In this document: positions 1 through 64,000 of the stretch, one piece after another | Layout: every line of letters begins with the position of its first letter | Position numbering within the stretch: the stretch's first letter is position 1 | NCBI GenBank assembly: GCA_024305105.1 | Contig: JAMWZA010000001.1 | Span: 1-64,000, forward strand | Reading direction: 5' to 3' | From: Marinoscillum sp. | Lineage (GTDB): Bacteria > Bacteroidota > Bacteroidia > Cytophagales > Cyclobacteriaceae | DNA length: 64,000 bases | The notes under the pieces: model-generated | What the model saw: the letters and a program-made list of their open reading frames with translations, nothing else | Told to the model about the DNA's origin: nothing | The model's database searches: none | Program-made: the position numbers and the translations under genes

Positions 1-21
1 GTTTACGACTTATCCTTCTTC

Positions 22-56
22 AAAGCCTTAGGCGTATTTCGTCTAAGGCTTTTTTT
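22..56 (+). terminator. Rho-independent terminator, copy 1 (end of the gene upstream of the window, probably ssb)
   Basis: AAAGCCTTAG...CTAAGGCTTTTTTT hairpin plus T-run; the same sequence follows an ssb 3' end at 1424. Confidence 0.8.
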
Positions 57-357
57 GTGGAAAATTAATTCTTTGAATAAATACTTCATTAATATCATAA
101 GAAACCAACAAGGAAGACTTCTTAACTAAGTTACAGAATTGAATAATATCACTCATATTATATCCACATGTCATTCTGACTCTGGACGGTTTACTTCTTT
201 CTTCCCTTCACGGATGCTCCAAGTACGCTATCAAGATTACCGGATTTTAAGCTTCATTGTGTACTCCTTGCAACGTACTTTTCATCTTTTGACAAATTAG
301 AAGTTTAATCATTAACTATTTATTACTAATTTAACGGTTTCACCAACTTTATAAATA

Positions 358-981
358 ATGGTTAATCACAAAGTGAACTTGCGCTTCAGCATTAGATACG
401 TGTATATAGGGATATTTCTCGTTTTATTGGGAGGTGTAATTATATTTTATTATCTCCACGAAAGTGGTAAGTCATATGGACTACTTGAAATAGTTACATA
501 CATAACTGGATCAATAGCAACATTGACATTAATATATCATGCCTTTAATCTTGAAAATCAAATAAAAAATCAAGAAAAGAATAATGCAATTTTAAAATCA
601 AAACATACATATGACTTAATTCATATATGGATAAAACCCGATATGGCAGAGATTGTCCATAAGGCAATGGATAATATAGAAAAAAGCAAGGATGTTTTAC
701 AGGACTCAAATAAAGTTGAAGGGTTTGAAAAAAGCCTTAAAACAGAAGAAAGAAAAAATTTATTCCTACTTCTTAATTATTTTGAAAATATTGGAATCAT
801 GATTGAAGATGGTTTTATTGATGAAAAGATTATGAAAATGACCTTTATTGATGTATTTAACGTTATATATACAAAACTTAAATTGTATATAAACGAAACT
901 CAAAAACAAACTCCAGGTAGTTGGAGTTATTTTGAAGCATTAGCAGTAAAATGGAATAATGAAAACAAGAAAGCTACTTGA
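358..981 (+). CDS. Hypothetical membrane protein, DUF4760-like
   Basis: 207-aa ORF, two N-terminal hydrophobic segments followed by a charged helical domain. Confidence 0.6.
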   Translation: MVNHKVNLRFSIRYVYIGIFLVLLGGVIIFYYLHESGKSYGLLEIVTYITGSIATLTLIYHAFNLENQIKNQEKNNAILKSKHTYDLIHIWIKPDMAEIVHKAMDNIEKSKDVLQDSNKVEGFEKSLKTEERKNLFLLLNYFENIGIMIEDGFIDEKIMKMTFIDVFNVIYTKLKLYINETQKQTPGSWSYFEALAVKWNNENKKAT

Positions 982-1117
982 TAATTAATCAACTATTTAG
1001 TATATTATTACGTATAATTGCAATAAACATAAACCATGACAGATATGAAATCATCAAATAATTGTTACAAAAAAGAAGGCGTTAGGATTTATTAAACAAC
1101 AATTATTAGGAAGACAT

Positions 1118-1157
1118 TAAATAAAAAAAGAGGTAGTAATATCTCTTTTTTTATTTA
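1118..1157. terminator. Bidirectional terminator-like perfect inverted repeat
   Basis: TAAATAAAAAAAGAG-gtagtaatat-CTCTTTTTTTATTTA. Confidence 0.65.
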
Positions 1158-1220
1158 TTATGATTCTACTAGTCTTTTGTCACTCAAAGCACTTTCACTT
1201 TGATCTAAACCTTTGTTGTA

Positions 1221-1260
1221 GAGTTAATTGTCTAGAGTTAATTGTCTAGAGTTAAATCTA
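1221..1260. repeat. Short tandem repeat, about 2.9 copies of GAGTTAATTGTCTA
   Basis: Read directly: gagttaattgtcta gagttaattgtcta gagttaaatcta. Confidence 0.85.
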
Positions 1261-1270
1261 GTTTTATACT

Positions 1271-1423
1271 CGTCTAGCCGACCTGGTAGAAAACTACTTG
1301 AAAAAGGGAAGCGAAGTGGGTGTACAAGGCAAATTGGTCAACCGCAGCTATGAGAGCAATGGTGACAAAAAGTACATCACGGAAATCAATATGAACGAGC
1401 TACTGATGCTCGATAAGAAATAA
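1271..1423 (+). pseudogene. ssb: 3' fragment of single-stranded DNA-binding protein gene
   Basis: Translates as RLADLVENYLKKGSEVGVQGKLVNRSYESNGDKKYITEINMNELLMLDKK*, typical SSB C-terminal OB-fold sequence with no 5' part. Confidence 0.85.
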
Positions 1424-1444
1424 GTTTACGACTTATCCTTCTTC

Positions 1445-1477
1445 AAAGCCTTAGGCGTATTTCGTCTAAGGCTTTTT
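1445..1477 (+). terminator. Rho-independent terminator, copy 2 (after ssb fragment)
   Basis: Same hairpin as 22..56, one T shorter. Confidence 0.8.
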
Positions 1478-1518
1478 TGTGGAAAAGACCTAACTTGGAA
1501 TACACTAAAGCGATTCTT

Positions 1519-1887
1519 ATGAAGACATTGATCTACAGTCTAACGGGCCTTATTGCTGTATTCCACATCTACATCGTATGGCTGGAAATGTTTGCCTGGA
1601 CAACACGGGGCGTTAAGGTTTTTGGTTCTAAGGCTTTCCCTACTGAGCTTTTCCCTAAAACCAAAACACTGGCAGCCAATCAGGGATTATACAATGGATT
1701 TCTGGTAGGAGGCCTCATCTGGTCATTAATCATCGACAATGCCGAATGGTCTCAAAACGTGGGACTTTTCTTCCTCTCGTGTGTGGCAATAGCTGGAATC
1801 TATGGAGGACTCACTGCCTCCAGAAAAATTCTGTATGTCCAGGCAGCTCCCGCACTTGTGACTATTGCGCTCTACTTGATCTTCTAA
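1519..1887 (+). CDS. DUF1304 family membrane protein
   Basis: MKTLIYSLTGLIAVFHIYIVWLEMFAWTTRGVKVFG... is DUF1304-like; internal ATG at 1519 preferred over 1477. Confidence 0.8.
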   Translation: MKTLIYSLTGLIAVFHIYIVWLEMFAWTTRGVKVFGSKAFPTELFPKTKTLAANQGLYNGFLVGGLIWSLIIDNAEWSQNVGLFFLSCVAIAGIYGGLTASRKILYVQAAPALVTIALYLIF

Positions 1888-2184
1888 AGAGTAGTGCCTC
1901 CCAAAACACCAAAAACGATGAGTCCAATTAAAATGATGGTAGTAATAAATTTTGCTGTTTTCATAAAATATTAAGCTGGTTATTGTAAAAAACTATTCTG
2001 GGACAGTGAATATAGTGAATAGTTACAAAATATAATTAAACTCTGGATGGACAAATGAATTCATTGAATGAAGCGGAATTTTCTGAACATCAACGAATAA
2101 AGTCTAAATATTTCGGATGCATTTATCAATCAATAGATTTGAATGACTATTTTTGGTTCTATCACCAAACGCAACTAATCTATT

Positions 2185-2712
2185 ATGAACTTATCCTCTG
2201 TCTGTGAAGAGCAGACGTATCAGGAAGTTCACCGCACACACGAAAAACCGCTTCGAAATTTCCTTTATTATAAATTTGGAGATTTAGAAAAAGCCAGAGA
2301 TTTTGCACAAGACGCCTTCATAAAACTCTGGCACAATTGCAGCAAAGTGCCTTTTAATAAGGCAAAGAGCTACTTATTTACCATAGCCAACAGGCTGTTT
2401 CTAGATGAAATTGATCATCAAAAAGTGGTTTTAAAATTTCAACACCGCCAGCATATTTCTGAGTCGCAAATGGAATCCAATCCGGAGTACGTCTATCAGC
2501 AGGAGGAATTCAAGGACCGTCTGGAAGAGGCTGTTTCAAGTCTCCCTGAAAAACAGCGTACAGTATTTTTGATGAGCAGAGTTGATAAATTGAAAAATAA
2601 GGAAATAGCTGAGGCATTGAACTTATCCATCAAAACGGTAGAAAAACACGTTTCATCAGCTCTTAAAACACTGAAAGATAATCTAGATGAATTGTCTGGC
2701 TTTAAAATATGA
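2185..2712 (+). CDS. RNA polymerase ECF-type sigma factor
   Basis: sigma70 r2 and r4 features (ARDFAQDAFIKLW; LPEKQRTVFLMSRVDKLKNKEIAEALNLSIKTVEKHVSSAL). Confidence 0.93.
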   Translation: MNLSSVCEEQTYQEVHRTHEKPLRNFLYYKFGDLEKARDFAQDAFIKLWHNCSKVPFNKAKSYLFTIANRLFLDEIDHQKVVLKFQHRQHISESQMESNPEYVYQQEEFKDRLEEAVSSLPEKQRTVFLMSRVDKLKNKEIAEALNLSIKTVEKHVSSALKTLKDNLDELSGFKI

Positions 2713-2760
2713 GTAGGGTTTTCGTGAAGGATATCGTTGTATTTATCAAAGGAGAATAAC

Positions 2761-3669
2761 ATGGCAGATCAGGACGAAAACCTCATCAAATGGCTCAACG
2801 GAGAACTGACAGATGACGAATTTGCACAAGCTATTGGTAAATCGGATTTCTTAAAATTTAAGCAAATCACTGGAGAGATTGACCAATGGGAGCCTGGCAA
2901 TAGCGACGAGTTTAGAGTGAAGCTTGAAGACATCCTCAACCAACCCAAAACGATCACACGGCAGATCAACTGGTGGCAACCCGTATCTATTGCCGCATCT
3001 GTAGCTTTACTTCTAACAGTAAGCGTCTGGTTTCTCTTTTTCAACCATGTGACCACCCATTACGCAGACGCTGGAGAAACAAAAGAGATTGTCTTGCCAG
3101 ATGGCGTATCCACGGTAACCCTTGCTTCATTAAGCTCCATTACTGTAGACAAACGTAACTGGAAAAAGGGACGCAGGCCAGTCAAGCTTTCCGGAAAGGC
3201 ACTATTCGATGTGGAGCCAGGCGATCCTTTCACCGTATCAACAAATGTGGGTGAAGTAGCTGTTTTGGGTACTAGATTCACTGTTGACGTCTTTGATGAA
3301 TCGATGGAAGTTGCTTGTTATGAGGGCAAGGTTCAGGCGAAAACGGGCGTTGGTTCTGTAACCATCCCTGGTGGTGAAAGCTACCTGTTTCATGAAAACC
3401 GATGGGAAAATATGATTCCAGTAACACGATCCAGACCCACCTGGCTTCAGGATGAACTTTCTTATACGAATGCACCTCTGAATCAAGTCATCAAAGCCCT
3501 AGAAAAAACATATGAAGTGACCATCGATACTGGTGACGCTGACATTAATAGGCGCTTTACTGGTACCTTCCCAAAAAGCAACCTTGAAACGGCCATTAAA
3601 TTGGTATTCACGCCACTGAACATTACCTATCAAGTAGAGGACAATAACGTTTATTTAAGCAGCAATTAA
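2761..3669 (+). CDS. FecR family anti-sigma regulator
   Basis: Single TM helix, FecR core (VVLPDGVSTVTLASLSSITVDK...GKALFDVEPGDPFTVSTNVGEVAVLGTRFTV), follows the ECF sigma gene. Confidence 0.92.
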   Translation: MADQDENLIKWLNGELTDDEFAQAIGKSDFLKFKQITGEIDQWEPGNSDEFRVKLEDILNQPKTITRQINWWQPVSIAASVALLLTVSVWFLFFNHVTTHYADAGETKEIVLPDGVSTVTLASLSSITVDKRNWKKGRRPVKLSGKALFDVEPGDPFTVSTNVGEVAVLGTRFTVDVFDESMEVACYEGKVQAKTGVGSVTIPGGESYLFHENRWENMIPVTRSRPTWLQDELSYTNAPLNQVIKALEKTYEVTIDTGDADINRRFTGTFPKSNLETAIKLVFTPLNITYQVEDNNVYLSSN

Positions 3670-3679
3670 TCCCTCATAC

Positions 3680-6232
3680 ATGCGAGCAACACTAGCCATT
3701 TCCGCCATTCTATGGGTGACTGCAGCTATATGTCAGCCAAAATCAACTCTTGGTGATGAACTAACCAGATATCAGAACGAAAAAAATATCAAGCTATCTT
3801 TTGATGCAGAGCTCCTGGAGCAAATAAGCAGTGAAAAGTCACTCCAAAATGTCCCTGTAGATTCGCTGAGCACTTATCTGTCACAGCGGTTTCCATTGGT
3901 AGCTGAGAAAATAGAAGATAACTATTACATTATCACGTTGGCTACTGCGACTTACACCGTTCATCTGATCGACTCTGTCGGCAAAGGCGACGTTTTGCCA
4001 GAATTAAGCAGTGTATTGATCAATGGAAAGGCAATACCATCTACCGTAAAAGACGGTAGACTCATTTTCAACTTACGACCTACCATTTCAGACACGGTAT
4101 CGATCTTCTCGCCAGGATACAAACCTACCTCCATCGATGTATCAACACTTTTTAACACCCGCAAACTGGAGATGTCACTATCTCCTAAAGTCATCAAACT
4201 AAACGATGTTCTCATTAAGGATTATTTAACCCAAGGAATCGACCTCAATCCAGCTAATCAAAGCATCTCTATCGATGTAAGTACACTTCCATTGCTGCCA
4301 GGAGAAACGGATGGTGACTTGTTTGCTTCACTTTCTGCACTCCCCGGCATCACTTCACCAGACAACAGAGCCGGCAACCTCTATATTCGGGGAAGCGCTA
4401 CTGATCAGTCATACATCATGCTGGACAATATCCCCATTTACAGCAAAGGCCATTACTTCGGCACCATCTCTCCGTACAACCCTAAAATAATTGATAAGGT
4501 GGAAGTGCATCGAAATGGATTTCATCCAAAACTTGGTGGACGAGTGGGCGGTGCCGTAGAGATCAAAACAGCTCCAATGGAAAGCGGAGACTTGAGTTGC
4601 GGCATTGGTGCCAACACCCTTTTTGCAATGGGGTATATCAAAGCACCATTGGCCAAAAACAAAATAGGCATTAATCTGGGTGCACGCCGCTCTTTTCCCA
4701 CGTCTTTTACATCTCCAAAGTTAGAAGCCATCACAGAAATGGTCTATGCCGGATCTGTTATTGCCAATAATGCGGGTGAAATTATTGCGGATGTGGATGT
4801 GATTTTCGAAGACTACCAAGCTGGACTCACCTTTCAGCCAAACAAAAGAAATCAACTCCTGATTTCCAGTATCTATACACGTTCTGAAATTGGTTATATA
4901 ATAGATACGCCTGATGATGGTGACGTGCCTGAAATTTATGATAATTATAACCTTGGAGTAAGTAGCGAATGGAATTCCAAAATTAAACAAAACATCAATT
5001 CCAATCTGATCATTAGCCTTAGCTCCTATCGATCCCGGTTTAGAGCCAATGCAGCTATAGATGAACCCCTCTCTCCCACGATTATGGGCTCTTTCTCAAT
5101 CAACACCATCAATGATCTAAGTATTCATGAAGAAATAGTCTTAACGACTAAAAATCTAAATGAATTGGATTTTGGATTGGAGTATCGAAACATCGAAATC
5201 CAGGAAGACTACAAAGCGGGTTCTCCGAGTGATGGCTCACTTTACTTAAGGGACCAGCATAGTAATGCTAGCATCGTGAGCCCATACGTCAATTACTCTT
5301 TTAATAACTGGAAGAATTGGTTGCTTCAATTGGGTGGTCGAATCAATTATTATAGCCGGACAAATGAAGTCAATATTGCTCCTCGAGTATTTACCAACTG
5401 GTATGCGACCAACAACCTCACTCTAAAAGGATCTTTTGGATTGTATTATCAATACCTGAGCCAGGTACAGGTGCTGGCATTTAGCAGCGGAGGATTTGAC
5501 AATGGACTGTGGCAACTTGCAGACAATAAAGAGAACTTCTCAATTGATGGCCTCCAATCGATGATCGGTGCAGTGTGGAATAAGAACAACTGGGTATTTG
5601 ATGTCGAATCTTATTTCAAAACTGCCGATAACGTTTCTTACTATTCCGCAAATAAATTCTCCGACCAAGGACGATTCTTTACTGCTGATCATGAAGCTTT
5701 TGGTATAGACTTTTATTTAAGAAGAAAACTGGATAGTCACATGGAAACCTGGCTGGGGTACTCCATAAGCGAGATAAAAGTAAAAACAGATACAATGACC
5801 TATGATGGACGTTATAGTCAGCCGCTTAGCATTAACACAGGGGTATCGTACCACAAGAATCACTTTAAAGCATCTTTAGGGTGGAGAATGGCTTCTGGTT
5901 TAAATGGCAATAGCATTGAACTAGCGCTGGCAAGAGCACCAATCTATCGAAAACCCGGACGTCCGGGACAACCTCGAGAAGATCCGTTCGCACCAATAGA
6001 CACAAGATTTCCAGTGGTCCATTTCCTTGATGCATCCATGTCCTATAGAATCCCAGAAACTGAAAACCGAAAATGGTCGGCTACCTTCGGCATATCACTT
6101 GTCAATATGTATAATCAGGAAAACCTAACAGACAAAGTCGGACGATCAGCAGGTGGTCCAGGTCAGCTAGATATCTTGGACCGAAATGCGATTGGGTTTG
6201 CACCTAATCTGATGGTTACAATCGAGTGGTAG
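3680..6232 (+). CDS. TonB-dependent receptor with N-terminal STN domain
   Basis: 850 aa; STN-like N-terminus, plug (LPGITSPDNRAGNLYIRGSATDQSYIMLDNIPIY), beta-barrel; downstream of sigma/FecR. Confidence 0.92.
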   Translation: MRATLAISAILWVTAAICQPKSTLGDELTRYQNEKNIKLSFDAELLEQISSEKSLQNVPVDSLSTYLSQRFPLVAEKIEDNYYIITLATATYTVHLIDSVGKGDVLPELSSVLINGKAIPSTVKDGRLIFNLRPTISDTVSIFSPGYKPTSIDVSTLFNTRKLEMSLSPKVIKLNDVLIKDYLTQGIDLNPANQSISIDVSTLPLLPGETDGDLFASLSALPGITSPDNRAGNLYIRGSATDQSYIMLDNIPIYSKGHYFGTISPYNPKIIDKVEVHRNGFHPKLGGRVGGAVEIKTAPMESGDLSCGIGANTLFAMGYIKAPLAKNKIGINLGARRSFPTSFTSPKLEAITEMVYAGSVIANNAGEIIADVDVIFEDYQAGLTFQPNKRNQLLISSIYTRSEIGYIIDTPDDGDVPEIYDNYNLGVSSEWNSKIKQNINSNLIISLSSYRSRFRANAAIDEPLSPTIMGSFSINTINDLSIHEEIVLTTKNLNELDFGLEYRNIEIQEDYKAGSPSDGSLYLRDQHSNASIVSPYVNYSFNNWKNWLLQLGGRINYYSRTNEVNIAPRVFTNWYATNNLTLKGSFGLYYQYLSQVQVLAFSSGGFDNGLWQLADNKENFSIDGLQSMIGAVWNKNNWVFDVESYFKTADNVSYYSANKFSDQGRFFTADHEAFGIDFYLRRKLDSHMETWLGYSISEIKVKTDTMTYDGRYSQPLSINTGVSYHKNHFKASLGWRMASGLNGNSIELALARAPIYRKPGRPGQPREDPFAPIDTRFPVVHFLDASMSYRIPETENRKWSATFGISLVNMYNQENLTDKVGRSAGGPGQLDILDRNAIGFAPNLMVTIEW

Positions 6233-6802
6233 TTAAAGCCACTTCACCTTATCCTCGATCGGTGTACGAGGTGGATGAACAGCAGGTACATTGGCATAAC
6301 CCATATAGAATAATCCTATACACTTTTCTCCCTCTGCCAGGGGTTCAAATTCGTGAAAATACTGCAGTAAATCAGGTGAACTCCAATAGGCCCCTATTCC
6401 ATAAGCAGCAGCAGTAAGCCACATATTTTGAACAGCCATAGCCACAGAAGCTACCTCCTCCCACTCAGGAACGCGATTCTTTTGATCACGCTGCATGCAG
6501 ATAGCGATTATCGCACCCGCCTTTTGAGGATTCATTTTTAGCTTTTCATACTTAGCCACAGAAAAGGATTCCAACTGGTGTAGCGATCGGTACTTCTCAG
6601 CCATGAATATGCCAAATTTCTTCTGTACCGATCCCTTAATGACTTTAAAACGCCATGGCTGGGTGAGCTTATGAGTTGGTGCCCAATTGGCATTTTCCAG
6701 AATATTTTTAATGAGCTGGTCCGGAATTATTTTATCCAAATACTGAGCTGGATATACCGCTCTTCTATTCTGCAAGAGTGCATGTACGTCTTCAATCGTC
6801 AT
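6233..6802 (-). CDS. Nitroreductase family protein
   Basis: RRAVYPAQYLDKIIPDQLIKNILENANWAPTHKLTQPWRFKVI nitroreductase N-terminus. Confidence 0.92.
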   Translation of the reverse strand: MTIEDVHALLQNRRAVYPAQYLDKIIPDQLIKNILENANWAPTHKLTQPWRFKVIKGSVQKKFGIFMAEKYRSLHQLESFSVAKYEKLKMNPQKAGAIIAICMQRDQKNRVPEWEEVASVAMAVQNMWLTAAAYGIGAYWSSPDLLQYFHEFEPLAEGEKCIGLFYMGYANVPAVHPPRTPIEDKVKWL

Positions 6803-6861
6803 GCCGCAAAATTATACCTGAGAAGCACATCTCACCTAGCTAATTGTCAAAAGTTTTAGAA

Positions 6862-7668
6862 TCAACCGTACTTTGGCTGCACCCACTTTTCCATAGGCTC
6901 GTATTTGCTGGCACTGGCCCATTTAATACCTCGCTTGAGTAATTCAATCGCATCAGGGACTTCTGTAATATGTGATAAATTATGTCCCAGAGATGTATAA
7001 AATACACGCCCTTTTCCATAACCCTTCTTCCAGGCAACTGGAATCACACAACCTTCTATCCATTCGTCTATCTGAGACCCAAACCGAGTAGTCGCTAGTA
7101 CCTTTACATTCGGATCCACATGCATGTAATACTGTTCGCTCGTCATTGGAAAATCATTTAGACCATCGGTCAGTTCATCTCCTGTTTCTAACACCCTGAT
7201 CGTATAATCTATTACTCCACCCGGATGTGCTACCCATTGACCACCCGTCATGTACTGATATTCCACATTGGCACGGAAAGCATCGCACAATCCACCATGC
7301 CAACCAGCGATTCCTGCTCCGTTTTTAACAGCTTGAAGAAGCCCTTTCTCCTGCTCTTTGGTGATTTTGGACATGGTATAAATCTGAAGAATAAGATCTG
7401 TATTTTTCATTACCGCAGCGTCCAGATAAATATCCAATGAGTCCGAGAACGTGACGTTAGCACCTTCACTACCAAGCCACTCTCCCATGTATTCTTTGTA
7501 TTTCAATGGCTCATGTCCATCCCAGCCGCCATAAACAAATAGCACATTTCGTCCTTCTAGAGAAGGGATTGCTTTTTGTTTCGGCTTGGATTTCAATTGG
7601 AAAGGTAGTGCGCTGGCCACTCCAAGGACAGCTGCTTTTGATAGAAACGATCTGCGTGTGTTCTTCAT
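6862..7668 (-). CDS. ThuA domain-containing protein with Tat-like signal
   Basis: MKNTRRSFLSKAAVLG signal; GAGIAGWHGGLCDAFR and YTSLGHN ThuA motifs. Confidence 0.9.
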   Translation of the reverse strand: MKNTRRSFLSKAAVLGVASALPFQLKSKPKQKAIPSLEGRNVLFVYGGWDGHEPLKYKEYMGEWLGSEGANVTFSDSLDIYLDAAVMKNTDLILQIYTMSKITKEQEKGLLQAVKNGAGIAGWHGGLCDAFRANVEYQYMTGGQWVAHPGGVIDYTIRVLETGDELTDGLNDFPMTSEQYYMHVDPNVKVLATTRFGSQIDEWIEGCVIPVAWKKGYGKGRVFYTSLGHNLSHITEVPDAIELLKRGIKWASASKYEPMEKWVQPKYG

Positions 7669-7822
7669 CTTTTGAGAATTTTAAAACTAATATAGTCATT
7701 TTAACTATAAGCCCCGGCAAGAATACTAACATCAGCTATCTAAAACGTTAACTGCATTTTATCTTTTTCACGTTTTGGGTTTATATTGTCGTGCCGAATC
7801 CCGCCTGCCAACCAAAGCTTAT

Positions 7823-9553
7823 ATGAAATATTTATTACTAATTGTGTCCGCACTTTGGACATTATCTGTATTTGCGCAGCGTCCTGATTTCAACGAACTT
7901 AAAAAGGCGATTTCGGAAGCTGAAACCAGGGAAGCAAAAGTCCGTGCAATGACACGATATGGAGATGCATTACCTAACAGGCAGTTTCAAGAAGTACAAA
8001 TACTGGCAGATAGTATCACATCGATGATCACCGACACTGCTGATCAGGAATTCTTATTGGCATCAAGTGAATTTCTGCAAGGAGTAAGTCTTTTCAAAGG
8101 AAGAAAACTTCCTGAAGCCAAGCCGTTCTTAAAAAGCAGTGCGGCAAAATACCGCAAGATGGATGAAGAAATGGAATTCAGAGCATTGAACATCCTTGGT
8201 CTCACCTACATCTATATGGAAGAACGTGATAGTGCTATTTACTTATTTCAAGATATAATCAAGCGCATTCCCTCTACGAACAAAAAAGGCATCATTTCTG
8301 CTCATGGTAATCTGGGATTGGCCTACCGGCAAGCTGCTGATTTTGGAAAAGCCATCTTTCATTTCGAGAAAGTGTATGAACTGGATTCCACAGATGCATT
8401 CACTTCAGTAAATGTCGCTATGAATATCGCTCGGATGTACATTGATATCGAACTCTATGATAAGGCAATAGAAACACTTAAAAAAGCAGATATCAGCAGA
8501 CTTCCGAATATTCCACCAAAAGCAGTTTATTTCAACAACATTGCGGATGCCTATCAACAGAAAAATGAACTGGATAGTGCTAAAGCTTATTTTCAAAAAG
8601 CCCATGACACAGCCGAAAGTATTCCGTTTGAACAGAGTCAGTTTATCAATGCGGGCAATTTGGTAGAGGTATCCATCCAGCAAAAGAGCTTTAGCAAAGT
8701 CCCTGAATTGCTGGACGAGATGGAGCGTATTAAAAAAATCTCTCGTGTGAGACATGCAGAGATCAGACTGCAGCTACTCAGAGCATCCTATTTGCTCACG
8801 CAATCGAAAGCAGATAGTGCCTTATTAGCGCTCCAGATTGCTGAAGCTGCGACTCAAAATCCTCAACTGAGCAACTATCGTTTGGATGTCTATTCCAAAT
8901 ACGTAGACGTCTATAATCAACTAGATGATCAGGTCAATGCAAAACGATATCTCGACAAACTGGAAGAAGAGCGTAAATCACCTTCCAACAGCAGACATGA
9001 ACGTTTTTTGGCAGATGCCAAGGCCAGTTATTTACTAGCAGTGAAAGAGGGCGAACTAGCTCAATCCCAGGCGACCATTGAAGTGTTTAGTTCTCAGCGC
9101 ATACTCCTCGCCAGTTTGGTTCTCTTGTCACTTGGGATTGCTTTCGTGCTCTTCAAGAATTACAAAAAATCCTCAGAAACACTGGCCGATCAACAAGCCA
9201 AAAATGAGGACCTGACCAAAGAGGTTGAGAAGCAAAAAACACAAATCCTGGAACTTAAGAGTAAAGCCCTCTTAGAAATACAAGAGATTATCTGTATCAA
9301 GTCGGATGGACATTATCTGGAGTTTTCACTCAAATCCAAAGAGCGACCCGAGGTAGACAGAAATCAATTGAAGAATATTTTGGAAATGTTACCAGATTAT
9401 TTTGTGCAAATTCATCGTTCCTACATCATCAACCTTAAAGAAGTTCGAGTGAAGTATTCAGATAAAATTCAGATGAAAAATGGTCAGGAACTACCTGTTT
9501 CCAGGAGTTACAAGGCAAAGCTTAATGATGCCATGAATCAATTTAATGCTTAA
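7823..9553 (+). CDS. TPR-repeat membrane protein with C-terminal LytTR DNA-binding domain
   Basis: Signal peptide, TPRs, TM segment, LytTR (EIICIKSDGHYLEFSLK...YFVQIHRSYIINLKEVR); ATG at 7823 starts the signal peptide. Confidence 0.88.
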   Translation: MKYLLLIVSALWTLSVFAQRPDFNELKKAISEAETREAKVRAMTRYGDALPNRQFQEVQILADSITSMITDTADQEFLLASSEFLQGVSLFKGRKLPEAKPFLKSSAAKYRKMDEEMEFRALNILGLTYIYMEERDSAIYLFQDIIKRIPSTNKKGIISAHGNLGLAYRQAADFGKAIFHFEKVYELDSTDAFTSVNVAMNIARMYIDIELYDKAIETLKKADISRLPNIPPKAVYFNNIADAYQQKNELDSAKAYFQKAHDTAESIPFEQSQFINAGNLVEVSIQQKSFSKVPELLDEMERIKKISRVRHAEIRLQLLRASYLLTQSKADSALLALQIAEAATQNPQLSNYRLDVYSKYVDVYNQLDDQVNAKRYLDKLEEERKSPSNSRHERFLADAKASYLLAVKEGELAQSQATIEVFSSQRILLASLVLLSLGIAFVLFKNYKKSSETLADQQAKNEDLTKEVEKQKTQILELKSKALLEIQEIICIKSDGHYLEFSLKSKERPEVDRNQLKNILEMLPDYFVQIHRSYIINLKEVRVKYSDKIQMKNGQELPVSRSYKAKLNDAMNQFNA

Positions 9554-9619
9554 AAGGAGTTGAACCAGTTACTTATTCATTGTTAATAGAAGAAACACAA
9601 TTTCCAGAAAATTCAAGAA

Positions 9620-9639
9620 CCTTTATATGCACTCGGAAG
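9620..9639 (-). repeat. tRNA-Arg 3'-end-like fragment (candidate att remnant)
   Basis: ccttTatAtgcactcggaag matches 55620..55639 (ccttCatGtgcactcggaag) at 18/20 positions. Confidence 0.5.
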
Positions 9640-9710
9640 CCTGCCTACCGGGTTTCCTACCGGTTGGATAGGAAATGGCGTTTCATATAGATCGGGAATT
9701 GTATATTGTC

Positions 9711-9953
9711 TTAGTTCATTTTGAGAAAGGAATGCGTCAACAGCAAACGCGGCCCGCGTGTGTCCATGTCTAGTGCATTTAATTCCAACAAATATGGTTT
9801 CCTATTAAACACCTCATCATACATATTATCCTGCCTCAAGTATGAAACCGCTTCATAGGAATTGATTGGTATATCGGATAAATAAACCTCATTGTCTAAA
9901 ACAACCATCAACAAATTAAGAACCGCACCTTCAGAAGAACTGAGGTGTTTCAA
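9711..9953 (-). pseudogene. Short ORF/gene remnant partly inside the left repeat
   Basis: 80-aa ORF (SSSEGAVLNLLMVVLDNEVYLSDIPINSYEAVSYLRQ...); the right copy carries the same sequence frameshifted. Confidence 0.4.
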
Positions 9954-10001
9954 GCTGCCTACTCAGACTGTCAGGTCGAAAGACCCGACAGGATAAAAAA
10001 A
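9830..10001. repeat. Left copy of ~172-bp direct repeat bracketing the 45-kb island
   Basis: Near-identical to 55294..55468, same orientation, with small indels; includes hairpins CACCTTCAG/CTGAGGTG and GGTC-GAAA-GACC. Confidence 0.9.
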
Positions 10002-10023
10002 TATCATGATCTTAGATTCTACT

Positions 10024-12288
10024 TTAATACCCACTGTTCACCACAAACCGTTCGATTTGGTACCCACCGTTCACGTAGCACTTCAAGAGATAAATGCCAT
10101 TTCTTAGACATAGATCGGTAAGCTCCAGCTCTCCTGGCCTTTCGGCGACCACCTGTTTTTTCAAAACCACCCGCCCGTCAATGCTGATGATCTCCACCTG
10201 ATATACTCCTTTTATGGCTCCATCAAACCTAAGGGTGATTGCTTCGCCTTGATTAGGGTTGGGATACAGCGTAAATCCAGTAGCTGCAGGATCGTCAAAA
10301 GACACACTTTTGATTGCTTCCTTTTCTGCAACATTGGCCAATCTGGCTGAATTTTTTGGGAGATGAGTACCACTCTGAAACACAGAACCAAAATCACTCA
10401 TTGGGTATAGTGCTTCGTCCCATCTATTATAGTCAATTCCATCAAATGTTTTATTCAATAAAAAATTCTCATAATAGTAGATCCTGTTTGGCATGAAGTC
10501 AACGACTTGGTTTCTGAATTTCCTCGCTTCCCTAGCCGCTTTTGTCGGATCATTTGGATACAGAATAGGAAACTTCCGATTCTCAAAATAACCTGTTCGG
10601 AGCCAGAGATATAAGGCAAAGTGTTCGGAGTTCTGTTCTTTATACATGTTAGTTGCATTGGCTTGAACATACTCTGAATAATTTCGGCCATCTTCTTTAT
10701 TCGCTTCTTTCCATTCAGAGTCACCATTATTTATACCATCCTTAAAATCCACCAAAAGACGATCGGAGGTTGTATGCACTGATTCGTGTAAAAAAAACTC
10801 AGGCATTTCAGCATATTTATATACTTGCGGGTTTAAAGAAATCCTAATCGAATTACTGGCTAATGGACAGCCATCCCCTTTCCCAAGGTCATTGTAGTTT
10901 ACATAAACATCTTTAATGCCTCTTCTCAACAAACGTGGAATGCGGCCTATATTGTCTGCAAGATCATACATTTGTTTATCCCAGCTATCGGCTCCAAAAA
11001 GAATCATTTCACCTAACCCCCTCGGAACCATATTGCAATTGGTTTGACTTGATTGACCTGAAATTGGGTCAATTACTGTTTGACATTGCTCCACCATCAA
11101 CTTTACATCATCTGTACGTAAATAAAAGTGAACCTCATTTTCATAGACCGTTCCAGCTTCATATTTTGCACTCCATTTAAACACTTCCAAAGATGGCCAT
11201 GTGCTTTTATTACAATCATTACTGGAAGGTGAATAGAATTTCACTCCGGGAATAACATCTTTATCATCGATCGGTCGTCTCCAGCTATTAGTTGAATCTT
11301 TGAAGAGTGTTCGATCACTGTCATCAATAAAACTAAATTCCGATGTTACTGTACCATCAGCACCATTATTTTTAAATTTTGTAATAAAAGGCTCCCTCCT
11401 CTGTGGCTCATCAAAATTGAAGTAATTTGTGATCTTTCCGATTCCTGGAATATAGGAATCCAAAATACTAGAATTGGTAATATCCATCGGTTGATCTTCT
11501 TCTATAGTTACTCTCAGGATAACCGGGACCCTCATCTCCTGAAATGGCTTGACCAGGTTGGATGGCGAAGGATTTCTTTTCAACCACTCCATGGTCGAAG
11601 CATAGTAATTGCTCTTCCAGTCGTCGCTATCTCGCGAAAAACCAGGGCATTCCATGGTACCAAAAGCATCTACAGGACCTGTAGGTGTTTCAAACACGTT
11701 ATAGCGATTGCCATAGAGACAGTTCTCGACCTGAAAACTTTCTCTTTCCCATACATTTGGATCTCCGTAACTGCGGATTCCGTACAATAATCCTTCCTTT
11801 TTTACAAAATCATTCGACTTTTTGCCAAAAATCAGGCTGTCATACACCTCCACAGTAATCCTCGGGCCTGGGGGAAAAGGTGCCAATATTCCATATTCCT
11901 TATTACGATACCTGGAATGCACAGTCAAAGAAAACGCTTCTTTTAAATCGCCGAATCCCATTTGATTCTGATATCCGGACTGTTGACTAAATGGGATACT
12001 CCCATTCAAAAAGACCCCTGTCTGATAGGTTCTAACATATTTTTTAGAAGGTTGTGCCGTAAGTGAATCATTAACAAAAAAAATTAATGAAGTCACTAGA
12101 TAAAACATTAATGATCGTTTTATGAAGCTTAGGCTGAGCAAATAAGATGAAAGGCTATTAAATCTTGAACTAACATGAGCTTGGGTTTTCATGGTGTTTA
12201 TTGTTTCCTGTGTTGATAGATAAAGAATCAGGCAATTCATGACTGTTCGGTTGCAATCTTTTCCTAATGCCCTATTGTCCTGGATCAT
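10024..12288 (-). CDS. Secreted metallopeptidase-like protein with T9SS C-terminal sorting domain
   Basis: 754 aa; HExxH motif (FFLHESVHTTSD); C-terminal FTLYPNPNQGEAITLRF...; start may be the internal MKTQAHVSS. Confidence 0.65.
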   Translation of the reverse strand: MIQDNRALGKDCNRTVMNCLILYLSTQETINTMKTQAHVSSRFNSLSSYLLSLSFIKRSLMFYLVTSLIFFVNDSLTAQPSKKYVRTYQTGVFLNGSIPFSQQSGYQNQMGFGDLKEAFSLTVHSRYRNKEYGILAPFPPGPRITVEVYDSLIFGKKSNDFVKKEGLLYGIRSYGDPNVWERESFQVENCLYGNRYNVFETPTGPVDAFGTMECPGFSRDSDDWKSNYYASTMEWLKRNPSPSNLVKPFQEMRVPVILRVTIEEDQPMDITNSSILDSYIPGIGKITNYFNFDEPQRREPFITKFKNNGADGTVTSEFSFIDDSDRTLFKDSTNSWRRPIDDKDVIPGVKFYSPSSNDCNKSTWPSLEVFKWSAKYEAGTVYENEVHFYLRTDDVKLMVEQCQTVIDPISGQSSQTNCNMVPRGLGEMILFGADSWDKQMYDLADNIGRIPRLLRRGIKDVYVNYNDLGKGDGCPLASNSIRISLNPQVYKYAEMPEFFLHESVHTTSDRLLVDFKDGINNGDSEWKEANKEDGRNYSEYVQANATNMYKEQNSEHFALYLWLRTGYFENRKFPILYPNDPTKAAREARKFRNQVVDFMPNRIYYYENFLLNKTFDGIDYNRWDEALYPMSDFGSVFQSGTHLPKNSARLANVAEKEAIKSVSFDDPAATGFTLYPNPNQGEAITLRFDGAIKGVYQVEIISIDGRVVLKKQVVAERPGELELTDLCLRNGIYLLKCYVNGGYQIERFVVNSGY

Positions 12289-15200
12289 TTCATGATCAAT
12301 TTATGTTGTCGGGTGTATTGATCAGTAGTTACACTTAGCAAGTATGAACCCGAAGGCAAGCCTAACGAACCTAACTTAATCCATTGTATACCATTACTGA
12401 CAGCATTCAATGCTCTTTCATACACCAAACGGCCTTGTAGATCAGTAAGTGCAATCTGGACGGTACCTGACTTTATGATATCCAAAATGATATTAACCTG
12501 ATCACTAGCCGGATTTGGAAAAACGGAAAAAACCGGCTCCCGACTTTCCGCTTGAGCTTCCTCCTGTGCTTCCTGATCCACCAGCCGGGCACTACTGGAC
12601 GTACCTGAATAATAAAGCCTGTATTTCGCTAGCGCATAGGTTATGGGAACCGCATAATTCCAGATGATCACGTTATTGACCAGCCCTGTGAAATTACTGG
12701 GAGTCTCTCCAAACGCATTGGTGCCAAGGCTCCCTCCTACAGCGGATGGGTCTGAATGATCTGGAATGGACGTAAAGGATGAAGATCCATCTGTTTCAAT
12801 GGCCGGATCATCGTTTTGATAGATCAAGAGCTTTCCATCATCATATACCACCATGATGTGATGCCATTGGTTCATGACCAGGCTAGTGTTGGAGGTTGTT
12901 CTTAATTCCTGTCCATTTGAGGCGATCTGCGCCTCAATCATTCCGTTATTTAATCTAATAGCCAATCCGTCTTGCGCTCCGCCTTCATCGTAAAGCATTT
13001 CAACCAGGCCATTCTCTGTAGGATAAATCCACATGGCTACCGTCCGCTCAGCAAATGCCTGACTGATAAATGCATTGCACTGATCCAGTTGCAAAATATT
13101 GCTCCCCACAAACGCTATGGAACTTCCATACGTCACCTTATTGGAAGTATTGTAACAGTCACCACTCGGGCAGCCTGTGATTTCAAAGAGTCCAAAGTCG
13201 TGAGTGCCCGCTTCCAGGTCATCCGCTGGTGCCTCGTCGCTGTTATCACATGTTAGGTCGGCTGAGGGTCTACCAGTCAGGTGAGCCCTTTTGGAGACAC
13301 TGGATTCAGTGGCTTCTACTATTTCCTGATTTGTGGGCGCCACCAATTCGATTAGATAGTCTTCAACTTCACCATCATTAAAAATTTCGCCCTGTGTAGG
13401 TGGCACGGCACCTTTCTTTACCGAGATTCTCATTCTGGTCAATCTCGTTTCTCCGGGCAAAAGGGAGATTTCATTAACGTCTGGCATCTCCTCCTCTAAA
13501 ACGATGGAGGAGCCTGAATGAGTACCACTTGCAAATAATTCTACTTCATGGATGGCTGGATCATACACGAAGTTATAGGTATGATCGATTTCTTGCTTTC
13601 CTCCAAACACATCTCCATTGTAGTAATCAATCCATACTGCGTAGGATACAGATTCATTATTAGGATTGTAAAGGTCAATAGTAAGTTTCAAATTATTTTT
13701 GAGCGCATCGCTACTCATTTTTATGGGGCCTAACTTGTAATTGACATTAACAAGGTTTAGATATCCTCCATTATTATCTGTGGATATGTGTTTTGGAACT
13801 ACGTCCGCTTGCTGATAAGTTATCTGAGAGATATTCAAAACTTTACCCGATTTTCCTCGGCTAGGATGGTAATCATAATGTTTCCAGATATTTTCTAGTT
13901 GTTGCGGTTCAAATAATTCTACGGCGTTATAAGGCATTTGATTGGGTAGCTTTACCGCAGTGACCTTGGAAGTCCCAGCAGATTGTATTTTTAGTTGACC
14001 CTCAAATTGAAAATTCTTTAAGGTTGTTTCGATAGAGTTATTTTCTCTCAAATATTTTAATAGCCAAGCTTTTATCATCTTAGAATCATTGTTAAACCCT
14101 GGATATGAACTTTTAGGTGAAGGTGGAATAGGAAATTCTCCTTCATTCGTTTCCCATGACTTACCTTCAAAAAGAGTGGATGCAGTCATTGCACCATAAT
14201 CGTCCAAAAAACAGCCATAAAGAATCCTATCACTTTCCATGGCCGGATAAAATGTCAAATAAACTTCATCATTATTTGTTCCCGAAAGAATCAGACCATC
14301 TGCCAAATTCTTTTCTCTTTTCTGACCAATCCTTGTGAATCCAAAAAAATCACTGGCACTGAATACCAAAACCGAGGATACCTTTGGGGTTTCTTCCACT
14401 TCCAGATTAAAATCGGTATTATGAGGGATCAGGCCTTCCAAGTATCCACCTGGTATGGTACTAATCCAGGTATTTTGAGGATCAAGATATTTCATCATAT
14501 CTATCCAATTTTCCCTGTACCATAAGTTTTCCAAAAGGGAAGCAGACTGATAGTAAGGGGGTTCTTTATCGGAGTGGCTTGCTACTGCGAAAACCCGACC
14601 ATTTTTATCAAATACAGGGGATCCACTCGATCCCTTTTGCTGGGAATACAATTGGTTGGGAACAACGCTTATTTCAATAAAGTTGGTATTAAAACCTTGA
14701 AATGCCTGAAATTCAAAACTTTCCGGAGAGCGCAAAAATTTCTTAAGGTCTGCGGAAGGATGGCCGATTTGAACAATATCTCTTGTTTTGGTTAATGCAG
14801 GATGTAAAGTCCATCCTAAAGCAAATGTATTTTTGTAAACCGGTGAATCTTTAATTGTCCAGGGATTGGTGGGGTCATCGCTGACTATCTCATAAAGCGC
14901 CAGGTCTGCGTCGGGATCACGTACCAATGATTTAACTTGAAGTCTCCAAAGTCTTTGAATACTCGCATATTCTTCAGGTGCGAACGCACTTTCCTCCCTT
15001 GAGTTGGGATTTGCTGACTCATAATCAAACGATAAATAAATTTCTTTTTTCTTGTCCTTGGGAACACCATCACCAATCGGAAAATTGTTATGATCCACGG
15101 TCATTAAATAAATTTTCTGTTTGTCGTTCTCGAATGAGTTGTCGACAGTATTCACCAAAAATCCTGAACCCAAATGAAATGACTTATCTACAGTTGAATA

Positions 15201-15410
15201 CCAATACAATATGCAAACGCCTTTTTTTAATCGCTGATAGGGTTTTGCATTTGGGTGATTGATATTTCTTGTGAAAACTTGGGAATTCCCTGCCTCCAAA
15301 GGAGTATCTGTAATTAATTCTTGCGCATTAAGACTATTCAAACTTATGAATCCAGAAACAATCCATGCTTTAAGAAAATTTTTCACTATCGTGGCTCTTA
15401 CAGTTCTCAT
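12285..15410 (-). CDS. Secreted trypsin-like/lysyl endopeptidase-like serine protease, GEVED and LamG domains, T9SS sorting domain
   Basis: Triad-like LMTVDHNN / DADLALYE / KGSSGSPVF; GEVEDYLIELV; LamG-like WHHIMVVYDDGKLLIYQN; FSVFPNPASDQVN tail. Confidence 0.82.
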   Translation of the reverse strand: MRTVRATIVKNFLKAWIVSGFISLNSLNAQELITDTPLEAGNSQVFTRNINHPNAKPYQRLKKGVCILYWYSTVDKSFHLGSGFLVNTVDNSFENDKQKIYLMTVDHNNFPIGDGVPKDKKKEIYLSFDYESANPNSREESAFAPEEYASIQRLWRLQVKSLVRDPDADLALYEIVSDDPTNPWTIKDSPVYKNTFALGWTLHPALTKTRDIVQIGHPSADLKKFLRSPESFEFQAFQGFNTNFIEISVVPNQLYSQQKGSSGSPVFDKNGRVFAVASHSDKEPPYYQSASLLENLWYRENWIDMMKYLDPQNTWISTIPGGYLEGLIPHNTDFNLEVEETPKVSSVLVFSASDFFGFTRIGQKREKNLADGLILSGTNNDEVYLTFYPAMESDRILYGCFLDDYGAMTASTLFEGKSWETNEGEFPIPPSPKSSYPGFNNDSKMIKAWLLKYLRENNSIETTLKNFQFEGQLKIQSAGTSKVTAVKLPNQMPYNAVELFEPQQLENIWKHYDYHPSRGKSGKVLNISQITYQQADVVPKHISTDNNGGYLNLVNVNYKLGPIKMSSDALKNNLKLTIDLYNPNNESVSYAVWIDYYNGDVFGGKQEIDHTYNFVYDPAIHEVELFASGTHSGSSIVLEEEMPDVNEISLLPGETRLTRMRISVKKGAVPPTQGEIFNDGEVEDYLIELVAPTNQEIVEATESSVSKRAHLTGRPSADLTCDNSDEAPADDLEAGTHDFGLFEITGCPSGDCYNTSNKVTYGSSIAFVGSNILQLDQCNAFISQAFAERTVAMWIYPTENGLVEMLYDEGGAQDGLAIRLNNGMIEAQIASNGQELRTTSNTSLVMNQWHHIMVVYDDGKLLIYQNDDPAIETDGSSSFTSIPDHSDPSAVGGSLGTNAFGETPSNFTGLVNNVIIWNYAVPITYALAKYRLYYSGTSSSARLVDQEAQEEAQAESREPVFSVFPNPASDQVNIILDIIKSGTVQIALTDLQGRLVYERALNAVSNGIQWIKLGSLGLPSGSYLLSVTTDQYTRQHKLIMK
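12572..13374. repeat. 803-bp block shared with 15715..16517 (copy A)
   Basis: Constant offset of 3143 bp; identical in the coding frame and in an antisense frame (94-aa ORFs at 12972 and 16115). Confidence 0.93.
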
Positions 15411-15427
15411 TTACTTATTCAAGGGTT

Positions 15428-18400
15428 TTAATTGATCAAAATCGTTTCTTTTCTTAGCTGATTTCCTGATCGAACTTTTAATATGTAGGTCGCGGGCAAA
15501 AGATTTAAACTTTTCAAGCTAACCAACTGATGCCCTTCAGAGATGTAATCGCGTTTCATCTCATAGACTTGCTTCCCATTCAAATCAAAAATCTTCAAAG
15601 TGAAAGGTCCTGCTTTACGCACTTCCATCAATACATTGACCTGGTCACTAGCCGGATTTGGGAAAACGGAAAAGACCGGCTCCTGACTTTCCACTTCAGC
15701 TTCTTCTTGCCCCACCTGATCCACCAGCCGGGCACTACTGGACGTACCTGAATAATAAAGCCTGTATTTCGCTAGCGCATAGGTTATGGGAACCGCATAA
15801 TTCCAGATGATCACGTTATTGACCAGCCCTGTGAAATTACTGGGAGTCTCTCCAAACGCATTGGTGCCAAGGCTCCCTCCTACAGCGGATGGGTCTGAAT
15901 GATCTGGAATGGACGTAAAGGATGAAGATCCATCTGTTTCAATGGCCGGATCATCGTTTTGATAGATCAAGAGCTTTCCATCATCATATACCACCATGAT
16001 GTGATGCCATTGGTTCATGACCAGGCTAGTGTTGGAGGTTGTTCTTAATTCCTGTCCATTTGAGGCGATCTGCGCCTCAATCATTCCGTTATTTAATCTA
16101 ATAGCCAATCCGTCTTGCGCTCCGCCTTCATCGTAAAGCATTTCAACCAGGCCATTCTCTGTAGGATAAATCCACATGGCTACCGTCCGCTCAGCAAATG
16201 CCTGACTGATAAATGCATTGCACTGATCCAGTTGCAAAATATTGCTCCCCACAAACGCTATGGAACTTCCATACGTCACCTTATTGGAAGTATTGTAACA
16301 GTCACCACTCGGGCAGCCTGTGATTTCAAAGAGTCCAAAGTCGTGAGTGCCCGCTTCCAGGTCATCCGCTGGTGCCTCGTCGCTGTTATCACATGTTAGG
16401 TCGGCTGAGGGTCTACCAGTCAGGTGAGCCCTTTTGGAGACACTGGATTCAGTGGCTTCTACTATTTCCTGATTTGTGGGCGCCACCAATTCGATTAGAT
16501 AGTCTTCAACTTCACCAAGATTATACTCACCATTTTGGCTGAGCAACTCATTAGAAACTGCCACACGCAAGCGGGTCTTCCGACTTTGACCCGGTTCTAA
16601 TTGTAATTCTCTGGCTGTAGGGAGTTGATAGGTGAGGGTGACCAATCCATCAGACGCAAAGCCTGCCGCCACTTCCTCTAGTGGATGTGCAACCGGATCA
16701 TCAACAAAATTATAGGTATAGCTTTGTGAAGGGTCTTCCAGGTCAAGATCTCTACGGCCCTCCAGTTCCTCTGTGTTGAAATAATCAACCCAAATCTTAT
16801 AATTATACGGGAATACTTGATTCACAACATTGAGCTTCAATTCAATTTCCTTTTTGAATGTTTGGCTCCAACTCACTTTGACCTTACCAATCCTAAAATT
16901 TGGGTTGACCAGATTAAGATATCCGCCATTATTACCTGTTTCGATATCTCCTACAATTTGATCATCCTGGCTGACAGTGAGTTGATCAATATAAAGCGGA
17001 TCACTATGCTCACCGCTACTGGACCTGTATTTATAGGATTGGAACTGATTAGATACCTGATCAGGTCGGAAAAGTTGCAGGGCATTGGTGGGCACTTCTC
17101 CGGGGTAGCTCAGTGCCTGTACCTGCGCAGATGATGTGCCCAGGTTTTTCAGTCTGATGATGACGGGTATCTTGGCGTCTTTTATAGATTGAATGTCACC
17201 AGCCTCCCTAGCTCCAGTAACGAAGGCTCGTGCAATAGTAGCAATGTAATCTATACTATTACCCAAAAATTGTTGTATGGGCCACCAATGCTGATCTTCC
17301 TGTCTTTCGCAAGGAGCAATCCCAACCAGATCAGTGCCACATTGCCAACTGCTCATTCGGAAACCTTCTGCCCCCTCATCAACTGTATTATCTGCGATAC
17401 TGCCAAAAATCAGTTTTTCGAAATACTCACCGGTCGCTTCATCCTTTAGCAAAGCATGTACAGTAAGCTGAATAGGGCTCGCATCGGGGTTAAGCAGTTT
17501 GATGCCGAGTAGACTCTCCAGTGTATTGACGTAGTTAAGGTCATCAAATATCATCCATGGCCTCAGGTAGCTCACCTGATCCGACAGCATGGAAGGATCT
17601 GATGGATGAATCCCGGGCGTCTCTAATAGTTGATCAGCGGCCAGCGTCAAATTGAAGTTACCAGCTGTAGGTACCAAATCATTGAGATAACCACCAGGAA
17701 GCGTCTTCAGCCAATGGCCATCGGGATCAAGGTAGGTACGCATTGAGGCTCCACTTTCACTATTGTACCAATTATTGGCGATGGCGGAGGAAAGCTGATC
17801 CGTTTGGTCGCCCGCAGAGAGTACTCCCAACAAACTGCCATGGCTGTCATAAATACCCGAGCCACTCGATCCTTTTTGAGGATACGTGTTAATACCATTC
17901 CATGTGCCCTTGGTTTCATAAAACAGACCTTCCCGGATCTGGTCATTTCCTGCCATAAATTTTCGCAGAGATAACTGGCTCTTTTCCGGATTGGAAAATA
18001 CCTTCTTATGATCTCTCGCTGGATGTGATATATTGAGGTTCGGATCTATACCCAATGAGGCATTCCAACCTGCTGCAAAGACGTTTTCATACCATTCTTC
18101 TGATCCCTCCTTTCTTAATTCAACAAGCGCGAGATCACTTGTTCGGTCCATTAAACGGATTGTACCTCCTACTACAAATACCCTGGTAATGTATTCGTCT
18201 GTAGCCATAGACCCACGCTCAAGAGCATGAGGATGTTCATAATTGAATGATATGGTCAGACCTACTTCAGCACCTGCGGTCCTCGACGGAAGACAATGGG
18301 CTGCAGTAAGTAAGAGTATTTTCCCTTGCTGTGGTGCGCTGTTTACTATGGTACAGGAGCAGAAACCATCCGTACCATTATCGTTATCGATTATGATCCC

Positions 18401-18586
18401 TGTTGCACGCTTCAAATATTGATACTCGGTCCCGCCTGGATGATTTATGTTGCTGTTATTAGCGTTCGAATATCCAATAAAGTTCATCCCTGGAAATAGC
18501 TGAGGTAAGGTATATTGGGCATTAAGGTTTACCCATAGAATAAGGAAGAAAATCTGTAATAGAAATATTCTAATGCATCTTGACAT
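15428..18586 (-). CDS. Secreted trypsin-like serine protease paralogue, GEVED and LamG domains, T9SS sorting domain
   Basis: Triad-like LLTAAHCLP / TSDLALVEL / KGSSGSGIY; same GEVED/LamG block; VFSVFPNPASDQVNVLMEV tail. Confidence 0.85.
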   Translation of the reverse strand: MSRCIRIFLLQIFFLILWVNLNAQYTLPQLFPGMNFIGYSNANNSNINHPGGTEYQYLKRATGIIIDNDNGTDGFCSCTIVNSAPQQGKILLLTAAHCLPSRTAGAEVGLTISFNYEHPHALERGSMATDEYITRVFVVGGTIRLMDRTSDLALVELRKEGSEEWYENVFAAGWNASLGIDPNLNISHPARDHKKVFSNPEKSQLSLRKFMAGNDQIREGLFYETKGTWNGINTYPQKGSSGSGIYDSHGSLLGVLSAGDQTDQLSSAIANNWYNSESGASMRTYLDPDGHWLKTLPGGYLNDLVPTAGNFNLTLAADQLLETPGIHPSDPSMLSDQVSYLRPWMIFDDLNYVNTLESLLGIKLLNPDASPIQLTVHALLKDEATGEYFEKLIFGSIADNTVDEGAEGFRMSSWQCGTDLVGIAPCERQEDQHWWPIQQFLGNSIDYIATIARAFVTGAREAGDIQSIKDAKIPVIIRLKNLGTSSAQVQALSYPGEVPTNALQLFRPDQVSNQFQSYKYRSSSGEHSDPLYIDQLTVSQDDQIVGDIETGNNGGYLNLVNPNFRIGKVKVSWSQTFKKEIELKLNVVNQVFPYNYKIWVDYFNTEELEGRRDLDLEDPSQSYTYNFVDDPVAHPLEEVAAGFASDGLVTLTYQLPTARELQLEPGQSRKTRLRVAVSNELLSQNGEYNLGEVEDYLIELVAPTNQEIVEATESSVSKRAHLTGRPSADLTCDNSDEAPADDLEAGTHDFGLFEITGCPSGDCYNTSNKVTYGSSIAFVGSNILQLDQCNAFISQAFAERTVAMWIYPTENGLVEMLYDEGGAQDGLAIRLNNGMIEAQIASNGQELRTTSNTSLVMNQWHHIMVVYDDGKLLIYQNDDPAIETDGSSSFTSIPDHSDPSAVGGSLGTNAFGETPSNFTGLVNNVIIWNYAVPITYALAKYRLYYSGTSSSARLVDQVGQEEAEVESQEPVFSVFPNPASDQVNVLMEVRKAGPFTLKIFDLNGKQVYEMKRDYISEGHQLVSLKSLNLLPATYILKVRSGNQLRKETILIN
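15715..16517. repeat. 803-bp block (copy B)
   Basis: See 12572..13374. Confidence 0.93.
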
Positions 18587-18764
18587 TGTTCTCAGGGATT
18601 AATAGCTGTATATCTAACGATTAAGAAGATGACTATACATGAGCAACTACAGGTGCTTTTGATATTCATAGGACGACATTACGGTACAGCTCATAAGCAT
18701 TCTGTTACTTAAATTTCAATTAAAAGAGGCGCTCCAGATCCATGGAGCGCCTCTTAGTTATACA

Positions 18765-21700
18765 CTAGTGCTGAATGATCAATTGCTGAGAAATGATCTG
18801 ATCGCTTCCTGTAATCTTCAACGCATAAACCCCTGAAGCCAGTGACGATACAGACAAGACTGTATGATTTACACCACTACTTAAAATCAATTCCGATTCA
18901 TACACTACATTTCCCTTGAGGTCTATCAATGTCAACTCATACGACTCACTCTCCGGAACTTCAATCTGGATATTGGTTATGCCATCCCTGACCGGATTTG
19001 GATACACATTGACAGACCAATCAGCTCCGAGCACATCTTCTTCCTCTTCAGCAATCCTTGCGCCCGAAGCTGGATTTAAGAACAGATTGGCCAACCTCAC
19101 ACCAATCATACGATAGGAATCATGATCCCAATGTACTCCAGTGTCTTTTGTATTGTTGTCCTGACCGTCAAACGTACTCATCCCAGCGGCACTCGCAACC
19201 CGTATATTTGGCGTGAGGTCCGCCATCGCATGATAAGCGGCATTGAGCTGAGTATGACTCCACTCATCTCCCGCAGGTAAGTCCGGTCGATAAGACACTT
19301 CGGGGATCAAAAATAGCAGATCCTCATCGGCAAAATAAGATGCAAATTCATTGTAAAGAGCACGCGCCTTCTGAGCATAATTTAATTCGCCGTTATTGAT
19401 GCGCTGTGCATCATTTTCACCTTGCGCCCAAATGATCCCCTTAAAGTTAAGATTGGAGTATTGAGATACTGCTTCATTTACCCTCCTTAGCGTCTCATTG
19501 TACAGGTTTTCACCACCATAGCCAACAGAGAACTTGCCATACGCTTTTTTCTTAGCTTCAGATGGCACATAGTCCGGCATCCACTCGTCCAGATCTGTTC
19601 CTCCAATTGGGTTCACGATCAGACCAAGTTTTGTTGATCCATAAGTCGAGTCATTGTTTAAGGTCTGTGCAAAGGTCCATCCGAAACCAAGGGCTTGCGT
19701 AAACTGGATCTTACCTACCGAAGAGTACCTGGCCAATGCATTCTTTGCCTGTTCAAATTGGCCTTTCTCATTTAACAGGTAAGTCTTGGTTAATTCACCC
19801 GTCTCATCTCCGGTGAATTCGTCGTAGCAGTAGTTGCTTCCACAGCGCCCTTCCGCATTGGACTGTCCCAGGATCAGCCATACGTCCAGTGCCTCTGAGG
19901 TATTAGTGAGTGCCGTACCCCGCCTACCTTGCAAGTCATAGCTATCTACACGCCCCTGCTGCTCATCATCCCGATTGATCAGGTAAAACTGATCGATCTT
20001 ATCCCCGTCCTCGTTGATAAACTGGAACATCATCATATTGCTACCCGTGGTAGCGGTAAGCACGCCATATTTTTTCGCATAATGCGTGCCCTCCACCAAC
20101 GTAGCGGGATACTGTGCTGAATAGTCATTTTCGTTTCTACTACTACCACCAAGGCCCACATTAACGAACGGTACACCATTGACGTCATGGCGCTCATAAT
20201 AACTTGGCGAAGAAGAGACAAACAAATCCACCCCCATGGCTTTGAAATCCCAATTATTGAGAAAATCACTTTTTAGTGTCGTAGTATAAGGAGAATAATA
20301 GCTCAGTACGACCTGATACTTCCTGGTGGAGGCCGCCACGCTCGTTTCAAGCCAGAGCTTCATCTGATCTGTAAAGGCATTAGCAGAAGGCAGGGTACTA
20401 GGCCCCACTCGATTGATGGTATTGAGCACAAAGTACTCGACATCATTGGAGGAAAAAGAGTAGTAGGTCTCGTTCTTACCGAAGAAATCAAGCCAAAACT
20501 CCTCACCGACTAAGCCTCGGTGACTAACTCCATCCTTATAGTCCGCCCTACCCACTACCGGAAACAAGCTCCCATTAGCCAGGTGATTTGCAAAAATGTT
20601 CTGAAAACTTGTATAGAAATCATTACTATTATTTGCCTGAGACGGATACTGTATATTACCTAGTGTGACAATTGTGCCCGGTTCGATCGAATTAATGAGC
20701 GATTTTAGTTTGCTCATTTGGGGAGTTTCATTATAACCGATATTACCCATGAGCACCATTTTATTGGCTACCACTCCAGTGAGGTTGTCAGGACAAGCTC
20801 CATCGCAAAAAGCCTCCATGCCCCCTCCCTCGGCCAATATATTGAGTCCGTCGGAAGGCACTCCATGTTCGAAAGTAAAAAAGCTCATATTCTCCCAGCC
20901 TGACCCAACAAGGTCTTTGGTAGGTACGGTTTCATTATCAGATCCAACCCAAAAAGGCTCCCAATAGAGCAATCCACTACCACCATCTGTGCTTTTCAGC
21001 ATGTCTATTAGCGATAGTAGCCACTGCTTTTGGAGGTTATCACTTGTCACTTTAGGGAATCCCCTACCATCCTGTACGTCATTCCATTCTTGTCCCCGAT
21101 ATCCAAAACCCATTTGATTTTTGGAACAATCACTGTAATCATAGGAACGCGGAAAGGCGGTTTCAACAATAACGGTAGGTAAACCGGTTACGGTCTTAAT
21201 ATTGCCAATAATTCCAGATAAGGTTGCAATGTTAACACTCGGTGTATTATTCTCCATTTCTAATGGCTCTGCCTCAGCCAGATAGTAGCTCATGCCTAAA
21301 AAGTCAATTAAACCACGATTAATCACTTCGGTCCCAATACCATTGTCAGATCTGTTTATCCAGGATTCCCCGGGAACATTGCCATCGGTGTATAGTGCCT
21401 TTTTAATCCAATCTTGCGCCCGGTAAGTGCCGGCTATATGAACCATCGTTTTGATGTCTACACTATTGTTTGTAGCAAAGCTTTTTACAGCTTGCAGCCC
21501 TGCATTGAGAAGTCGAGCATTTCTGTCCCAGTTAATCGTAAACTTGGAACCGTTCATTTGGGCTTCAGTCACTCCTATCTCACTGGCAATCTGAGCTACA
21601 GTAAGCTTTTCATATTCATCTGATAGTAGAATATTACTATTGGTCTCATTCCCTACTTGCACGTAATCGGGGGTAGCTCCGGCAGCAATCAATGTTTGCA

Positions 21701-24700
21701 GCGTATTTGTTACGTAATTTGCTATGGTTGATTCCAAGGTATTCACATCAGGTATCTGACCACTTACTTTCCAGCTTTCCGGGATGATGTTGGCACCCGG
21801 GTCGGTCCAGGTATCAGACATGTGAAGATCCAATAGTACCTTTAATCCTTTAGCTTTCGCTCGTTGGATTTGTGTTTTGACCTCATCAATACGTGAGAAA
21901 TCATAGCTTGTGCCGACAGCACTTGATGGTACCTGACAAAACTGGTCACCAGAACTCTCGTATACAGGATCTACCCATAACCTTAATCTGACCGTGTTCA
22001 TCCCATAGTCGCTGATAAGCTCATAGGGGTCGACACTCGTCTGACCATAACCCCAGCTAATGCCTTTGGCCTCCAGATTGGGTACGCTGGACATATCTGC
22101 TCCCGCCATCCAGTCTTGTGGCAACTCGCCCGGTGTTATGTACTTGGCAATGTGAATGGGCTCTGTCGGGTGGTCAGGGTCTGTTACGTTCACTTTGATC
22201 TCGCCGGTAGCCAGATCATCTTCATGAATGAGCTTGACCTGACCAGAGCGTAGCTTCCAGTAGAAATCGTATTTTTTCTTTTGGAGATCAGTGAACTCTG
22301 GCAAGAGCTGGTTGGTAGCAGTGACATAACTATCATAAGCCTGCTCAGTGTCGTGTAGTCCGAAAGCATTTCCAGAAAAAGCTCCCTGATTATTATCAAA
22401 AATAGCTGCAAGCTTATTCAGGGTTTTGATATTGGTTCGTGTGCGGTAGCCCTTCCACTGCGTTTGGGACACCCATGGAAGCCTCACCTGCCAGGGCTCG
22501 ATGAGATTGGAATGACTATCGAAATAGGCCTTGACCTTACTATTTACTCCCCCTTCATCTTTGATAATGTTGTAGCCAGGTATGTCCGTGATCACTTTAG
22601 GGTCTGGTCCAGGCATGTAATGAAGAATCCAACTTGACGGATACCAATCATCTAACTGCTCTGGCAATTGCGATAAATCTGTTGATGGTAGTACCAAGAT
22701 ATCGCGCTCATCATGATTAAAACCATTCGGCTTGACCCAACTAAAGTTGGTGTTGAAGTCATTTTGAGGGCCATAGCGATTGGTCTTAGTGCCAGGCGTC
22801 ATCCCTGCTATTCCTTTTTGTGCTTTTGGCCCCTCGCTGTAGGTAAACTGACTGTAAATCTCATCAACCACGGCTAGCTTCACTGGATTGAGGTTGGGTG
22901 TAGTACCTCCATTGGCCTGAGTCGCCCATTCTGCTATCCAGTCTTTTTGCAGGGCTGTCAGCTCAGTGATTTTGATTTTACCCAAGGAATGCTCGGCCGT
23001 GTTCGTCCGGTCATTGGTTTTGTCGTAGGCATAGCTAGACGGCTTTACGATTACTTTAGCCTTGACTGAGCTTGCTCCATTGTAAACACATTTTAAGAAG
23101 TACGTACCTGCATTGGCGAACGTATAAGTGAGGTGGCGTCCATCCCCAACCGGAGCACCCGATATACCACCGGGATCGGCCGATAGGTACCACTTAATTC
23201 TATTCTGAAGGTAAGCATCATCCAGGCGCTTGCTCATAAACCGCTCGGACAGATAGAAGTCCACATCATAGTGCAGAAATGTATGCGGATCTGCATCCAT
23301 GATGTTGAAGCTCACCTCCTGGCCTTGCTCAAATACATAAGGAAACTCCTTGGTGCGACCGATCTCTTCCGGATAAATGCCGGCCAGCTCATCTGTCAGT
23401 TTATTGTTGAAATCCCTCAGGTACCAAAAATTCCCTTCGCCTCTTCCTTCTTTAAGATCTACTCCAGGAGGTATATTACCATCAGCATAAAAATCCTTGT
23501 AACCATTACTCCCTGGTACGGACAGAAACCTCAGCTGAATTTCCAATAATTCCTTACCCGCGATGATCACCTTCTCACTACTCTGGGAAAACTGATAATA
23601 GACAGTAATCTCATGATAGCCAGATCCTTCGATATTAAAATTCTCTGTCCAATTGCCGTTATTGGTATTTTGTGGATTAAACTTTCTAGCAAACACTTCC
23701 AGGTGACCCAGAGGATTCTCATAGCTATATTCCATGACCAACTTGTTCTTGAACGCTGTGGTCATTCCTGATACATTCATCGTGTAGGGCACATTTTGTT
23801 GAAAAGCCGCCGGGCTGTTTTCGCCCGATATGCTATAAAATGGCTTATCGATAGCACCTGTACCTGGAAGTTTTACATTCAAGCCGAGCGAATGCTCATC
23901 GTAGCGGGAATCATCTATACCATTTATCGCGAAGGTTTGAAGCAGACCTGGCACTGGTATAGAAGATTCGGTGGCCTCTTTAAATTTTAGTGGTCGCTTT
24001 TTGTTGAAATAGTCTTTGTCTTCAGTAACGGACGGATCATGAACATACTGTTCTTTATCCAGTATTTCCGTCAGTATGTTACCTGCTTCCTCACCATACC
24101 TTCTTAGCCAGTAGTCGTATAGCTCGGGGTTTGTTTCTTTAAGCTGAAACATACGGTTGCGCTGGTAAAAATTGACCATTATGTTGACTGGATCTAACGT
24201 TGGCCCCTCCTTCATCTCTTTCCAGTCTTCCTTTAGTTTTTGTAACAGATCCCGATTACCAACGGGATTGGCAGGATTGGTATTTTGCTCCAGGAGGACG
24301 ATCTCATCACCATCTAATCCTGAGACTATCCGGTAATCATCCGCATTGTAATCATACCCCGTAAAGTCTTTTATTTTTTGAGAAATCCAGTCACTCCAGC
24401 TTCCAGGCGTAGTTCGCGACTTATCCCAGGAGGTGATCAGCTCTACATTCAGTCCTTCCTTTTGGTTATTTCGCTGCTGCTGTACGGTCTCACCTCCACC
24501 TATATCGAATGATTGTCGACCAAATTTGGCCGCATCTTTAAATTTCTCAAACGCTATATTGCCATTTGCCGAGCTGGCAGGGTCATAGGCCGGAGCTCCA
24601 GCTTGCACATTGCCTTCTGCGATCCAGTAGTAGTAGAGTGTGCCGTTTGGATCGCTGGTGACAGGTGCTAAAGTCGGATACTGCTTATGTGCAGGGTCTG

Positions 24701-25634
24701 GATGCTTACGCAGCGCCACCCCATGTACCTGGCTATCAAAACCTATAAAGGGCTTGAAACCTGCCATGCGCTCCGGGGAATAGTAATACTTGCTCTCTCC
24801 TCCGGTACGAGCAAGCCATACCTCCCTGAGCCCACTCACCGTGAAGGTTGGGTCTGTGGTCTTAAATACCACCGAATCACCTACCTCCAGATCCAGAGTA
24901 GTCAGCTCATTGAGCGAATAACTGTTCTTCAATCCCCTGTCGCTATAATTATATACATCCACGACCACATCGTGTTCCTGCGCAAAAACGTATGGTGGTA
25001 CGCCTGGCACCTTCACCTTATGCACGATGGCATCCTGATAGGTGATCCTGAGTACTACCTTAAGCTTAGGATCTGAACTGACTGACCGGAAGCCCTTCTG
25101 CCAGTGGTAAGCCCGCATCATGGCACGCTTGTACTCATCCGTATCCCAGATAGTCACACGATCACTGTCATCTATTTTTGAAATTTCCTTGCTCGTATAG
25201 CTCTTATCAAGCATGGCCAGGGTGAAGCGTACCGGAACATTCGAGTCCGGATCATTAAACGCATAATAAGCAGATCGACTGTAGCTATTGGTATTGCTTT
25301 CTTCGGTATAAATCTTCAGGAGACTGTTGGTTCCGTTCAGATCTAAAACTTGCGTCTGGGTACCTATGGGTAGTGCCAGCAGTTCTACCTCTACAAAGCC
25401 GTCTGGTCCGGTCATTTCTGCCTGGATACCCCAGTCTGTGTCTTCTCCCGCCAACTCAAATAACTGCTCCAGATCCACATCTCTTGCTTCGGAGTAATAA
25501 AAATCTGGCACTAACTGACCGTAGGCAAGGCGACCACCACAGACCAGCATAAGTGACAATATCAGCCACCTACACACACTGGAGGCCCATATTCGTGCTT
25601 CCGTGGTATTATTTGTAAAATACTTCATTGTCAA
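18765..25634 (-). CDS. Giant secreted multidomain protein: ~1150-aa unassigned N-terminus, GH53 endo-galactanase, degenerate calcineurin-like domain, SASA esterase, T9SS sorting domain
   Basis: GH53 (GADMSS..., YVQVGNETN, VIVETAFP); phosphoesterase-like fold signature with substituted motifs; SASA (LILGQSNAEG, WAQGENDAQ, VHWDHDSYR); VYPNPVRDGITNIQIEV tail. Confidence 0.85.
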   Translation of the reverse strand: MTMKYFTNNTTEARIWASSVCRWLILSLMLVCGGRLAYGQLVPDFYYSEARDVDLEQLFELAGEDTDWGIQAEMTGPDGFVEVELLALPIGTQTQVLDLNGTNSLLKIYTEESNTNSYSRSAYYAFNDPDSNVPVRFTLAMLDKSYTSKEISKIDDSDRVTIWDTDEYKRAMMRAYHWQKGFRSVSSDPKLKVVLRITYQDAIVHKVKVPGVPPYVFAQEHDVVVDVYNYSDRGLKNSYSLNELTTLDLEVGDSVVFKTTDPTFTVSGLREVWLARTGGESKYYYSPERMAGFKPFIGFDSQVHGVALRKHPDPAHKQYPTLAPVTSDPNGTLYYYWIAEGNVQAGAPAYDPASSANGNIAFEKFKDAAKFGRQSFDIGGGETVQQQRNNQKEGLNVELITSWDKSRTTPGSWSDWISQKIKDFTGYDYNADDYRIVSGLDGDEIVLLEQNTNPANPVGNRDLLQKLKEDWKEMKEGPTLDPVNIMVNFYQRNRMFQLKETNPELYDYWLRRYGEEAGNILTEILDKEQYVHDPSVTEDKDYFNKKRPLKFKEATESSIPVPGLLQTFAINGIDDSRYDEHSLGLNVKLPGTGAIDKPFYSISGENSPAAFQQNVPYTMNVSGMTTAFKNKLVMEYSYENPLGHLEVFARKFNPQNTNNGNWTENFNIEGSGYHEITVYYQFSQSSEKVIIAGKELLEIQLRFLSVPGSNGYKDFYADGNIPPGVDLKEGRGEGNFWYLRDFNNKLTDELAGIYPEEIGRTKEFPYVFEQGQEVSFNIMDADPHTFLHYDVDFYLSERFMSKRLDDAYLQNRIKWYLSADPGGISGAPVGDGRHLTYTFANAGTYFLKCVYNGASSVKAKVIVKPSSYAYDKTNDRTNTAEHSLGKIKITELTALQKDWIAEWATQANGGTTPNLNPVKLAVVDEIYSQFTYSEGPKAQKGIAGMTPGTKTNRYGPQNDFNTNFSWVKPNGFNHDERDILVLPSTDLSQLPEQLDDWYPSSWILHYMPGPDPKVITDIPGYNIIKDEGGVNSKVKAYFDSHSNLIEPWQVRLPWVSQTQWKGYRTRTNIKTLNKLAAIFDNNQGAFSGNAFGLHDTEQAYDSYVTATNQLLPEFTDLQKKKYDFYWKLRSGQVKLIHEDDLATGEIKVNVTDPDHPTEPIHIAKYITPGELPQDWMAGADMSSVPNLEAKGISWGYGQTSVDPYELISDYGMNTVRLRLWVDPVYESSGDQFCQVPSSAVGTSYDFSRIDEVKTQIQRAKAKGLKVLLDLHMSDTWTDPGANIIPESWKVSGQIPDVNTLESTIANYVTNTLQTLIAAGATPDYVQVGNETNSNILLSDEYEKLTVAQIASEIGVTEAQMNGSKFTINWDRNARLLNAGLQAVKSFATNNSVDIKTMVHIAGTYRAQDWIKKALYTDGNVPGESWINRSDNGIGTEVINRGLIDFLGMSYYLAEAEPLEMENNTPSVNIATLSGIIGNIKTVTGLPTVIVETAFPRSYDYSDCSKNQMGFGYRGQEWNDVQDGRGFPKVTSDNLQKQWLLSLIDMLKSTDGGSGLLYWEPFWVGSDNETVPTKDLVGSGWENMSFFTFEHGVPSDGLNILAEGGGMEAFCDGACPDNLTGVVANKMVLMGNIGYNETPQMSKLKSLINSIEPGTIVTLGNIQYPSQANNSNDFYTSFQNIFANHLANGSLFPVVGRADYKDGVSHRGLVGEEFWLDFFGKNETYYSFSSNDVEYFVLNTINRVGPSTLPSANAFTDQMKLWLETSVAASTRKYQVVLSYYSPYTTTLKSDFLNNWDFKAMGVDLFVSSSPSYYERHDVNGVPFVNVGLGGSSRNENDYSAQYPATLVEGTHYAKKYGVLTATTGSNMMMFQFINEDGDKIDQFYLINRDDEQQGRVDSYDLQGRRGTALTNTSEALDVWLILGQSNAEGRCGSNYCYDEFTGDETGELTKTYLLNEKGQFEQAKNALARYSSVGKIQFTQALGFGWTFAQTLNNDSTYGSTKLGLIVNPIGGTDLDEWMPDYVPSEAKKKAYGKFSVGYGGENLYNETLRRVNEAVSQYSNLNFKGIIWAQGENDAQRINNGELNYAQKARALYNEFASYFADEDLLFLIPEVSYRPDLPAGDEWSHTQLNAAYHAMADLTPNIRVASAAGMSTFDGQDNNTKDTGVHWDHDSYRMIGVRLANLFLNPASGARIAEEEEDVLGADWSVNVYPNPVRDGITNIQIEVPESESYELTLIDLKGNVVYESELILSSGVNHTVLSVSSLASGVYALKITGSDQIISQQLIIQH

Positions 25635-25712
25635 ATGCTTTTAAGTAAATAAAAACACCCCTAAGCACCGGCGGCAGTCGCCCACCGCCGGCGCACAGGT
25701 GATGCTCACTAA

Positions 25713-28700
25713 CTACTTTTCTGATATAAGTTGATTGACCAGTGCTTCCAGTCTGGCCAGCTTTTCGGCCTGGGCCTTAAGCTGCGCCTCTTGTGTGGCA
25801 ATGGTTTTCTCCTGAGCGGCTTGCATGGAAGTCATCGAAGTGATCTTCTTCTCCTGCGCGATGTTGTGCAGTACCTGCTCCTCGAGGTTTTTGAGCTGGC
25901 CTACCAGTACCTCCGGCACACGGTAGAATCCCTGCTCCTTGATCTCAGACTCGCTGATGACGCCTGGCAGGTGCTTGTGCTCCATGAGGAAGGTTTCCAT
26001 TTCTTCCAGAGATTTTAGGTCATAATCCTCCGCGAAGACATAATCTGCCCATTGGTCGGTGGAGGCTATGGCAAGATCTGTAGTAAGAATGCCGCCTGCA
26101 CCTGTTGATCCTGTACCATCGTTTGATACGAAAAGAGCAAATTGCTTAGCTGCTGCCGAGAAACTTGAATAATCCTTTTTTAAACCAACAAACAACTCAT
26201 TCGGAACCCAAACTTTTGGATTCTGATCGGTGGCATTATCAGTCAATAAGGCAAGCCCAGTATACCTTATTCCACTCACTTGCTTAGATATGGCGAAATC
26301 ATGACCATCTGTTCCCGGGGCGAATGTCATTGTATTACCGATGAAGTAATCTGATTCATTGGAACTATTACCATGCAATTGAATTATGCCACTAGCACTG
26401 TTAGACCTACCCAGATCCAATTTTGAATAATCCCGAGACTGGCCGGGGCTGATCCCGTAAGATTCCCTAGCCAAACTCATCACTTTACTTCCACTATTAT
26501 TACTACTACTTACAAGGTTAAAACTTAATGTTACATTATCATTACCATGTTTTGCTTCTATTTCAAAATCATGATGCCCAGTAGAGACGTTATCATATGG
26601 TGAAAACCTTAGCTTAGCGGGGTCATTTTCCTTGGTATAAATCTGTACATAATCTTTAAAATTACCTGCGCCAGGAAATATTCCCAACCTCCTGGAAGTA
26701 AAGACCGTGTCTGCATTATCCGGATCGATCACTGTGAAGTGGTCGGCTGTAATGGTGAGTTCCTCTTCGTCCGTGTCCGTAGCATCGCCATAGACCAGGT
26801 TACCTTTTAGACTAAGGTCTCCATAAACTTCCGTATCACCAGACAGATTAATACTGTTTGCCATTAGGTTTATCCTATTACCTTCCTTGTTGACATTTAC
26901 CGTTGCTGAATTTGCATCGCCTATTTGTACGGTTCTATTTCTAGCACCTAAGACTAAACTATTTCTAACGAACTCCTCACCCGTTTGTGGATTTATAATG
27001 CCGGTTCCTTCCTCTAGACCTCCGTCTATCGTAACAGTACCTCCCGTTGTACCAATTAAAAGAGCAGGTTGTCCGTTAGGGGGGAAGTCGTCAGCGTCAT
27101 ACCAATCATCACTTGAACCCTCGAAATAGGCATATGGCATTTTATTAGGAGCTACTTCTTGAGAGTAAGTAGTAATACCATTAATAGTTTCTTCCTTCAC
27201 TCCACCAGAGCCTATCGTCTGCCCATTCACCGTCAGGTCACCATCGACTTCTAGTGTGCCGAATACTCTTAGCTTCTTAGTTGTATTATTAGGATTACCT
27301 ACTAGTACGTCGTTTCCACCATAGTAATTTAAATATATGTTCCTGTCGGTTGGGGCATCCATATGAATATTTTGACCCGCTAATCCCTTATAGTTTCTGA
27401 AATAGGTGCTTGAAGTAGGATTCCGACCGATAAAATTATCAGCCTTTATTGCTCCACTTACTTCTAGCTTTTCAGTAGGATTGGAGACACCTATACCTAC
27501 GCTACCAGCTGTGGTAAGCTGACCTTCTGAAGTCACGAGAAATTTTGATCCATCGACCCCAACCTGAATCGAAGCGTCAGATCGAATGATCCCAGCTCCA
27601 CTGTAAAGATTTGTGCCGGAGGTTCTGATCCAGCTTGGATCAGTCATGATAAAGCCTTTATCGTACGAGCCAAAATTGTAGGTTTGTGCTATTGCTTTTC
27701 CTGAGATTTTTACATCGCCCACTACCTCTAGCTTTTCGCTGGGGCTAGTGGTGCCTATGCCTACGTTTCCCTGGTGCGAGATCACCATTCTGTCAGTGAG
27801 TGTAGACACATCCGTATTAGATGCCCTGGAAGTACTTCCTGTAGCAAATACCAGGTCAGCTTGTAAGTTTCCAGGATTTAGGTTCTTCCTGTAGATGTTT
27901 GCGGTCTGGGCCCCTCCACTGTTCTCAAAAGAAATACCCGCATCTTCATCATTATTGTTTGTTTTGATGGTCAATTGTTCACGGCTCTCACCTCGTATAA
28001 TACTCCTACCATCTACATCAAGCGACCCAAGCGACCCTGTAAGATTGGCTGCATTTAGGTTAGTAAGCTGCGAACCATCACCGATGAAGGCGGTAGCTTT
28101 TACATTGCCGGCTACATCCAGCTTTTCAGTGGGGCTGGTGGTGCCTATACCTACGCTACCCTGTACGATGAGGCCATTGTCATATTTAGTACCATAGTAT
28201 GCCTCTCCTATGGAAAGACCTCCGTCTATTCCTACGTGTGATTTAGCTAAAGCACCACTACCAGGAGCTAAAACAATACCCGTTCTGAAGGCTATCTTCA
28301 GCTGCTGGAAGTCACCAGACCAGGGACCTTCTTCTCTGTAAATACCGTAAAAATCATTGTTTTGCCAATAAAGCCCCTGCTTACCGTCTACTCCTACATT
28401 GTCTCCAAACGTAAGCTGGCCACTGCCCAAATCAAGTGTTCTCTTTGGGTTGGCAGTGCCTATACCCACTCTGCCAGTACCAGTTCCGTCTATCGTCATT
28501 ACGCGTTTTGATCCCAATGCATTCGTAGCATCTGTTCCCTGGTCCCATACATAAAAATCAATGGAATTGGAATTTTCACCTAAACTATTGTGCCTTGTTT
28601 TGATGGCATGCTGAAAACTAGTACCTCCGGCATATCCCAAAGCAATCTGGGTACCAGTAGTACTACCAGTAGGGCCTCCGCCTTTCAGGGTAATAGAATT

Positions 28701-30863
28701 ACCGATATTTAGACCGGTAAGCTGCGAACCATCACCGATGAAGGTGGTAGCTTTTACATTGCCGGCTACATCCAGCTTTTCGGTGGGGCTGGTGGTGCCT
28801 ATACCAAAGTTTCCATTATTTAACAGAATCATTTTATCAACATTTCCCAATCGGAATCGGATATTTCTGGAGCCAGCTGCGTTTAAAAAAGTTTCTCCAT
28901 TATTCTGCTGTACCAGTGCATAATCACCTCCAGCAGTACGATCAATATGGCTGAATTGAGCGTAACCGCTATTCCCTGCATATACACCTGCGTACATATT
29001 ACTACCAATGAATGCTTGTGCTTTTACATTGCCTACTACTTCTAATTTTTCAGTGGGGGTAGTGGTGCCTATACCTACACCTACATTTCGCTTGAGAATA
29101 AATTCGTTTGTAGAGGAAGCGTTGTTGGTAGATAAATATAAATCACCGCTGGTCGTATAAAAACCTACGTCGTTTACTCCATTGTAGTTTCTTTTGATGC
29201 CATGCGCTGAATTACCCAAATACACAGCTCCTTTGCTAGTACCTTCCCCTACTCTGATAGCAGCATCTGGTCCGCTGATGTCCAGCATATAACCAGGATT
29301 AGTTTTCCCGATACCTACATTGCCATTGCTTCTCAGCGACATTACCGTATTATGATCGGCGAATGAGCCATCGGTCAGTTTAATGTCTAGTTGAGAACGG
29401 GAAGAGGTGCCCACGTTTTCATATCTCCCCAAGGCAAATGAGGCTTTGTTACCATAAGCCTGACTGTTTACCCCTTCTCTTACTAAACTCAATACATCTT
29501 TAGCAGGAGCTGGTGTGTTGCCACCATTATGTTCTGTACTTTCAAAAACCGTGGCTGTTGAATTATTGGCATGATTGTAACCCGCATCATGAGCAATGTC
29601 GTTTTGATCTCCCAACACACTAGCGCTAACGTTGGTGAGCTGCGAACCATCACCGATGAAGGCATTTGCGGTAGCACTGCCATCAGCAGTAAAATCACCG
29701 CGGATTCTGGAGCCTACCTGCTCCCATTGGTTAAAATTACCGTTTTCGTTTGTGCGCGTCCACATCTCTCCAGCAGTATTTCTCGGCACGGCCAGTTCCA
29801 TATTATAATTAGGGTATTGACTACCCAGGGAAGTCCTTAATCGATACCAATGACTGCCTGCTCTAGGCGCATTTGTTGACCCAATAACGTAATTCCAGCC
29901 CCACTTGTCAGTAGGTGTGTTAAAATCGCTATATTTAGAATGACTCTCTAATTGCCCGAAGTTGCCGTCTGAGCTGCCGAAACTGGTAGGTTTGTTACTG
30001 ATGTTGTCCCAGTTGAGGTTGGTGAGCCCGCTACCATTTCCACTGATTTTATGATTGTTACCAAGCCAAACGTCTTTAGAAAGTATAATTCCTCCGCTAT
30101 AGGTCCGAATATGAATTGAACCATATGATTCAAGACGCATACCTCCACTGGAACTAATTTTGAGTGTTTCATTTCCGCCAGGTGTAGTGATCTCTCCTCC
30201 GATGAAAGTGTTGGCTTTTACATTGCCAGCAACATCCAGTTTTTCAGTCGGTGAAGTAGTACCTATACCAACATTACCTCCAGAATAGTTGACATTACTA
30301 CCATTGGCTGTCCATAATGAACCTCCAAAATTGGTAGGTTTGTTACTGATGTTGTTCCAATTGAGGTTGGTAAGCTGCCCACCGTTACCGATAAAGTTGC
30401 TGGCATTCACATTGCCTGTAACAACTAAAGGTTTATACGCATTGATGACAGATGAAGTCATCTGCCAAATATTCTGATTATTTATTTTTGTCGTTAAGGT
30501 ATTATTAGCATCCAAAACTAAAGTACCATTTGAATACATTCCATAACCATTACTCGTGGCATTGACAGTTAATTGCCAGCCACTATTCTCCCAATCTTGA
30601 GCTCCCTGACGCATGATAACTGCTTTACCAATGGTCAAATTATCATATGACTTACCTTGAATAGGACCAGTAGTGTTGAGGTTTCCATTGACCGTGAGAT
30701 TTCCATTCACAGTCTCGGACTGTGCCTGTGCGATAGTAACCCCTCCCAGGAGTATGACCAGCATCACCAGCAGCCTGCCGGCATGAGATGACGGGATGCT
30801 TTCCCATCTGAACCGATCAGAAGACCGGTACTTTTTCGAGTATTGTCTTACTAATTTTTTCAT
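25713..30863 (-). CDS. Tail-fibre-like repeat protein with C-terminal S74/endosialidase-chaperone-like region
   Basis: 1716 aa; about eight [22 protein letters not shown]-type repeats; C-terminal [20 protein letters not shown]...[19 protein letters not shown] and coiled coil. Confidence 0.85.
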   Translation of the reverse strand: [1716 protein letters not shown]

Positions 30864-30868
30864 AATTC

Positions 30869-31435
30869 CTATTGTTTGTTATTTTTCTGAAGATTCGTGT
30901 ATTCCTCCAGCACCAGATTCTTCAGGTTGGTTTCTTCCTGAGCGAATAGGACCATGGGAGGACCATTCTGCGCCCGCACATCGGTGTTGAGGATGTGGGT
31001 ATAGCCATACTCCCCAGCTACCTGGTCAATGGCTGACTGCACTTCCGTGAGGATGGGCTGCACGAGGCTGCTGTCTCTTTTGGCCACTTCTTCCTCAGAT
31101 ACTTGCTTAAATGCCTGAATGGACTGGGACAGGCTTTGCAGCTCGGTGAACCTGTCGGTCTTGATGACCTCATTCATAGATGCTGAGTCCTGTACGTAGG
31201 CTTGCTGCTTTTCCTGAAACTCAGCCACCTTAGACTGTAAGGCTACATTGAATTCATAGATAATCGTGTCGAGTTTGCCGCGCTGCATCTGATATTCAGG
31301 AATCTCAGACACCAATTCATTGATACTGAGGTAACCTATTCTTGAAGTGGGTGGAGTCTCAGTCGTCTTAAATGCACTAACCAGCAGTGACAGTACACAT
31401 AGCACCACGGCTGTAGGAAGTAGGAATTTTTTCAT
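30869..31435 (-). CDS. OmpH/Skp family periplasmic chaperone-like protein
   Basis: 188 aa, signal peptide, IGYLSINELVSEIPEYQ...QAIDQVAGEYGYTHILNTD pattern. Confidence 0.82.
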   Translation of the reverse strand: MKKFLLPTAVVLCVLSLLVSAFKTTETPPTSRIGYLSINELVSEIPEYQMQRGKLDTIIYEFNVALQSKVAEFQEKQQAYVQDSASMNEVIKTDRFTELQSLSQSIQAFKQVSEEEVAKRDSSLVQPILTEVQSAIDQVAGEYGYTHILNTDVRAQNGPPMVLFAQEETNLKNLVLEEYTNLQKNNKQ

Positions 31436-31551
31436 CTTTTTTGAAAATTTAAGTTTTACGTATTGAAAATTTTTTGGCTTGTCCGAATCATAATCGAGTA
31501 AAGCGTCAGTCGAATGTAATCAGGCTACCTACACTCCATCAATACAGAAGG

Positions 31552-31596
31552 TGACATCATCTTCCGGTTCATGACATTGGCTTCCGGATGATGTCA
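31552..31596. promoter_or_regulatory. Inverted repeat in intergenic region between divergent operons
   Basis: TGACATCATC(tt)CCGG ... CCGGATGATGTCA. Confidence 0.45.
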
Positions 31597-32064
31597 TGGA
31601 CTTACGAGAGGTGACATTGGCCTGAGAGGCAGGCAGCATAAACCATGACTTCCCATCAGGAAATGACTGTCTTAAATAGTGGATATGCGCGGGCTATCAG
31701 GCCAAATGGGGCATCGGCCTGAAAAGACGGCCTGACAGCAGCGCATTCTTCACTGGTGCGTGAGGAAAGAAACCGGATTTCGCACATGGGGCTGGAGTGC
31801 ACGGTACGTAGACCAATGTCTTATGTGCTCAGGCCCTGGAGCGGAAACCTGAGCCAATGATTAACCCGAATAATTCGGGTAGTAAATATGGAGAACCTGT
31901 AACTCTCAGATTACAAGCGTGATTGAAATCCCCGTCCTCGCTGAGATGACATTTTTATTGGACCACAGGGCAAAGCCTTTAAGAATTCTTTCACTTAGAT
32001 TATAACCCTTTATATTCCATGCCACTATAGTAAGTTGACAAGTGGCAAAACGTTCAAAATGGGG

Positions 32065-32076
32065 TGACAAATTCAT
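32065..32076 (+). promoter_or_regulatory. Single half-site TGACAAATTCAT resembling the PUL operator
   Basis: Reverse complement ATGAATTTGTCA also occurs at 51477..51488; no 22-bp partner seen here. Confidence 0.35.
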
Positions 32077-32190
32077 CTATCGAATTGCTTAGTACAAACA
32101 ATATTGACATTTAATGTATTTTACTATTCATACTAATTGAGGTACCATAAAAATCTCTAGTAAAAAACCAATCACAACCCACACCCCGAG

Positions 32191-35100
32191 ATGAAATATT
32201 TAATTTGTTATGTTGGATTATTTCTTATCTGCCGCCTGAGTTTCGCACAAAACCCTCCGACGTTTGACTCGCTCTTACAAGTACTGGAAACTGATGCAAG
32301 CAGTTTGACTGTACAGGAGAAGGAAGACATACTTTTACAGATGTCTATAGCGTATGATTACATGGATTCTGCTGAGACCATGCAGTATGTCAACAAATGC
32401 TTAGCGCTGGCCAAAAAGACACAATATCCACCCCTGGAAATCAATGCCTGGTACAATCTGGGTTGGTTTAAAATGAACATAGGAGATTATGAAGCTACTG
32501 AAAGCATTTTTAAAAAGATGCTCGACCTGGCGACACAGTACCATGACCTTATGGGAACGGCCAATGCATTCAATGGGCTTTGCATATTAGAAAGAAGCAG
32601 GGGAAACGTAGAGGAGGCTATAGGCTATTGCAGGAAATGCCTGGAAGCTAAAAGGCAGCATGGTGATGAGGCCAGTCTATCCTCTACGTATCTAAACCTG
32701 ACGCTTATCTTTAAAGACATGGGACATTATCAAAAAGCACTGGAATGTGCCCTTAATTCTTTAGAAATTGGGGAAAGACTCAATAGTCTCAGTATTCAAC
32801 AAAATTCTCATTTTGAGATTGGTAACATCTATAATCGTCTTAATAATTTCAAAAAATCCGATTTTCATTTATCACGATCTTTGGGCATTGCTGAAGAACT
32901 CAAAAACCAAGCAAAGGTATGTCAAGTTCTAACCAGTATAGCGTCAGCTTATGAAGGCCAGGATAGCTATGAGAAGGCTTTGCAATTTGCAATAAAGGCA
33001 CTTGATATTCAGCAGAGCTTTGGACCTCACCCCAATTTGGGTGCATTATTTGGCCTAATTGCCAATGCCTATTTCCATACCGATGAACAAGACAGTGCAC
33101 TGGCTTATGCGTTTCGATCTATTGAACTTTTCGAGCATTTGAATATGGAGGCTGATCAGGCTTATCCACTCATTACCATCGGCCAGGTTTACGCACAAAG
33201 ATTGCAGTGGAGAGCGTCTAGATCGTATCTGATGTTGGCAAAGACGCTTAGTCTGAAGCATGGAAGAAAAGAAGCCATCAAACTTAGCAGCGAACAATTA
33301 TCAATAACAGAAGCTGCCTTGAGCAACTATCAAGCCGCATACGAAAACCAAATTCTTTTTAAGCAGATGTCTGACAGCCTACTCAATGAGGACAACACAA
33401 GAGCCATCACATTACTCGAATCTGAGTACCAGTATAATCAACAAAAGGATTCCATCCAGTCAGCAAATCAGCAGGAGAAGATACGCTTAGACCAGACCAT
33501 CAAACAACAACAAAAGAAACAATACCTGATATCGGGAGCTGTGCTAGTCCTGCTGATCATTGTCTATATACTCTATCGCTATTATCAATCAAAACAAAAA
33601 TCCAATGTGCTTCTGAGCCAGAGAAACAAGGAAATCGAACAGCAGCGAACCGAACTTGCCTCTTTGGATAAAGCCAAATCCAGGTTTTTTGCCAACATCT
33701 CCCACGAACTACGCACCCCGCTCACGCTAATCTCCAGTCCGCTGGAATCTCTCATGCAGAAGCGTGAGTACCACCATCAGACAGTGGAAATGGCATTACG
33801 CAACACCCGTAAGCTGAAGGTACTGGTCAACGACATCCTGGACCTCTCTAAACTCGAATCAGATAAACCCAAAGTAAAAAAGGAGCCTACAGAGCTGAGC
33901 ACCTATATAAAGCGTATATACTCCAACTACGAGTCGTTTGCGCAGGAGCTTAATATCAACTACAGCCTTGACCTGGCGGAAACCCTGCCACTATGGATCA
34001 TGATAGACAAAGCCCGAGTAGAAAAAGCCCTCAACAACCTCCTGTTCAACGCCATCAAGTACACCGAATCAGGAGGGCAGATATCGCTAACGATCAGGGA
34101 TACGGAGGGGCATATGAGCCTTTCCATTAGCGATACAGGTCCAGGCATAGCCCCTGAGGATCTACCGTATATCTTTGACCGCTACTACCAGAGTAAGCAA
34201 CCGCATGCCCCTTTACAGGGTGGTACCGGTATCGGTCTGGCACTGGCACGAGAGCTTGTTTTGATGATGGCAGGCGACCTTACCGTAACGAGTGAGTACG
34301 GCAAGGGAAGCGTTTTTACCATAACCCTACCCCTGGAGGTAGTAGACGCCCCGTTGACTACAGGATTACAAACGGAAACTACGACCACTGAAAATCGAAG
34401 TGTGGCGCTTGCTGATGACCATGCTTTACCTACGGGCGTAAATGCCGAAGCTCAGCACCACGTTCTCGTAGTGGAAGACAACCACGATATGCAGGCTCAT
34501 TTAAAACAGTTGCTTGGAGAAAACTATGAGGTGACACTGGCTATAAACGGCATAAAGGCATTAGAACAGCTTGAACAGCGACCCTTTGATCTGGTAATTA
34601 CTGATGCCATGATGCCAGGTATGGACGGATTCCAATTACTGGAGCATTTAAAGTCGTCAGATGCAAATCGAAACATACCTGTGGTGATGCTGACAGCATT
34701 GAATTTGGAAGAGAGTAAGCTGCAAGCTTTGATGCTGGGTGTAGATGACTATCTAACTAAGCCCTTTTCCCCTTCTGAGCTGCTAGCCAGGGTGAGTAAT
34801 CTGATCACAAGGTATGAGGTACGTAAAGCGTTAAAACTAGAGGAATCTCCAGAAGATCAACCTGTTAATCATACGAGGGAAGAAACCGCTACAAATGTGA
34901 TTTACAAATCTGATCTTGAATGGCTCAAGGAGGTAGAAACGGTGGTAAAGAAGGAGCTTACCAATAGCGATTATCAAATTACCCACCTTGCAGACGCATT
35001 TCATTTGAGCAAACGCCAGTTTCAGCGAAAACTGAAGTTACTCACTGGTATGACCTATACAGAGTATCACCATGAAATTGCACTGCAAATGGCTCGTGGA

Positions 35101-35244
35101 TTTTTGGAGACAGAAGTATACGGAAATGTAACAGGTGTAGGCTATGCCGTGGGGATCAATAATCCCTCCAGGTTTTCAGACATGTACTACCAGCGATTTG
35201 GTAAGAAGCCGGTAGATTACTTTAAAGAGAGGATCTCAGGTTAA
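32191..35244 (+). CDS. TPR-containing hybrid histidine kinase/response regulator/AraC-type regulator
   Basis: TPRs, TM, HisKA (FFANISHELRTPLTLI), HATPase, receiver (VVEDNHDMQ...ITDAMMPGMDG), AraC HTH (LSKRQFQRKLKLLTGMTYTEYHHE). Confidence 0.93.
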   Translation: MKYLICYVGLFLICRLSFAQNPPTFDSLLQVLETDASSLTVQEKEDILLQMSIAYDYMDSAETMQYVNKCLALAKKTQYPPLEINAWYNLGWFKMNIGDYEATESIFKKMLDLATQYHDLMGTANAFNGLCILERSRGNVEEAIGYCRKCLEAKRQHGDEASLSSTYLNLTLIFKDMGHYQKALECALNSLEIGERLNSLSIQQNSHFEIGNIYNRLNNFKKSDFHLSRSLGIAEELKNQAKVCQVLTSIASAYEGQDSYEKALQFAIKALDIQQSFGPHPNLGALFGLIANAYFHTDEQDSALAYAFRSIELFEHLNMEADQAYPLITIGQVYAQRLQWRASRSYLMLAKTLSLKHGRKEAIKLSSEQLSITEAALSNYQAAYENQILFKQMSDSLLNEDNTRAITLLESEYQYNQQKDSIQSANQQEKIRLDQTIKQQQKKQYLISGAVLVLLIIVYILYRYYQSKQKSNVLLSQRNKEIEQQRTELASLDKAKSRFFANISHELRTPLTLISSPLESLMQKREYHHQTVEMALRNTRKLKVLVNDILDLSKLESDKPKVKKEPTELSTYIKRIYSNYESFAQELNINYSLDLAETLPLWIMIDKARVEKALNNLLFNAIKYTESGGQISLTIRDTEGHMSLSISDTGPGIAPEDLPYIFDRYYQSKQPHAPLQGGTGIGLALARELVLMMAGDLTVTSEYGKGSVFTITLPLEVVDAPLTTGLQTETTTTENRSVALADDHALPTGVNAEAQHHVLVVEDNHDMQAHLKQLLGENYEVTLAINGIKALEQLEQRPFDLVITDAMMPGMDGFQLLEHLKSSDANRNIPVVMLTALNLEESKLQALMLGVDDYLTKPFSPSELLARVSNLITRYEVRKALKLEESPEDQPVNHTREETATNVIYKSDLEWLKEVETVVKKELTNSDYQITHLADAFHLSKRQFQRKLKLLTGMTYTEYHHEIALQMARGFLETEVYGNVTGVGYAVGINNPSRFSDMYYQRFGKKPVDYFKERISG

Positions 35245-35420
35245 TCAGTTGCTCCACCATCCCGTCAGAAACAGAACTCAGTAAGTAGTGATGTAAAAAG
35301 AGCTTGATATGACGTCAGGTGGTTCCACCTGATGGTGATGCTCGATACCCTATCGATCCAGGCGACATCACCTAAGCCGGCGATGGACAATACGGTTTTC
35401 ACTCCAAAAATGATGTGCAT

Positions 35421-35448
35421 TAAAAAACCCCGGAAAACGTTTCCGGGG
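35421..35448 (-). terminator. Rho-independent terminator of the minus-strand PUL operon
   Basis: Minus strand CCCCGGAAACGTTTTCCGGGGTTTTTTAA. Confidence 0.8.
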
Positions 35449-35754
35449 CCCCAACCAGCTACAAAAAGTCATAGAGACTATGAAAAAAAAGCTATCAAAT
35501 ACCTTGCTTCTCACAGCCTGTCAACCAGGAAACAAAGTGACACTGAATATTCGAAATCAAACCGGGTCACATTCATCAAACTGGTATCCTATTTTCATCA
35601 TGCTCTTTGATATGCCGGTAGGTATTTCCTCCTGATGGTGATGCATTGATAATTGGGGTGAGTAAAAGAGAAGACGAATTGACGTATCCCAAAATGCCCC
35701 TCGGATTTTCGGGTTGATCTGATTTTTTTGTCTGCCCAATAGGAGCAGAATCAA

Positions 35755-36897
35755 TCATTTAGAAGTTTTAACTTCCTGAAAGCCAGTATTTTCCAGCAAC
35801 TGAAATATTTGCAAAGATTCATTCCCATTACCAGCATCAAACCATGTGGCATTCTCCCAGTTAGATCCTTTGTTCCATGGAGTACTACAGTCTGTAGACA
35901 CCCAACCCGGCTCCCAATAGACCACTCCTTTTCCTCCAGCTTGCTTGGTCACATCAATCAACCGCTTCATAAACTGGTACTGACCATCCTCCGTGGCAGG
36001 ATAACCAGGGATCAAGGAATCTTCACCCAGAATATTATTTCCTTCATCAAAATTCTGAAGTGTGTATGGATAAGCTGTTTCCACCACCATCAGTTCCTTA
36101 TCGTAAGTGGTAATGAGTGAATCAATGGCCAAACCCAGGCTATCCAGGCCATATTCAGACCACTTTGGATAGTAGGATATGCCAATCCATTCATAATCAC
36201 CCAGCCCATTTCTTTTGGCCGCATCAAACCACCAAAGTGCATTCTCTGGTTGGGCTATGTGAATCATGCGTTGAATATCTACTTTTCTGATTTGCGAAAA
36301 GTCTTTGACCGCTTCCAGGCCGGCATTGATCAGCTGCAGATTGCGATCCCAATTGATCGTATCTACGACCATACGATCAGCAGGCTGCATGATTTCAACA
36401 TTGATCTCATTTCCTATCTGTACGATTTCAGGTAGTAATTCCATTTCATCGAGCCTATTCAATGTCCGATAGGTATACTGATACACACTATCGGCCAGAA
36501 TATCCTGGTTGGTAATTTGTTCCCAGGCCCTGGGAATTACCTGATGCTGAGGATCTGCCCACGTATCGGAGTAGTGAAAATCCAATAAAACTGTCATTCC
36601 AGCGTTTTTTGAGCGTTCGATGGCTAAGGCTACATCGTCAAAATTAGAATAACCGTTCGTCCAGTCCGGGGTATGCCACAGTCGCAACCTGGAAATATTA
36701 GCTCCTTTTTCTCCAAACAACTTATAAGGATTCACGATTTCACCATTGTGCCGATACTCAGCACCACAGTCCAGCATTTCATTGACGTAGGACAAATCTC
36801 CTCCTTGGTAAAAAATTGATTCCGCCTCTTTTGGGTCTTTGGTACTTTTACATCCTAGTGCCAGTACTAATACTATCAAGTAGATAAAATTTTTCAA
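35755..36897 (-). CDS. GH53 arabinogalactan endo-beta-1,4-galactanase (lipoprotein)
   Basis: Lipobox LALGC; GANISRLRLWHTP; acid/base QIGNEIN; nucleophile VVETAYP; YWEPGWV. Confidence 0.93.
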   Translation of the reverse strand: MKNFIYLIVLVLALGCKSTKDPKEAESIFYQGGDLSYVNEMLDCGAEYRHNGEIVNPYKLFGEKGANISRLRLWHTPDWTNGYSNFDDVALAIERSKNAGMTVLLDFHYSDTWADPQHQVIPRAWEQITNQDILADSVYQYTYRTLNRLDEMELLPEIVQIGNEINVEIMQPADRMVVDTINWDRNLQLINAGLEAVKDFSQIRKVDIQRMIHIAQPENALWWFDAAKRNGLGDYEWIGISYYPKWSEYGLDSLGLAIDSLITTYDKELMVVETAYPYTLQNFDEGNNILGEDSLIPGYPATEDGQYQFMKRLIDVTKQAGGKGVVYWEPGWVSTDCSTPWNKGSNWENATWFDAGNGNESLQIFQLLENTGFQEVKTSK

Positions 36898-36915
36898 AAT
36901 TGGTTTCCTTTTTCA

Positions 36916-38367
36916 TTAAAAATTCCACTCTTCCAATTTGGATGGAACACGCATTTGGTCTAAAGTGTCAAGAGCAGCTTTTACTCTGTTTGGTTCAGAA
37001 ATCGCCATATCAATCGATTCATTGGGGTCATTCTTTAGGTCGTAAAGTTCGAAATCATTAAAATTATCCCCCTCCACTTTCCTGATAAGCTTCCATCTTT
37101 CTTGAAGGAGTAATGCTTGAGCTGGTTTTCCATAAATAGTATGAAATTCCCAATACAGTACGTCTCGTTTTACATTAGGCTGGTTGTAAAAACTATGCAT
37201 CAAAGAAACTCCATCTGTTGAGAACGGCTCTTCATAACCAATCAAATCGGCGAAAGTGGGAAGTAAATCCCAAAAAGCACCTACACTTTGAGATTCTCCT
37301 GGGCGTATCTGTCCTTGCCACGAAATAACCATAGGCACTCTAATGCCACCTTCATACAAGTCTCGCTTATACCCTCTGTAACCTGCATTACTATTGAAAA
37401 AATCCGGGTCAGCACCACCCTCTTTATGCGGCCCGTTATCTGAGGTGAAAATGATTACGGTATTTTCTAAAAGATCATTTTTGCGGAGTTGATTAACAAT
37501 AGTTCCAACCTGCTGATCCAGCAAATCCACCATAGCTGCAAAGACAGCATGTGGTTTGGTTTGGGAGCCATACCACCCATTCTTATACTCCTTACATCCA
37601 GAATCACATCCTTGATAAGGTATTTCATCGAACCGATCAATATATTTTTGTACGTTTGGGTTTGGTGCTTTAAGCTCGGCATGTGGTAGAGGTGAGGCTA
37701 CGTAAAGGAAAAAAGGTTTTTCTTTATTCTTTTCAATGAATTCCAGTGTTTTAGTGTGAATGAGTTCCGGCGCATAAATACCTTCTAGGTTTTCCTTGTT
37801 AGCATCAAGCATAACCTTTTGCGTATTGTCCCATATATGAAAAGGATAATAATTATGAGCCAGTCGTTGACAATTGTAGCCAAAAAAGGTATCAAATCCC
37901 TGATTTAATGGATCACCTTCTGAATCAGGATATCCCAGACCCCATTTCCCAAATACTCCGGTGGCATATCCGCGGCTCTTAAACATTTCGGCAAGAGTTA
38001 GACTACTATCTGGCAACGGATACTGACCTTCATTTTCCATCTCTATATTTCCCCTAATTGGTGTATGACCAGTATGTAGACCTGTTAACAAGGTACTTCG
38101 TGAGGGTGCACAAACAGTAGATCCAGCATAAAATTGATCAAACACTAGACCATTTAGAGCAAGAGAGTCAATATTCGGAGTAAGGATTTTCGACTGTCCA
38201 TTGAATCCAACATCTCCATAACCAAGGTCATCCGCAAGTATTATTATAACATTTGGAGGCCGTTGTGTGTACTCTTTAACGAACAATATCCCACCAACCG
38301 TAATCGCAAAAAACACAAACCCAATAATCAGTTTTATCTTCATTGAATTATTTAAAAATAACAACAA
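36916..38367 (-). CDS. Family S1 sulfatase
   Basis: IIILADDLGYGDVG; FGly motif CAPSRSTLLTG; FTSDNGPH. Confidence 0.95.
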   Translation of the reverse strand: MLLFLNNSMKIKLIIGFVFFAITVGGILFVKEYTQRPPNVIIILADDLGYGDVGFNGQSKILTPNIDSLALNGLVFDQFYAGSTVCAPSRSTLLTGLHTGHTPIRGNIEMENEGQYPLPDSSLTLAEMFKSRGYATGVFGKWGLGYPDSEGDPLNQGFDTFFGYNCQRLAHNYYPFHIWDNTQKVMLDANKENLEGIYAPELIHTKTLEFIEKNKEKPFFLYVASPLPHAELKAPNPNVQKYIDRFDEIPYQGCDSGCKEYKNGWYGSQTKPHAVFAAMVDLLDQQVGTIVNQLRKNDLLENTVIIFTSDNGPHKEGGADPDFFNSNAGYRGYKRDLYEGGIRVPMVISWQGQIRPGESQSVGAFWDLLPTFADLIGYEEPFSTDGVSLMHSFYNQPNVKRDVLYWEFHTIYGKPAQALLLQERWKLIRKVEGDNFNDFELYDLKNDPNESIDMAISEPNRVKAALDTLDQMRVPSKLEEWNF

Positions 38368-38411
38368 AAAGGAACTACAAATCTGATGCTTCGATCATAC
38401 AATATTTACTT

Positions 38412-40484
38412 CTATTTGATGACCATTTTTAATGTGTGAGACTTATTTATAAACCTGGCCTGCACCATATAAACCCCTGGAGGAAGAGAAGTTTCAACAC
38501 GAAATTGCTGCTCCTTCTGATTTTCAAATGATATTCTTTCCAATAAGAACCCAGCTAAGTTGAAGATCTCAATTGCTAGAATCCCAGAGTTGACCTCACA
38601 ATAAAATGTTCCGTCATTTGGATTCGGAAACAGGTTGAATCCCGTCCTCGCATCAAGACTTAAAACAACCTCTCCATCACATGACCCAAAAGCAAAAGAA
38701 TACGTCTCATCACCCTCTTTCACCTCATAGCCTCGGTCAGTTCCCCACCAGGGAGCACAGGATTCAGGAAGAATCTCACGGGCATCTCCATCCTTGCGAT
38801 TCAAAAAATGAAACGCTCCAGATCTACCTTCTTTCAGCGTAATTGAATACTCATAAATACTACCTTCTACTTTTTCCATAGGGATGATTTGCCAGGGGTC
38901 ACCAGTAAAAGAACCCGTAATGTAGGCTCCCTCCCCAAGGTCCTTTCCAGTCAGGTCCACTCGAAAAGTCACCTCATGAAAAAGATGCCGGTCAGGATCT
39001 CCAACCTCACAGCTTGACCATTGGTAGTCCAGTACTAGATCTTCAGATCCAACTTCAAGTTCACGTTTGCCATTTCCATCGGAGCAGTCAGCAGGCACCG
39101 TCTCAGAGGCAGATACACTCTGCCCATTCAGGAAGTAATAAGAAGAGACAGTTCCCTTTTCCAGAAATTCATAGTGATAGTAGATATCCTCGTCTACCTG
39201 CACCATTTGTATTGGCTCGTCCAATATTCCACCCATCAGGTATACACCCTCAGAGACATCTTGACCATACATATCCACCTTAAACGACACCTTCACCAGG
39301 TTGTCGTCATACCAATGCCTCTCTGTCCAGCGTCCTCCACCATTTTTCATGAAATTGGTGTTTTCCGGATCAAAAAAGGCCAAATGATCATGCGACGAAC
39401 CAGTGCCCCATGGTGTACGACAAGGTGTAGAAACCCATGCCGGCTCCCAAAAAACAACACCTGTACCACCACCTGACTTAACCGCTCTTGTATAATCTAT
39501 CATATACTCCAACTGACGCTCAGGAGTCAGAGGTGCATATTCAGGATCCGAATCTGTTACTATGTTACCCAGCTGATCAAAGTTCTGATCAGTCCATGGA
39601 TACCCCGTTTCCAGAGCCATTACCTCATAGTCCTCGAAATCATTAACCAAACTCCTCACCGTATTTTCTAATTGGCCGATGCTCCCTCCATGCCACGAAT
39701 AGTAATAGGAAAAACCAAGAATATCGAAATCGGTCACTCCATTGGCTAGAAATCGATTTTCATAATTCCAGGCAACTGCATCTAGTCCATTCGTCATATG
39801 AAGAGCGATTTTGGGATTAATTGATGCGGTAGTCCCTACTTCCCTTACCGCTCTAATGGCCGCATTAAATAATTGCGCATGTCTAGACCAATCGTTACTT
39901 ACGGTTTCTATTGCCTCCCATCCATTTTCTTCAGGAATTTGCGTCAGTATTCCTCCGTTATTCTCATTGCCCACTTTAACAATGTTTGGCATTAATCCTT
40001 CTGCATCCAGTTCAGTAAGTACTTTAACCGTGTAATTATAAACGGAATCTTTGAGCACTTCCAGGTCTGAAGCCACCCCTAACCAGGCACGTGGGATCAA
40101 CTGATGTGCTGGATCGGCCCAGAAGTCTGAATAGTGGATGCCGAGCATCACCTCCATACCGTTCGCTTTAGCTCGCCTAATCGTCTTTTTAACATCCTCA
40201 AAATCATTGTAATAAGGCAGCACTCCTTCAGGTTGATCTAAAGGACCCTGCCACCAGGAAGGGTCTTTCCAAAGTCTTACCCGAATCAAATTGGTTCCGT
40301 GATCAGAAAAAATAGTAAAGGGATCTTTTTCCTCACTATTTTCCTTATACACCGCCCCACAGTCCTCCATTTGGTTGACATAGGATAAGTCGTTACCATA
40401 ATAGAATGACTGGTCTTGAGCCAGTAAGTTATGACTTAACAGGATGAACAAACAGAACGAAAATGTTAAAACCTTTCTCATCAT
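38412..40484 (-). CDS. GH53 endo-galactanase with two C-terminal beta-sandwich modules and T9SS sorting domain
   Basis: YGNDLSYVNQMEDCGAVY; KVGNENN; ALETGYPW; VSFKVDMYGQDV/VTFRVDLTGKDL repeats; NLFPNPNDGTF tail. Confidence 0.92.
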   Translation of the reverse strand: MMRKVLTFSFCLFILLSHNLLAQDQSFYYGNDLSYVNQMEDCGAVYKENSEEKDPFTIFSDHGTNLIRVRLWKDPSWWQGPLDQPEGVLPYYNDFEDVKKTIRRAKANGMEVMLGIHYSDFWADPAHQLIPRAWLGVASDLEVLKDSVYNYTVKVLTELDAEGLMPNIVKVGNENNGGILTQIPEENGWEAIETVSNDWSRHAQLFNAAIRAVREVGTTASINPKIALHMTNGLDAVAWNYENRFLANGVTDFDILGFSYYYSWHGGSIGQLENTVRSLVNDFEDYEVMALETGYPWTDQNFDQLGNIVTDSDPEYAPLTPERQLEYMIDYTRAVKSGGGTGVVFWEPAWVSTPCRTPWGTGSSHDHLAFFDPENTNFMKNGGGRWTERHWYDDNLVKVSFKVDMYGQDVSEGVYLMGGILDEPIQMVQVDEDIYYHYEFLEKGTVSSYYFLNGQSVSASETVPADCSDGNGKRELEVGSEDLVLDYQWSSCEVGDPDRHLFHEVTFRVDLTGKDLGEGAYITGSFTGDPWQIIPMEKVEGSIYEYSITLKEGRSGAFHFLNRKDGDAREILPESCAPWWGTDRGYEVKEGDETYSFAFGSCDGEVVLSLDARTGFNLFPNPNDGTFYCEVNSGILAIEIFNLAGFLLERISFENQKEQQFRVETSLPPGVYMVQARFINKSHTLKMVIK

Positions 40485-40498
40485 TTCAATAGTATCGA

Positions 40499-40660
40499 AG
40501 CTGTCTCAAAAGCTACGTCTTTTGTCATTTCGAAGTAACGAGGTGTTCCACCAAAGAAATCTTACTCGTTTGATTGTCAATACATTAAAGTTTGAAGTAA
40601 ATTTCACCATAGCCCGTCTTGACGGCAGACAGGTCGAAATGACACCTTTTTGAAACAGCC
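40499..40660. mobile_element. MITE/REP-like non-coding palindromic element (~162 bp)
   Basis: Ends AGCTGTCTCAAAAG / CTTTTTGAAACAGCC inverted; inner perfect GTCATTTCGA / TCGAAATGAC. Confidence 0.6.
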
Positions 40661-40684
40661 TCCTTTTGTAAACCTACCAACTAC

Positions 40685-42241
40685 TTAATTATACGTATCG
40701 TTTTGTTCGTACCCCTGGTTCAAAGCCCATATAGGTATCGGCAAAATCTCATGGTCATTTTGCTTGCCTCGTGCTGCCAGACGTTCTTCCCATTGGTCAT
40801 GCCTGATCAAATCCATTTTTCTCACCCCTTCAAAGAATAGTTCCTTTCCCCGCTCTTCAAGGATTGCAGCGTTGAAGGCATTAAGGTCAGAGGTGGACGC
40901 TGGTAAAAGGTCAGACACGTTCGATCGGTTCCTGACTTGATTGACCAACCCTATAGCTTCAGCAGTTGGTCCTCCGTTATTCTCATTGATCGCTTCGGCC
41001 AGCATCAACAATACATCTGCGTACCTGGCAATGATGATGTCATTTCCCTGGAATGCTCCCGGGTTCTCTATATTCTCTGGATACTTCAACACCACCGCAC
41101 CATTCAAATTAGTTCTATCTCTCAAGTCATTGCTGGTGCTGTTATAACTCGCATCAAACATCTCCAAACGCAAGTCGTTCGGATCAAAGGAATCATAAAA
41201 ATCCCAGTGAGCCATAAATACTCCTTGCGGATTACTCCATCCACCATTTTGATATACACCGGGGTAATCTCCTGGATAGCAATAGTAAGTCCAGGCGTTG
41301 ATATTACCGTTTTGAGCTACCCCATCAGAAGTATGGTCCACAGTAACCGCGAAGATGTTTTCAGCATTACGCTGAGTGCTTACCTCAAATAAAGACTTAT
41401 AAGGATTAGAACCAGAAGTAACCAAACCGTAGCCTAAGCCCGTAATCTCCCTGCCGATCTCTTCAGCGTCAGTAAAATTTCGTTCATTCATTTGTACACG
41501 CATAAGCAGCGTCAATGCAAATCCACGAGTGAATCGCCCATAAAAGTCATCACTGTCCCAGGAGATGTCAGGCAAGCCATTTGCCGGATCTGTGGCAAAT
41601 TCAAGATCACTTACCATAGCCGAAACATAATCCGCTCTACTAGGCTTGGTCACATCCCACTCTGCATCTGTTCCAATTTCGGAAGCGTCAAGAATGACAG
41701 GCACCGGCCCATACAAATGGAGTAAGTAGTACATGAGCCATGCTCTGGAGGTTCTGGCCTCAGCTTGTAGCAACAACTTACTTTCATCACTTATAGGTGC
41801 CACTTCCAAATCAGCAATAATTTGTGTTAGCTGGGTCACAAAACTCACTTTGGAAAGGTGACTTCTACTGATATCCTGTGTAGCAAAAAAGTCAAAGTTG
41901 GCACGGGTCACTGCTTCAAAGAATCCACCCCAGCCATTGACATAAATAGCTAGGTTATCTGACGGACCATCAAACATATAAAGGTGGCCAAATTCATAGG
42001 CATGAAAGTTGTCTCGATAGCTGTTGCTTGCATTAGGTATATTATAGCCCCACTTGGAGCCAAATGGCTTATATGCCTCCATGGTGTAGAGGAAATAATC
42101 CTCTTCTGTTTGAGGAAAATTATTCGGCGATAGCGTTCCGTAAAGTGCGGGATCAAAATCATCATCGCAACCTATTAGAACAAATACGAATGTGAATAAT
42201 ACAAATAGCTTCTTCATGATCTTTTGATTAAAATTTTGCAT
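40685..42241 (-). CDS. SusD/RagB family glycan-binding lipoprotein
   Basis: Lipobox FVLIGC; C-terminal NQVRNRSNVSDL...AILEERGKELFFEGVRKMDLIRHDQW; likely start at the internal MKKLFVLF. Confidence 0.95.
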   Translation of the reverse strand: MQNFNQKIMKKLFVLFTFVFVLIGCDDDFDPALYGTLSPNNFPQTEEDYFLYTMEAYKPFGSKWGYNIPNASNSYRDNFHAYEFGHLYMFDGPSDNLAIYVNGWGGFFEAVTRANFDFFATQDISRSHLSKVSFVTQLTQIIADLEVAPISDESKLLLQAEARTSRAWLMYYLLHLYGPVPVILDASEIGTDAEWDVTKPSRADYVSAMVSDLEFATDPANGLPDISWDSDDFYGRFTRGFALTLLMRVQMNERNFTDAEEIGREITGLGYGLVTSGSNPYKSLFEVSTQRNAENIFAVTVDHTSDGVAQNGNINAWTYYCYPGDYPGVYQNGGWSNPQGVFMAHWDFYDSFDPNDLRLEMFDASYNSTSNDLRDRTNLNGAVVLKYPENIENPGAFQGNDIIIARYADVLLMLAEAINENNGGPTAEAIGLVNQVRNRSNVSDLLPASTSDLNAFNAAILEERGKELFFEGVRKMDLIRHDQWEERLAARGKQNDHEILPIPIWALNQGYEQNDTYN

Positions 42242-45200
42242 TGATACCTAGTGAGTATGTTCTTACCATGGGGAAGTTTCCTGGGCCTCCTCTTACTCCT
42301 CCACCTTGACTGGTCTCAGGGTCAATTCCTTCAAAATTTGAGAACACAAATGGATTTTGCACATCTGCATAGATTCGTAAATTATCTATGAAAGAGATGG
42401 CATCTCTTTTGAAAGTATATCCAAGCGTAATGTTCCTGATTCGAAGAAAAGAAGCATTTTCCAACAGGTAGTCACTAAGAACAGGCAATCCAAGAGCAAA
42501 TTCATCATAAGCGTACCCTGGCAGAGTGCCATCTGGGTTGGTGGTACTCCAAACATCAGCCATATCGGTGGTACTGCTTTGCAAGCCTCCAAGGAAGTTT
42601 GGTAGATTGGTCCAATCTCTGGCGAAATTGCGCTTTTCTAGCCCAAATCGGCCATAGGCAAAGACATTCAATTCAAACTGCTTATACCTAAAAGTATTCC
42701 CTAATCCGAGATATACTTTTGGAAAAGGAGACCGCATCACTACATCAGCCACCGAGAGCGTATCGTCCCCATTTTGGTCTATAAAGATTGGAGAACCCGG
42801 ATATCGGGCTCTCTCTGGTTGATAGGTTGGCGCCTCATCTCCAATCTGTAATAAATCATTTTGAGTTTCAAAAACGTATATCGCACCTACATAATCATCT
42901 TCCTTCTGGTAAGGAGCTAATACCTCACCATCTGCGTAAGATTTCCATCGGGTCTCAAATCGTGACGCGTTGAAGGTAGTAGACCACTCAAAATCCTGCC
43001 GCTGAATGTTAACAGTATTCAGTGTCACATCAACCCCACGGTTCACCTGGTGACCATCGTTGACAGGAACCTGAGCAAGGAATGAAAGCGGTGGTGCTGG
43101 AATCGTTCTTAAAATCTGAGTAATATCTTTCTGGAAGAAGTCTACCGAGCCATTGATACGTCCTCTGAAAAAATCAAAATCCAAAGCGATATTCTTCACA
43201 ATAGTCTTTGGCCAGGTCAGGTTTGGCCAGTTTATTCCCTGCAATACGTAAGGAGTAATCAAATTGGTACTGTTAAATGGAATCGTTGATCCATCAGGAC
43301 CAAACACCCGATAAAGTGTATTTGCACTGACCGCATCTTCATCACCCAACACACCATAACTAGCCCTGATTTTCAATAGCTCTATCCCATTAACAGAGGA
43401 TAAGAAAGACTCATTAGAAATTTTCCAGCCTATAGAAGCTGAAGGAAATCCTGAAAATTTGTTGCCTTCATGAAATTTGTCTACTCCATCGAATCGGTAA
43501 GACAAGCTCAACAAATACCTGTCCAGAAAATCAAAATTAGTCCTGGCAAATAAGGAACGCCTTTCCTCCTCAAACTTATTAGAGAAAATCAATCGAGTTC
43601 CATCCGAAGCTGCTACATTGGTATTCCTTACCCCATCGTGTGTTCCGGATGAACTGGAGTACTGCAGCCCAAAACCTTCGCTTTGCTCTAGGTACCTTCC
43701 CACTCCGACGATCCCGTCCATACTAATTGACTCACCGAAATCTGGTGTTACATTAAATACCGCTTCCATCGTATGGTAATCGCGCTGTTGGTCAGACAAA
43801 GAACCACGTGATTGATTCAACTGATTGTAGAAGGTAGTTGAAGGTATATAGAAATCCCTTTTCGAGATTTCATGATTGTTACCATAAATTAGCTTGGCAG
43901 AAAGAAGTGAAGGAACTATGTCTATGTCAAATGACACATTACTAAGAACAGCACTGCTCTTTGTTTGATCTTCGATATCCAATAAAGAAACTGGATTTCC
44001 AGTCAACGCAAACCGCGTATAATCCCCGCTCTCATCTCTTACATCCAATATGCTGGGGTAAGCCAGTGCGGCCTGTACAGCTCCATAACCCTGAGACCCG
44101 CCACCACCAGACTGAACTCCTGCAGTTGAGTTGCCGTAAAAATTTCGATTAGCATTAATACTTGTGCTTAAACTAATGCGTTCTGAGAGGCTAAATTTCA
44201 GATTCGCTCTGCCACTATACCTCGTCAGTCCAGAGTTAACCACGGTACCTTGCTGATTAAAGTAATTACCAGAGAAGTAATAATTAACACGATCAGTTCC
44301 TCCATTGACTGTAAGCGAATGATTGTCAATACTTCCGTCTCTCAAAACTTCATTCAACCAATCTGTACCATCACCAGTGCCATTAATTTCAGCTGGAGTA
44401 TAAGGCGCAGAGTACGGTGTAGGTTGGCCAACTCCAAATGGGATCATTCCATTTTGGAATAAAAAACGATCTCTTCCCAACTCAGAAATGTATTTCTTAT
44501 ACTGACGGGCATTTAACGGCTTCAGGTAAGGCATATTCTGCACGTATGACCTGCTGGCATTATAGCTAACATCCATTCTTCCAGCTTTACCATCTTTAGT
44601 GGTAATTAGAATCACACCATTAGCAGCATTCACACCGTAAATAGCAGCACTGGCATCTTTCAATATCTCAACCGATTTTATATCATCTGGATTCAATCCG
44701 GCGAGGCCTCCCCGGTTCACACCGCTAAAAGTAAAAGTACCATTGCCGGGCTCATTACCAGAGGTAGGCATAATCACACCATCTATGACAATCAGAGGGG
44801 AACCACCCCCTCGAATGGATAAATTAATACTTCCACCGGGCTCAGAACTGTTCTGTACGGTTTGTAATCCTGCTGCCCTTCCAAAAAGCATTTCTGGAAC
44901 TGATGAATTAGCCGCCTTGGGCACATCATCTATGGCTACTTTCGCAATTGAGGTAGTCAAATCCTTTCTGGAAGTAGATCCATAACCCACCACAACCACT
45001 TCGTCAAGAGAAGAAATATCTGGTCTCATGTCAATAGTTATTAATTGACGTCCATTCAATGGGACTTCTCTTTGCTCATATCCGACAAACGACACGACCA
45101 AAACCTCATTCAAGTCATTCACTGATAATTTGAACTGCCCAGACACATCTGTAATGGTCCCATTGGATGTCCCCTTGACTGCAACCGTAGCTCCCGGTAA

Positions 45201-45329
45201 CCCACTACCACTCTCATCAAATACCTCACCAGTTACAGTGACAGACTGTGCGACCACCTCATGAACACATAGAAGGCATGTAAGCAATAGAATAAAACCA
45301 ATCTCCTTGAATTGAAAAAGTGTTCTCAT
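42228..45329 (-). CDS. SusC/RagA family TonB-linked outer membrane protein
   Basis: CarboxypepD_reg-like N-terminus, DEVVVVGYGS, plug SVEILKDASAAIYGVNAANGVILITTK. Confidence 0.96.
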   Translation of the reverse strand: MRTLFQFKEIGFILLLTCLLCVHEVVAQSVTVTGEVFDESGSGLPGATVAVKGTSNGTITDVSGQFKLSVNDLNEVLVVSFVGYEQREVPLNGRQLITIDMRPDISSLDEVVVVGYGSTSRKDLTTSIAKVAIDDVPKAANSSVPEMLFGRAAGLQTVQNSSEPGGSINLSIRGGGSPLIVIDGVIMPTSGNEPGNGTFTFSGVNRGGLAGLNPDDIKSVEILKDASAAIYGVNAANGVILITTKDGKAGRMDVSYNASRSYVQNMPYLKPLNARQYKKYISELGRDRFLFQNGMIPFGVGQPTPYSAPYTPAEINGTGDGTDWLNEVLRDGSIDNHSLTVNGGTDRVNYYFSGNYFNQQGTVVNSGLTRYSGRANLKFSLSERISLSTSINANRNFYGNSTAGVQSGGGGSQGYGAVQAALAYPSILDVRDESGDYTRFALTGNPVSLLDIEDQTKSSAVLSNVSFDIDIVPSLLSAKLIYGNNHEISKRDFYIPSTTFYNQLNQSRGSLSDQQRDYHTMEAVFNVTPDFGESISMDGIVGVGRYLEQSEGFGLQYSSSSGTHDGVRNTNVAASDGTRLIFSNKFEEERRSLFARTNFDFLDRYLLSLSYRFDGVDKFHEGNKFSGFPSASIGWKISNESFLSSVNGIELLKIRASYGVLGDEDAVSANTLYRVFGPDGSTIPFNSTNLITPYVLQGINWPNLTWPKTIVKNIALDFDFFRGRINGSVDFFQKDITQILRTIPAPPLSFLAQVPVNDGHQVNRGVDVTLNTVNIQRQDFEWSTTFNASRFETRWKSYADGEVLAPYQKEDDYVGAIYVFETQNDLLQIGDEAPTYQPERARYPGSPIFIDQNGDDTLSVADVVMRSPFPKVYLGLGNTFRYKQFELNVFAYGRFGLEKRNFARDWTNLPNFLGGLQSSTTDMADVWSTTNPDGTLPGYAYDEFALGLPVLSDYLLENASFLRIRNITLGYTFKRDAISFIDNLRIYADVQNPFVFSNFEGIDPETSQGGGVRGGPGNFPMVRTYSLGINAKF

Positions 45330-45544
45330 ATTTTATTATTCAATAATGAAATGACAATTACTATTTGATAATCCAACTCTACCTGCCAGAGTGCTTTACA
45401 ACAATTCCCTTTAGAACCACTAGAAAGCAAGTATCCCTCAATGTTCAACCACCGTTCTGTAAATAGCAACTCATATTGGTTCCCCGGGATGACAAAGTAT
45501 AATTAGCTTCAAAGATGGTTAGTGCTGCTTGATAGCGGGTAAGA

Positions 45545-45576
45545 CAAATTCATTCGTTCGATAGGTCAAATTCATT
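45545..45576 (-). promoter_or_regulatory. Putative HTCS operator upstream of susC (22-bp-spaced direct repeat)
   Basis: caaattcatt at 45545 and 45567; minus strand AATGAATTTGACCTATCGAACGAATGAATTTGTC. Confidence 0.6.
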
Positions 45577-45716
45577 ATTACTAATATATTTTGATCTCAC
45601 ACCTCTTTTTTGACCAAAGTCCAATAAATCTTACTAGAATTTAAAACTTTACAATTTTTTCTCAGTTTACAAGACTCCAAATTGCGACTTTCGTTCTCGC
45701 ACAGAGCATACAGTTT

Positions 45717-48700
45717 ATGGGGAAACAATTCATGGGTGCATGTCTTAAGTGTACAAAAACGTTGGCCTTTTTAATTATCATTTTTAGTTCCAACAAACTA
45801 ATAGCACAGGAATCACGGTTTTTCACCAATATATCAACTACAGCTGGCCTATCATCCAACTCAGTTACGGCAATAGTTCAGGATGGAGAAGGATTCATAT
45901 GGATTGGCACTAAGAAAGGACTCAATAGGTTTGATGGAATCTCCTTCAAACATTATGACGCCAATAACTCCAGCCTGACATCTAATGACATCACCACATT
46001 AAGCGTAGATCAAAACGGAAAGCTTTGGGCAGGTTTCCTTAACGGAGGCGTGGAAGTTTACTCATCTCTGGAAGATGACTTTGTGATACCTGAAGGATCA
46101 AAGGTTAATGCAAATGAAACCGTCAATTCCATCTATACACACTCATCAGGAAATACATGGGTTCTTGCAGAAAGTGGGGCTTACATTTATAGTAGCGACA
46201 GCTCATGGGTTTTTCCCACTGATGACGAACTGATAAGTATATCAGAGTGGGACGGTGACCTGTGGGTCGGATCAATCGATGGCAAAATTTTAACAGCCAA
46301 TAAAACCCGTTTCGTTCATACGTACGAAATCCCAACGAAAGGAAGAGGAGCCATCAATAGAGTGTGGAGCCTATTACCTACATCCAATGAAGAAATGCTG
46401 GTGGGCACTCAAAGTGCTGGATTATACATTTTTAATAAGGAGACAGAACTCTTTTCTCCTCATCCCCAAATTGAAGCATCAATCATCCGTGGGCTCATGC
46501 TGGATAAAAACAAACACGTATGGGTAGGCACGGATGGCAATGGCGTTTACGAAATAGATGAAAAAGGCAGCATACATAATTATACACACTTATACGGTAA
46601 TGAAAACGCTATTGCCAGCAATGCGTTGACATCCATTCACGAGGATAAACAGGGCAATATTTGGTTCGGTACTGCATGGGATGGTATGAGTATATTGGAC
46701 CAACAATCAAAAGACTACAGATTTTATTACAGTGATTTTACAGGTGAAAAAAGTACTGGTGTTCTCAGTATTCTAAGTGATTCCAGCAGAATATGGCTTG
46801 GGTCGGATGGAGATGGACTTCACTCCTACCCTTCTCTTACTAATGAATTCCCACAAATCAATCAGTACCTTGGTCAAGGCTCCTATGTCCAATTTATCAA
46901 AGCAATTGATGACAATTATTGGATTGGTACGTTCAAAAAAGGGTTGTTTAAAATAAACCTAAACCGAAAAAAAGTAGTTCGGTTCGCTTATGATGAACAG
47001 AATCCCAACTCAATCTCTTACAACGATGTTCGTGATATAGTCAAACTTGATGACAGCAACTATCTGATAGCAACTTGGGGTGGAGGAGTGAACCTATACA
47101 ATGCTGACAAAGAAACATTCAAAACCCTCTCAATTGATGAAACCAACCTAACGCCTAAAAACACAGTAACAATTCATCACAATTCGCCATCAGAGGTTCT
47201 TGTAGGCACATTTAATGAAGGCCTATATCTATATGATCATAATGAGGAGTCCTTTTCTCGAATACATACACAAACAATCAAAAATTGCGTAGCACTTTTA
47301 TCAGATGCTAAAAATATATGGATTGGGACATGGGGAGAAGGCCTCTACAGAATGAATCGAAATTATGACTCCCTTGAAAAGTTATCCAATAGATTCATTT
47401 CTGATCACGAGACCATACTCTCATTACTGAAAGGCAGTAATAATGGAATAGTGTTTTCCACCAAAGAATCCGTGTTTCACATGTCCAAAAACCAAAGTGT
47501 GGAAGAAATTAAAGGACTAAAAGGTCAATATTATATAAATGCAGCCGCAAAAGACCCGTCAGGTAGATACTACTTTGGTCATAGAAAAGGAGCCATATCA
47601 TTCGAGAAAATCGACAGCTCAAAAACTGACAGCATTACACTAAAGCTACTGAGCATCGAATTATTTAACCAAAAACTCAACATGCCAGATGAAACTAACA
47701 AACCATTGGAGTTCAAGCATGACGAGAACGTACTTACATTTGAATATGCAGCACTAAACTTTCCCTCTTCAAAAGACATTCACTATCAGGTCAAAGTAGA
47801 TCCACTTCATAATGATTGGATTGAAATGGGAACAAATCGCTCACTTACACTAGCTAATCTTAACCCCAATAATTACACACTGCATGTCAGGGCAACTTCT
47901 GGAAAAAATGAAATAAGCCATGATTTTATCGTGCATAAACCATGGTGGTTAACCTGGTGGGCTATTTGCCTTTACTTTATAGCCTTTCTCGTATTACTCT
48001 ACCTGTTTCGAGTTTATTCAGTGAGACTGGAAAAGCTGAGATCAAGACTCAAACTAGAAAGGTTCAACACTCAAAAGGAAATAGAAATAGGCAAATTGAA
48101 GCAAAAGTTTTTTGTCAATATTTCGCATGAAATAAGAACCCCTTTGACACTTATAATGGGTGAAATTGAACGATTGATTGGTTCTTCTACAGTTAATCAG
48201 AAAATGGGTAAATCCATTTTCAACATTCGAGCAAACAGTAACTACATCATGCAACTGGTCAATGAGCTGCTTGACTATCGGAAGCTAGAATCCGAAGAGT
48301 TTAAATTACAGGTTGCCGAGGGCAATATCGTAAAATTTGCTAGAGAAATATTCCTTGCATTTCAACATTTGGCAGAGAATAAAGAGATAAACTACCATTT
48401 CGAATCAAGTCATGAGATAATAAATACATGGTACGACCGAGACCAATTGGAGAAAGTATTCTACAACCTGCTTTCAAATGCGTTCAAATACACCGAATCC
48501 GGCAAGTCAATAACCTTACAACTGACAAAAGATGCAAACCAGCTGGCCATTGAAGTAATCGATGAAGGAAAAGGCATCCAGGAAAATCAACTGAAAAATG
48601 TGTTCAAACGATTTTACCAAAGTGACAACAACAATCAAAACACCGAAACGGGATTTGGAATAGGGTTATCCATTGTAGCAGAAATTGTCAGGCTTCATAA

Positions 48701-49640
48701 AGGTAAAATCACCGTTGAGAGTCAGCTAAATCAAGGCTCTGCATTTAGAATACGCATACCTATTGGCAAAGAACACTTTTCTGAAGACCAGCTGTTAGGA
48801 AACTTCATCGATAGTGAATCCATCAAACTTTACAAGACGGAAGATCTCCTGAGTACGCGCTCCCAGGAGAATTTGGATCACGAGCACTCCATTCTTATTG
48901 TTGAAGACAACGAGGAAATCAGACGCTTCATTGCCGAAGTGTTACAAGAAAATTTCGTAGTTAAAACTGCTGCCAACGGGCAACTTGCGTTAGACTTGTT
49001 AGAAAACGAAGAGCTGCCAGATCTCATTATTTCGGATGTCATGATGCCTGAAATTGATGGGGTAACCCTGTTGAAAAAGGTAAAATCCAGTATCAACACG
49101 AGTCACATACCAATACTTCTGCTTACAGCGAGGACAGGTTTGATCTTTAAGAAGGAGGGCTACACCATTGGAGCAGACGATTACATTACCAAACCATTCA
49201 ACTCTTCTTTACTTAAAGCGCGGGTTAATAACATCATTCGCAACCGAATCCTGCTTCGGGACAAAATCCGAAATGAATACCTCACCAAAACAAGGGACAT
49301 TGATCTCCTCAATCCCGACGAGGAATTCCTTACGATGATCACAGACATAGTTGATAAGAATCTGGGCAGTGAAGAGTTGGATACAGGTCTGATATCTTCT
49401 GAGCTGGGCATGAGTCATTCTGTGGTTTATAAAAAACTAAAATCCCTCACTGGACTTACAATCGTTGAATTCATCCGGGATTACAGGCTCAGTCAGGGCG
49501 CCCGATTACTGACAGTGCATGGATTAACCGTCGCTGAGACCAGTTACAAAGTAGGGTTCTCAGATAAAAAGTATTTTAGCCAAATGTTCAAAAAGAAGTT
49601 TGGGCTTACCCCCACCGATTACGTGAAACAACATTCCTAA
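45717..49640 (+). CDS. Hybrid two-component system regulator (HTCS)
   Basis: Reg_prop propeller, Y_Y_Y, TM, HisKA (FFVNISHEIRTPLTLIMGE), HATPase, receiver, AraC HTH (YFSQMFKKKFGLTPTDYVK). Confidence 0.96.
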   Translation: MGKQFMGACLKCTKTLAFLIIIFSSNKLIAQESRFFTNISTTAGLSSNSVTAIVQDGEGFIWIGTKKGLNRFDGISFKHYDANNSSLTSNDITTLSVDQNGKLWAGFLNGGVEVYSSLEDDFVIPEGSKVNANETVNSIYTHSSGNTWVLAESGAYIYSSDSSWVFPTDDELISISEWDGDLWVGSIDGKILTANKTRFVHTYEIPTKGRGAINRVWSLLPTSNEEMLVGTQSAGLYIFNKETELFSPHPQIEASIIRGLMLDKNKHVWVGTDGNGVYEIDEKGSIHNYTHLYGNENAIASNALTSIHEDKQGNIWFGTAWDGMSILDQQSKDYRFYYSDFTGEKSTGVLSILSDSSRIWLGSDGDGLHSYPSLTNEFPQINQYLGQGSYVQFIKAIDDNYWIGTFKKGLFKINLNRKKVVRFAYDEQNPNSISYNDVRDIVKLDDSNYLIATWGGGVNLYNADKETFKTLSIDETNLTPKNTVTIHHNSPSEVLVGTFNEGLYLYDHNEESFSRIHTQTIKNCVALLSDAKNIWIGTWGEGLYRMNRNYDSLEKLSNRFISDHETILSLLKGSNNGIVFSTKESVFHMSKNQSVEEIKGLKGQYYINAAAKDPSGRYYFGHRKGAISFEKIDSSKTDSITLKLLSIELFNQKLNMPDETNKPLEFKHDENVLTFEYAALNFPSSKDIHYQVKVDPLHNDWIEMGTNRSLTLANLNPNNYTLHVRATSGKNEISHDFIVHKPWWLTWWAICLYFIAFLVLLYLFRVYSVRLEKLRSRLKLERFNTQKEIEIGKLKQKFFVNISHEIRTPLTLIMGEIERLIGSSTVNQKMGKSIFNIRANSNYIMQLVNELLDYRKLESEEFKLQVAEGNIVKFAREIFLAFQHLAENKEINYHFESSHEIINTWYDRDQLEKVFYNLLSNAFKYTESGKSITLQLTKDANQLAIEVIDEGKGIQENQLKNVFKRFYQSDNNNQNTETGFGIGLSIVAEIVRLHKGKITVESQLNQGSAFRIRIPIGKEHFSEDQLLGNFIDSESIKLYKTEDLLSTRSQENLDHEHSILIVEDNEEIRRFIAEVLQENFVVKTAANGQLALDLLENEELPDLIISDVMMPEIDGVTLLKKVKSSINTSHIPILLLTARTGLIFKKEGYTIGADDYITKPFNSSLLKARVNNIIRNRILLRDKIRNEYLTKTRDIDLLNPDEEFLTMITDIVDKNLGSEELDTGLISSELGMSHSVVYKKLKSLTGLTIVEFIRDYRLSQGARLLTVHGLTVAETSYKVGFSDKKYFSQMFKKKFGLTPTDYVKQHS

Positions 49641-49678
49641 TCACCTCTTAAGTGGAAACCATGCGGAAATTCTCCCAA

Positions 49679-49712
49679 AATGAATTTCCCCTACCCTTCT
49701 AAAGAATTCTTC
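49679..49712 (+). promoter_or_regulatory. Putative HTCS operator upstream of candidate glycan-binding lipoprotein
   Basis: AATGAATTTCCCCTACCCTTCTAAAGAATTCTTC, half-sites 22 bp apart. Confidence 0.5.
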
Positions 49713-49749
49713 TACCCACTGTGCACACCCTTTGTCGCATCTTAGCTTC

Positions 49750-49857
49750 ATGAGTAACAAGGGGATAATCAAGAAAATGTATGTCAGAGTTTGGGTTCTA
49801 GTTGTTGTCCTTACGGCGATGTTTGGTTCCATGATATACATGCTCTTGTCTGCATAA
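49750..49857 (+). CDS. Putative 35-aa single-TM small protein
   Basis: MSNKGIIKKMYVRVWVLVVVLTAMFGSMIYMLLSA*, basic N-terminus then hydrophobic helix. Confidence 0.4.
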   Translation: MSNKGIIKKMYVRVWVLVVVLTAMFGSMIYMLLSA

Positions 49858-49910
49858 GTGCCATACACCCTGTTTTACTCATTTAAACTATTCAACAATT
49901 TTAAATTAAC

Positions 49911-51101
49911 ATGAAGATGATTAAGAAGTTAAATTTTCCATTACTGATTGCAGTCTTCGGACTGTGCCTGTGGTCTGGATGTAGTGAAGAAGAGCCTACA
50001 CCGCCTCCAGCGGAGCCCACTATCACTACAGCTTTACCTGATGGGGCAGATACTCCATTTGTTGGAACCACTGTTATGATTACGCTCAATCTTGCTGCAG
50101 AAGCTGGATTAAGCACTTTGTACTTAGATGACAATAGCATCAATACATTTACTGGTACCGAAACGGAAGCTACAATCGTTCACGAGCAATTCATCGGTAG
50201 TGAAGACCCAATAGAGCTGGTTTTCTCAATTGAAGATGCGCTAGGAATAAAAGCGACCGCTGCAACAGTCACTTTGAATCCCGTTGAAAATCCAGCTATA
50301 GGCTTCCTTCTTGTCGATTTCTCAGGAACCTCGTCAGGTAACGATACCAAAGAAGTAGCTAGCTGGGATACTAGAACCATTTGGACAATGGGGATTTCAG
50401 GTAAAATTGGAAGCACAGCTACAATTGAAAATGTAGCTGGACAGGGTAAAGTAGCACAATTTGCAGCTACGAACCCTGATCCGAATGAAACAAACAAAGT
50501 GCTTAAATACACAAAAGACCAAGGAGCAACTTCAAGTGGTGCTTGGGGTGGATGGACCAATTTTATCATTGGATTAGAAAGTGCAGTACCTACCGAAGAG
50601 ACATCTGAACTAGCGAAATATGACTCTGCAAGCAACACCCTGGTAGCTGGCTCAAGAGTAGTAGCAGTAGATGTTTATTATGATGCCACGGTAGATCAGG
50701 ATTTTACATGGTCAGACATAGCTACGTTTGAAGATGCAGGCGACATCTGGAATTCGGATGTTACTAAAGGGTTGAAGATTGATGCCGTTTTAGGTAGCTA
50801 TGAGATTCACGCTAACAATGAGGTCGGATACGATAATCAAGGATACTACATAAGCTACAGCGGATACGTTCCAGAACCCAATAAATGGGTAACTGTCAAA
50901 TTCAATCTATTAGATGAAGGAAGAACAGCATTCTTCTATGACAATAGAAATGAAGACAACACCTCAAGCTCCGTAGGACCAGACATGGTCGATTGCATCA
51001 ACTTAAAGGTTTCTCCTGGATACGATGCCTCTAGTGGTGGAGATGGAATCGATACCAATCCAATCTACTTCAGAAACTTAAGAATAATCAACGCAGAATA
51101 A
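49911..51101 (+). CDS. Lipoprotein, candidate surface glycan-binding protein
   Basis: Lipobox LWSGC, EEEPTPPPAEPT linker, beta-rich repeats, position in PUL. Confidence 0.7.
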   Translation: MKMIKKLNFPLLIAVFGLCLWSGCSEEEPTPPPAEPTITTALPDGADTPFVGTTVMITLNLAAEAGLSTLYLDDNSINTFTGTETEATIVHEQFIGSEDPIELVFSIEDALGIKATAATVTLNPVENPAIGFLLVDFSGTSSGNDTKEVASWDTRTIWTMGISGKIGSTATIENVAGQGKVAQFAATNPDPNETNKVLKYTKDQGATSSGAWGGWTNFIIGLESAVPTEETSELAKYDSASNTLVAGSRVVAVDVYYDATVDQDFTWSDIATFEDAGDIWNSDVTKGLKIDAVLGSYEIHANNEVGYDNQGYYISYSGYVPEPNKWVTVKFNLLDEGRTAFFYDNRNEDNTSSSVGPDMVDCINLKVSPGYDASSGGDGIDTNPIYFRNLRIINAE

Positions 51102-51181
51102 TCGTAGTACTTCTTCTAATATATCATAAAACCAGGCACAATTGTGGCTGGTTTTTTGTTAATAGCTCCCTGAAAAAGCAA

Positions 51182-51352
51182 ATGGACTATCTCGGCATCA
51201 TTAAATTTACCGTAGGCATTATTGGTTTCGGCTATTCCCTAGCACACATCGCACGAAGTAAAAAACCTTCATGCTTCAGAAGAGGTCTGATGATTTTTTT
51301 GATCACCACATTAATCTTAGTTAGTCTAATGGTGACGCCATATTTGATGTGA
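51182..51352 (+). CDS. Putative 56-aa small membrane protein
   Basis: MDYLGIIKFTVGIIGFGYSLAHIARSKKPSCFRRGLMIFLITTLILVSLMVTPYLM*, two hydrophobic segments. Confidence 0.4.
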   Translation: MDYLGIIKFTVGIIGFGYSLAHIARSKKPSCFRRGLMIFLITTLILVSLMVTPYLM

Positions 51353-51452
51353 TCCAACGGCTGAAACTTGGTTTTATACAGAGCCTTAAAAACAAACTCA
51401 ACTATCATTTGAAATTAGAAGATCACCCGTTTTAAACCATTTTAATGACCTT

Positions 51453-51488
51453 AATCAAATTTACCCTACTCCTCAAATGAATTTGTCA
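51453..51488 (+). promoter_or_regulatory. Putative HTCS operator upstream of CE4/SGNH/GH2 operon
   Basis: AATCAAATTTACCCTACTCCTCAAATGAATTTGTCA, AATTT cores 22 bp apart. Confidence 0.6.
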
Positions 51489-51540
51489 GCCTTCAAAAAG
51501 CCCTTCTAACCTTAGATTGCCTTATCATTTAATCAGCCAA

Positions 51541-52284
51541 ATGAAATACGCAATTCAAGTACTTTATCTCGCCCTCCTATTTGGGCTAAGACTTAGCAGT
51601 TCCGGTCAACCCCCTACCGAAGAAAAGGTAGGAGTTTCTGAACATTGGAAGGTGCTTAACGCTACCCACCCCCATCATTGTATTTTAACTGGAGATCCAT
51701 CATCCAAAAAAATAGCCCTCACCTTCGATGATGGACCAACCGAACTCACTGCGAAGGTCCTGGATACGCTTGAGAAATACGCAGCTAAAGCCACTTTCTT
51801 TTGGTTGGGGCAAAACATCCTCCAGCATCCACATTTTGTAAAAAATGCCGCGCAGACACATCAAATAGCAAATCACAGTTGGGATCATAAAAATGGCTTT
51901 AAAACCGCACCAGCAACCGTATTGACGACTCAAATAGCGCCCACAAACCAACGGTTAATCAGCCTTGGGATTAAACCTGCCACCTACTACAGACCTCCAT
52001 TTGGTGCGGTTACAGAAAAGCAAATCAAGTATCTGGCAGAACATGGGATCACCACGGTCTTATGGTCTCTGTCTACACTGGATTGGGATACAGAACGGAA
52101 TTCCACAAATCAAATATTCTCAAGATTCAAAGAGCATATCCACAATGGAGCTATCGTACTCCTCCATGACCGCACATTCAATGATGACGGTCAGAGCATG
52201 CTCAATGCATTGAGTCAAATACTTGTGTATGGCCAGAAAGCTGGATATGAATTTGTCACGCTTAATGAACTTCTTATTAAATGA
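51541..52284 (+). CDS. Polysaccharide deacetylase (NodB/CE4 family)
   Basis: IALTFDDGPTELTAKVLDTL; QIANHSWDH; TYYRPPFGAV. Confidence 0.94.
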   Translation: MKYAIQVLYLALLFGLRLSSSGQPPTEEKVGVSEHWKVLNATHPHHCILTGDPSSKKIALTFDDGPTELTAKVLDTLEKYAAKATFFWLGQNILQHPHFVKNAAQTHQIANHSWDHKNGFKTAPATVLTTQIAPTNQRLISLGIKPATYYRPPFGAVTEKQIKYLAEHGITTVLWSLSTLDWDTERNSTNQIFSRFKEHIHNGAIVLLHDRTFNDDGQSMLNALSQILVYGQKAGYEFVTLNELLIK

Positions 52285-53009
52285 AAACATCTTATATAAG
52301 CAATAAGCTACTACTTATTTGGCTACTTCTAAGCGCAGGACTGTCAGGATGCACTCAAAACCTTCCTATCAAATCCTCTAATAAATGTAGTGTCCAATAC
52401 CCTTCGTTAGATACGATTATCACTTCACATACCGAGTTTACTAAATCACACTATCCAAAGAGAATCAAGGCATTCATGCTGGACACCTTAGCGAAGGGAG
52501 ACATAATTATGTTGGGAAACAGTCTCACTGAGCATGGAGGGAATTGGGCAGATAAATTGCAAAATAGTAAAGTGAAAAATCGAGGTATTAAAGGGGATAA
52601 TACCTATGGCATTTTGGCAAGGCTTGATGAAATCATTTGTGCCAACCCAAGTAAAGTTTTTATGATGATCGGAACCAATGATTTATGGCTCCCTGACAGC
52701 CCTGAGCAAATTGTAGAAAACATTCAGGCCATTGTGAAACGCTTGAATCAGTCAGAAAACACCAATATTTATGTACAGACCTTAATGCCGGTAGAATCAG
52801 GTCATGAAATGACTGGAAAAATCATTGACATAAACAATATACTTCGATCCATGGATCATCTAGGCTTTACACTCATCGATATCAACCTCGAAATGGCTGA
52901 TAACAATGGTGCCTTACCAAACGAATTCACAACAGACGGAGTGCACCTGACTTCTTTAGCATATCAACATTGGTCATCACTTCTAAAACCTTACGTCAAT
53001 CATGAGTAG
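52281..53009 (+). CDS. SGNH/GDSL-like hydrolase lipoprotein
   Basis: Lipobox LSGC; MLGNSLTEHG; MIGTNDLW; TDGVHLTSLAYQ. Confidence 0.9.
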   Translation: MKTSYISNKLLLIWLLLSAGLSGCTQNLPIKSSNKCSVQYPSLDTIITSHTEFTKSHYPKRIKAFMLDTLAKGDIIMLGNSLTEHGGNWADKLQNSKVKNRGIKGDNTYGILARLDEIICANPSKVFMMIGTNDLWLPDSPEQIVENIQAIVKRLNQSENTNIYVQTLMPVESGHEMTGKIIDINNILRSMDHLGFTLIDINLEMADNNGALPNEFTTDGVHLTSLAYQHWSSLLKPYVNHE

Positions 53010-55293
53010 ATTCTTTATCATCATTTTCATCCTTACTGCATCCTGTACTACCAAAAAAAATCTACAAATATCACGTACTGAGTTAAAAGAATGGTTATGC
53101 GATTACGGAGACCATTCCAAGAGTGTGATTGTACCTCATACACCTCTAGTTGAACCACTAGTCGTAAACGATCAGTGGCAAGGCAGATTAAACTACCTGA
53201 AAACCATTCAGATCGACGATCCGGAAAATGGCAAAACCTGGTTGCATTTCGAGGGAGTGATGAACGACACAAAAGTATTCGTAAATCAACAATTAGTAAC
53301 CAGACACCTTGGAGGCTATCTCCCGTTATCAGTCGATATTACTCGATTTATCTCCAAAGGTGAAAACAAAATCAGGTTAGAAGTACGAAACACCGATAAC
53401 CCCATTATACCGCCGGGCAAATCTCTGGAAACACTAGACTTCAATTACTACGGAGGTATCTATCGTGATGCGTGGCTAATCAGAAAGAATCATATTTACA
53501 TCACCGATCCGTTTATCGAAAATACGAAAGATGCTGGATGGCTCCTTCATTTTGATACTGTAAGTGCATCCATGGCTTATGGTGAATTAAGGATACAACT
53601 TAGAAACGACCTTGATGAAAACACCTCTATTGGAGTAGAAACTAACCTGACTTTTGGAGAAGATTCTTACATCTTCAATAAAAAACTTGACCTTAAGCCT
53701 TCGTCCTCTTCTTCAATATCTATTCCCATTGAAATACCCAATCCTAAGCTATGGTCAGTTACGTCTCCAAACCTTTATGACTTATCAATTAATATCATTG
53801 AAGAAGGGCAAATACTTGATCGAATAGAGGATAAAACAGGAATAAGACATATTAACTTTAATAAGAATGGCTTCTTCCTCAATGGTCAAAAGATGTTCAT
53901 CAGAGGCACCAATCGACATCAAGAGTACCCCTATTTAGGTTACGCAATATCGGATAACGCCAATTATCGTGATGCGCTGAAAATAAAAAATGCAGGCTTT
54001 GATTTCGTTCGTCTGAGTCACTATCCACAAGACGAATCATTCCTAAATGCATGCGATGAACTAGGCTTATTGGTAATGAATGCAATTCCGGGGTGGCAGT
54101 TTTACCAGGAAGGAGAATTTATTGAAAATTCCTACCAGGACATTAGGGATATGGTTAGAAGAGACCGCAACCATCCTTCGGTAGTGTTTTGGGAGGTATC
54201 CCTAAACGAATCGGCAATGACAGATCAATACATCAAAGAAGCCAATGCAATCTTAAAGAAGGAACTTCCCTATGAAGAAACTTACAGTGCAGGATGGATG
54301 GATCACCCAGCTTACGATCTATTCATACCAGCCAGACAGCATTCCGGACCGCCTCACTATTGGAATTACCATAAAGATGGAAAGAGAAACATATTTATTG
54401 CAGAATATGGAGATTGGGAATATTATGCACACAATGCAGGCTTCAATCAGACTGCTTTTGATAACCTCTCGGAAGAAGCAAGAAACAGTCGTCAACTCAG
54501 AAAGCATGGGGAAAGAAGACTTCTCCAGCAAGCGCTTAATTTTCAGGAAGCTGCCAACTCAAACCGCAATGGAGTCGCAACCATTGGCCATGCGAATTGG
54601 CTCATGTTCGACTACAACAGAGGATATGCAGATGATTTAGAAGCATCGGGCATCTCAGATATCTTTCGAATACCAAAGTTTGCCTATTACTTCTACAAAA
54701 GTCAGAGACCTCCCAACCAGGACATTAATCATCCATTGGTAGAAGATGGTCCAATGATCAAAATAGCTTCCTACTGGACAGAAAACTCACCAACAGATGT
54801 TACAGTTTTTAGCAATTGCGACCTGGTAGAGCTGTACTTGAATGATAGTCTGATAGACAGAATTTCACCCACGCTCAACCATCTATCAGATAACTTGATT
54901 TCACCTCCTTTTCATTTCCAGATTAACTCCTTTCAACCCGGACAGCTGATAGCTAAAGGATATGTAAATGAGGTATTGACCGTCACAGATACGGTTAATA
55001 CTCCGGGTGAACCAAAAGCAATCGAATTGTCAGTGGATTATCAATCAGATTATTTCGATGAGAATGATGATGTGATCTTCATATATGCCAAAATTGTGGA
55101 CATCAAAGGAACAATCATACCAGAAGACTCATCAGAGGTAATGTTTAAATTGAATTCTCAAGGAAACCTCATAGGAGATAACCCGGTCAGAGCAGAAGCA
55201 GGAATCGCAACCATTCTTTTTCGTGGAGACCCTTCCACACTAGATATTGAAGCTAATGGTGATGGCTTATTAAAAGCTAATCATACACATTAA
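53002..55293 (+). CDS. GH2 beta-galactosidase-like lipoprotein
   Basis: Lipobox LTASC; IRGTNRHQEYPYLGYAI; VVFWEVSLNES; FIAEYGDWEYY. Confidence 0.93.
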   Translation: MSRFFIIIFILTASCTTKKNLQISRTELKEWLCDYGDHSKSVIVPHTPLVEPLVVNDQWQGRLNYLKTIQIDDPENGKTWLHFEGVMNDTKVFVNQQLVTRHLGGYLPLSVDITRFISKGENKIRLEVRNTDNPIIPPGKSLETLDFNYYGGIYRDAWLIRKNHIYITDPFIENTKDAGWLLHFDTVSASMAYGELRIQLRNDLDENTSIGVETNLTFGEDSYIFNKKLDLKPSSSSSISIPIEIPNPKLWSVTSPNLYDLSINIIEEGQILDRIEDKTGIRHINFNKNGFFLNGQKMFIRGTNRHQEYPYLGYAISDNANYRDALKIKNAGFDFVRLSHYPQDESFLNACDELGLLVMNAIPGWQFYQEGEFIENSYQDIRDMVRRDRNHPSVVFWEVSLNESAMTDQYIKEANAILKKELPYEETYSAGWMDHPAYDLFIPARQHSGPPHYWNYHKDGKRNIFIAEYGDWEYYAHNAGFNQTAFDNLSEEARNSRQLRKHGERRLLQQALNFQEAANSNRNGVATIGHANWLMFDYNRGYADDLEASGISDIFRIPKFAYYFYKSQRPPNQDINHPLVEDGPMIKIASYWTENSPTDVTVFSNCDLVELYLNDSLIDRISPTLNHLSDNLISPPFHFQINSFQPGQLIAKGYVNEVLTVTDTVNTPGEPKAIELSVDYQSDYFDENDDVIFIYAKIVDIKGTIIPEDSSEVMFKLNSQGNLIGDNPVRAEAGIATILFRGDPSTLDIEANGDGLLKANHTH

Positions 55294-55468
55294 CCTGCTT
55301 CAAGTATGTAACCGCGTCATAGGAATTGATTGGTATATATGGTATAAATAAACCTCATTGTCTGAAACTACCATCACCAAATTAAGAAACGCACCTTCAG
55401 AAGAACTGAGGTGTTTCGAGCTGCCTACTCAGACTGTCAGGTCGAAAGACCCGACAGGACAAAAAAAA
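55294..55468. repeat. Right copy of ~172-bp direct repeat
   Basis: See 9830..10001. Confidence 0.9.
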
Positions 55469-55556
55469 GAGGTTTGATTTTGATTGGTTTTCAAATAGTC
55501 CCCTCAGAAGCCTGCCTGGCCGGCAAGGCTGGGATTGGAAGCGAAACGTTGCACCG

Positions 55557-55579
55557 CCTCAACCCTCAGAGCCGAAATT
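55557..55579 (-). pseudogene. tRNA-Arg fragment (T-arm to anticodon region)
   Basis: cctcaaccctcagagccgaaatt vs intact tRNA cctcaacccccagagccgaaatc, 21/23. Confidence 0.55.
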
Positions 55580-55627
55580 CTTTCAACTCCAAAAAAAAAG
55601 ACCTCTCAAAAGTGAGAAGCCTTCATG

Positions 55628-55701
55628 TGCACTCGGAAGGATTCGAACCCTCAACCCCCAGAGCCGAAATCTGGTATTCTATCCAGTTGAACTACGAGTG
55701 C
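55628..55701 (-). tRNA. tRNA-Arg (anticodon TCG), CCA not encoded
   Basis: GCACTCGTAGTTCAACTGGATAGAATACCAGATTTCGGCTCTGGGGGTTGAGGGTTCGAATCCTTCCGAGTGCA; cloverleaf pairing, anticodon loop TTTCGGC. Confidence 0.95.
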
Positions 55702-55760
55702 ATTTATCAGGTTTCGTAACGATAATTCGAAACCTATTCCATATCTATTTCGATACGCTC

Positions 55761-55822
55761 ATCCGAAAACTGGTATTCTAGCGTATCGACGCACCGCCAG
55801 TTGAACTTCGAGCGCGTTTCCA
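55761..55822 (-). pseudogene. Decayed tRNA-Arg copy (anticodon to 5' end) with ~16-nt insertion
   Basis: atccgaaaactggtattcta and ccagttgaacttcgagcgcgttt match the intact tRNA at about 18/20 and 20/23. Confidence 0.6.
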
Positions 55823-55952
55823 AAATGGATTGCAAATATAGTTAGGTCAACGAGACAATAAAACTATTCTTCAGTACAAAATATTTTGATTATTGCCTAA
55901 AAGCTAAACATCTCTTACCTTAGCAGCACTAAACTTCATTGGCATACACCTT

Positions 55953-56246
55953 ATGAAAAATCTACTTCTTTCCACATTCTTCTTTTTAGTCATCGGTTTC
56001 GGATCAGCTAATGCCAATTCAGATTCCAAGAATTCTGAAAACGAACCCGCCAAAACAGAAGTAGCCACAGACCAATCATCTCCCAATGAAACCTCTGCAG
56101 ATGAAGAATCTACTGTCATAGAAATTAAAATCAATGGAGCTGCAGTTTCTGGTTACAGCTGGTGGAAAGCGACGCTTTTGGTTATTTGGGCTGTTATCAT
56201 CATCATATTCGTAATGCGTACATTCCGCGAAAAGGCCAGCGTTTAA
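55953..56246 (+). CDS. Small secreted/membrane hypothetical protein
   Basis: 97 aa, signal peptide, acidic linker, C-terminal TM. Confidence 0.6.
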   Translation: MKNLLLSTFFFLVIGFGSANANSDSKNSENEPAKTEVATDQSSPNETSADEESTVIEIKINGAAVSGYSWWKATLLVIWAVIIIIFVMRTFREKASV

Positions 56247-56260
56247 CGTAATCGTCTCTA

Positions 56261-57007
56261 ATGTCGGAATGGCAACTACTCCTTCTACTATTTTTTTGTG
56301 GTGCGGTAGCCTTTAGTATCTCTACGCTTACAGCTGGTGGTGGAGCTTTGATGCTCATCCCCATACTGAACCTTCTGATTGGGGTCACGGGTACTGCTCC
56401 GGTACTCAATGCCGCAAACCTATTTGGCCGACCGACACGTCTGGTTCTGTTTTGGAAGTCCATTGTATGGAAAGCTGTCTGGTGGTATGCTCCATTCGCG
56501 TTAATTGGGTCCATCATAGCAGCTGCCTTCTTTTCCAATGTACAGATACCCATTTTACAGGTGATCGTAGGACTTTTCTTAATCTCAACCGTATTTCAAT
56601 ACCGCTGGGGAAAGAAGAAGGCCTCTTTTTACATGAGCTACCCACTGTTAGCTCCACTTGGTTTTGTGATTTCCGCAATCGGGACACTCATCGGTGGTGC
56701 AGGACCCATTCTAAATCCCTTTTACCTCAATCTTGAAATTTCCAAAGAAGAACTCATCGCCACTAAGACGGCCAACAGCTTCATCATGGGACTAGCCCAA
56801 ATAGGCTCCTATTCTGTATTCGGATTACTCGACAAAAGTCAATGGATCATGGCCATCGCATTGGGATTAGGAATTGCAGTAGGCAACCTCTTTGGTAAAA
56901 AACTTTTAAGCAGAATCACCGATCAAAGTTTTCGGAAATGGGCCATCGGATTTATGGTCTTAAGTGGTGTACTATTGCTACTCAGAGTGATTTTTCAACC
57001 CAGTTAG
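56261..57007 (+). CDS. TauE/SafE (TSUP) family permease
   Basis: Polytopic; LTAGGGALMLIPIL and GTLIGGAGPILNPFYL repeats. Confidence 0.88.
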   Translation: MSEWQLLLLLFFCGAVAFSISTLTAGGGALMLIPILNLLIGVTGTAPVLNAANLFGRPTRLVLFWKSIVWKAVWWYAPFALIGSIIAAAFFSNVQIPILQVIVGLFLISTVFQYRWGKKKASFYMSYPLLAPLGFVISAIGTLIGGAGPILNPFYLNLEISKEELIATKTANSFIMGLAQIGSYSVFGLLDKSQWIMAIALGLGIAVGNLFGKKLLSRITDQSFRKWAIGFMVLSGVLLLLRVIFQPS

Positions 57008-57044
57008 TTTGGGAAATTTGTCAGCACTAGACTAACTTCCACAA

Positions 57045-57884
57045 GTGAGGCATACCCCGATTACCGTACGTAAATTTTCTGGCGAGTTGGATCAATTTGA
57101 TGCTGATAAACTACTTAAAAGTTTATCAGAAGCCGGAGCGACTCCAAGTCAGGCAGACAAAATAACCGCCACAATCGGTAAAGGGTTGTACGATGGAATT
57201 ACCACTCGCGAGATTTACCAAAAAGCACACCGACTGCTAAAAAACAGGGCTAAGGAAAAAGCCTCCAGGTATGGTCTCAAGAAGGCACTACTCCAGTTAG
57301 GTCCAACTGGCTATCCATTTGAGCTTTTCATTGGTGAACTTATGAGAAAGGAAGGCTATGAAGTGGAAGTCGGGATAACCATGCCAGGCAAATGTGTCTC
57401 GCATGAAGTAGATGTATTGGCTTTCACTCAACATGAGGTCCATATGATGGAATGTAAATTCCATAACCGACACGGCTACAAAACCGATGTAAAAGTACCC
57501 ATGTATATTAAGTCAAGGTTTGAAGACTTGGCTGATCAGTGGAAACGCAACCCAAAATACCAGAACAAAAAACATGAAGGCTGGGTGGTTACCAACGCAC
57601 GCTTCACGAAAGACGCTATGGATTTTGGGAAGTGTGCTGGATTAAAACTGCTCAGTTGGGATTATCCATCCGATAGCTTAAAGAAGCTAACCACAAAGCA
57701 TAACCTTTACCCAATCACTACCATTCACACCATCTCTAAAAGTATTCGTGAGCAGCTATTTGATAAAAATATCGTACTGGCCAGCTCATTAGTAGAGAAT
57801 GAGGCCGCACTATTGGAGCTAGGTTTAGATAAACCTAGAGCGAATCAAATTATAGAAGAAGCAAAACGAATTTGTGGATTATGA
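57045..57884 (+). CDS. ATP-cone domain fused to Mrr-like restriction endonuclease domain
   Basis: GTG start; ITVRKFSGELDQFDADKLLKSLSEAGA; PD-(D/E)xK-like EVDVLAFTQHEVHMMECKFH. Confidence 0.85.
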   Translation: MRHTPITVRKFSGELDQFDADKLLKSLSEAGATPSQADKITATIGKGLYDGITTREIYQKAHRLLKNRAKEKASRYGLKKALLQLGPTGYPFELFIGELMRKEGYEVEVGITMPGKCVSHEVDVLAFTQHEVHMMECKFHNRHGYKTDVKVPMYIKSRFEDLADQWKRNPKYQNKKHEGWVVTNARFTKDAMDFGKCAGLKLLSWDYPSDSLKKLTTKHNLYPITTIHTISKSIREQLFDKNIVLASSLVENEAALLELGLDKPRANQIIEEAKRICGL

Positions 57885-58393
57885 AAAAAGTGAAGCTATT
57901 CATCGCAACTAGTCTTGATGGTTATATTGCCAGAGAAAACGGAGACATTGATTGGATGTATACCGATCAGGATTATGGCTATACCAATTTTTTAGACACT
58001 ATTGATACCATACTCATGGGCGGTAAAACCTACCGACAGGTACTCGGTTTTGGAGACTGGCCCTACAGCACTAAACAGAGTATTGTTTTTACGCATGATT
58101 TGAAAGCTGAATCTACCGATGAGGTGACTTTTATACATCACGACATTCCCGGATGTGTGAGACGGCTAAAGGAAGATAGAGGAAAGGACATCTGGCTAGT
58201 AGGTGGGGCTGAAATCAACACGATGCTATTGGAGGCCGGCCTCATTGATGAACTCTGGATTTTTAAAATGCCCGTGCTACTCGGAAAGGGAGTTCCTCTC
58301 TTTACACGACCCGCTGAAATGTGGTTTCAAATTAAAGACATAGAGGAGTTTGACTCAGGACTGGTCAGGATGCTGTATCACCGTAAGAATTAA
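57881..58393 (+). CDS. Dihydrofolate reductase family protein (RibD C-terminal-like)
   Basis: MKKVKLFIATSLDGYIARENGDIDWM...ILMGGKTYRQVLGFGDWPY...IWLVGGAEINTMLLEAGLIDELWI. Confidence 0.93.
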   Translation: MKKVKLFIATSLDGYIARENGDIDWMYTDQDYGYTNFLDTIDTILMGGKTYRQVLGFGDWPYSTKQSIVFTHDLKAESTDEVTFIHHDIPGCVRRLKEDRGKDIWLVGGAEINTMLLEAGLIDELWIFKMPVLLGKGVPLFTRPAEMWFQIKDIEEFDSGLVRMLYHRKN

Positions 58394-59040
58394 TCCTCTA
58401 CTCTCAGTCCATCATCGAGCTCGTTGTAATCAGTAGATTTACGAACGAAACCATGTTTTAGGAGCAGCTCTTTACAAAGTGCTATTGACTTAACTAAACC
58501 ATCAGCAATTTGATTGGACTTGATCCCCTGGACCACTTCTTCTACCACATGCTGCCAGTCATCTGGACTCAATTTCTTACTGATACCTTCGTCACCCAGT
58601 ACCATCACCTGATGCTCCAGTCGGCTAATGAAAATAAGTATGCCCACTCGTTCTTCTGTCTCAAAAACCTTTTCTTCCATGAACGCCTGCAAAGCACGCT
58701 GATTCACGCGTTCACGCTGACGATCAGACGAGATTATTAAACGTTTTGTCTTTGGGAAGATAAGCGGAATCAAAAACCCCAGCACTAAAGCCCCAAGGAT
58801 TACCAGACTCACTTCCAATGGAGTCATTCGAACAGGAAGTAACCACAAATAGGATAGTACTGCCGTGAGTAATGCGGCAATACCAGAAAAAATCCCTGCC
58901 GTATACCATGAAGCTTCTGCATAATCATCGCTGGAATTGACAAAATAAGGAACAATCTCTCCGCAAGAGACCGTTTCCAGCTCCTTTACAGCCAGCTTTA
59001 TTTGCTCTTTTTCTGAATTAGTAAATGTATACTTAGCCAT
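58390..59040 (-). CDS. TPM domain-containing protein
   Basis: Two TM segments; VGILIFISRLEHQVMVLGDEGISKKL TPM pattern; adjacent to second TPM gene. Confidence 0.85.
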   Translation of the reverse strand: MAKYTFTNSEKEQIKLAVKELETVSCGEIVPYFVNSSDDYAEASWYTAGIFSGIAALLTAVLSYLWLLPVRMTPLEVSLVILGALVLGFLIPLIFPKTKRLIISSDRQRERVNQRALQAFMEEKVFETEERVGILIFISRLEHQVMVLGDEGISKKLSPDDWQHVVEEVVQGIKSNQIADGLVKSIALCKELLLKHGFVRKSTDYNELDDGLRVED

Positions 59041-59060
59041 TTATTCTTTAGATTTTCAGT

Positions 59061-59978
59061 TTACCAACCACCAGATGCTCCGCCACCGCCGAATCCACCA
59101 CCTCCGCCAGAGAAGCCGCCGCCTCCGCCGAAACCTCCACCACCAGAGAAGCCACCTCCGCCGCCCCAGTACATGCCGCCGCCTCCGCGACCGCCACGTC
59201 CTCCACTGGATGGTACCGCCATAAAAATGGATACAACCGCTGTGATAAAGATGGATAGGAATATGCCCATAAAGATCCAGCCAAGGATAAAGACAATCAC
59301 TGACACAACTCCAACTGCTTTTGACTTACCCATGCTTTTCTGTAAAATAGCCTTGAGTACAGCAAGTCCAATAATTGCAAACACAAACAATACACCCATA
59401 AATCTACCGGAACCTCCGTCATTGGAGGCGGTTTCCTGCTTGACGGCAGGTGGCAGCTCTTCGCCGCTAACAGCACTCAACACCACGTCTACTCCACTGT
59501 CTATTCCTTTATAAAAATGTCCAGACCGAAATTCGGGTGTGATGACATTCGAAATAATCCGCTTGCTCAGCGCATCGGTTAATGCTCCTTCCAAACCATA
59601 GCCTACTTCGATGCGCATTTTACGGTCATCCATAGCAAACAACATGATCACGCCATCATCTACTCCCTCACGACCGATCTTCGAGGCCTCAGCAAGACGA
59701 ATTGTGTACTGTTCGATGGTCTCTTCTCCTGTTGTCGGAATAAGCACGACAATCACCTGACTACCCTTTGACTCTTCGAAACTGGTGAGTTTGCGGTTTA
59801 GTGAATTTATTTCTCCAGAGCTCAACGTTCCGGTTTTATCCGTCACACGACTCTTTAAGTCCGGGAGGGCAACATCCTGAGCCAGTAATGACCAGGACGT
59901 GAAAAATATTATTAGTGGAAAAAGTATCCGAATTTTCACAATATCGTTAGTTCTCGTATCCTTGTATTTAAACAGCAA
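59061..59978 (-). CDS. TPM domain-containing (YgcG-like) protein with Gly-rich tail
   Basis: LPDLKSRVTDKTGTLSSGEINSLNRKL...; C-terminal GGGGGFSGGGGFGGGG. Confidence 0.92.
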   Translation of the reverse strand: MLFKYKDTRTNDIVKIRILFPLIIFFTSWSLLAQDVALPDLKSRVTDKTGTLSSGEINSLNRKLTSFEESKGSQVIVVLIPTTGEETIEQYTIRLAEASKIGREGVDDGVIMLFAMDDRKMRIEVGYGLEGALTDALSKRIISNVITPEFRSGHFYKGIDSGVDVVLSAVSGEELPPAVKQETASNDGGSGRFMGVLFVFAIIGLAVLKAILQKSMGKSKAVGVVSVIVFILGWIFMGIFLSIFITAVVSIFMAVPSSGGRGGRGGGGMYWGGGGGFSGGGGFGGGGGFSGGGGGFGGGGASGGW

Positions 59979-60001
59979 GCTAAAACTAATAAAGTAGAAT
60001 T

Positions 60002-60592
60002 ATGAATAAAAAGTGGATAACCATAATCATTGTCGTTGTAGCACTTTTCCTTGTATACAATTTCTTCTCAGGGAAGTACAACAGCATGGTCACAAAAGAA
60101 GAAACGGTGAACACGGAGTGGTCTAATGTGGAAACGCAGTATCAACGAAGAAATGATCTGATTCCGAACCTTGTCAACACGGTAAAAGGATTTGCACAGC
60201 AAGAAAAAGAAGTCCTTACTGGAGTAACAGAAGCACGTGCAAAAGCTTCCAGCATAAATCTGGATGCCAATAACCTGACAGCAGAGAACATGCAGCAGTT
60301 TCAAGCAGCCCAAGGTCAGTTAAATTCCGCGTTGAGCAGACTTTTGGTTACTGTAGAGAAGTATCCAGAACTTAAGTCCAATCAAAACTTTCTGGAGCTT
60401 CAGGCTCAATTGGAAGGAACTGAAAACCGGATCGCAGTAGCTAGAAAACGGTTTAACGAAACGACTCAAGACTACAACACATACATACGCAAGTTTCCAA
60501 ATACGATGCTAGCTGGCATGTTTGGGTTTGAGCGGAAGGCTTTGTTTGCTGCTGATGAAGGGGCTGAAAACGCTCCAGAAGTCCAGTTTTAA
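60002..60592 (+). CDS. lemA: LemA family protein
   Basis: EETVNTEWSNVETQYQRRNDLIPNLVNTVKGF. Confidence 0.95.
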   Translation: MNKKWITIIIVVVALFLVYNFFSGKYNSMVTKEETVNTEWSNVETQYQRRNDLIPNLVNTVKGFAQQEKEVLTGVTEARAKASSINLDANNLTAENMQQFQAAQGQLNSALSRLLVTVEKYPELKSNQNFLELQAQLEGTENRIAVARKRFNETTQDYNTYIRKFPNTMLAGMFGFERKALFAADEGAENAPEVQF

Positions 60593-60614
60593 AACAAGCC
60601 AATAGAATGTAAAG

Positions 60615-60646
60615 AAGCCCTGTCGATACTTTCGTCAGGGCTTTTT
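60615..60646 (+). terminator. Rho-independent terminator after lemA
   Basis: AAGCCCTG...CAGGGCTTTTT. Confidence 0.8.
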
Positions 60647-60749
60647 AGATTAAAAGGAGATTTTGAGAAAAATATTGATGAGTTAAAGGAAGACGTAAGC
60701 GAATTGAAAAAGCAAATTGTAATACTGTCAGTATCCTGTATATTTAACT

Positions 60750-61049
60750 GTGCGACTGACCCAATTTGAAATTCAAAACATCAAAAAACTCACGGAATTG
60801 ACCTTTGGTCATGAAGCAGAAGTATACATTTTTGGATCACGGAGACACGATCACCAAAAAGGAGGTGACATTGATTTACTAATCCGTACAGAAAATATCG
60901 AGAACCCTCTCCAGTCCAAAATAAGGTTTATAGCTCGTTTAAAGCCCCTTATTGGTGATCAAAAAATTGATCTCATTATCCGGTCAAAAGAAAAACCTCA
61001 TGTTAATGACACTATTTATATCAAAGCATTATCAGGAGAAAAACTATAA
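60750..61049 (+). CDS. MNT-type nucleotidyltransferase (MntA-like antitoxin)
   Basis: IFGSRRHDHQKGGDIDLLIR; GTG start; abuts HEPN ORF. Confidence 0.88.
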   Translation: MRLTQFEIQNIKKLTELTFGHEAEVYIFGSRRHDHQKGGDIDLLIRTENIENPLQSKIRFIARLKPLIGDQKIDLIIRSKEKPHVNDTIYIKALSGEKL

Positions 61050-61520
61050 ATGAGCATTACATTCAAAAAATACGAGGCAGTGAAGCTGGAATGTGAAAAT
61101 CACATTAGACGGCTCAATCATGCTCTTTCAAGAACCAATAAACTATTCCCTCTAAATGTTCATGCTTTTGAAAAATTAACGGAAGATGAAGTGGCGTTTA
61201 TTGACCAACTTGTTTTTCGGTTTAGTAAGCTACAGGATTCAATGGGCCATAAGTTGATGACATCTGGACTAATTCTCCTCGGAGAATCGGCTGAAACACT
61301 CACAATGATTGATAAGCTAAACCTACTGGAGAAACTGAATCTAATTGAAGATAAACAGCGGTGGTTGGAATTGAGTGAATTACGAAATCAAATAGCTCAC
61401 GAATACCCAGAGGAACAACACATTCAGATTGAAGCAGTAAATCTATTATTTGAGGCTGCTCCTTATCTGATCCACGTATACCGTCAATTTATTCAATTCA
61501 TTGACGCAAAAATCCATTGA
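61050..61520 (+). CDS. HEPN domain protein (HepT-like toxin)
   Basis: Rx4HxY motif RNQIAHEY; partner of MNT gene. Confidence 0.85.
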   Translation: MSITFKKYEAVKLECENHIRRLNHALSRTNKLFPLNVHAFEKLTEDEVAFIDQLVFRFSKLQDSMGHKLMTSGLILLGESAETLTMIDKLNLLEKLNLIEDKQRWLELSELRNQIAHEYPEEQHIQIEAVNLLFEAAPYLIHVYRQFIQFIDAKIH

Positions 61521-61523
61521 CAA

Positions 61524-62840
61524 TCACAACATCCTTTTCGCTTTCACCTCAATGTACTTATTGATCACATCGACATTGAGGTTCTGTGGAGTAGTGTACA
61601 GCGATAAGATTCCTGCTTTTTGAAGCTCATCTCTGATGAGTAGCTTTTCTTCCAGCATCTGTCTACCGATAGCCTGATTGTAAATTTCACGTGTCGAACC
61701 AGCTGGGTTTACCAGCAACTTATCTACCTCCGTGTCTCTAAAATAAATGACCAGCAGCAAGTGCTTTCGATTAATCAATTTTAAATAAGGCAACTGTCGA
61801 TGCAGGCTATGAATGGACTCAAAATTGGTAAACATCAGCAGCAAGCTTCGCTGATTGATATTTTTCACTGAGTGGGTATACAACGAAGCAATATCGGGTT
61901 CATTAAAAGAAGTCTTTTGATGATACAAAGCCTCCATGATGTGATAGATCTGTGCACCACGATGATTGGCTTTCAATGTGGTATCTACCGAATGTTCGAA
62001 TGTGACTAAACCCGCCTGATCCCCTTTTCGCAAGGCAATGTCCGAAATCACTAGCGATGCATTAATGGAATAATCCAGCAACGTCATTTGCTCAAAAGGC
62101 ATTTTCATGGCCCTGCTTTTATCAATCAGACAATAGACATTTTGAGCGCGCTCATCGATGTAGTGATTGGTCATCAAATGTCCCCGACGAGCAGTAGCCG
62201 CCCAATTCACATTGCGGGGATCGTCACCCATCACATAGTCTTTGATGGTATCAAATTCTTTGCTATTTCCCAAACGTCTAATGAGCTTCTGGCCTTGCAT
62301 GGTCAGATTTTGAGAGATCGCCATCAACTCATACTGATGCATCTTGACATACGATGGATACACTTTTACCTCCTCAGGGGCACCTGACTTCACCTTGCGC
62401 TGCAACAAGCCAATGGCGGTACTAATGAGTAGAATCGTATTTCCAAAATGGTACTCCCCTCGCTTGGTAGGCCTTAGCGAATAGCTGAGTGACTTTGATT
62501 CTAACTTTAAGATTTCCTGAATCACTACGAAGTTTCGCATCTGAAACTGAGGTGGTGCTTCGTCCCTGACCTCCACTAGCACATTTAAGTCATAACGACT
62601 CTCCAGTTCCAAAATGATTTCATTTTCGTCACCATTGGACAATCGATCACTCACTATTCTTCGAGCAGTCACTTTCCCTCGTAAATAAAGTAAGTAACTA
62701 TCCATCAGTAGTGCGAAACCACATGCTCCTGCTGCTATTTTGGTTAGCAAATAAACATGTTCAAAATACTGACCAAAGACAAATGCGATGATCAAACCCG
62801 TGAGCAGATAGTAAAATCGATTTGTAACGAAAACCTTCAC
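61524..62840 (-). CDS. DUF58 domain-containing protein
   Basis: EFDTIKDYVMGDDPRNVNWAATARRGHLMTNHY. Confidence 0.94.
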   Translation of the reverse strand: MKVFVTNRFYYLLTGLIIAFVFGQYFEHVYLLTKIAAGACGFALLMDSYLLYLRGKVTARRIVSDRLSNGDENEIILELESRYDLNVLVEVRDEAPPQFQMRNFVVIQEILKLESKSLSYSLRPTKRGEYHFGNTILLISTAIGLLQRKVKSGAPEEVKVYPSYVKMHQYELMAISQNLTMQGQKLIRRLGNSKEFDTIKDYVMGDDPRNVNWAATARRGHLMTNHYIDERAQNVYCLIDKSRAMKMPFEQMTLLDYSINASLVISDIALRKGDQAGLVTFEHSVDTTLKANHRGAQIYHIMEALYHQKTSFNEPDIASLYTHSVKNINQRSLLLMFTNFESIHSLHRQLPYLKLINRKHLLLVIYFRDTEVDKLLVNPAGSTREIYNQAIGRQMLEEKLLIRDELQKAGILSLYTTPQNLNVDVINKYIEVKAKRML

Positions 62841-63812
62841 TTAGTTTGGCACTTCTACTTGCTGAACAATCTGTTGGGTAACCTCTTCCACACTAATCCC
62901 CTGCAGCTCTGCCTCTGGTGTTAGCTGTATGCGGTGCTCGATCACCGGTCTTAGTAGAAACTGTAGATCATCGGGTGTCACAAAATCCCGACCCTTCATG
63001 GCAGCATAGGCTTTTGAGGAATTTAGCAGGTCAATAGAAGCTCTTGGAGAGGCTCCCAGGTACAGCGATGGGTGGCTTCTCGTCTGTGCTATGAGCTCAG
63101 CGATGTATTTCAGTAATGAATCCTTCACCGTGATATCGGCAAGGTTCTTTCTGAGTTCAATGGCCTCCTCTTTGGTGACTACTTCGCTGATGAACTCAAG
63201 TTTCTTGAACCCAGAAGTTTGGTTCTGTAAACTCAGGATCTTTGTCTCATCTTCCGTGCTGGGATACCCCACATTGATCTTAAATAAGAATCGATCCAAC
63301 TGTGCCTCAGGTAAGCGATAGGTTCCCTCCTGCTCTATGGGGTTTTGGGTAGCCATCACCATAAACAGATCCTCCATGGTATAGACCGTACCATCGTTGG
63401 TAATCTGCCCTTCTTCCATCACTTCAAAAAGCGCTGATTGGGTCTTGGCTGGCGCACGATTGATCTCATCGATGAGTACCAAATTCGAAAAAATTGGCCC
63501 TGACTTGAATTCGAATGAGGTATTCTTTGGATTGAAAATAGAAGTCCCTAAAATATCGGAAGGCATCAAATCCGGTGTAAACTGAATCCGTTTAAAATCA
63601 GCTTTGGTCATGGTTGCCAATAGTCGAGCGGTCAATGTCTTGGCCACCCCGGGAACTCCTTCAATCAATACATGACCTCCGGCAAAAAATGCAGTAAGGA
63701 GTAAGTCCAATAGCTGCTCCTGACCAACAAGCGCTTTTTGAGCCTCTTCTTTTAACTGTGAGATCTTTTCTGAAAAAGCCTTCAGATCTATTCTGTTCGT
63801 AAATTCTGACAT
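62841..63812 (-). CDS. MoxR family AAA ATPase
   Basis: VLIEGVPGVAKTLTARLLA; FTPDLMPSDILGTSIFN; IDEINRAPAKTQSALFEVMEE. Confidence 0.96.
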   Translation of the reverse strand: MSEFTNRIDLKAFSEKISQLKEEAQKALVGQEQLLDLLLTAFFAGGHVLIEGVPGVAKTLTARLLATMTKADFKRIQFTPDLMPSDILGTSIFNPKNTSFEFKSGPIFSNLVLIDEINRAPAKTQSALFEVMEEGQITNDGTVYTMEDLFMVMATQNPIEQEGTYRLPEAQLDRFLFKINVGYPSTEDETKILSLQNQTSGFKKLEFISEVVTKEEAIELRKNLADITVKDSLLKYIAELIAQTRSHPSLYLGASPRASIDLLNSSKAYAAMKGRDFVTPDDLQFLLRPVIEHRIQLTPEAELQGISVEEVTQQIVQQVEVPN

Positions 63813-64000
63813 CTATTTTATGTTAAACTTTTCAATTTTTTCATTTAGCTCAGTGAGCATCTTTTCTGATACCACACCGCCGTTTTTTACGTGCTGGATG
63901 ATCTCAAAAGTCTGTATAACCGCTGATTTTTTCACTCCGGTCTTTGATGACAATTGAGCATAAGCCTCTTCGCTAAACAGCTCTTTCATATAGTACTTTT
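63813..64000 (-). CDS. C-terminal part of the next gene (DUF4350-like by gene order), truncated by window
   Basis: Open frame KYYMKELFSEEAYAQLSSKTGVKKSAVIQTFEIIQHVKNGGVVSEKMLTELNEKIEKFNIK* directly upstream of moxR. Confidence 0.6.
   Translation of the reverse strand, partial: KYYMKELFSEEAYAQLSSKTGVKKSAVIQTFEIIQHVKNGGVVSEKMLTELNEKIEKFNIK

Follow-up and report, generated by a model that had tools for sequence, protein, structure and literature searches.

The window, a 64,000-nucleotide stretch of a Marinoscillum sp. contig, carries a stop-free frame (18765..25634; all window features given here lie on the minus strand) for a predicted secreted multidomain protein of 2289 residues, whose N-terminus reads as signal-peptide-like; the listed start codon is a TTG, with an equally likely ATG two codons further on (25628). 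The polypeptide comprises, from N- to C-terminus, an N-terminal domain (residues ~30-225; 24960..25547), an uncharacterised module of ~900 residues (~225-1165; 22140..24962) recognised from nine homologous loci and a ten-sequence alignment, a GH53 domain (1177-1590; 20865..22106), a pseudo-metallophosphoesterase domain (1618-1912; 19899..20783), a SASA esterase-like domain (1916-2186; 19077..19889) and a T9SS type A sorting tail (2210-2287; 18774..19007). A sequence-only reading had described a fusion of GH53, SASA and T9SS tail in one frame, which the Pfam and NCBIfam matches bear out, and the motifs it quoted are all in place (GNE at 1328, VETAF at 1490, GQSN at 1923, QGEND at 2071 and GVHWD at 2166); residues ~30-1165, half of the protein, were absent from it. 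The strength of the domain matches and the nine outside loci carrying the module rule out a chance or artefactual reading frame. The sorting tail matches both Por_Secre_tail (Pfam, E 1.4e-10) and TIGR04183 (NCBIfam, 42 bits, E 6e-11), and SprA, the translocon protein of the T9SS, is encoded in the genome (2432 bits), so that sorting domain and machinery are both present and the protein is predicted to be a T9SS type A substrate.

Both domains with recognisable catalytic signatures score far above their Pfam cut-offs. The GH53 domain (PF07745, 178.3 bits against a cut-off of 24, E 2.8e-52), when aligned with ordinary GH53 proteins from the same genome and its relatives, keeps the acid/base E1330 in GNE and the nucleophile E1491 in VETAF, together with the LDxH, SYY and YWEP motifs, the one change being a Tyr to Met replacement in the LDFHYSD (LDxHYSD) motif; it is thus apparently an intact galactan-cutting enzyme. 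The SASA domain (PF03629, 107.4 bits against a cut-off of 24.8, E 1.1e-30) retains the Ser, Gly and His blocks, including S1925 and H2168, in an alignment with SASA proteins of the same genome. Its triad Asp, however, lies at -4 from the His rather than at -3 as in the genome's other SASA proteins, and a paralogue described below has Asn where the Asp is expected; de-acetylation by the protein is therefore plausible, not certain. The suggestion that esterase and galactanase act as a coupled pair stands in part: the galactanase motifs are intact and the pairing recurs at a second locus (L056, from a Flavobacteriaceae MAG), where a SASA domain of a different lineage precedes the module and then GH53, which rules out a one-off combination, whereas the displaced Asp leaves the esterase half less secure.

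The intervening domain had been called calcineurin-like, a designation that holds for its ancestry and fails for its activity. It aligns over its full length with stand-alone, T9SS-tailed and active-looking metallophosphoesterases (28-31% identity for the best, E down to 5e-20), and the stand-alone homologues from the same order carry GDYG, GDNNY, GNHD, HH and GHDH where the window protein has GN, GN, GRAD, YY and SSPS, with the Tyr of GDNNY kept. The two-metal site of the family (D, GDxxY, GNHD, H, GHxH) is thus absent, its ligand positions being occupied by N1631, N1660, R1696/A1697, Y1779/Y1780, S1809 and S1811. The replacement of every D/N/H metal ligand rules out a working phosphoesterase, and the domain is predicted to be a catalytically dead, retained pseudo-enzyme. 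PF00149 scores stand at ~5e-14 for the stand-alone homologues and at 0.0019, under the cut-off, for the paralogue; the window domain searched alone against Pfam gives no meaningful match. Between window protein and paralogue the phosphoesterase domain is 54% identical and the SASA domain 61%, which suggests that the constraint on the dead domain is comparable to that on its esterase neighbour.

The paralogue, encoded in the same genome (892 residues; L026:10415-13093), consists of the N-terminal domain (39% identity, E 1e-32), the phosphoesterase and SASA domains and the tail (these together 55% identical over 667 residues), without module or GH53. The window protein accordingly corresponds to the paralogue architecture extended by ~1400 residues from position ~212 to ~1617, and those residues match, as a single module and GH53 unit, locus L054 on a Flammeovirgaceae MAG contig that ends inside GH53. 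As the simplest history we infer that a module-GH53 unit was inserted into a paralogue-type gene; the opposite direction of domain shuffling, in which the paralogue would have arisen from a fusion ancestor by deletion of the unit, is the less simple possibility. The phosphoesterase-SASA pair had no relatives in other genomes in our scan and is known here from this genome only.

Searches of the module (~225-1165) against Pfam, NCBIfam and PDB sequences, profiles included, returned no meaningful match, with single weak Ig/PKD-like matches in some stretches. A scan with one genome per species located it in nine further Bacteroidota loci (L054-L062), whose hosts include Flammeovirgaceae, Flavobacteriaceae, an Alistipes MAG, Sphingobacterium deserti and Pseudarcicella hirudinis. 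The module is rare in samples of its own order (2/390 genomes) and of the phylum (1/395), the present genome being counted in both. Its copies are 24-41% identical to that of the window, yet ~55 columns of the ten-sequence alignment are invariant, although the sequences come from different families of the phylum; D, E, H, R and W account for many of the invariant residues. GH53 follows the module directly in five proteins (window, L054, L055, L056 and L058), of which that of L055 continues after GH53 with a GDPD domain, at the place taken by phosphoesterase and SASA in the window protein. Four of these GH53 domains form one clade (100/99) and that of L058 falls in another, well separated group; since the module-linked GH53s are split over two lineages, module and GH53 were apparently either joined twice or the GH53 was swapped, and a single joining with later GH53 replacement in L058 may account for the pattern, the module tree being compatible with one joining as with two. 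The other five proteins contain the module without GH53, and in four of these cases (L059-L062) the locus also encodes GH123 enzymes, accompanied by SusCD in L061 and L062 and by a hybrid sensor in at least L060; the Alistipes module-only locus contains no recognised enzyme. For the window protein itself such a partner is ruled out, as its genome encodes no GH123.

The module could equally be catalytic rather than binding. A specific form of this possibility, that it represents a new glycosidase or lyase family acting on galacto-configured glycans in concert with GH53 or GH123, draws on its large size, on the many invariant polar and aromatic residues retained at such low identity and on the stand-alone secreted form, which fills the place expected of an endo-enzyme in the GH123 loci. 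We hold it only tentatively, as nearly all loci already have a glycoside hydrolase from a known family, either fused or close by, and some stretches of the module look Ig/PKD-like in single weak matches.

Immediately upstream of the 2289-residue gene lies a gene (25713..30863) for a protein of 1716 residues that contains VGIGTTxPxxKLDVxG repeats, ends in a coiled-coil-like region and is in our reading tail-fibre-like; further upstream is an OmpH/Skp-like chaperone gene (30869..31435; Pfam OmpH, E 5.5e-25) with a homologue at L055 (E 1e-72). On the other side are a trypsin-like, LamG and T9SS-tail protein (15428..18586, from Pfam/NCBIfam-type domain matches), its tandem copy (12285..15410, from domain matches and pairwise comparison) and a T9SS-tailed protein of 754 residues (10024..12288) that shows similarity to the N-terminal domain and contains an HExxH motif. 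About 10 kb away lies an adjacent galactan PUL (35755..45329; GH53, sulfatase, GH53-T9SS, SusD and SusC by Pfam), which thus has two GH53s of its own and also includes a sensor; the 2289-residue gene stands outside the SusCD operon with its own set of neighbours.

A profile of the fibre C-terminus matches a gene beside the module gene in 9/9 loci with visible flank (window, L054, L055 and L057-L062; L056 ends at a contig end), adjacent in all but L060, where it lies one gene away. The profile was seeded with the fibre proteins of all nine counted loci except L054, and pairwise comparison also connects those of the window, L055 and L060. As the 5.8-Mb genome contains only about nine such C-termini, the adjacency is not due to chance; the 18.5-kb contig of the paralogue contains no fibre gene. 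Across the genome, OmpH-like genes above cut-off occur only in the window operon, in a second fibre cluster on C264 and as a tandem pair on C179, and all four long trypsin-like frames (about 1000-1100 codons) lie within fibre clusters (two in the window, one each on C264 and C2), the two strongest Trypsin_2 matches being frames of ~500 codons that resemble ordinary periplasmic proteases. An N-terminal-domain profile built from the other loci only and run over 1028 frames recovers, at E 4e-4 to 2e-3, the 2289-residue protein (1.7e-3), its paralogue and the 754-residue protein and, at E 0.05, a GDPD protein beside a fibre gene in L060; weak N-terminal-domain matches also arise in a GDPD-like and another protein of the C264 cluster (E about 1e-3). 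With such low profile scores the N-terminal domain can be regarded as a shared domain only tentatively, and at the genome's other fibre loci a search for any connection with the module found nothing beyond this weak signal.

Bacteroidota make many mosaic T9SS proteins, and the present one could be an ordinary multidomain T9SS CAZyme in which the fibre neighbour and the pseudo-phosphatase have no special meaning and the module amounts to a long string of generic Ig-like spacers. Such a view would agree with the interpretation of DUF1735 in PULs as a spacer (PMC11216935), but we consider it unlikely, as neither about 55 invariant columns across families of the phylum nor a fibre neighbour in every locus with visible flank is expected of it. 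Least probable is that the proteins are fibre-delivered, effector-like cargo directed at other cells (microbial or algal envelopes) rather than at nutrient acquisition, for although ends vary behind related N-termini (GH53/SASA, GDPD, HExxH), another fibre cluster contains a BD-FAE-type esterase, and fibre and trypsin-like proteins are co-encoded, the SusCD, hybrid sensors or GH123 of most module loci fit glycan feeding and no immunity-like gene was seen.

We therefore favour, at a probability of roughly one half, a galactan-degrading enzyme that is exported and attaches through its N-terminal half to glycan or fibre. T9SS would bring the protein to the cell surface or into the medium, where its target would be a pectic or algal beta-1,4-galactan; GH53 would make the endo cut, SASA would probably remove a blocking ester, most likely acetyl, and the dead phosphoesterase domain could serve as a structural or ligand-binding spacer. 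The conserved core of N-terminal domain and 900-residue module would bind glycan and/or, as gene adjacency suggests, anchor the enzyme on the adjacently encoded fibre protein, whose periplasmic chaperone may be the OmpH-like protein. A doubtful, more far-reaching reading is that fibre, OmpH-like chaperone and T9SS-tailed trypsin-like proteases make up an undescribed Bacteroidota cassette, in which a surface-bound or released fibre displays hydrolases through their N-terminal domains (GH53/SASA, GDPD, esterase) in the manner of a cellulosome, with the module as a glycan-specific core.

The architecture appeared undescribed to the sequence-only reading, and in open-access titles and abstracts we found no account of a single protein that unites GH53 with a SASA-type esterase, nor of T9SS tied to such fibre proteins. 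Galactan PULs with extracellular GH53 (PMC5238430) and N-terminal spacers of PUL proteins such as DUF1735 (PMC11216935) have been described, and the stronger novelty is the module with its fibre neighbour rather than coupled de-acetylation and cleavage; the fibre-linked cassette is possibly new. The locus thereby offers a conserved 900-residue module without library match that is tied to galactan and GH123-type loci, a dead phosphoesterase domain preserved at about the same identity as the neighbouring esterase, and a gene neighbourhood that gives a clue to the role of the common tail-fibre-like proteins of Bacteroidota; the fibre link, if true, would constitute a new mode of presenting secreted enzymes.

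Compared with characterised GH53 endo-beta-1,4-galactanases (BtGH53/BT4668; PDB 1r8l, 6gp5), the window domain shares the TIM-barrel motifs GNE and VETA(Y/F)P, and in both cases SusCD and a sensor are encoded near GH53 (PMC5238430); the characterised galactan-PUL enzyme, however, is a single soluble protein, whereas the window GH53 is embedded with a module, a dead phosphoesterase, SASA and a T9SS tail. With SASA/DUF303-type carbohydrate esterases (PF03629) the protein has in common the GQSN serine, the Gly and QGEND blocks and the catalytic His, and it departs from them in the spacing of the Asp, as does the paralogue in its Asn. Its phosphoesterase domain parallels PF00149 enzymes along the whole alignment and differs in the loss of all metal ligands. 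Finally, like the DUF1735/SusE-F spacers (PMC11216935), the N-terminal domain precedes varied C-terminal carbohydrate domains, but it has no Pfam match and occurs in T9SS proteins beside a fibre gene.

Within the window, the 81-nt intergenic gap between the gene for the tail-fibre-like repeat protein and that for the 2289-aa enzyme (25635-25715, minus strand) contains a T run preceded by a hairpin whose folding energy is -42 kcal/mol (z -5.7, with 0 shuffles equally good). The hairpin is absent from the list of a consensus terminator scan; together with the T run, it could possibly act as a partial terminator between the two genes, in which case fibre output would exceed that of the enzyme. 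A second fibre cluster resides elsewhere in the same genome (C264:38000-57000) and comprises two fibre genes, a GDPD-like protein, an OmpH-like gene, and a trypsin and BD-FAE esterase fusion with a T9SS tail.

As for the substrate, the window carries a galactan PUL (35755-45329; GH53, sulfatase, GH53-T9SS, and adjoining SusCD), whose sulfatase suggests that the targeted polymer may be a sulfated galactan. Mutually similar GDPD-like genes of ~300 aa are found near both the genome's own 892-aa SASA paralogue (L026:13819-14721) and a module locus in another genome (L034:15316-16224), which raises the possibility of a phosphodiester decoration on the substrate. In two other Bacteroidota loci, L055 and L056, where the module directly precedes GH53, motif alignment shows that the GH53 domains retain the catalytic glutamate; the histidine of LDFHYSD is replaced by methionine and YWEP is altered, and specificity may thus have changed.

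The 754-aa T9SS-tailed protein (10024-12288) features a zinc-peptidase-like HESVH motif and matches no Pfam peptidase family. Finally, the tandem trypsin-LamG-T9SS genes (12285-15410 and 15428-18586) share 889 bp at 98.3% identity across the LamG region, whereas the copies are much less alike outside it, a pattern that points to recent gene conversion or domain swap.

Follow-up and report, generated by a model that had tools for sequence, protein, structure and literature searches.

Bacteroidota control their use of glycans mainly through HTCSs, yet few HTCS operators have been defined outside gut Bacteroides. At araI1-I2 of the AraC family, the half-sites lie head to tail about 21 bp apart, with the promoter-proximal half adjoining the upstream promoter element. 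In Bacteroides thetaiotaomicron, 16 HTCS motifs have been predicted, including that of the pectic-galactan regulator HTCS_Pga/BT4673 (Ravcheev et al. 2013, PMC3878776). These predicted operators are direct repeats about two helical turns apart (mean 21 bp), precede susC/susD and further operons of the PUL in which they lie, and were ascribed to dimers of the AraC-type HTCS domain (PMC3878776). Receiver-DNA-binding fragments of the HTCSs BT4124 and BT4663 bind susCD promoters by EMSA, and the S/CHIP-DK inhibitory contact motif of such proteins has been defined (PMC11253607). Here, three bipartite sites are described in a PUL of Marinoscillum sp., within a window of 64,000 nucleotides (the whole stretch of DNA that was analysed), which are very probably, as judged from sequence comparison, the operators of the adjacent HTCS and would jointly switch on a predicted galactan PUL.

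Results

The HTCS (45717-49640, plus strand, 1307 aa), the proposed operator binder, was assigned by Pfam a periplasmic sensor of Reg_prop (PF07494, E 8e-24) and Y_Y_Y type (PF07495, E 3e-4, under its gathering score), followed in the same chain by HisKA (PF00512), HATPase (PF02518), receiver (PF00072) and AraC-type HTH_18 (PF12833) domains. The S/CHIP-DK motif was recognized by eye as SHIP in NTSHIPILLL, D in PDEEFL and K in VYKKLK. On the minus strand, downstream of operator 1, Pfam identified susC (42228-45329) and susD (40685-42241), followed by a GH53 gene (38412-40484), a sulfatase (36916-38367) and a second GH53 gene (35755-36897). On the plus strand are a lipoprotein gene without Pfam match (49911-51101), relatives of which lie between the HTCS and susC in the related galactan PULs L225 and L226 and adjoin the HTCS in L222, and, downstream of operator 3, the CE4 polysaccharide deacetylase, GDSL esterase and GH2 genes (51541-55293, Pfam). 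A TPR-type hybrid kinase with HTH_18 is encoded nearby at 32191-35244. No RNA element was found in the leaders with Rfam.

The positions and sequences of the three sites proposed in the earlier note were exact. Operator 1 (45543-45576, minus strand, AATGAATTTGACCTATCGAACGAATGAATTTGTC) lies in the susC promoter, operator 2 (49679-49712, plus strand, AATGAATTTCCCCTACCCTTCTAAAGAATTCTTC) upstream of a micro-ORF at 49750-49857 and the lipoprotein gene, and operator 3 (ATCAAATTTACCCTACTCCTCAAATGAATTTGTC, plus strand) in the CE4-GDSL-GH2 promoter, where the ungapped alignment places the 34-mer at 51454-51487 rather than 51453-51487. Their E values are 0.003, 4.4e-4 and 3.0e-4, respectively, with profile R1 (genome-wide for operator 1) and 1.3e-4, 4.4e-5 and 5.6e-5 with profile R2. 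In all three, AATTT/AATTC cores are oriented alike toward the downstream gene with the claimed spacing of 22 bp, compared with about 21 bp expected of the half-sites of an HTCS-type direct-repeat operator. The best ungapped 34-mer triple from the three intergenic regions has 20 invariant columns, against a mean of 13.4 and a maximum of 17 in shuffles (n = 300; p ~0.003). The internal repeat of the susC site is significant by itself (9/9 at 22 bp, p 0.02); operators 2 and 3 are not significant direct repeats singly and become convincing only jointly or against the sites of relatives.

Scanned across the genome (5.76 Mb, 296 contigs), the pattern AATTTNNCCTA-N11-AATTY (AATTTnnCCTA-N11-AATTY) matched exactly at three positions only, namely the three sites, all in the PUL beside the HTCS at 45717; with one mismatch allowed there were 12 matches, equal to the number for the reversed control pattern. 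The operators thus stand only in front of susC and of further operons of this PUL. A weight matrix derived from other species only ranked the three sites first, second and fourth in the 64-kb window; further candidates from weight-matrix scans of the window, at 51413, 32044 (minus strand) and 40810, were weak and near noise.

Among relatives with about 50-58% identity in the DNA-binding domain, the same ungapped site is found at their own PUL promoters. The HTCS homologues nearest by whole protein (in G001 and G003) are located in other PULs, and were therefore used as relatives of the same DNA-binding subtype rather than as orthologous PULs. An initial consensus pattern allowing three mismatches at most matched two unrelated places and missed the window sites, so that profiles were used instead; a site in G003 chosen by eye upstream of susC (L044, near 1170) had a poor score and was discarded. 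In total 23 sites from seven species were compiled, not all of them independent because 17 come from three genomes, with the consensus aAYGARWWTnMCaCMCCyttTcttaAYGAATaTG. The gap between half-sites is 22 bp, ungapped, in 23/23, and C12 of the C-rich spacer is equally invariant; G4, A5, C12 and G26 are the most conserved letters, and G is the most important base of the core AYGAAT. The exact pattern of the earlier note matches nowhere exactly in the loci of the relatives, and conservation becomes visible only on relaxing it to AYGAAT. The AATTT-like core is correct for the three window sites, but the core conserved across species is AYGAAT/AYGARWWT; likewise, the CCTA of the spacer, present in all three, is a local variant of a broader C-rich stretch.

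In leave-one-species-out weight matrices, each of nine sites was among the 5-34 highest-ranking positions of 1.89 Mb (both strands), and a profile built on nine sites recovered further sites genome-wide in the same PULs. Profile R1 finds in the same PULs include G003:C99:48641 (E 0.0014) and G087:C19:336134 (E 0.0012); in the same-genus genomes G002 and G005, where the best match to the HTCS DNA-binding domain has an E of only ~1e-22, R1 gave nothing below E 0.09. Across 297 family genomes, profile R2 reached E <2.5e-4 only in G000, G001, G003, G087 and G127, all of which hold this HTCS DNA-binding subtype. Five of six further HTCS loci outside the training set carried a site (18-31 bits), in which a shift of the gap by 1-4 bp ruined the match, and the 77 loci with other HTCSs (1.6 Mb) contained nothing that scored as high as 20 bits. 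In these five untrained sites, 22 bp was the best gap among 18-26 bp by at least 8 bits in every one, and untrained matches lie within about 200 bp of HTCS genes of this subtype in G129, G298 and G063. In G003, whose HTCS is among the closest, the HTCS-adjacent site is weak (15.0 bits), and L225 (in G085, 55% DNA-binding domain identity), which has no convincing site, is the one exception to the conservation at orthologous PULs and to the link with the DNA-binding domain. The proposal that the motif defines a regulon of the HTCS at 45717 is strongly supported, in that the site tracks the DNA-binding subtype across species, which points to binding by this protein; the earlier note's opposing prospect of similar scores at many unrelated intergenic sites was not realized for the 34-bp profile.

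A Bacteroidota -7-like box, TAnnnTTG, matches at 4/5 or more at a single fixed offset for 15 of the 23 sites, compared with 0 of 2000 shuffles, and is weak in five later sites; the -7 register played no part in site selection. From this register over the 23 sites, candidate -7 boxes would start 26 bp past each operator, at 45510-45517 (minus strand, CATCTTTG), 49738-49745 (plus strand, CATCTTAG) and 51513-51520 (plus strand, TAGATTGC). With a box at 51513, the CE4 start would be the ATG at 51541 and not the TTG at 51517. No conserved column corresponding to the -33 TTTG of a sigma-ABfr promoter was found between operator and -7 box in the compiled sites; an activator bound 26 bp before the box would abut the -33 region. 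In the 77 other HTCS loci, repeats are enriched at spacings of 21 bp (22 promoters) and 22 bp (18 promoters), other spacings giving 3-15, and no -7 offset stands out; a fixed -7 distance is therefore not claimed for HTCS operators generally.

Discussion

The sites themselves, their spacing and conservation, their confinement to the PUL and the association with the HTCS DNA-binding subtype were seen directly. Since related bacteria whose sensor has a similar domain carry the same site, the three sites are almost certainly the switch through which the sensor would activate the cluster. We infer binding, phosphorylation, activation and ligand as follows. The periplasmic propeller sensor would bind an oligosaccharide, probably derived from beta-1,4-galactan, upon which the kinase would phosphorylate the receiver domain and release the AraC-type domain. 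Two HTCS copies would then sit head to tail on one face of the DNA, on AYGAAT half-sites two turns apart. The promoter-nearer half-site, about 47 bp upstream of the putative transcription starts near 45503, 49752 and 51527, would adjoin the -33 region, so that the HTCS would recruit sigma-ABfr RNA polymerase at the -7 box 26 bp on, and susCD-GH53-sulfatase-GH53, the lipoprotein unit and CE4-GDSL-GH2 would be co-activated.

That the sites bind another regulator travelling with these PULs, for example of LacI type or a separate AraC, is improbable. HTCS binding is itself deduced, a LacI gene lies directly behind one weak site in G087 and the TPR-type hybrid kinase with HTH_18 is near at hand; however, LacI sites are palindromic and these are direct repeats, the sites occur in PULs that serve two different substrates and have the HTCS DNA-binding subtype in common, and the untrained matches in G129, G298 and G063 are some 200 bp or less from such HTCS genes. 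It is still less probable that the shared blocks are ordinary Bacteroidota promoter parts (TTTG at -33, TAnnTTTG at -7) in AT-rich DNA without a regulator site: AATTTG does include TTTG, and AATTT is frequent in AT-rich intergenic DNA, but the half-sites are not spaced like the -33 and -7 elements of a sigma-ABfr promoter, a -7-like box distinct from them lies downstream of the operator, the four most conserved letters belong to no promoter consensus, and within its own genome the full site occurs nowhere but in this PUL; the profile did not turn up at many unrelated promoters. Chance similarity picked out of much sequence, to which the two sites without an individually significant repeat might be ascribed, has a negligible probability, being refuted by out-of-sample recovery with other-species matrices and in new genomes.

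In this HTCS group, a very small ORF for a membrane peptide comes after the operator. MgrB is a small membrane protein that acts back on PhoQ. By analogy, the regulon of this subtype might include a micropeptide of 26-45 residues, with a basic N-terminus and a single transmembrane helix at the C-terminus, whose ORF lies between operator and first PUL gene and which would act on the HTCS by feedback within the membrane, a reading that we consider rather unlikely.

In conclusion, a complete promoter layout is offered, with two half-sites, their exact gap and the distance to the candidate -7 box, together with a consensus able to locate the regulon in other genomes, and one DNA-binding subtype is tied to PULs for both the galactan side chains and the backbone of rhamnogalacturonan-I pectin. 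Compared with araI1-I2, the regulator is a membrane-bound hybrid kinase and not a soluble sugar-binding regulator, and the promoter is of Bacteroidota type. BT4124 and BT4663 (PMC11253607) share the domain build of the window HTCS with its SHIP loop and D and K residues (by eye), whereas the window HTCS comes from another organism and has a different operator sequence. Direct-repeat HTCS operators were already predicted in Bacteroides in 2013 (PMC3878776), and what is new, with strong support, is another such operator. Compared by layout and not by motif sequence, it resembles those of B. thetaiotaomicron in its direct repeat and local-PUL placement, and differs in its 22-bp spacing, in AYGAAT half-sites with a C-rich segment between them, in its definition in species outside Bacteroides and in the -7-like box found at a fixed distance.

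Window operators and consensus

Two promoters on the plus strand and one on the minus strand carry the bipartite site, and the three sequences described in the earlier note were recovered at exactly the positions given there. The ungapped 34-mers starting at 45576 (minus strand, before susC), 49679 (before the lipoprotein gene) and 51454 (before the CE4 gene) have 20 invariant columns in common, compared with at most 17 in 300 trials with these three intergenic regions shuffled. The genome-wide scan, run with AATTTNNCCTA-N11-AATTY, gave three exact matches in the 5.76-Mb genome, all of which are the window sites. As an internal repeat, the susC site alone is significant by itself; the operators before the lipoprotein and CE4 genes are not, and it is the comparison of sequences across species that makes these two convincing. 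Weak operator-like sites near noise also occur at 32044–32077 (minus) and 51413–51446 (plus).

The consensus of 23 sites, aAYGARWWTnMCaCMCCyttTcttaAYGAATaTG, retains the repeated halves 22 bp apart that had been proposed, with AYGAAT as the half-site; the most constant positions are G4, A5, C12, A24 and G26, and the AATTT core was therefore placed slightly off. The CCTA reported in the spacer is present in the window as the local form of a C-rich stretch, which is restricted to the space between the half-sites.

The operator follows an HTCS subtype

Comparison across loci showed both the operator sites and their link to a subtype of the hybrid two-component system regulator (HTCS). The closest DNA-binding domains, with 51–58% identity, are those of genomes G001, G003, G087, G127 and G479 and of Sabulibacter ruber (locus L060), the related PULs containing susC, susD and GH2 in G127 and G479, and susC, susD and two GH53 genes in L060. 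The pre-susC intergenic regions of these relatives contain the operator in the identical ungapped 22-bp register, for example AATGAATTTGACACCCCTCTTCAACGGAATTATC in L060 and AACGAGAATGACACACCTTTCTTACGAATATTGT in G087. A matrix built solely from the three window sites is enough to recover, in the proper orientation, the site anticipated in G127, L060 and G001 (p 0.002–0.010, shuffling), and a matrix without any window site ranks the window operators first, second and fourth within 64 kb. When each species in turn was withheld, all nine sites remained within the top 5–34 positions of 1.89 Mb, counting both strands.

With the nine-site matrix and profile, sites absent from the training set were also located ahead of other operons of the same PULs: G001 has them before GH88, GDSL and CE4 genes, G003 before a susC and a PL11-type rhamnogalacturonan lyase, and G087 at a GH88 gene. 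When the extended 70-position profile was searched over 297 family genomes, E < 2.5e-4 was reached in G000, G001, G003, G087 and G127 only, and a DNA-binding domain scan of the same genomes found the HTCS subtype in all five; G129, G298 and G063 have weaker matches, no more than about 200 bp away from a subtype HTCS gene. Two genomes of the same genus, G002 and G005, have no profile match below E 0.09 and no cluster of sites, and their DNA-binding domain matches are distant (best E about 1e-22). Among six further loci picked by DNA-binding domain or profile matches, an operator of 18–31 bits is present in five (L222, L223, L224, L226 and L227) and none was found in L225; in the five new sites, 22 bp was the best of the offsets from 18 to 26 bp every time, by at least 8 bits. 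The 1.59 Mb of 77 loci with other HTCSs contain nothing that scores as high as 20 bits and a single position at 18 (L062 at 14071), which is itself directly behind an HTCS.

Candidate −7 box

Downstream of the operator, the 23 sites have no conserved column before a TAnnnTTG box 26 bp on, which matches in at least four of five letters in 15 of them, against 0–5 at other offsets; none of 2000 shuffles equalled this register, and the box played no part in site selection. It closely resembles the −7 element known from Bacteroidota, TAnnTTTG (PMC7366714), and the window candidates are CATCTTTG, CATCTTAG and TAGATTGC. Its weakness in the five sites from the further loci is why the box counts as probable, and not as a general feature. 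If the box is right, the half-sites would have their centres at about −47 (proximal) and −69 (distal), and the activator would stand in for a −33 element. Because the candidate box occupies 51513–51520, the CE4 start is more likely to be ATG 51541 than TTG 51517.

A micro-ORF (49750–49857, plus) of 35 codons, or of 26 if an internal ATG is the start, lies between the second operator and the lipoprotein gene; its product would have a C-terminal transmembrane helix. The first ATG is only 5 bp past the −7 box, for which reason any translation would more likely be of the 26-codon form. Micro-ORFs also follow the HTCS in L060 (about 14035–14115), G127 (locus L140), L223, L224 and L028, between the HTCS or operator and the next PUL gene; all of them, the window one included, have 26–45 codons, a basic N-terminus and a C-terminal transmembrane helix, so that their build is similar although their sequences are not. 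They occur in six of 99 HTCS-downstream regions (0.8 expected from shuffles), against six in 265 control regions. Each of the six HTCSs concerned has at least 44% DNA-binding domain identity.

Galactan PUL and proposed mechanism

The complete HTCS (45717–49640), encoded between the first two operators, comprises a Reg_prop sensor, HisKA, HATPase, a receiver and an AraC-type HTH_18 domain, and is surrounded by susC, susD, two GH53 endo-galactanases, a sulfatase, CE4, a GDSL esterase and GH2. Judging from GH53 and GH2, the substrate is probably β-1,4-galactan, the side chain of rhamnogalacturonan-I pectin; the sulfatase inside the PUL (36916–38367, minus) hints at a sulfated galactan. The lipoprotein (49911–51101, plus) has no Pfam match, and its relatives in L222, L225 and L226 adjoin the HTCS or susC of related galactan PULs; it is a candidate surface glycan-binding protein. 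Near the PUL are a second hybrid kinase (32191–35244, plus; TPR repeats, HisKA, HATPase, receiver and HTH_18) and a 2289-residue protein (18765–25634, minus) with GH53, a SASA acetylesterase domain and a secretion-system sorting tail, which adjoins other very large secreted proteins (10024–30863).

Once an oligosaccharide had bound on the outside, the receiver would be phosphorylated and the AraC domain released, and two HTCS subunits, bound head-to-tail on one DNA face, would recruit polymerase to the three promoters simultaneously. The inhibitory contact residues of the AraC domain, SHIP, D and K (PMC11253607), are present by eye in the window HTCS. The window HTCS gene has no forward operator of its own, which fits the constitutive low expression of HTCSs (PMC6874557). 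In L226 the HTCS belongs to an operon that has an operator (12014–12047, minus) in front of it, and in G479 a second, weaker operator faces the HTCS (L155, 5556–5589, plus); autoregulation may therefore occur outside the window.

Comparison with known HTCS operators

For 16 HTCSs of B. thetaiotaomicron, operators in the form of direct repeats have been predicted, on average 21 bp apart, and the HTCSs listed for this species include a pectic galactan regulator (PMC3878776). Binding of HTCS fragments to PUL promoters has been observed in vitro (PMC11253607). Direct repeats of 21 and 22 bp are also enriched in the PUL promoters of the 77 other HTCS loci (L061–L138), with 22 and 18 promoters, respectively, against 3–15 at other spacings, supporting the 2013 spacing rule beyond Bacteroides. 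The window operators are likewise direct repeats, at 22 bp compared with the mean of 21 bp. Given the predicted repeats and the in vitro binding on record, the window operator is thus a further HTCS direct-repeat operator of an already-known type, with a layout better defined than in the descriptions found in the literature.
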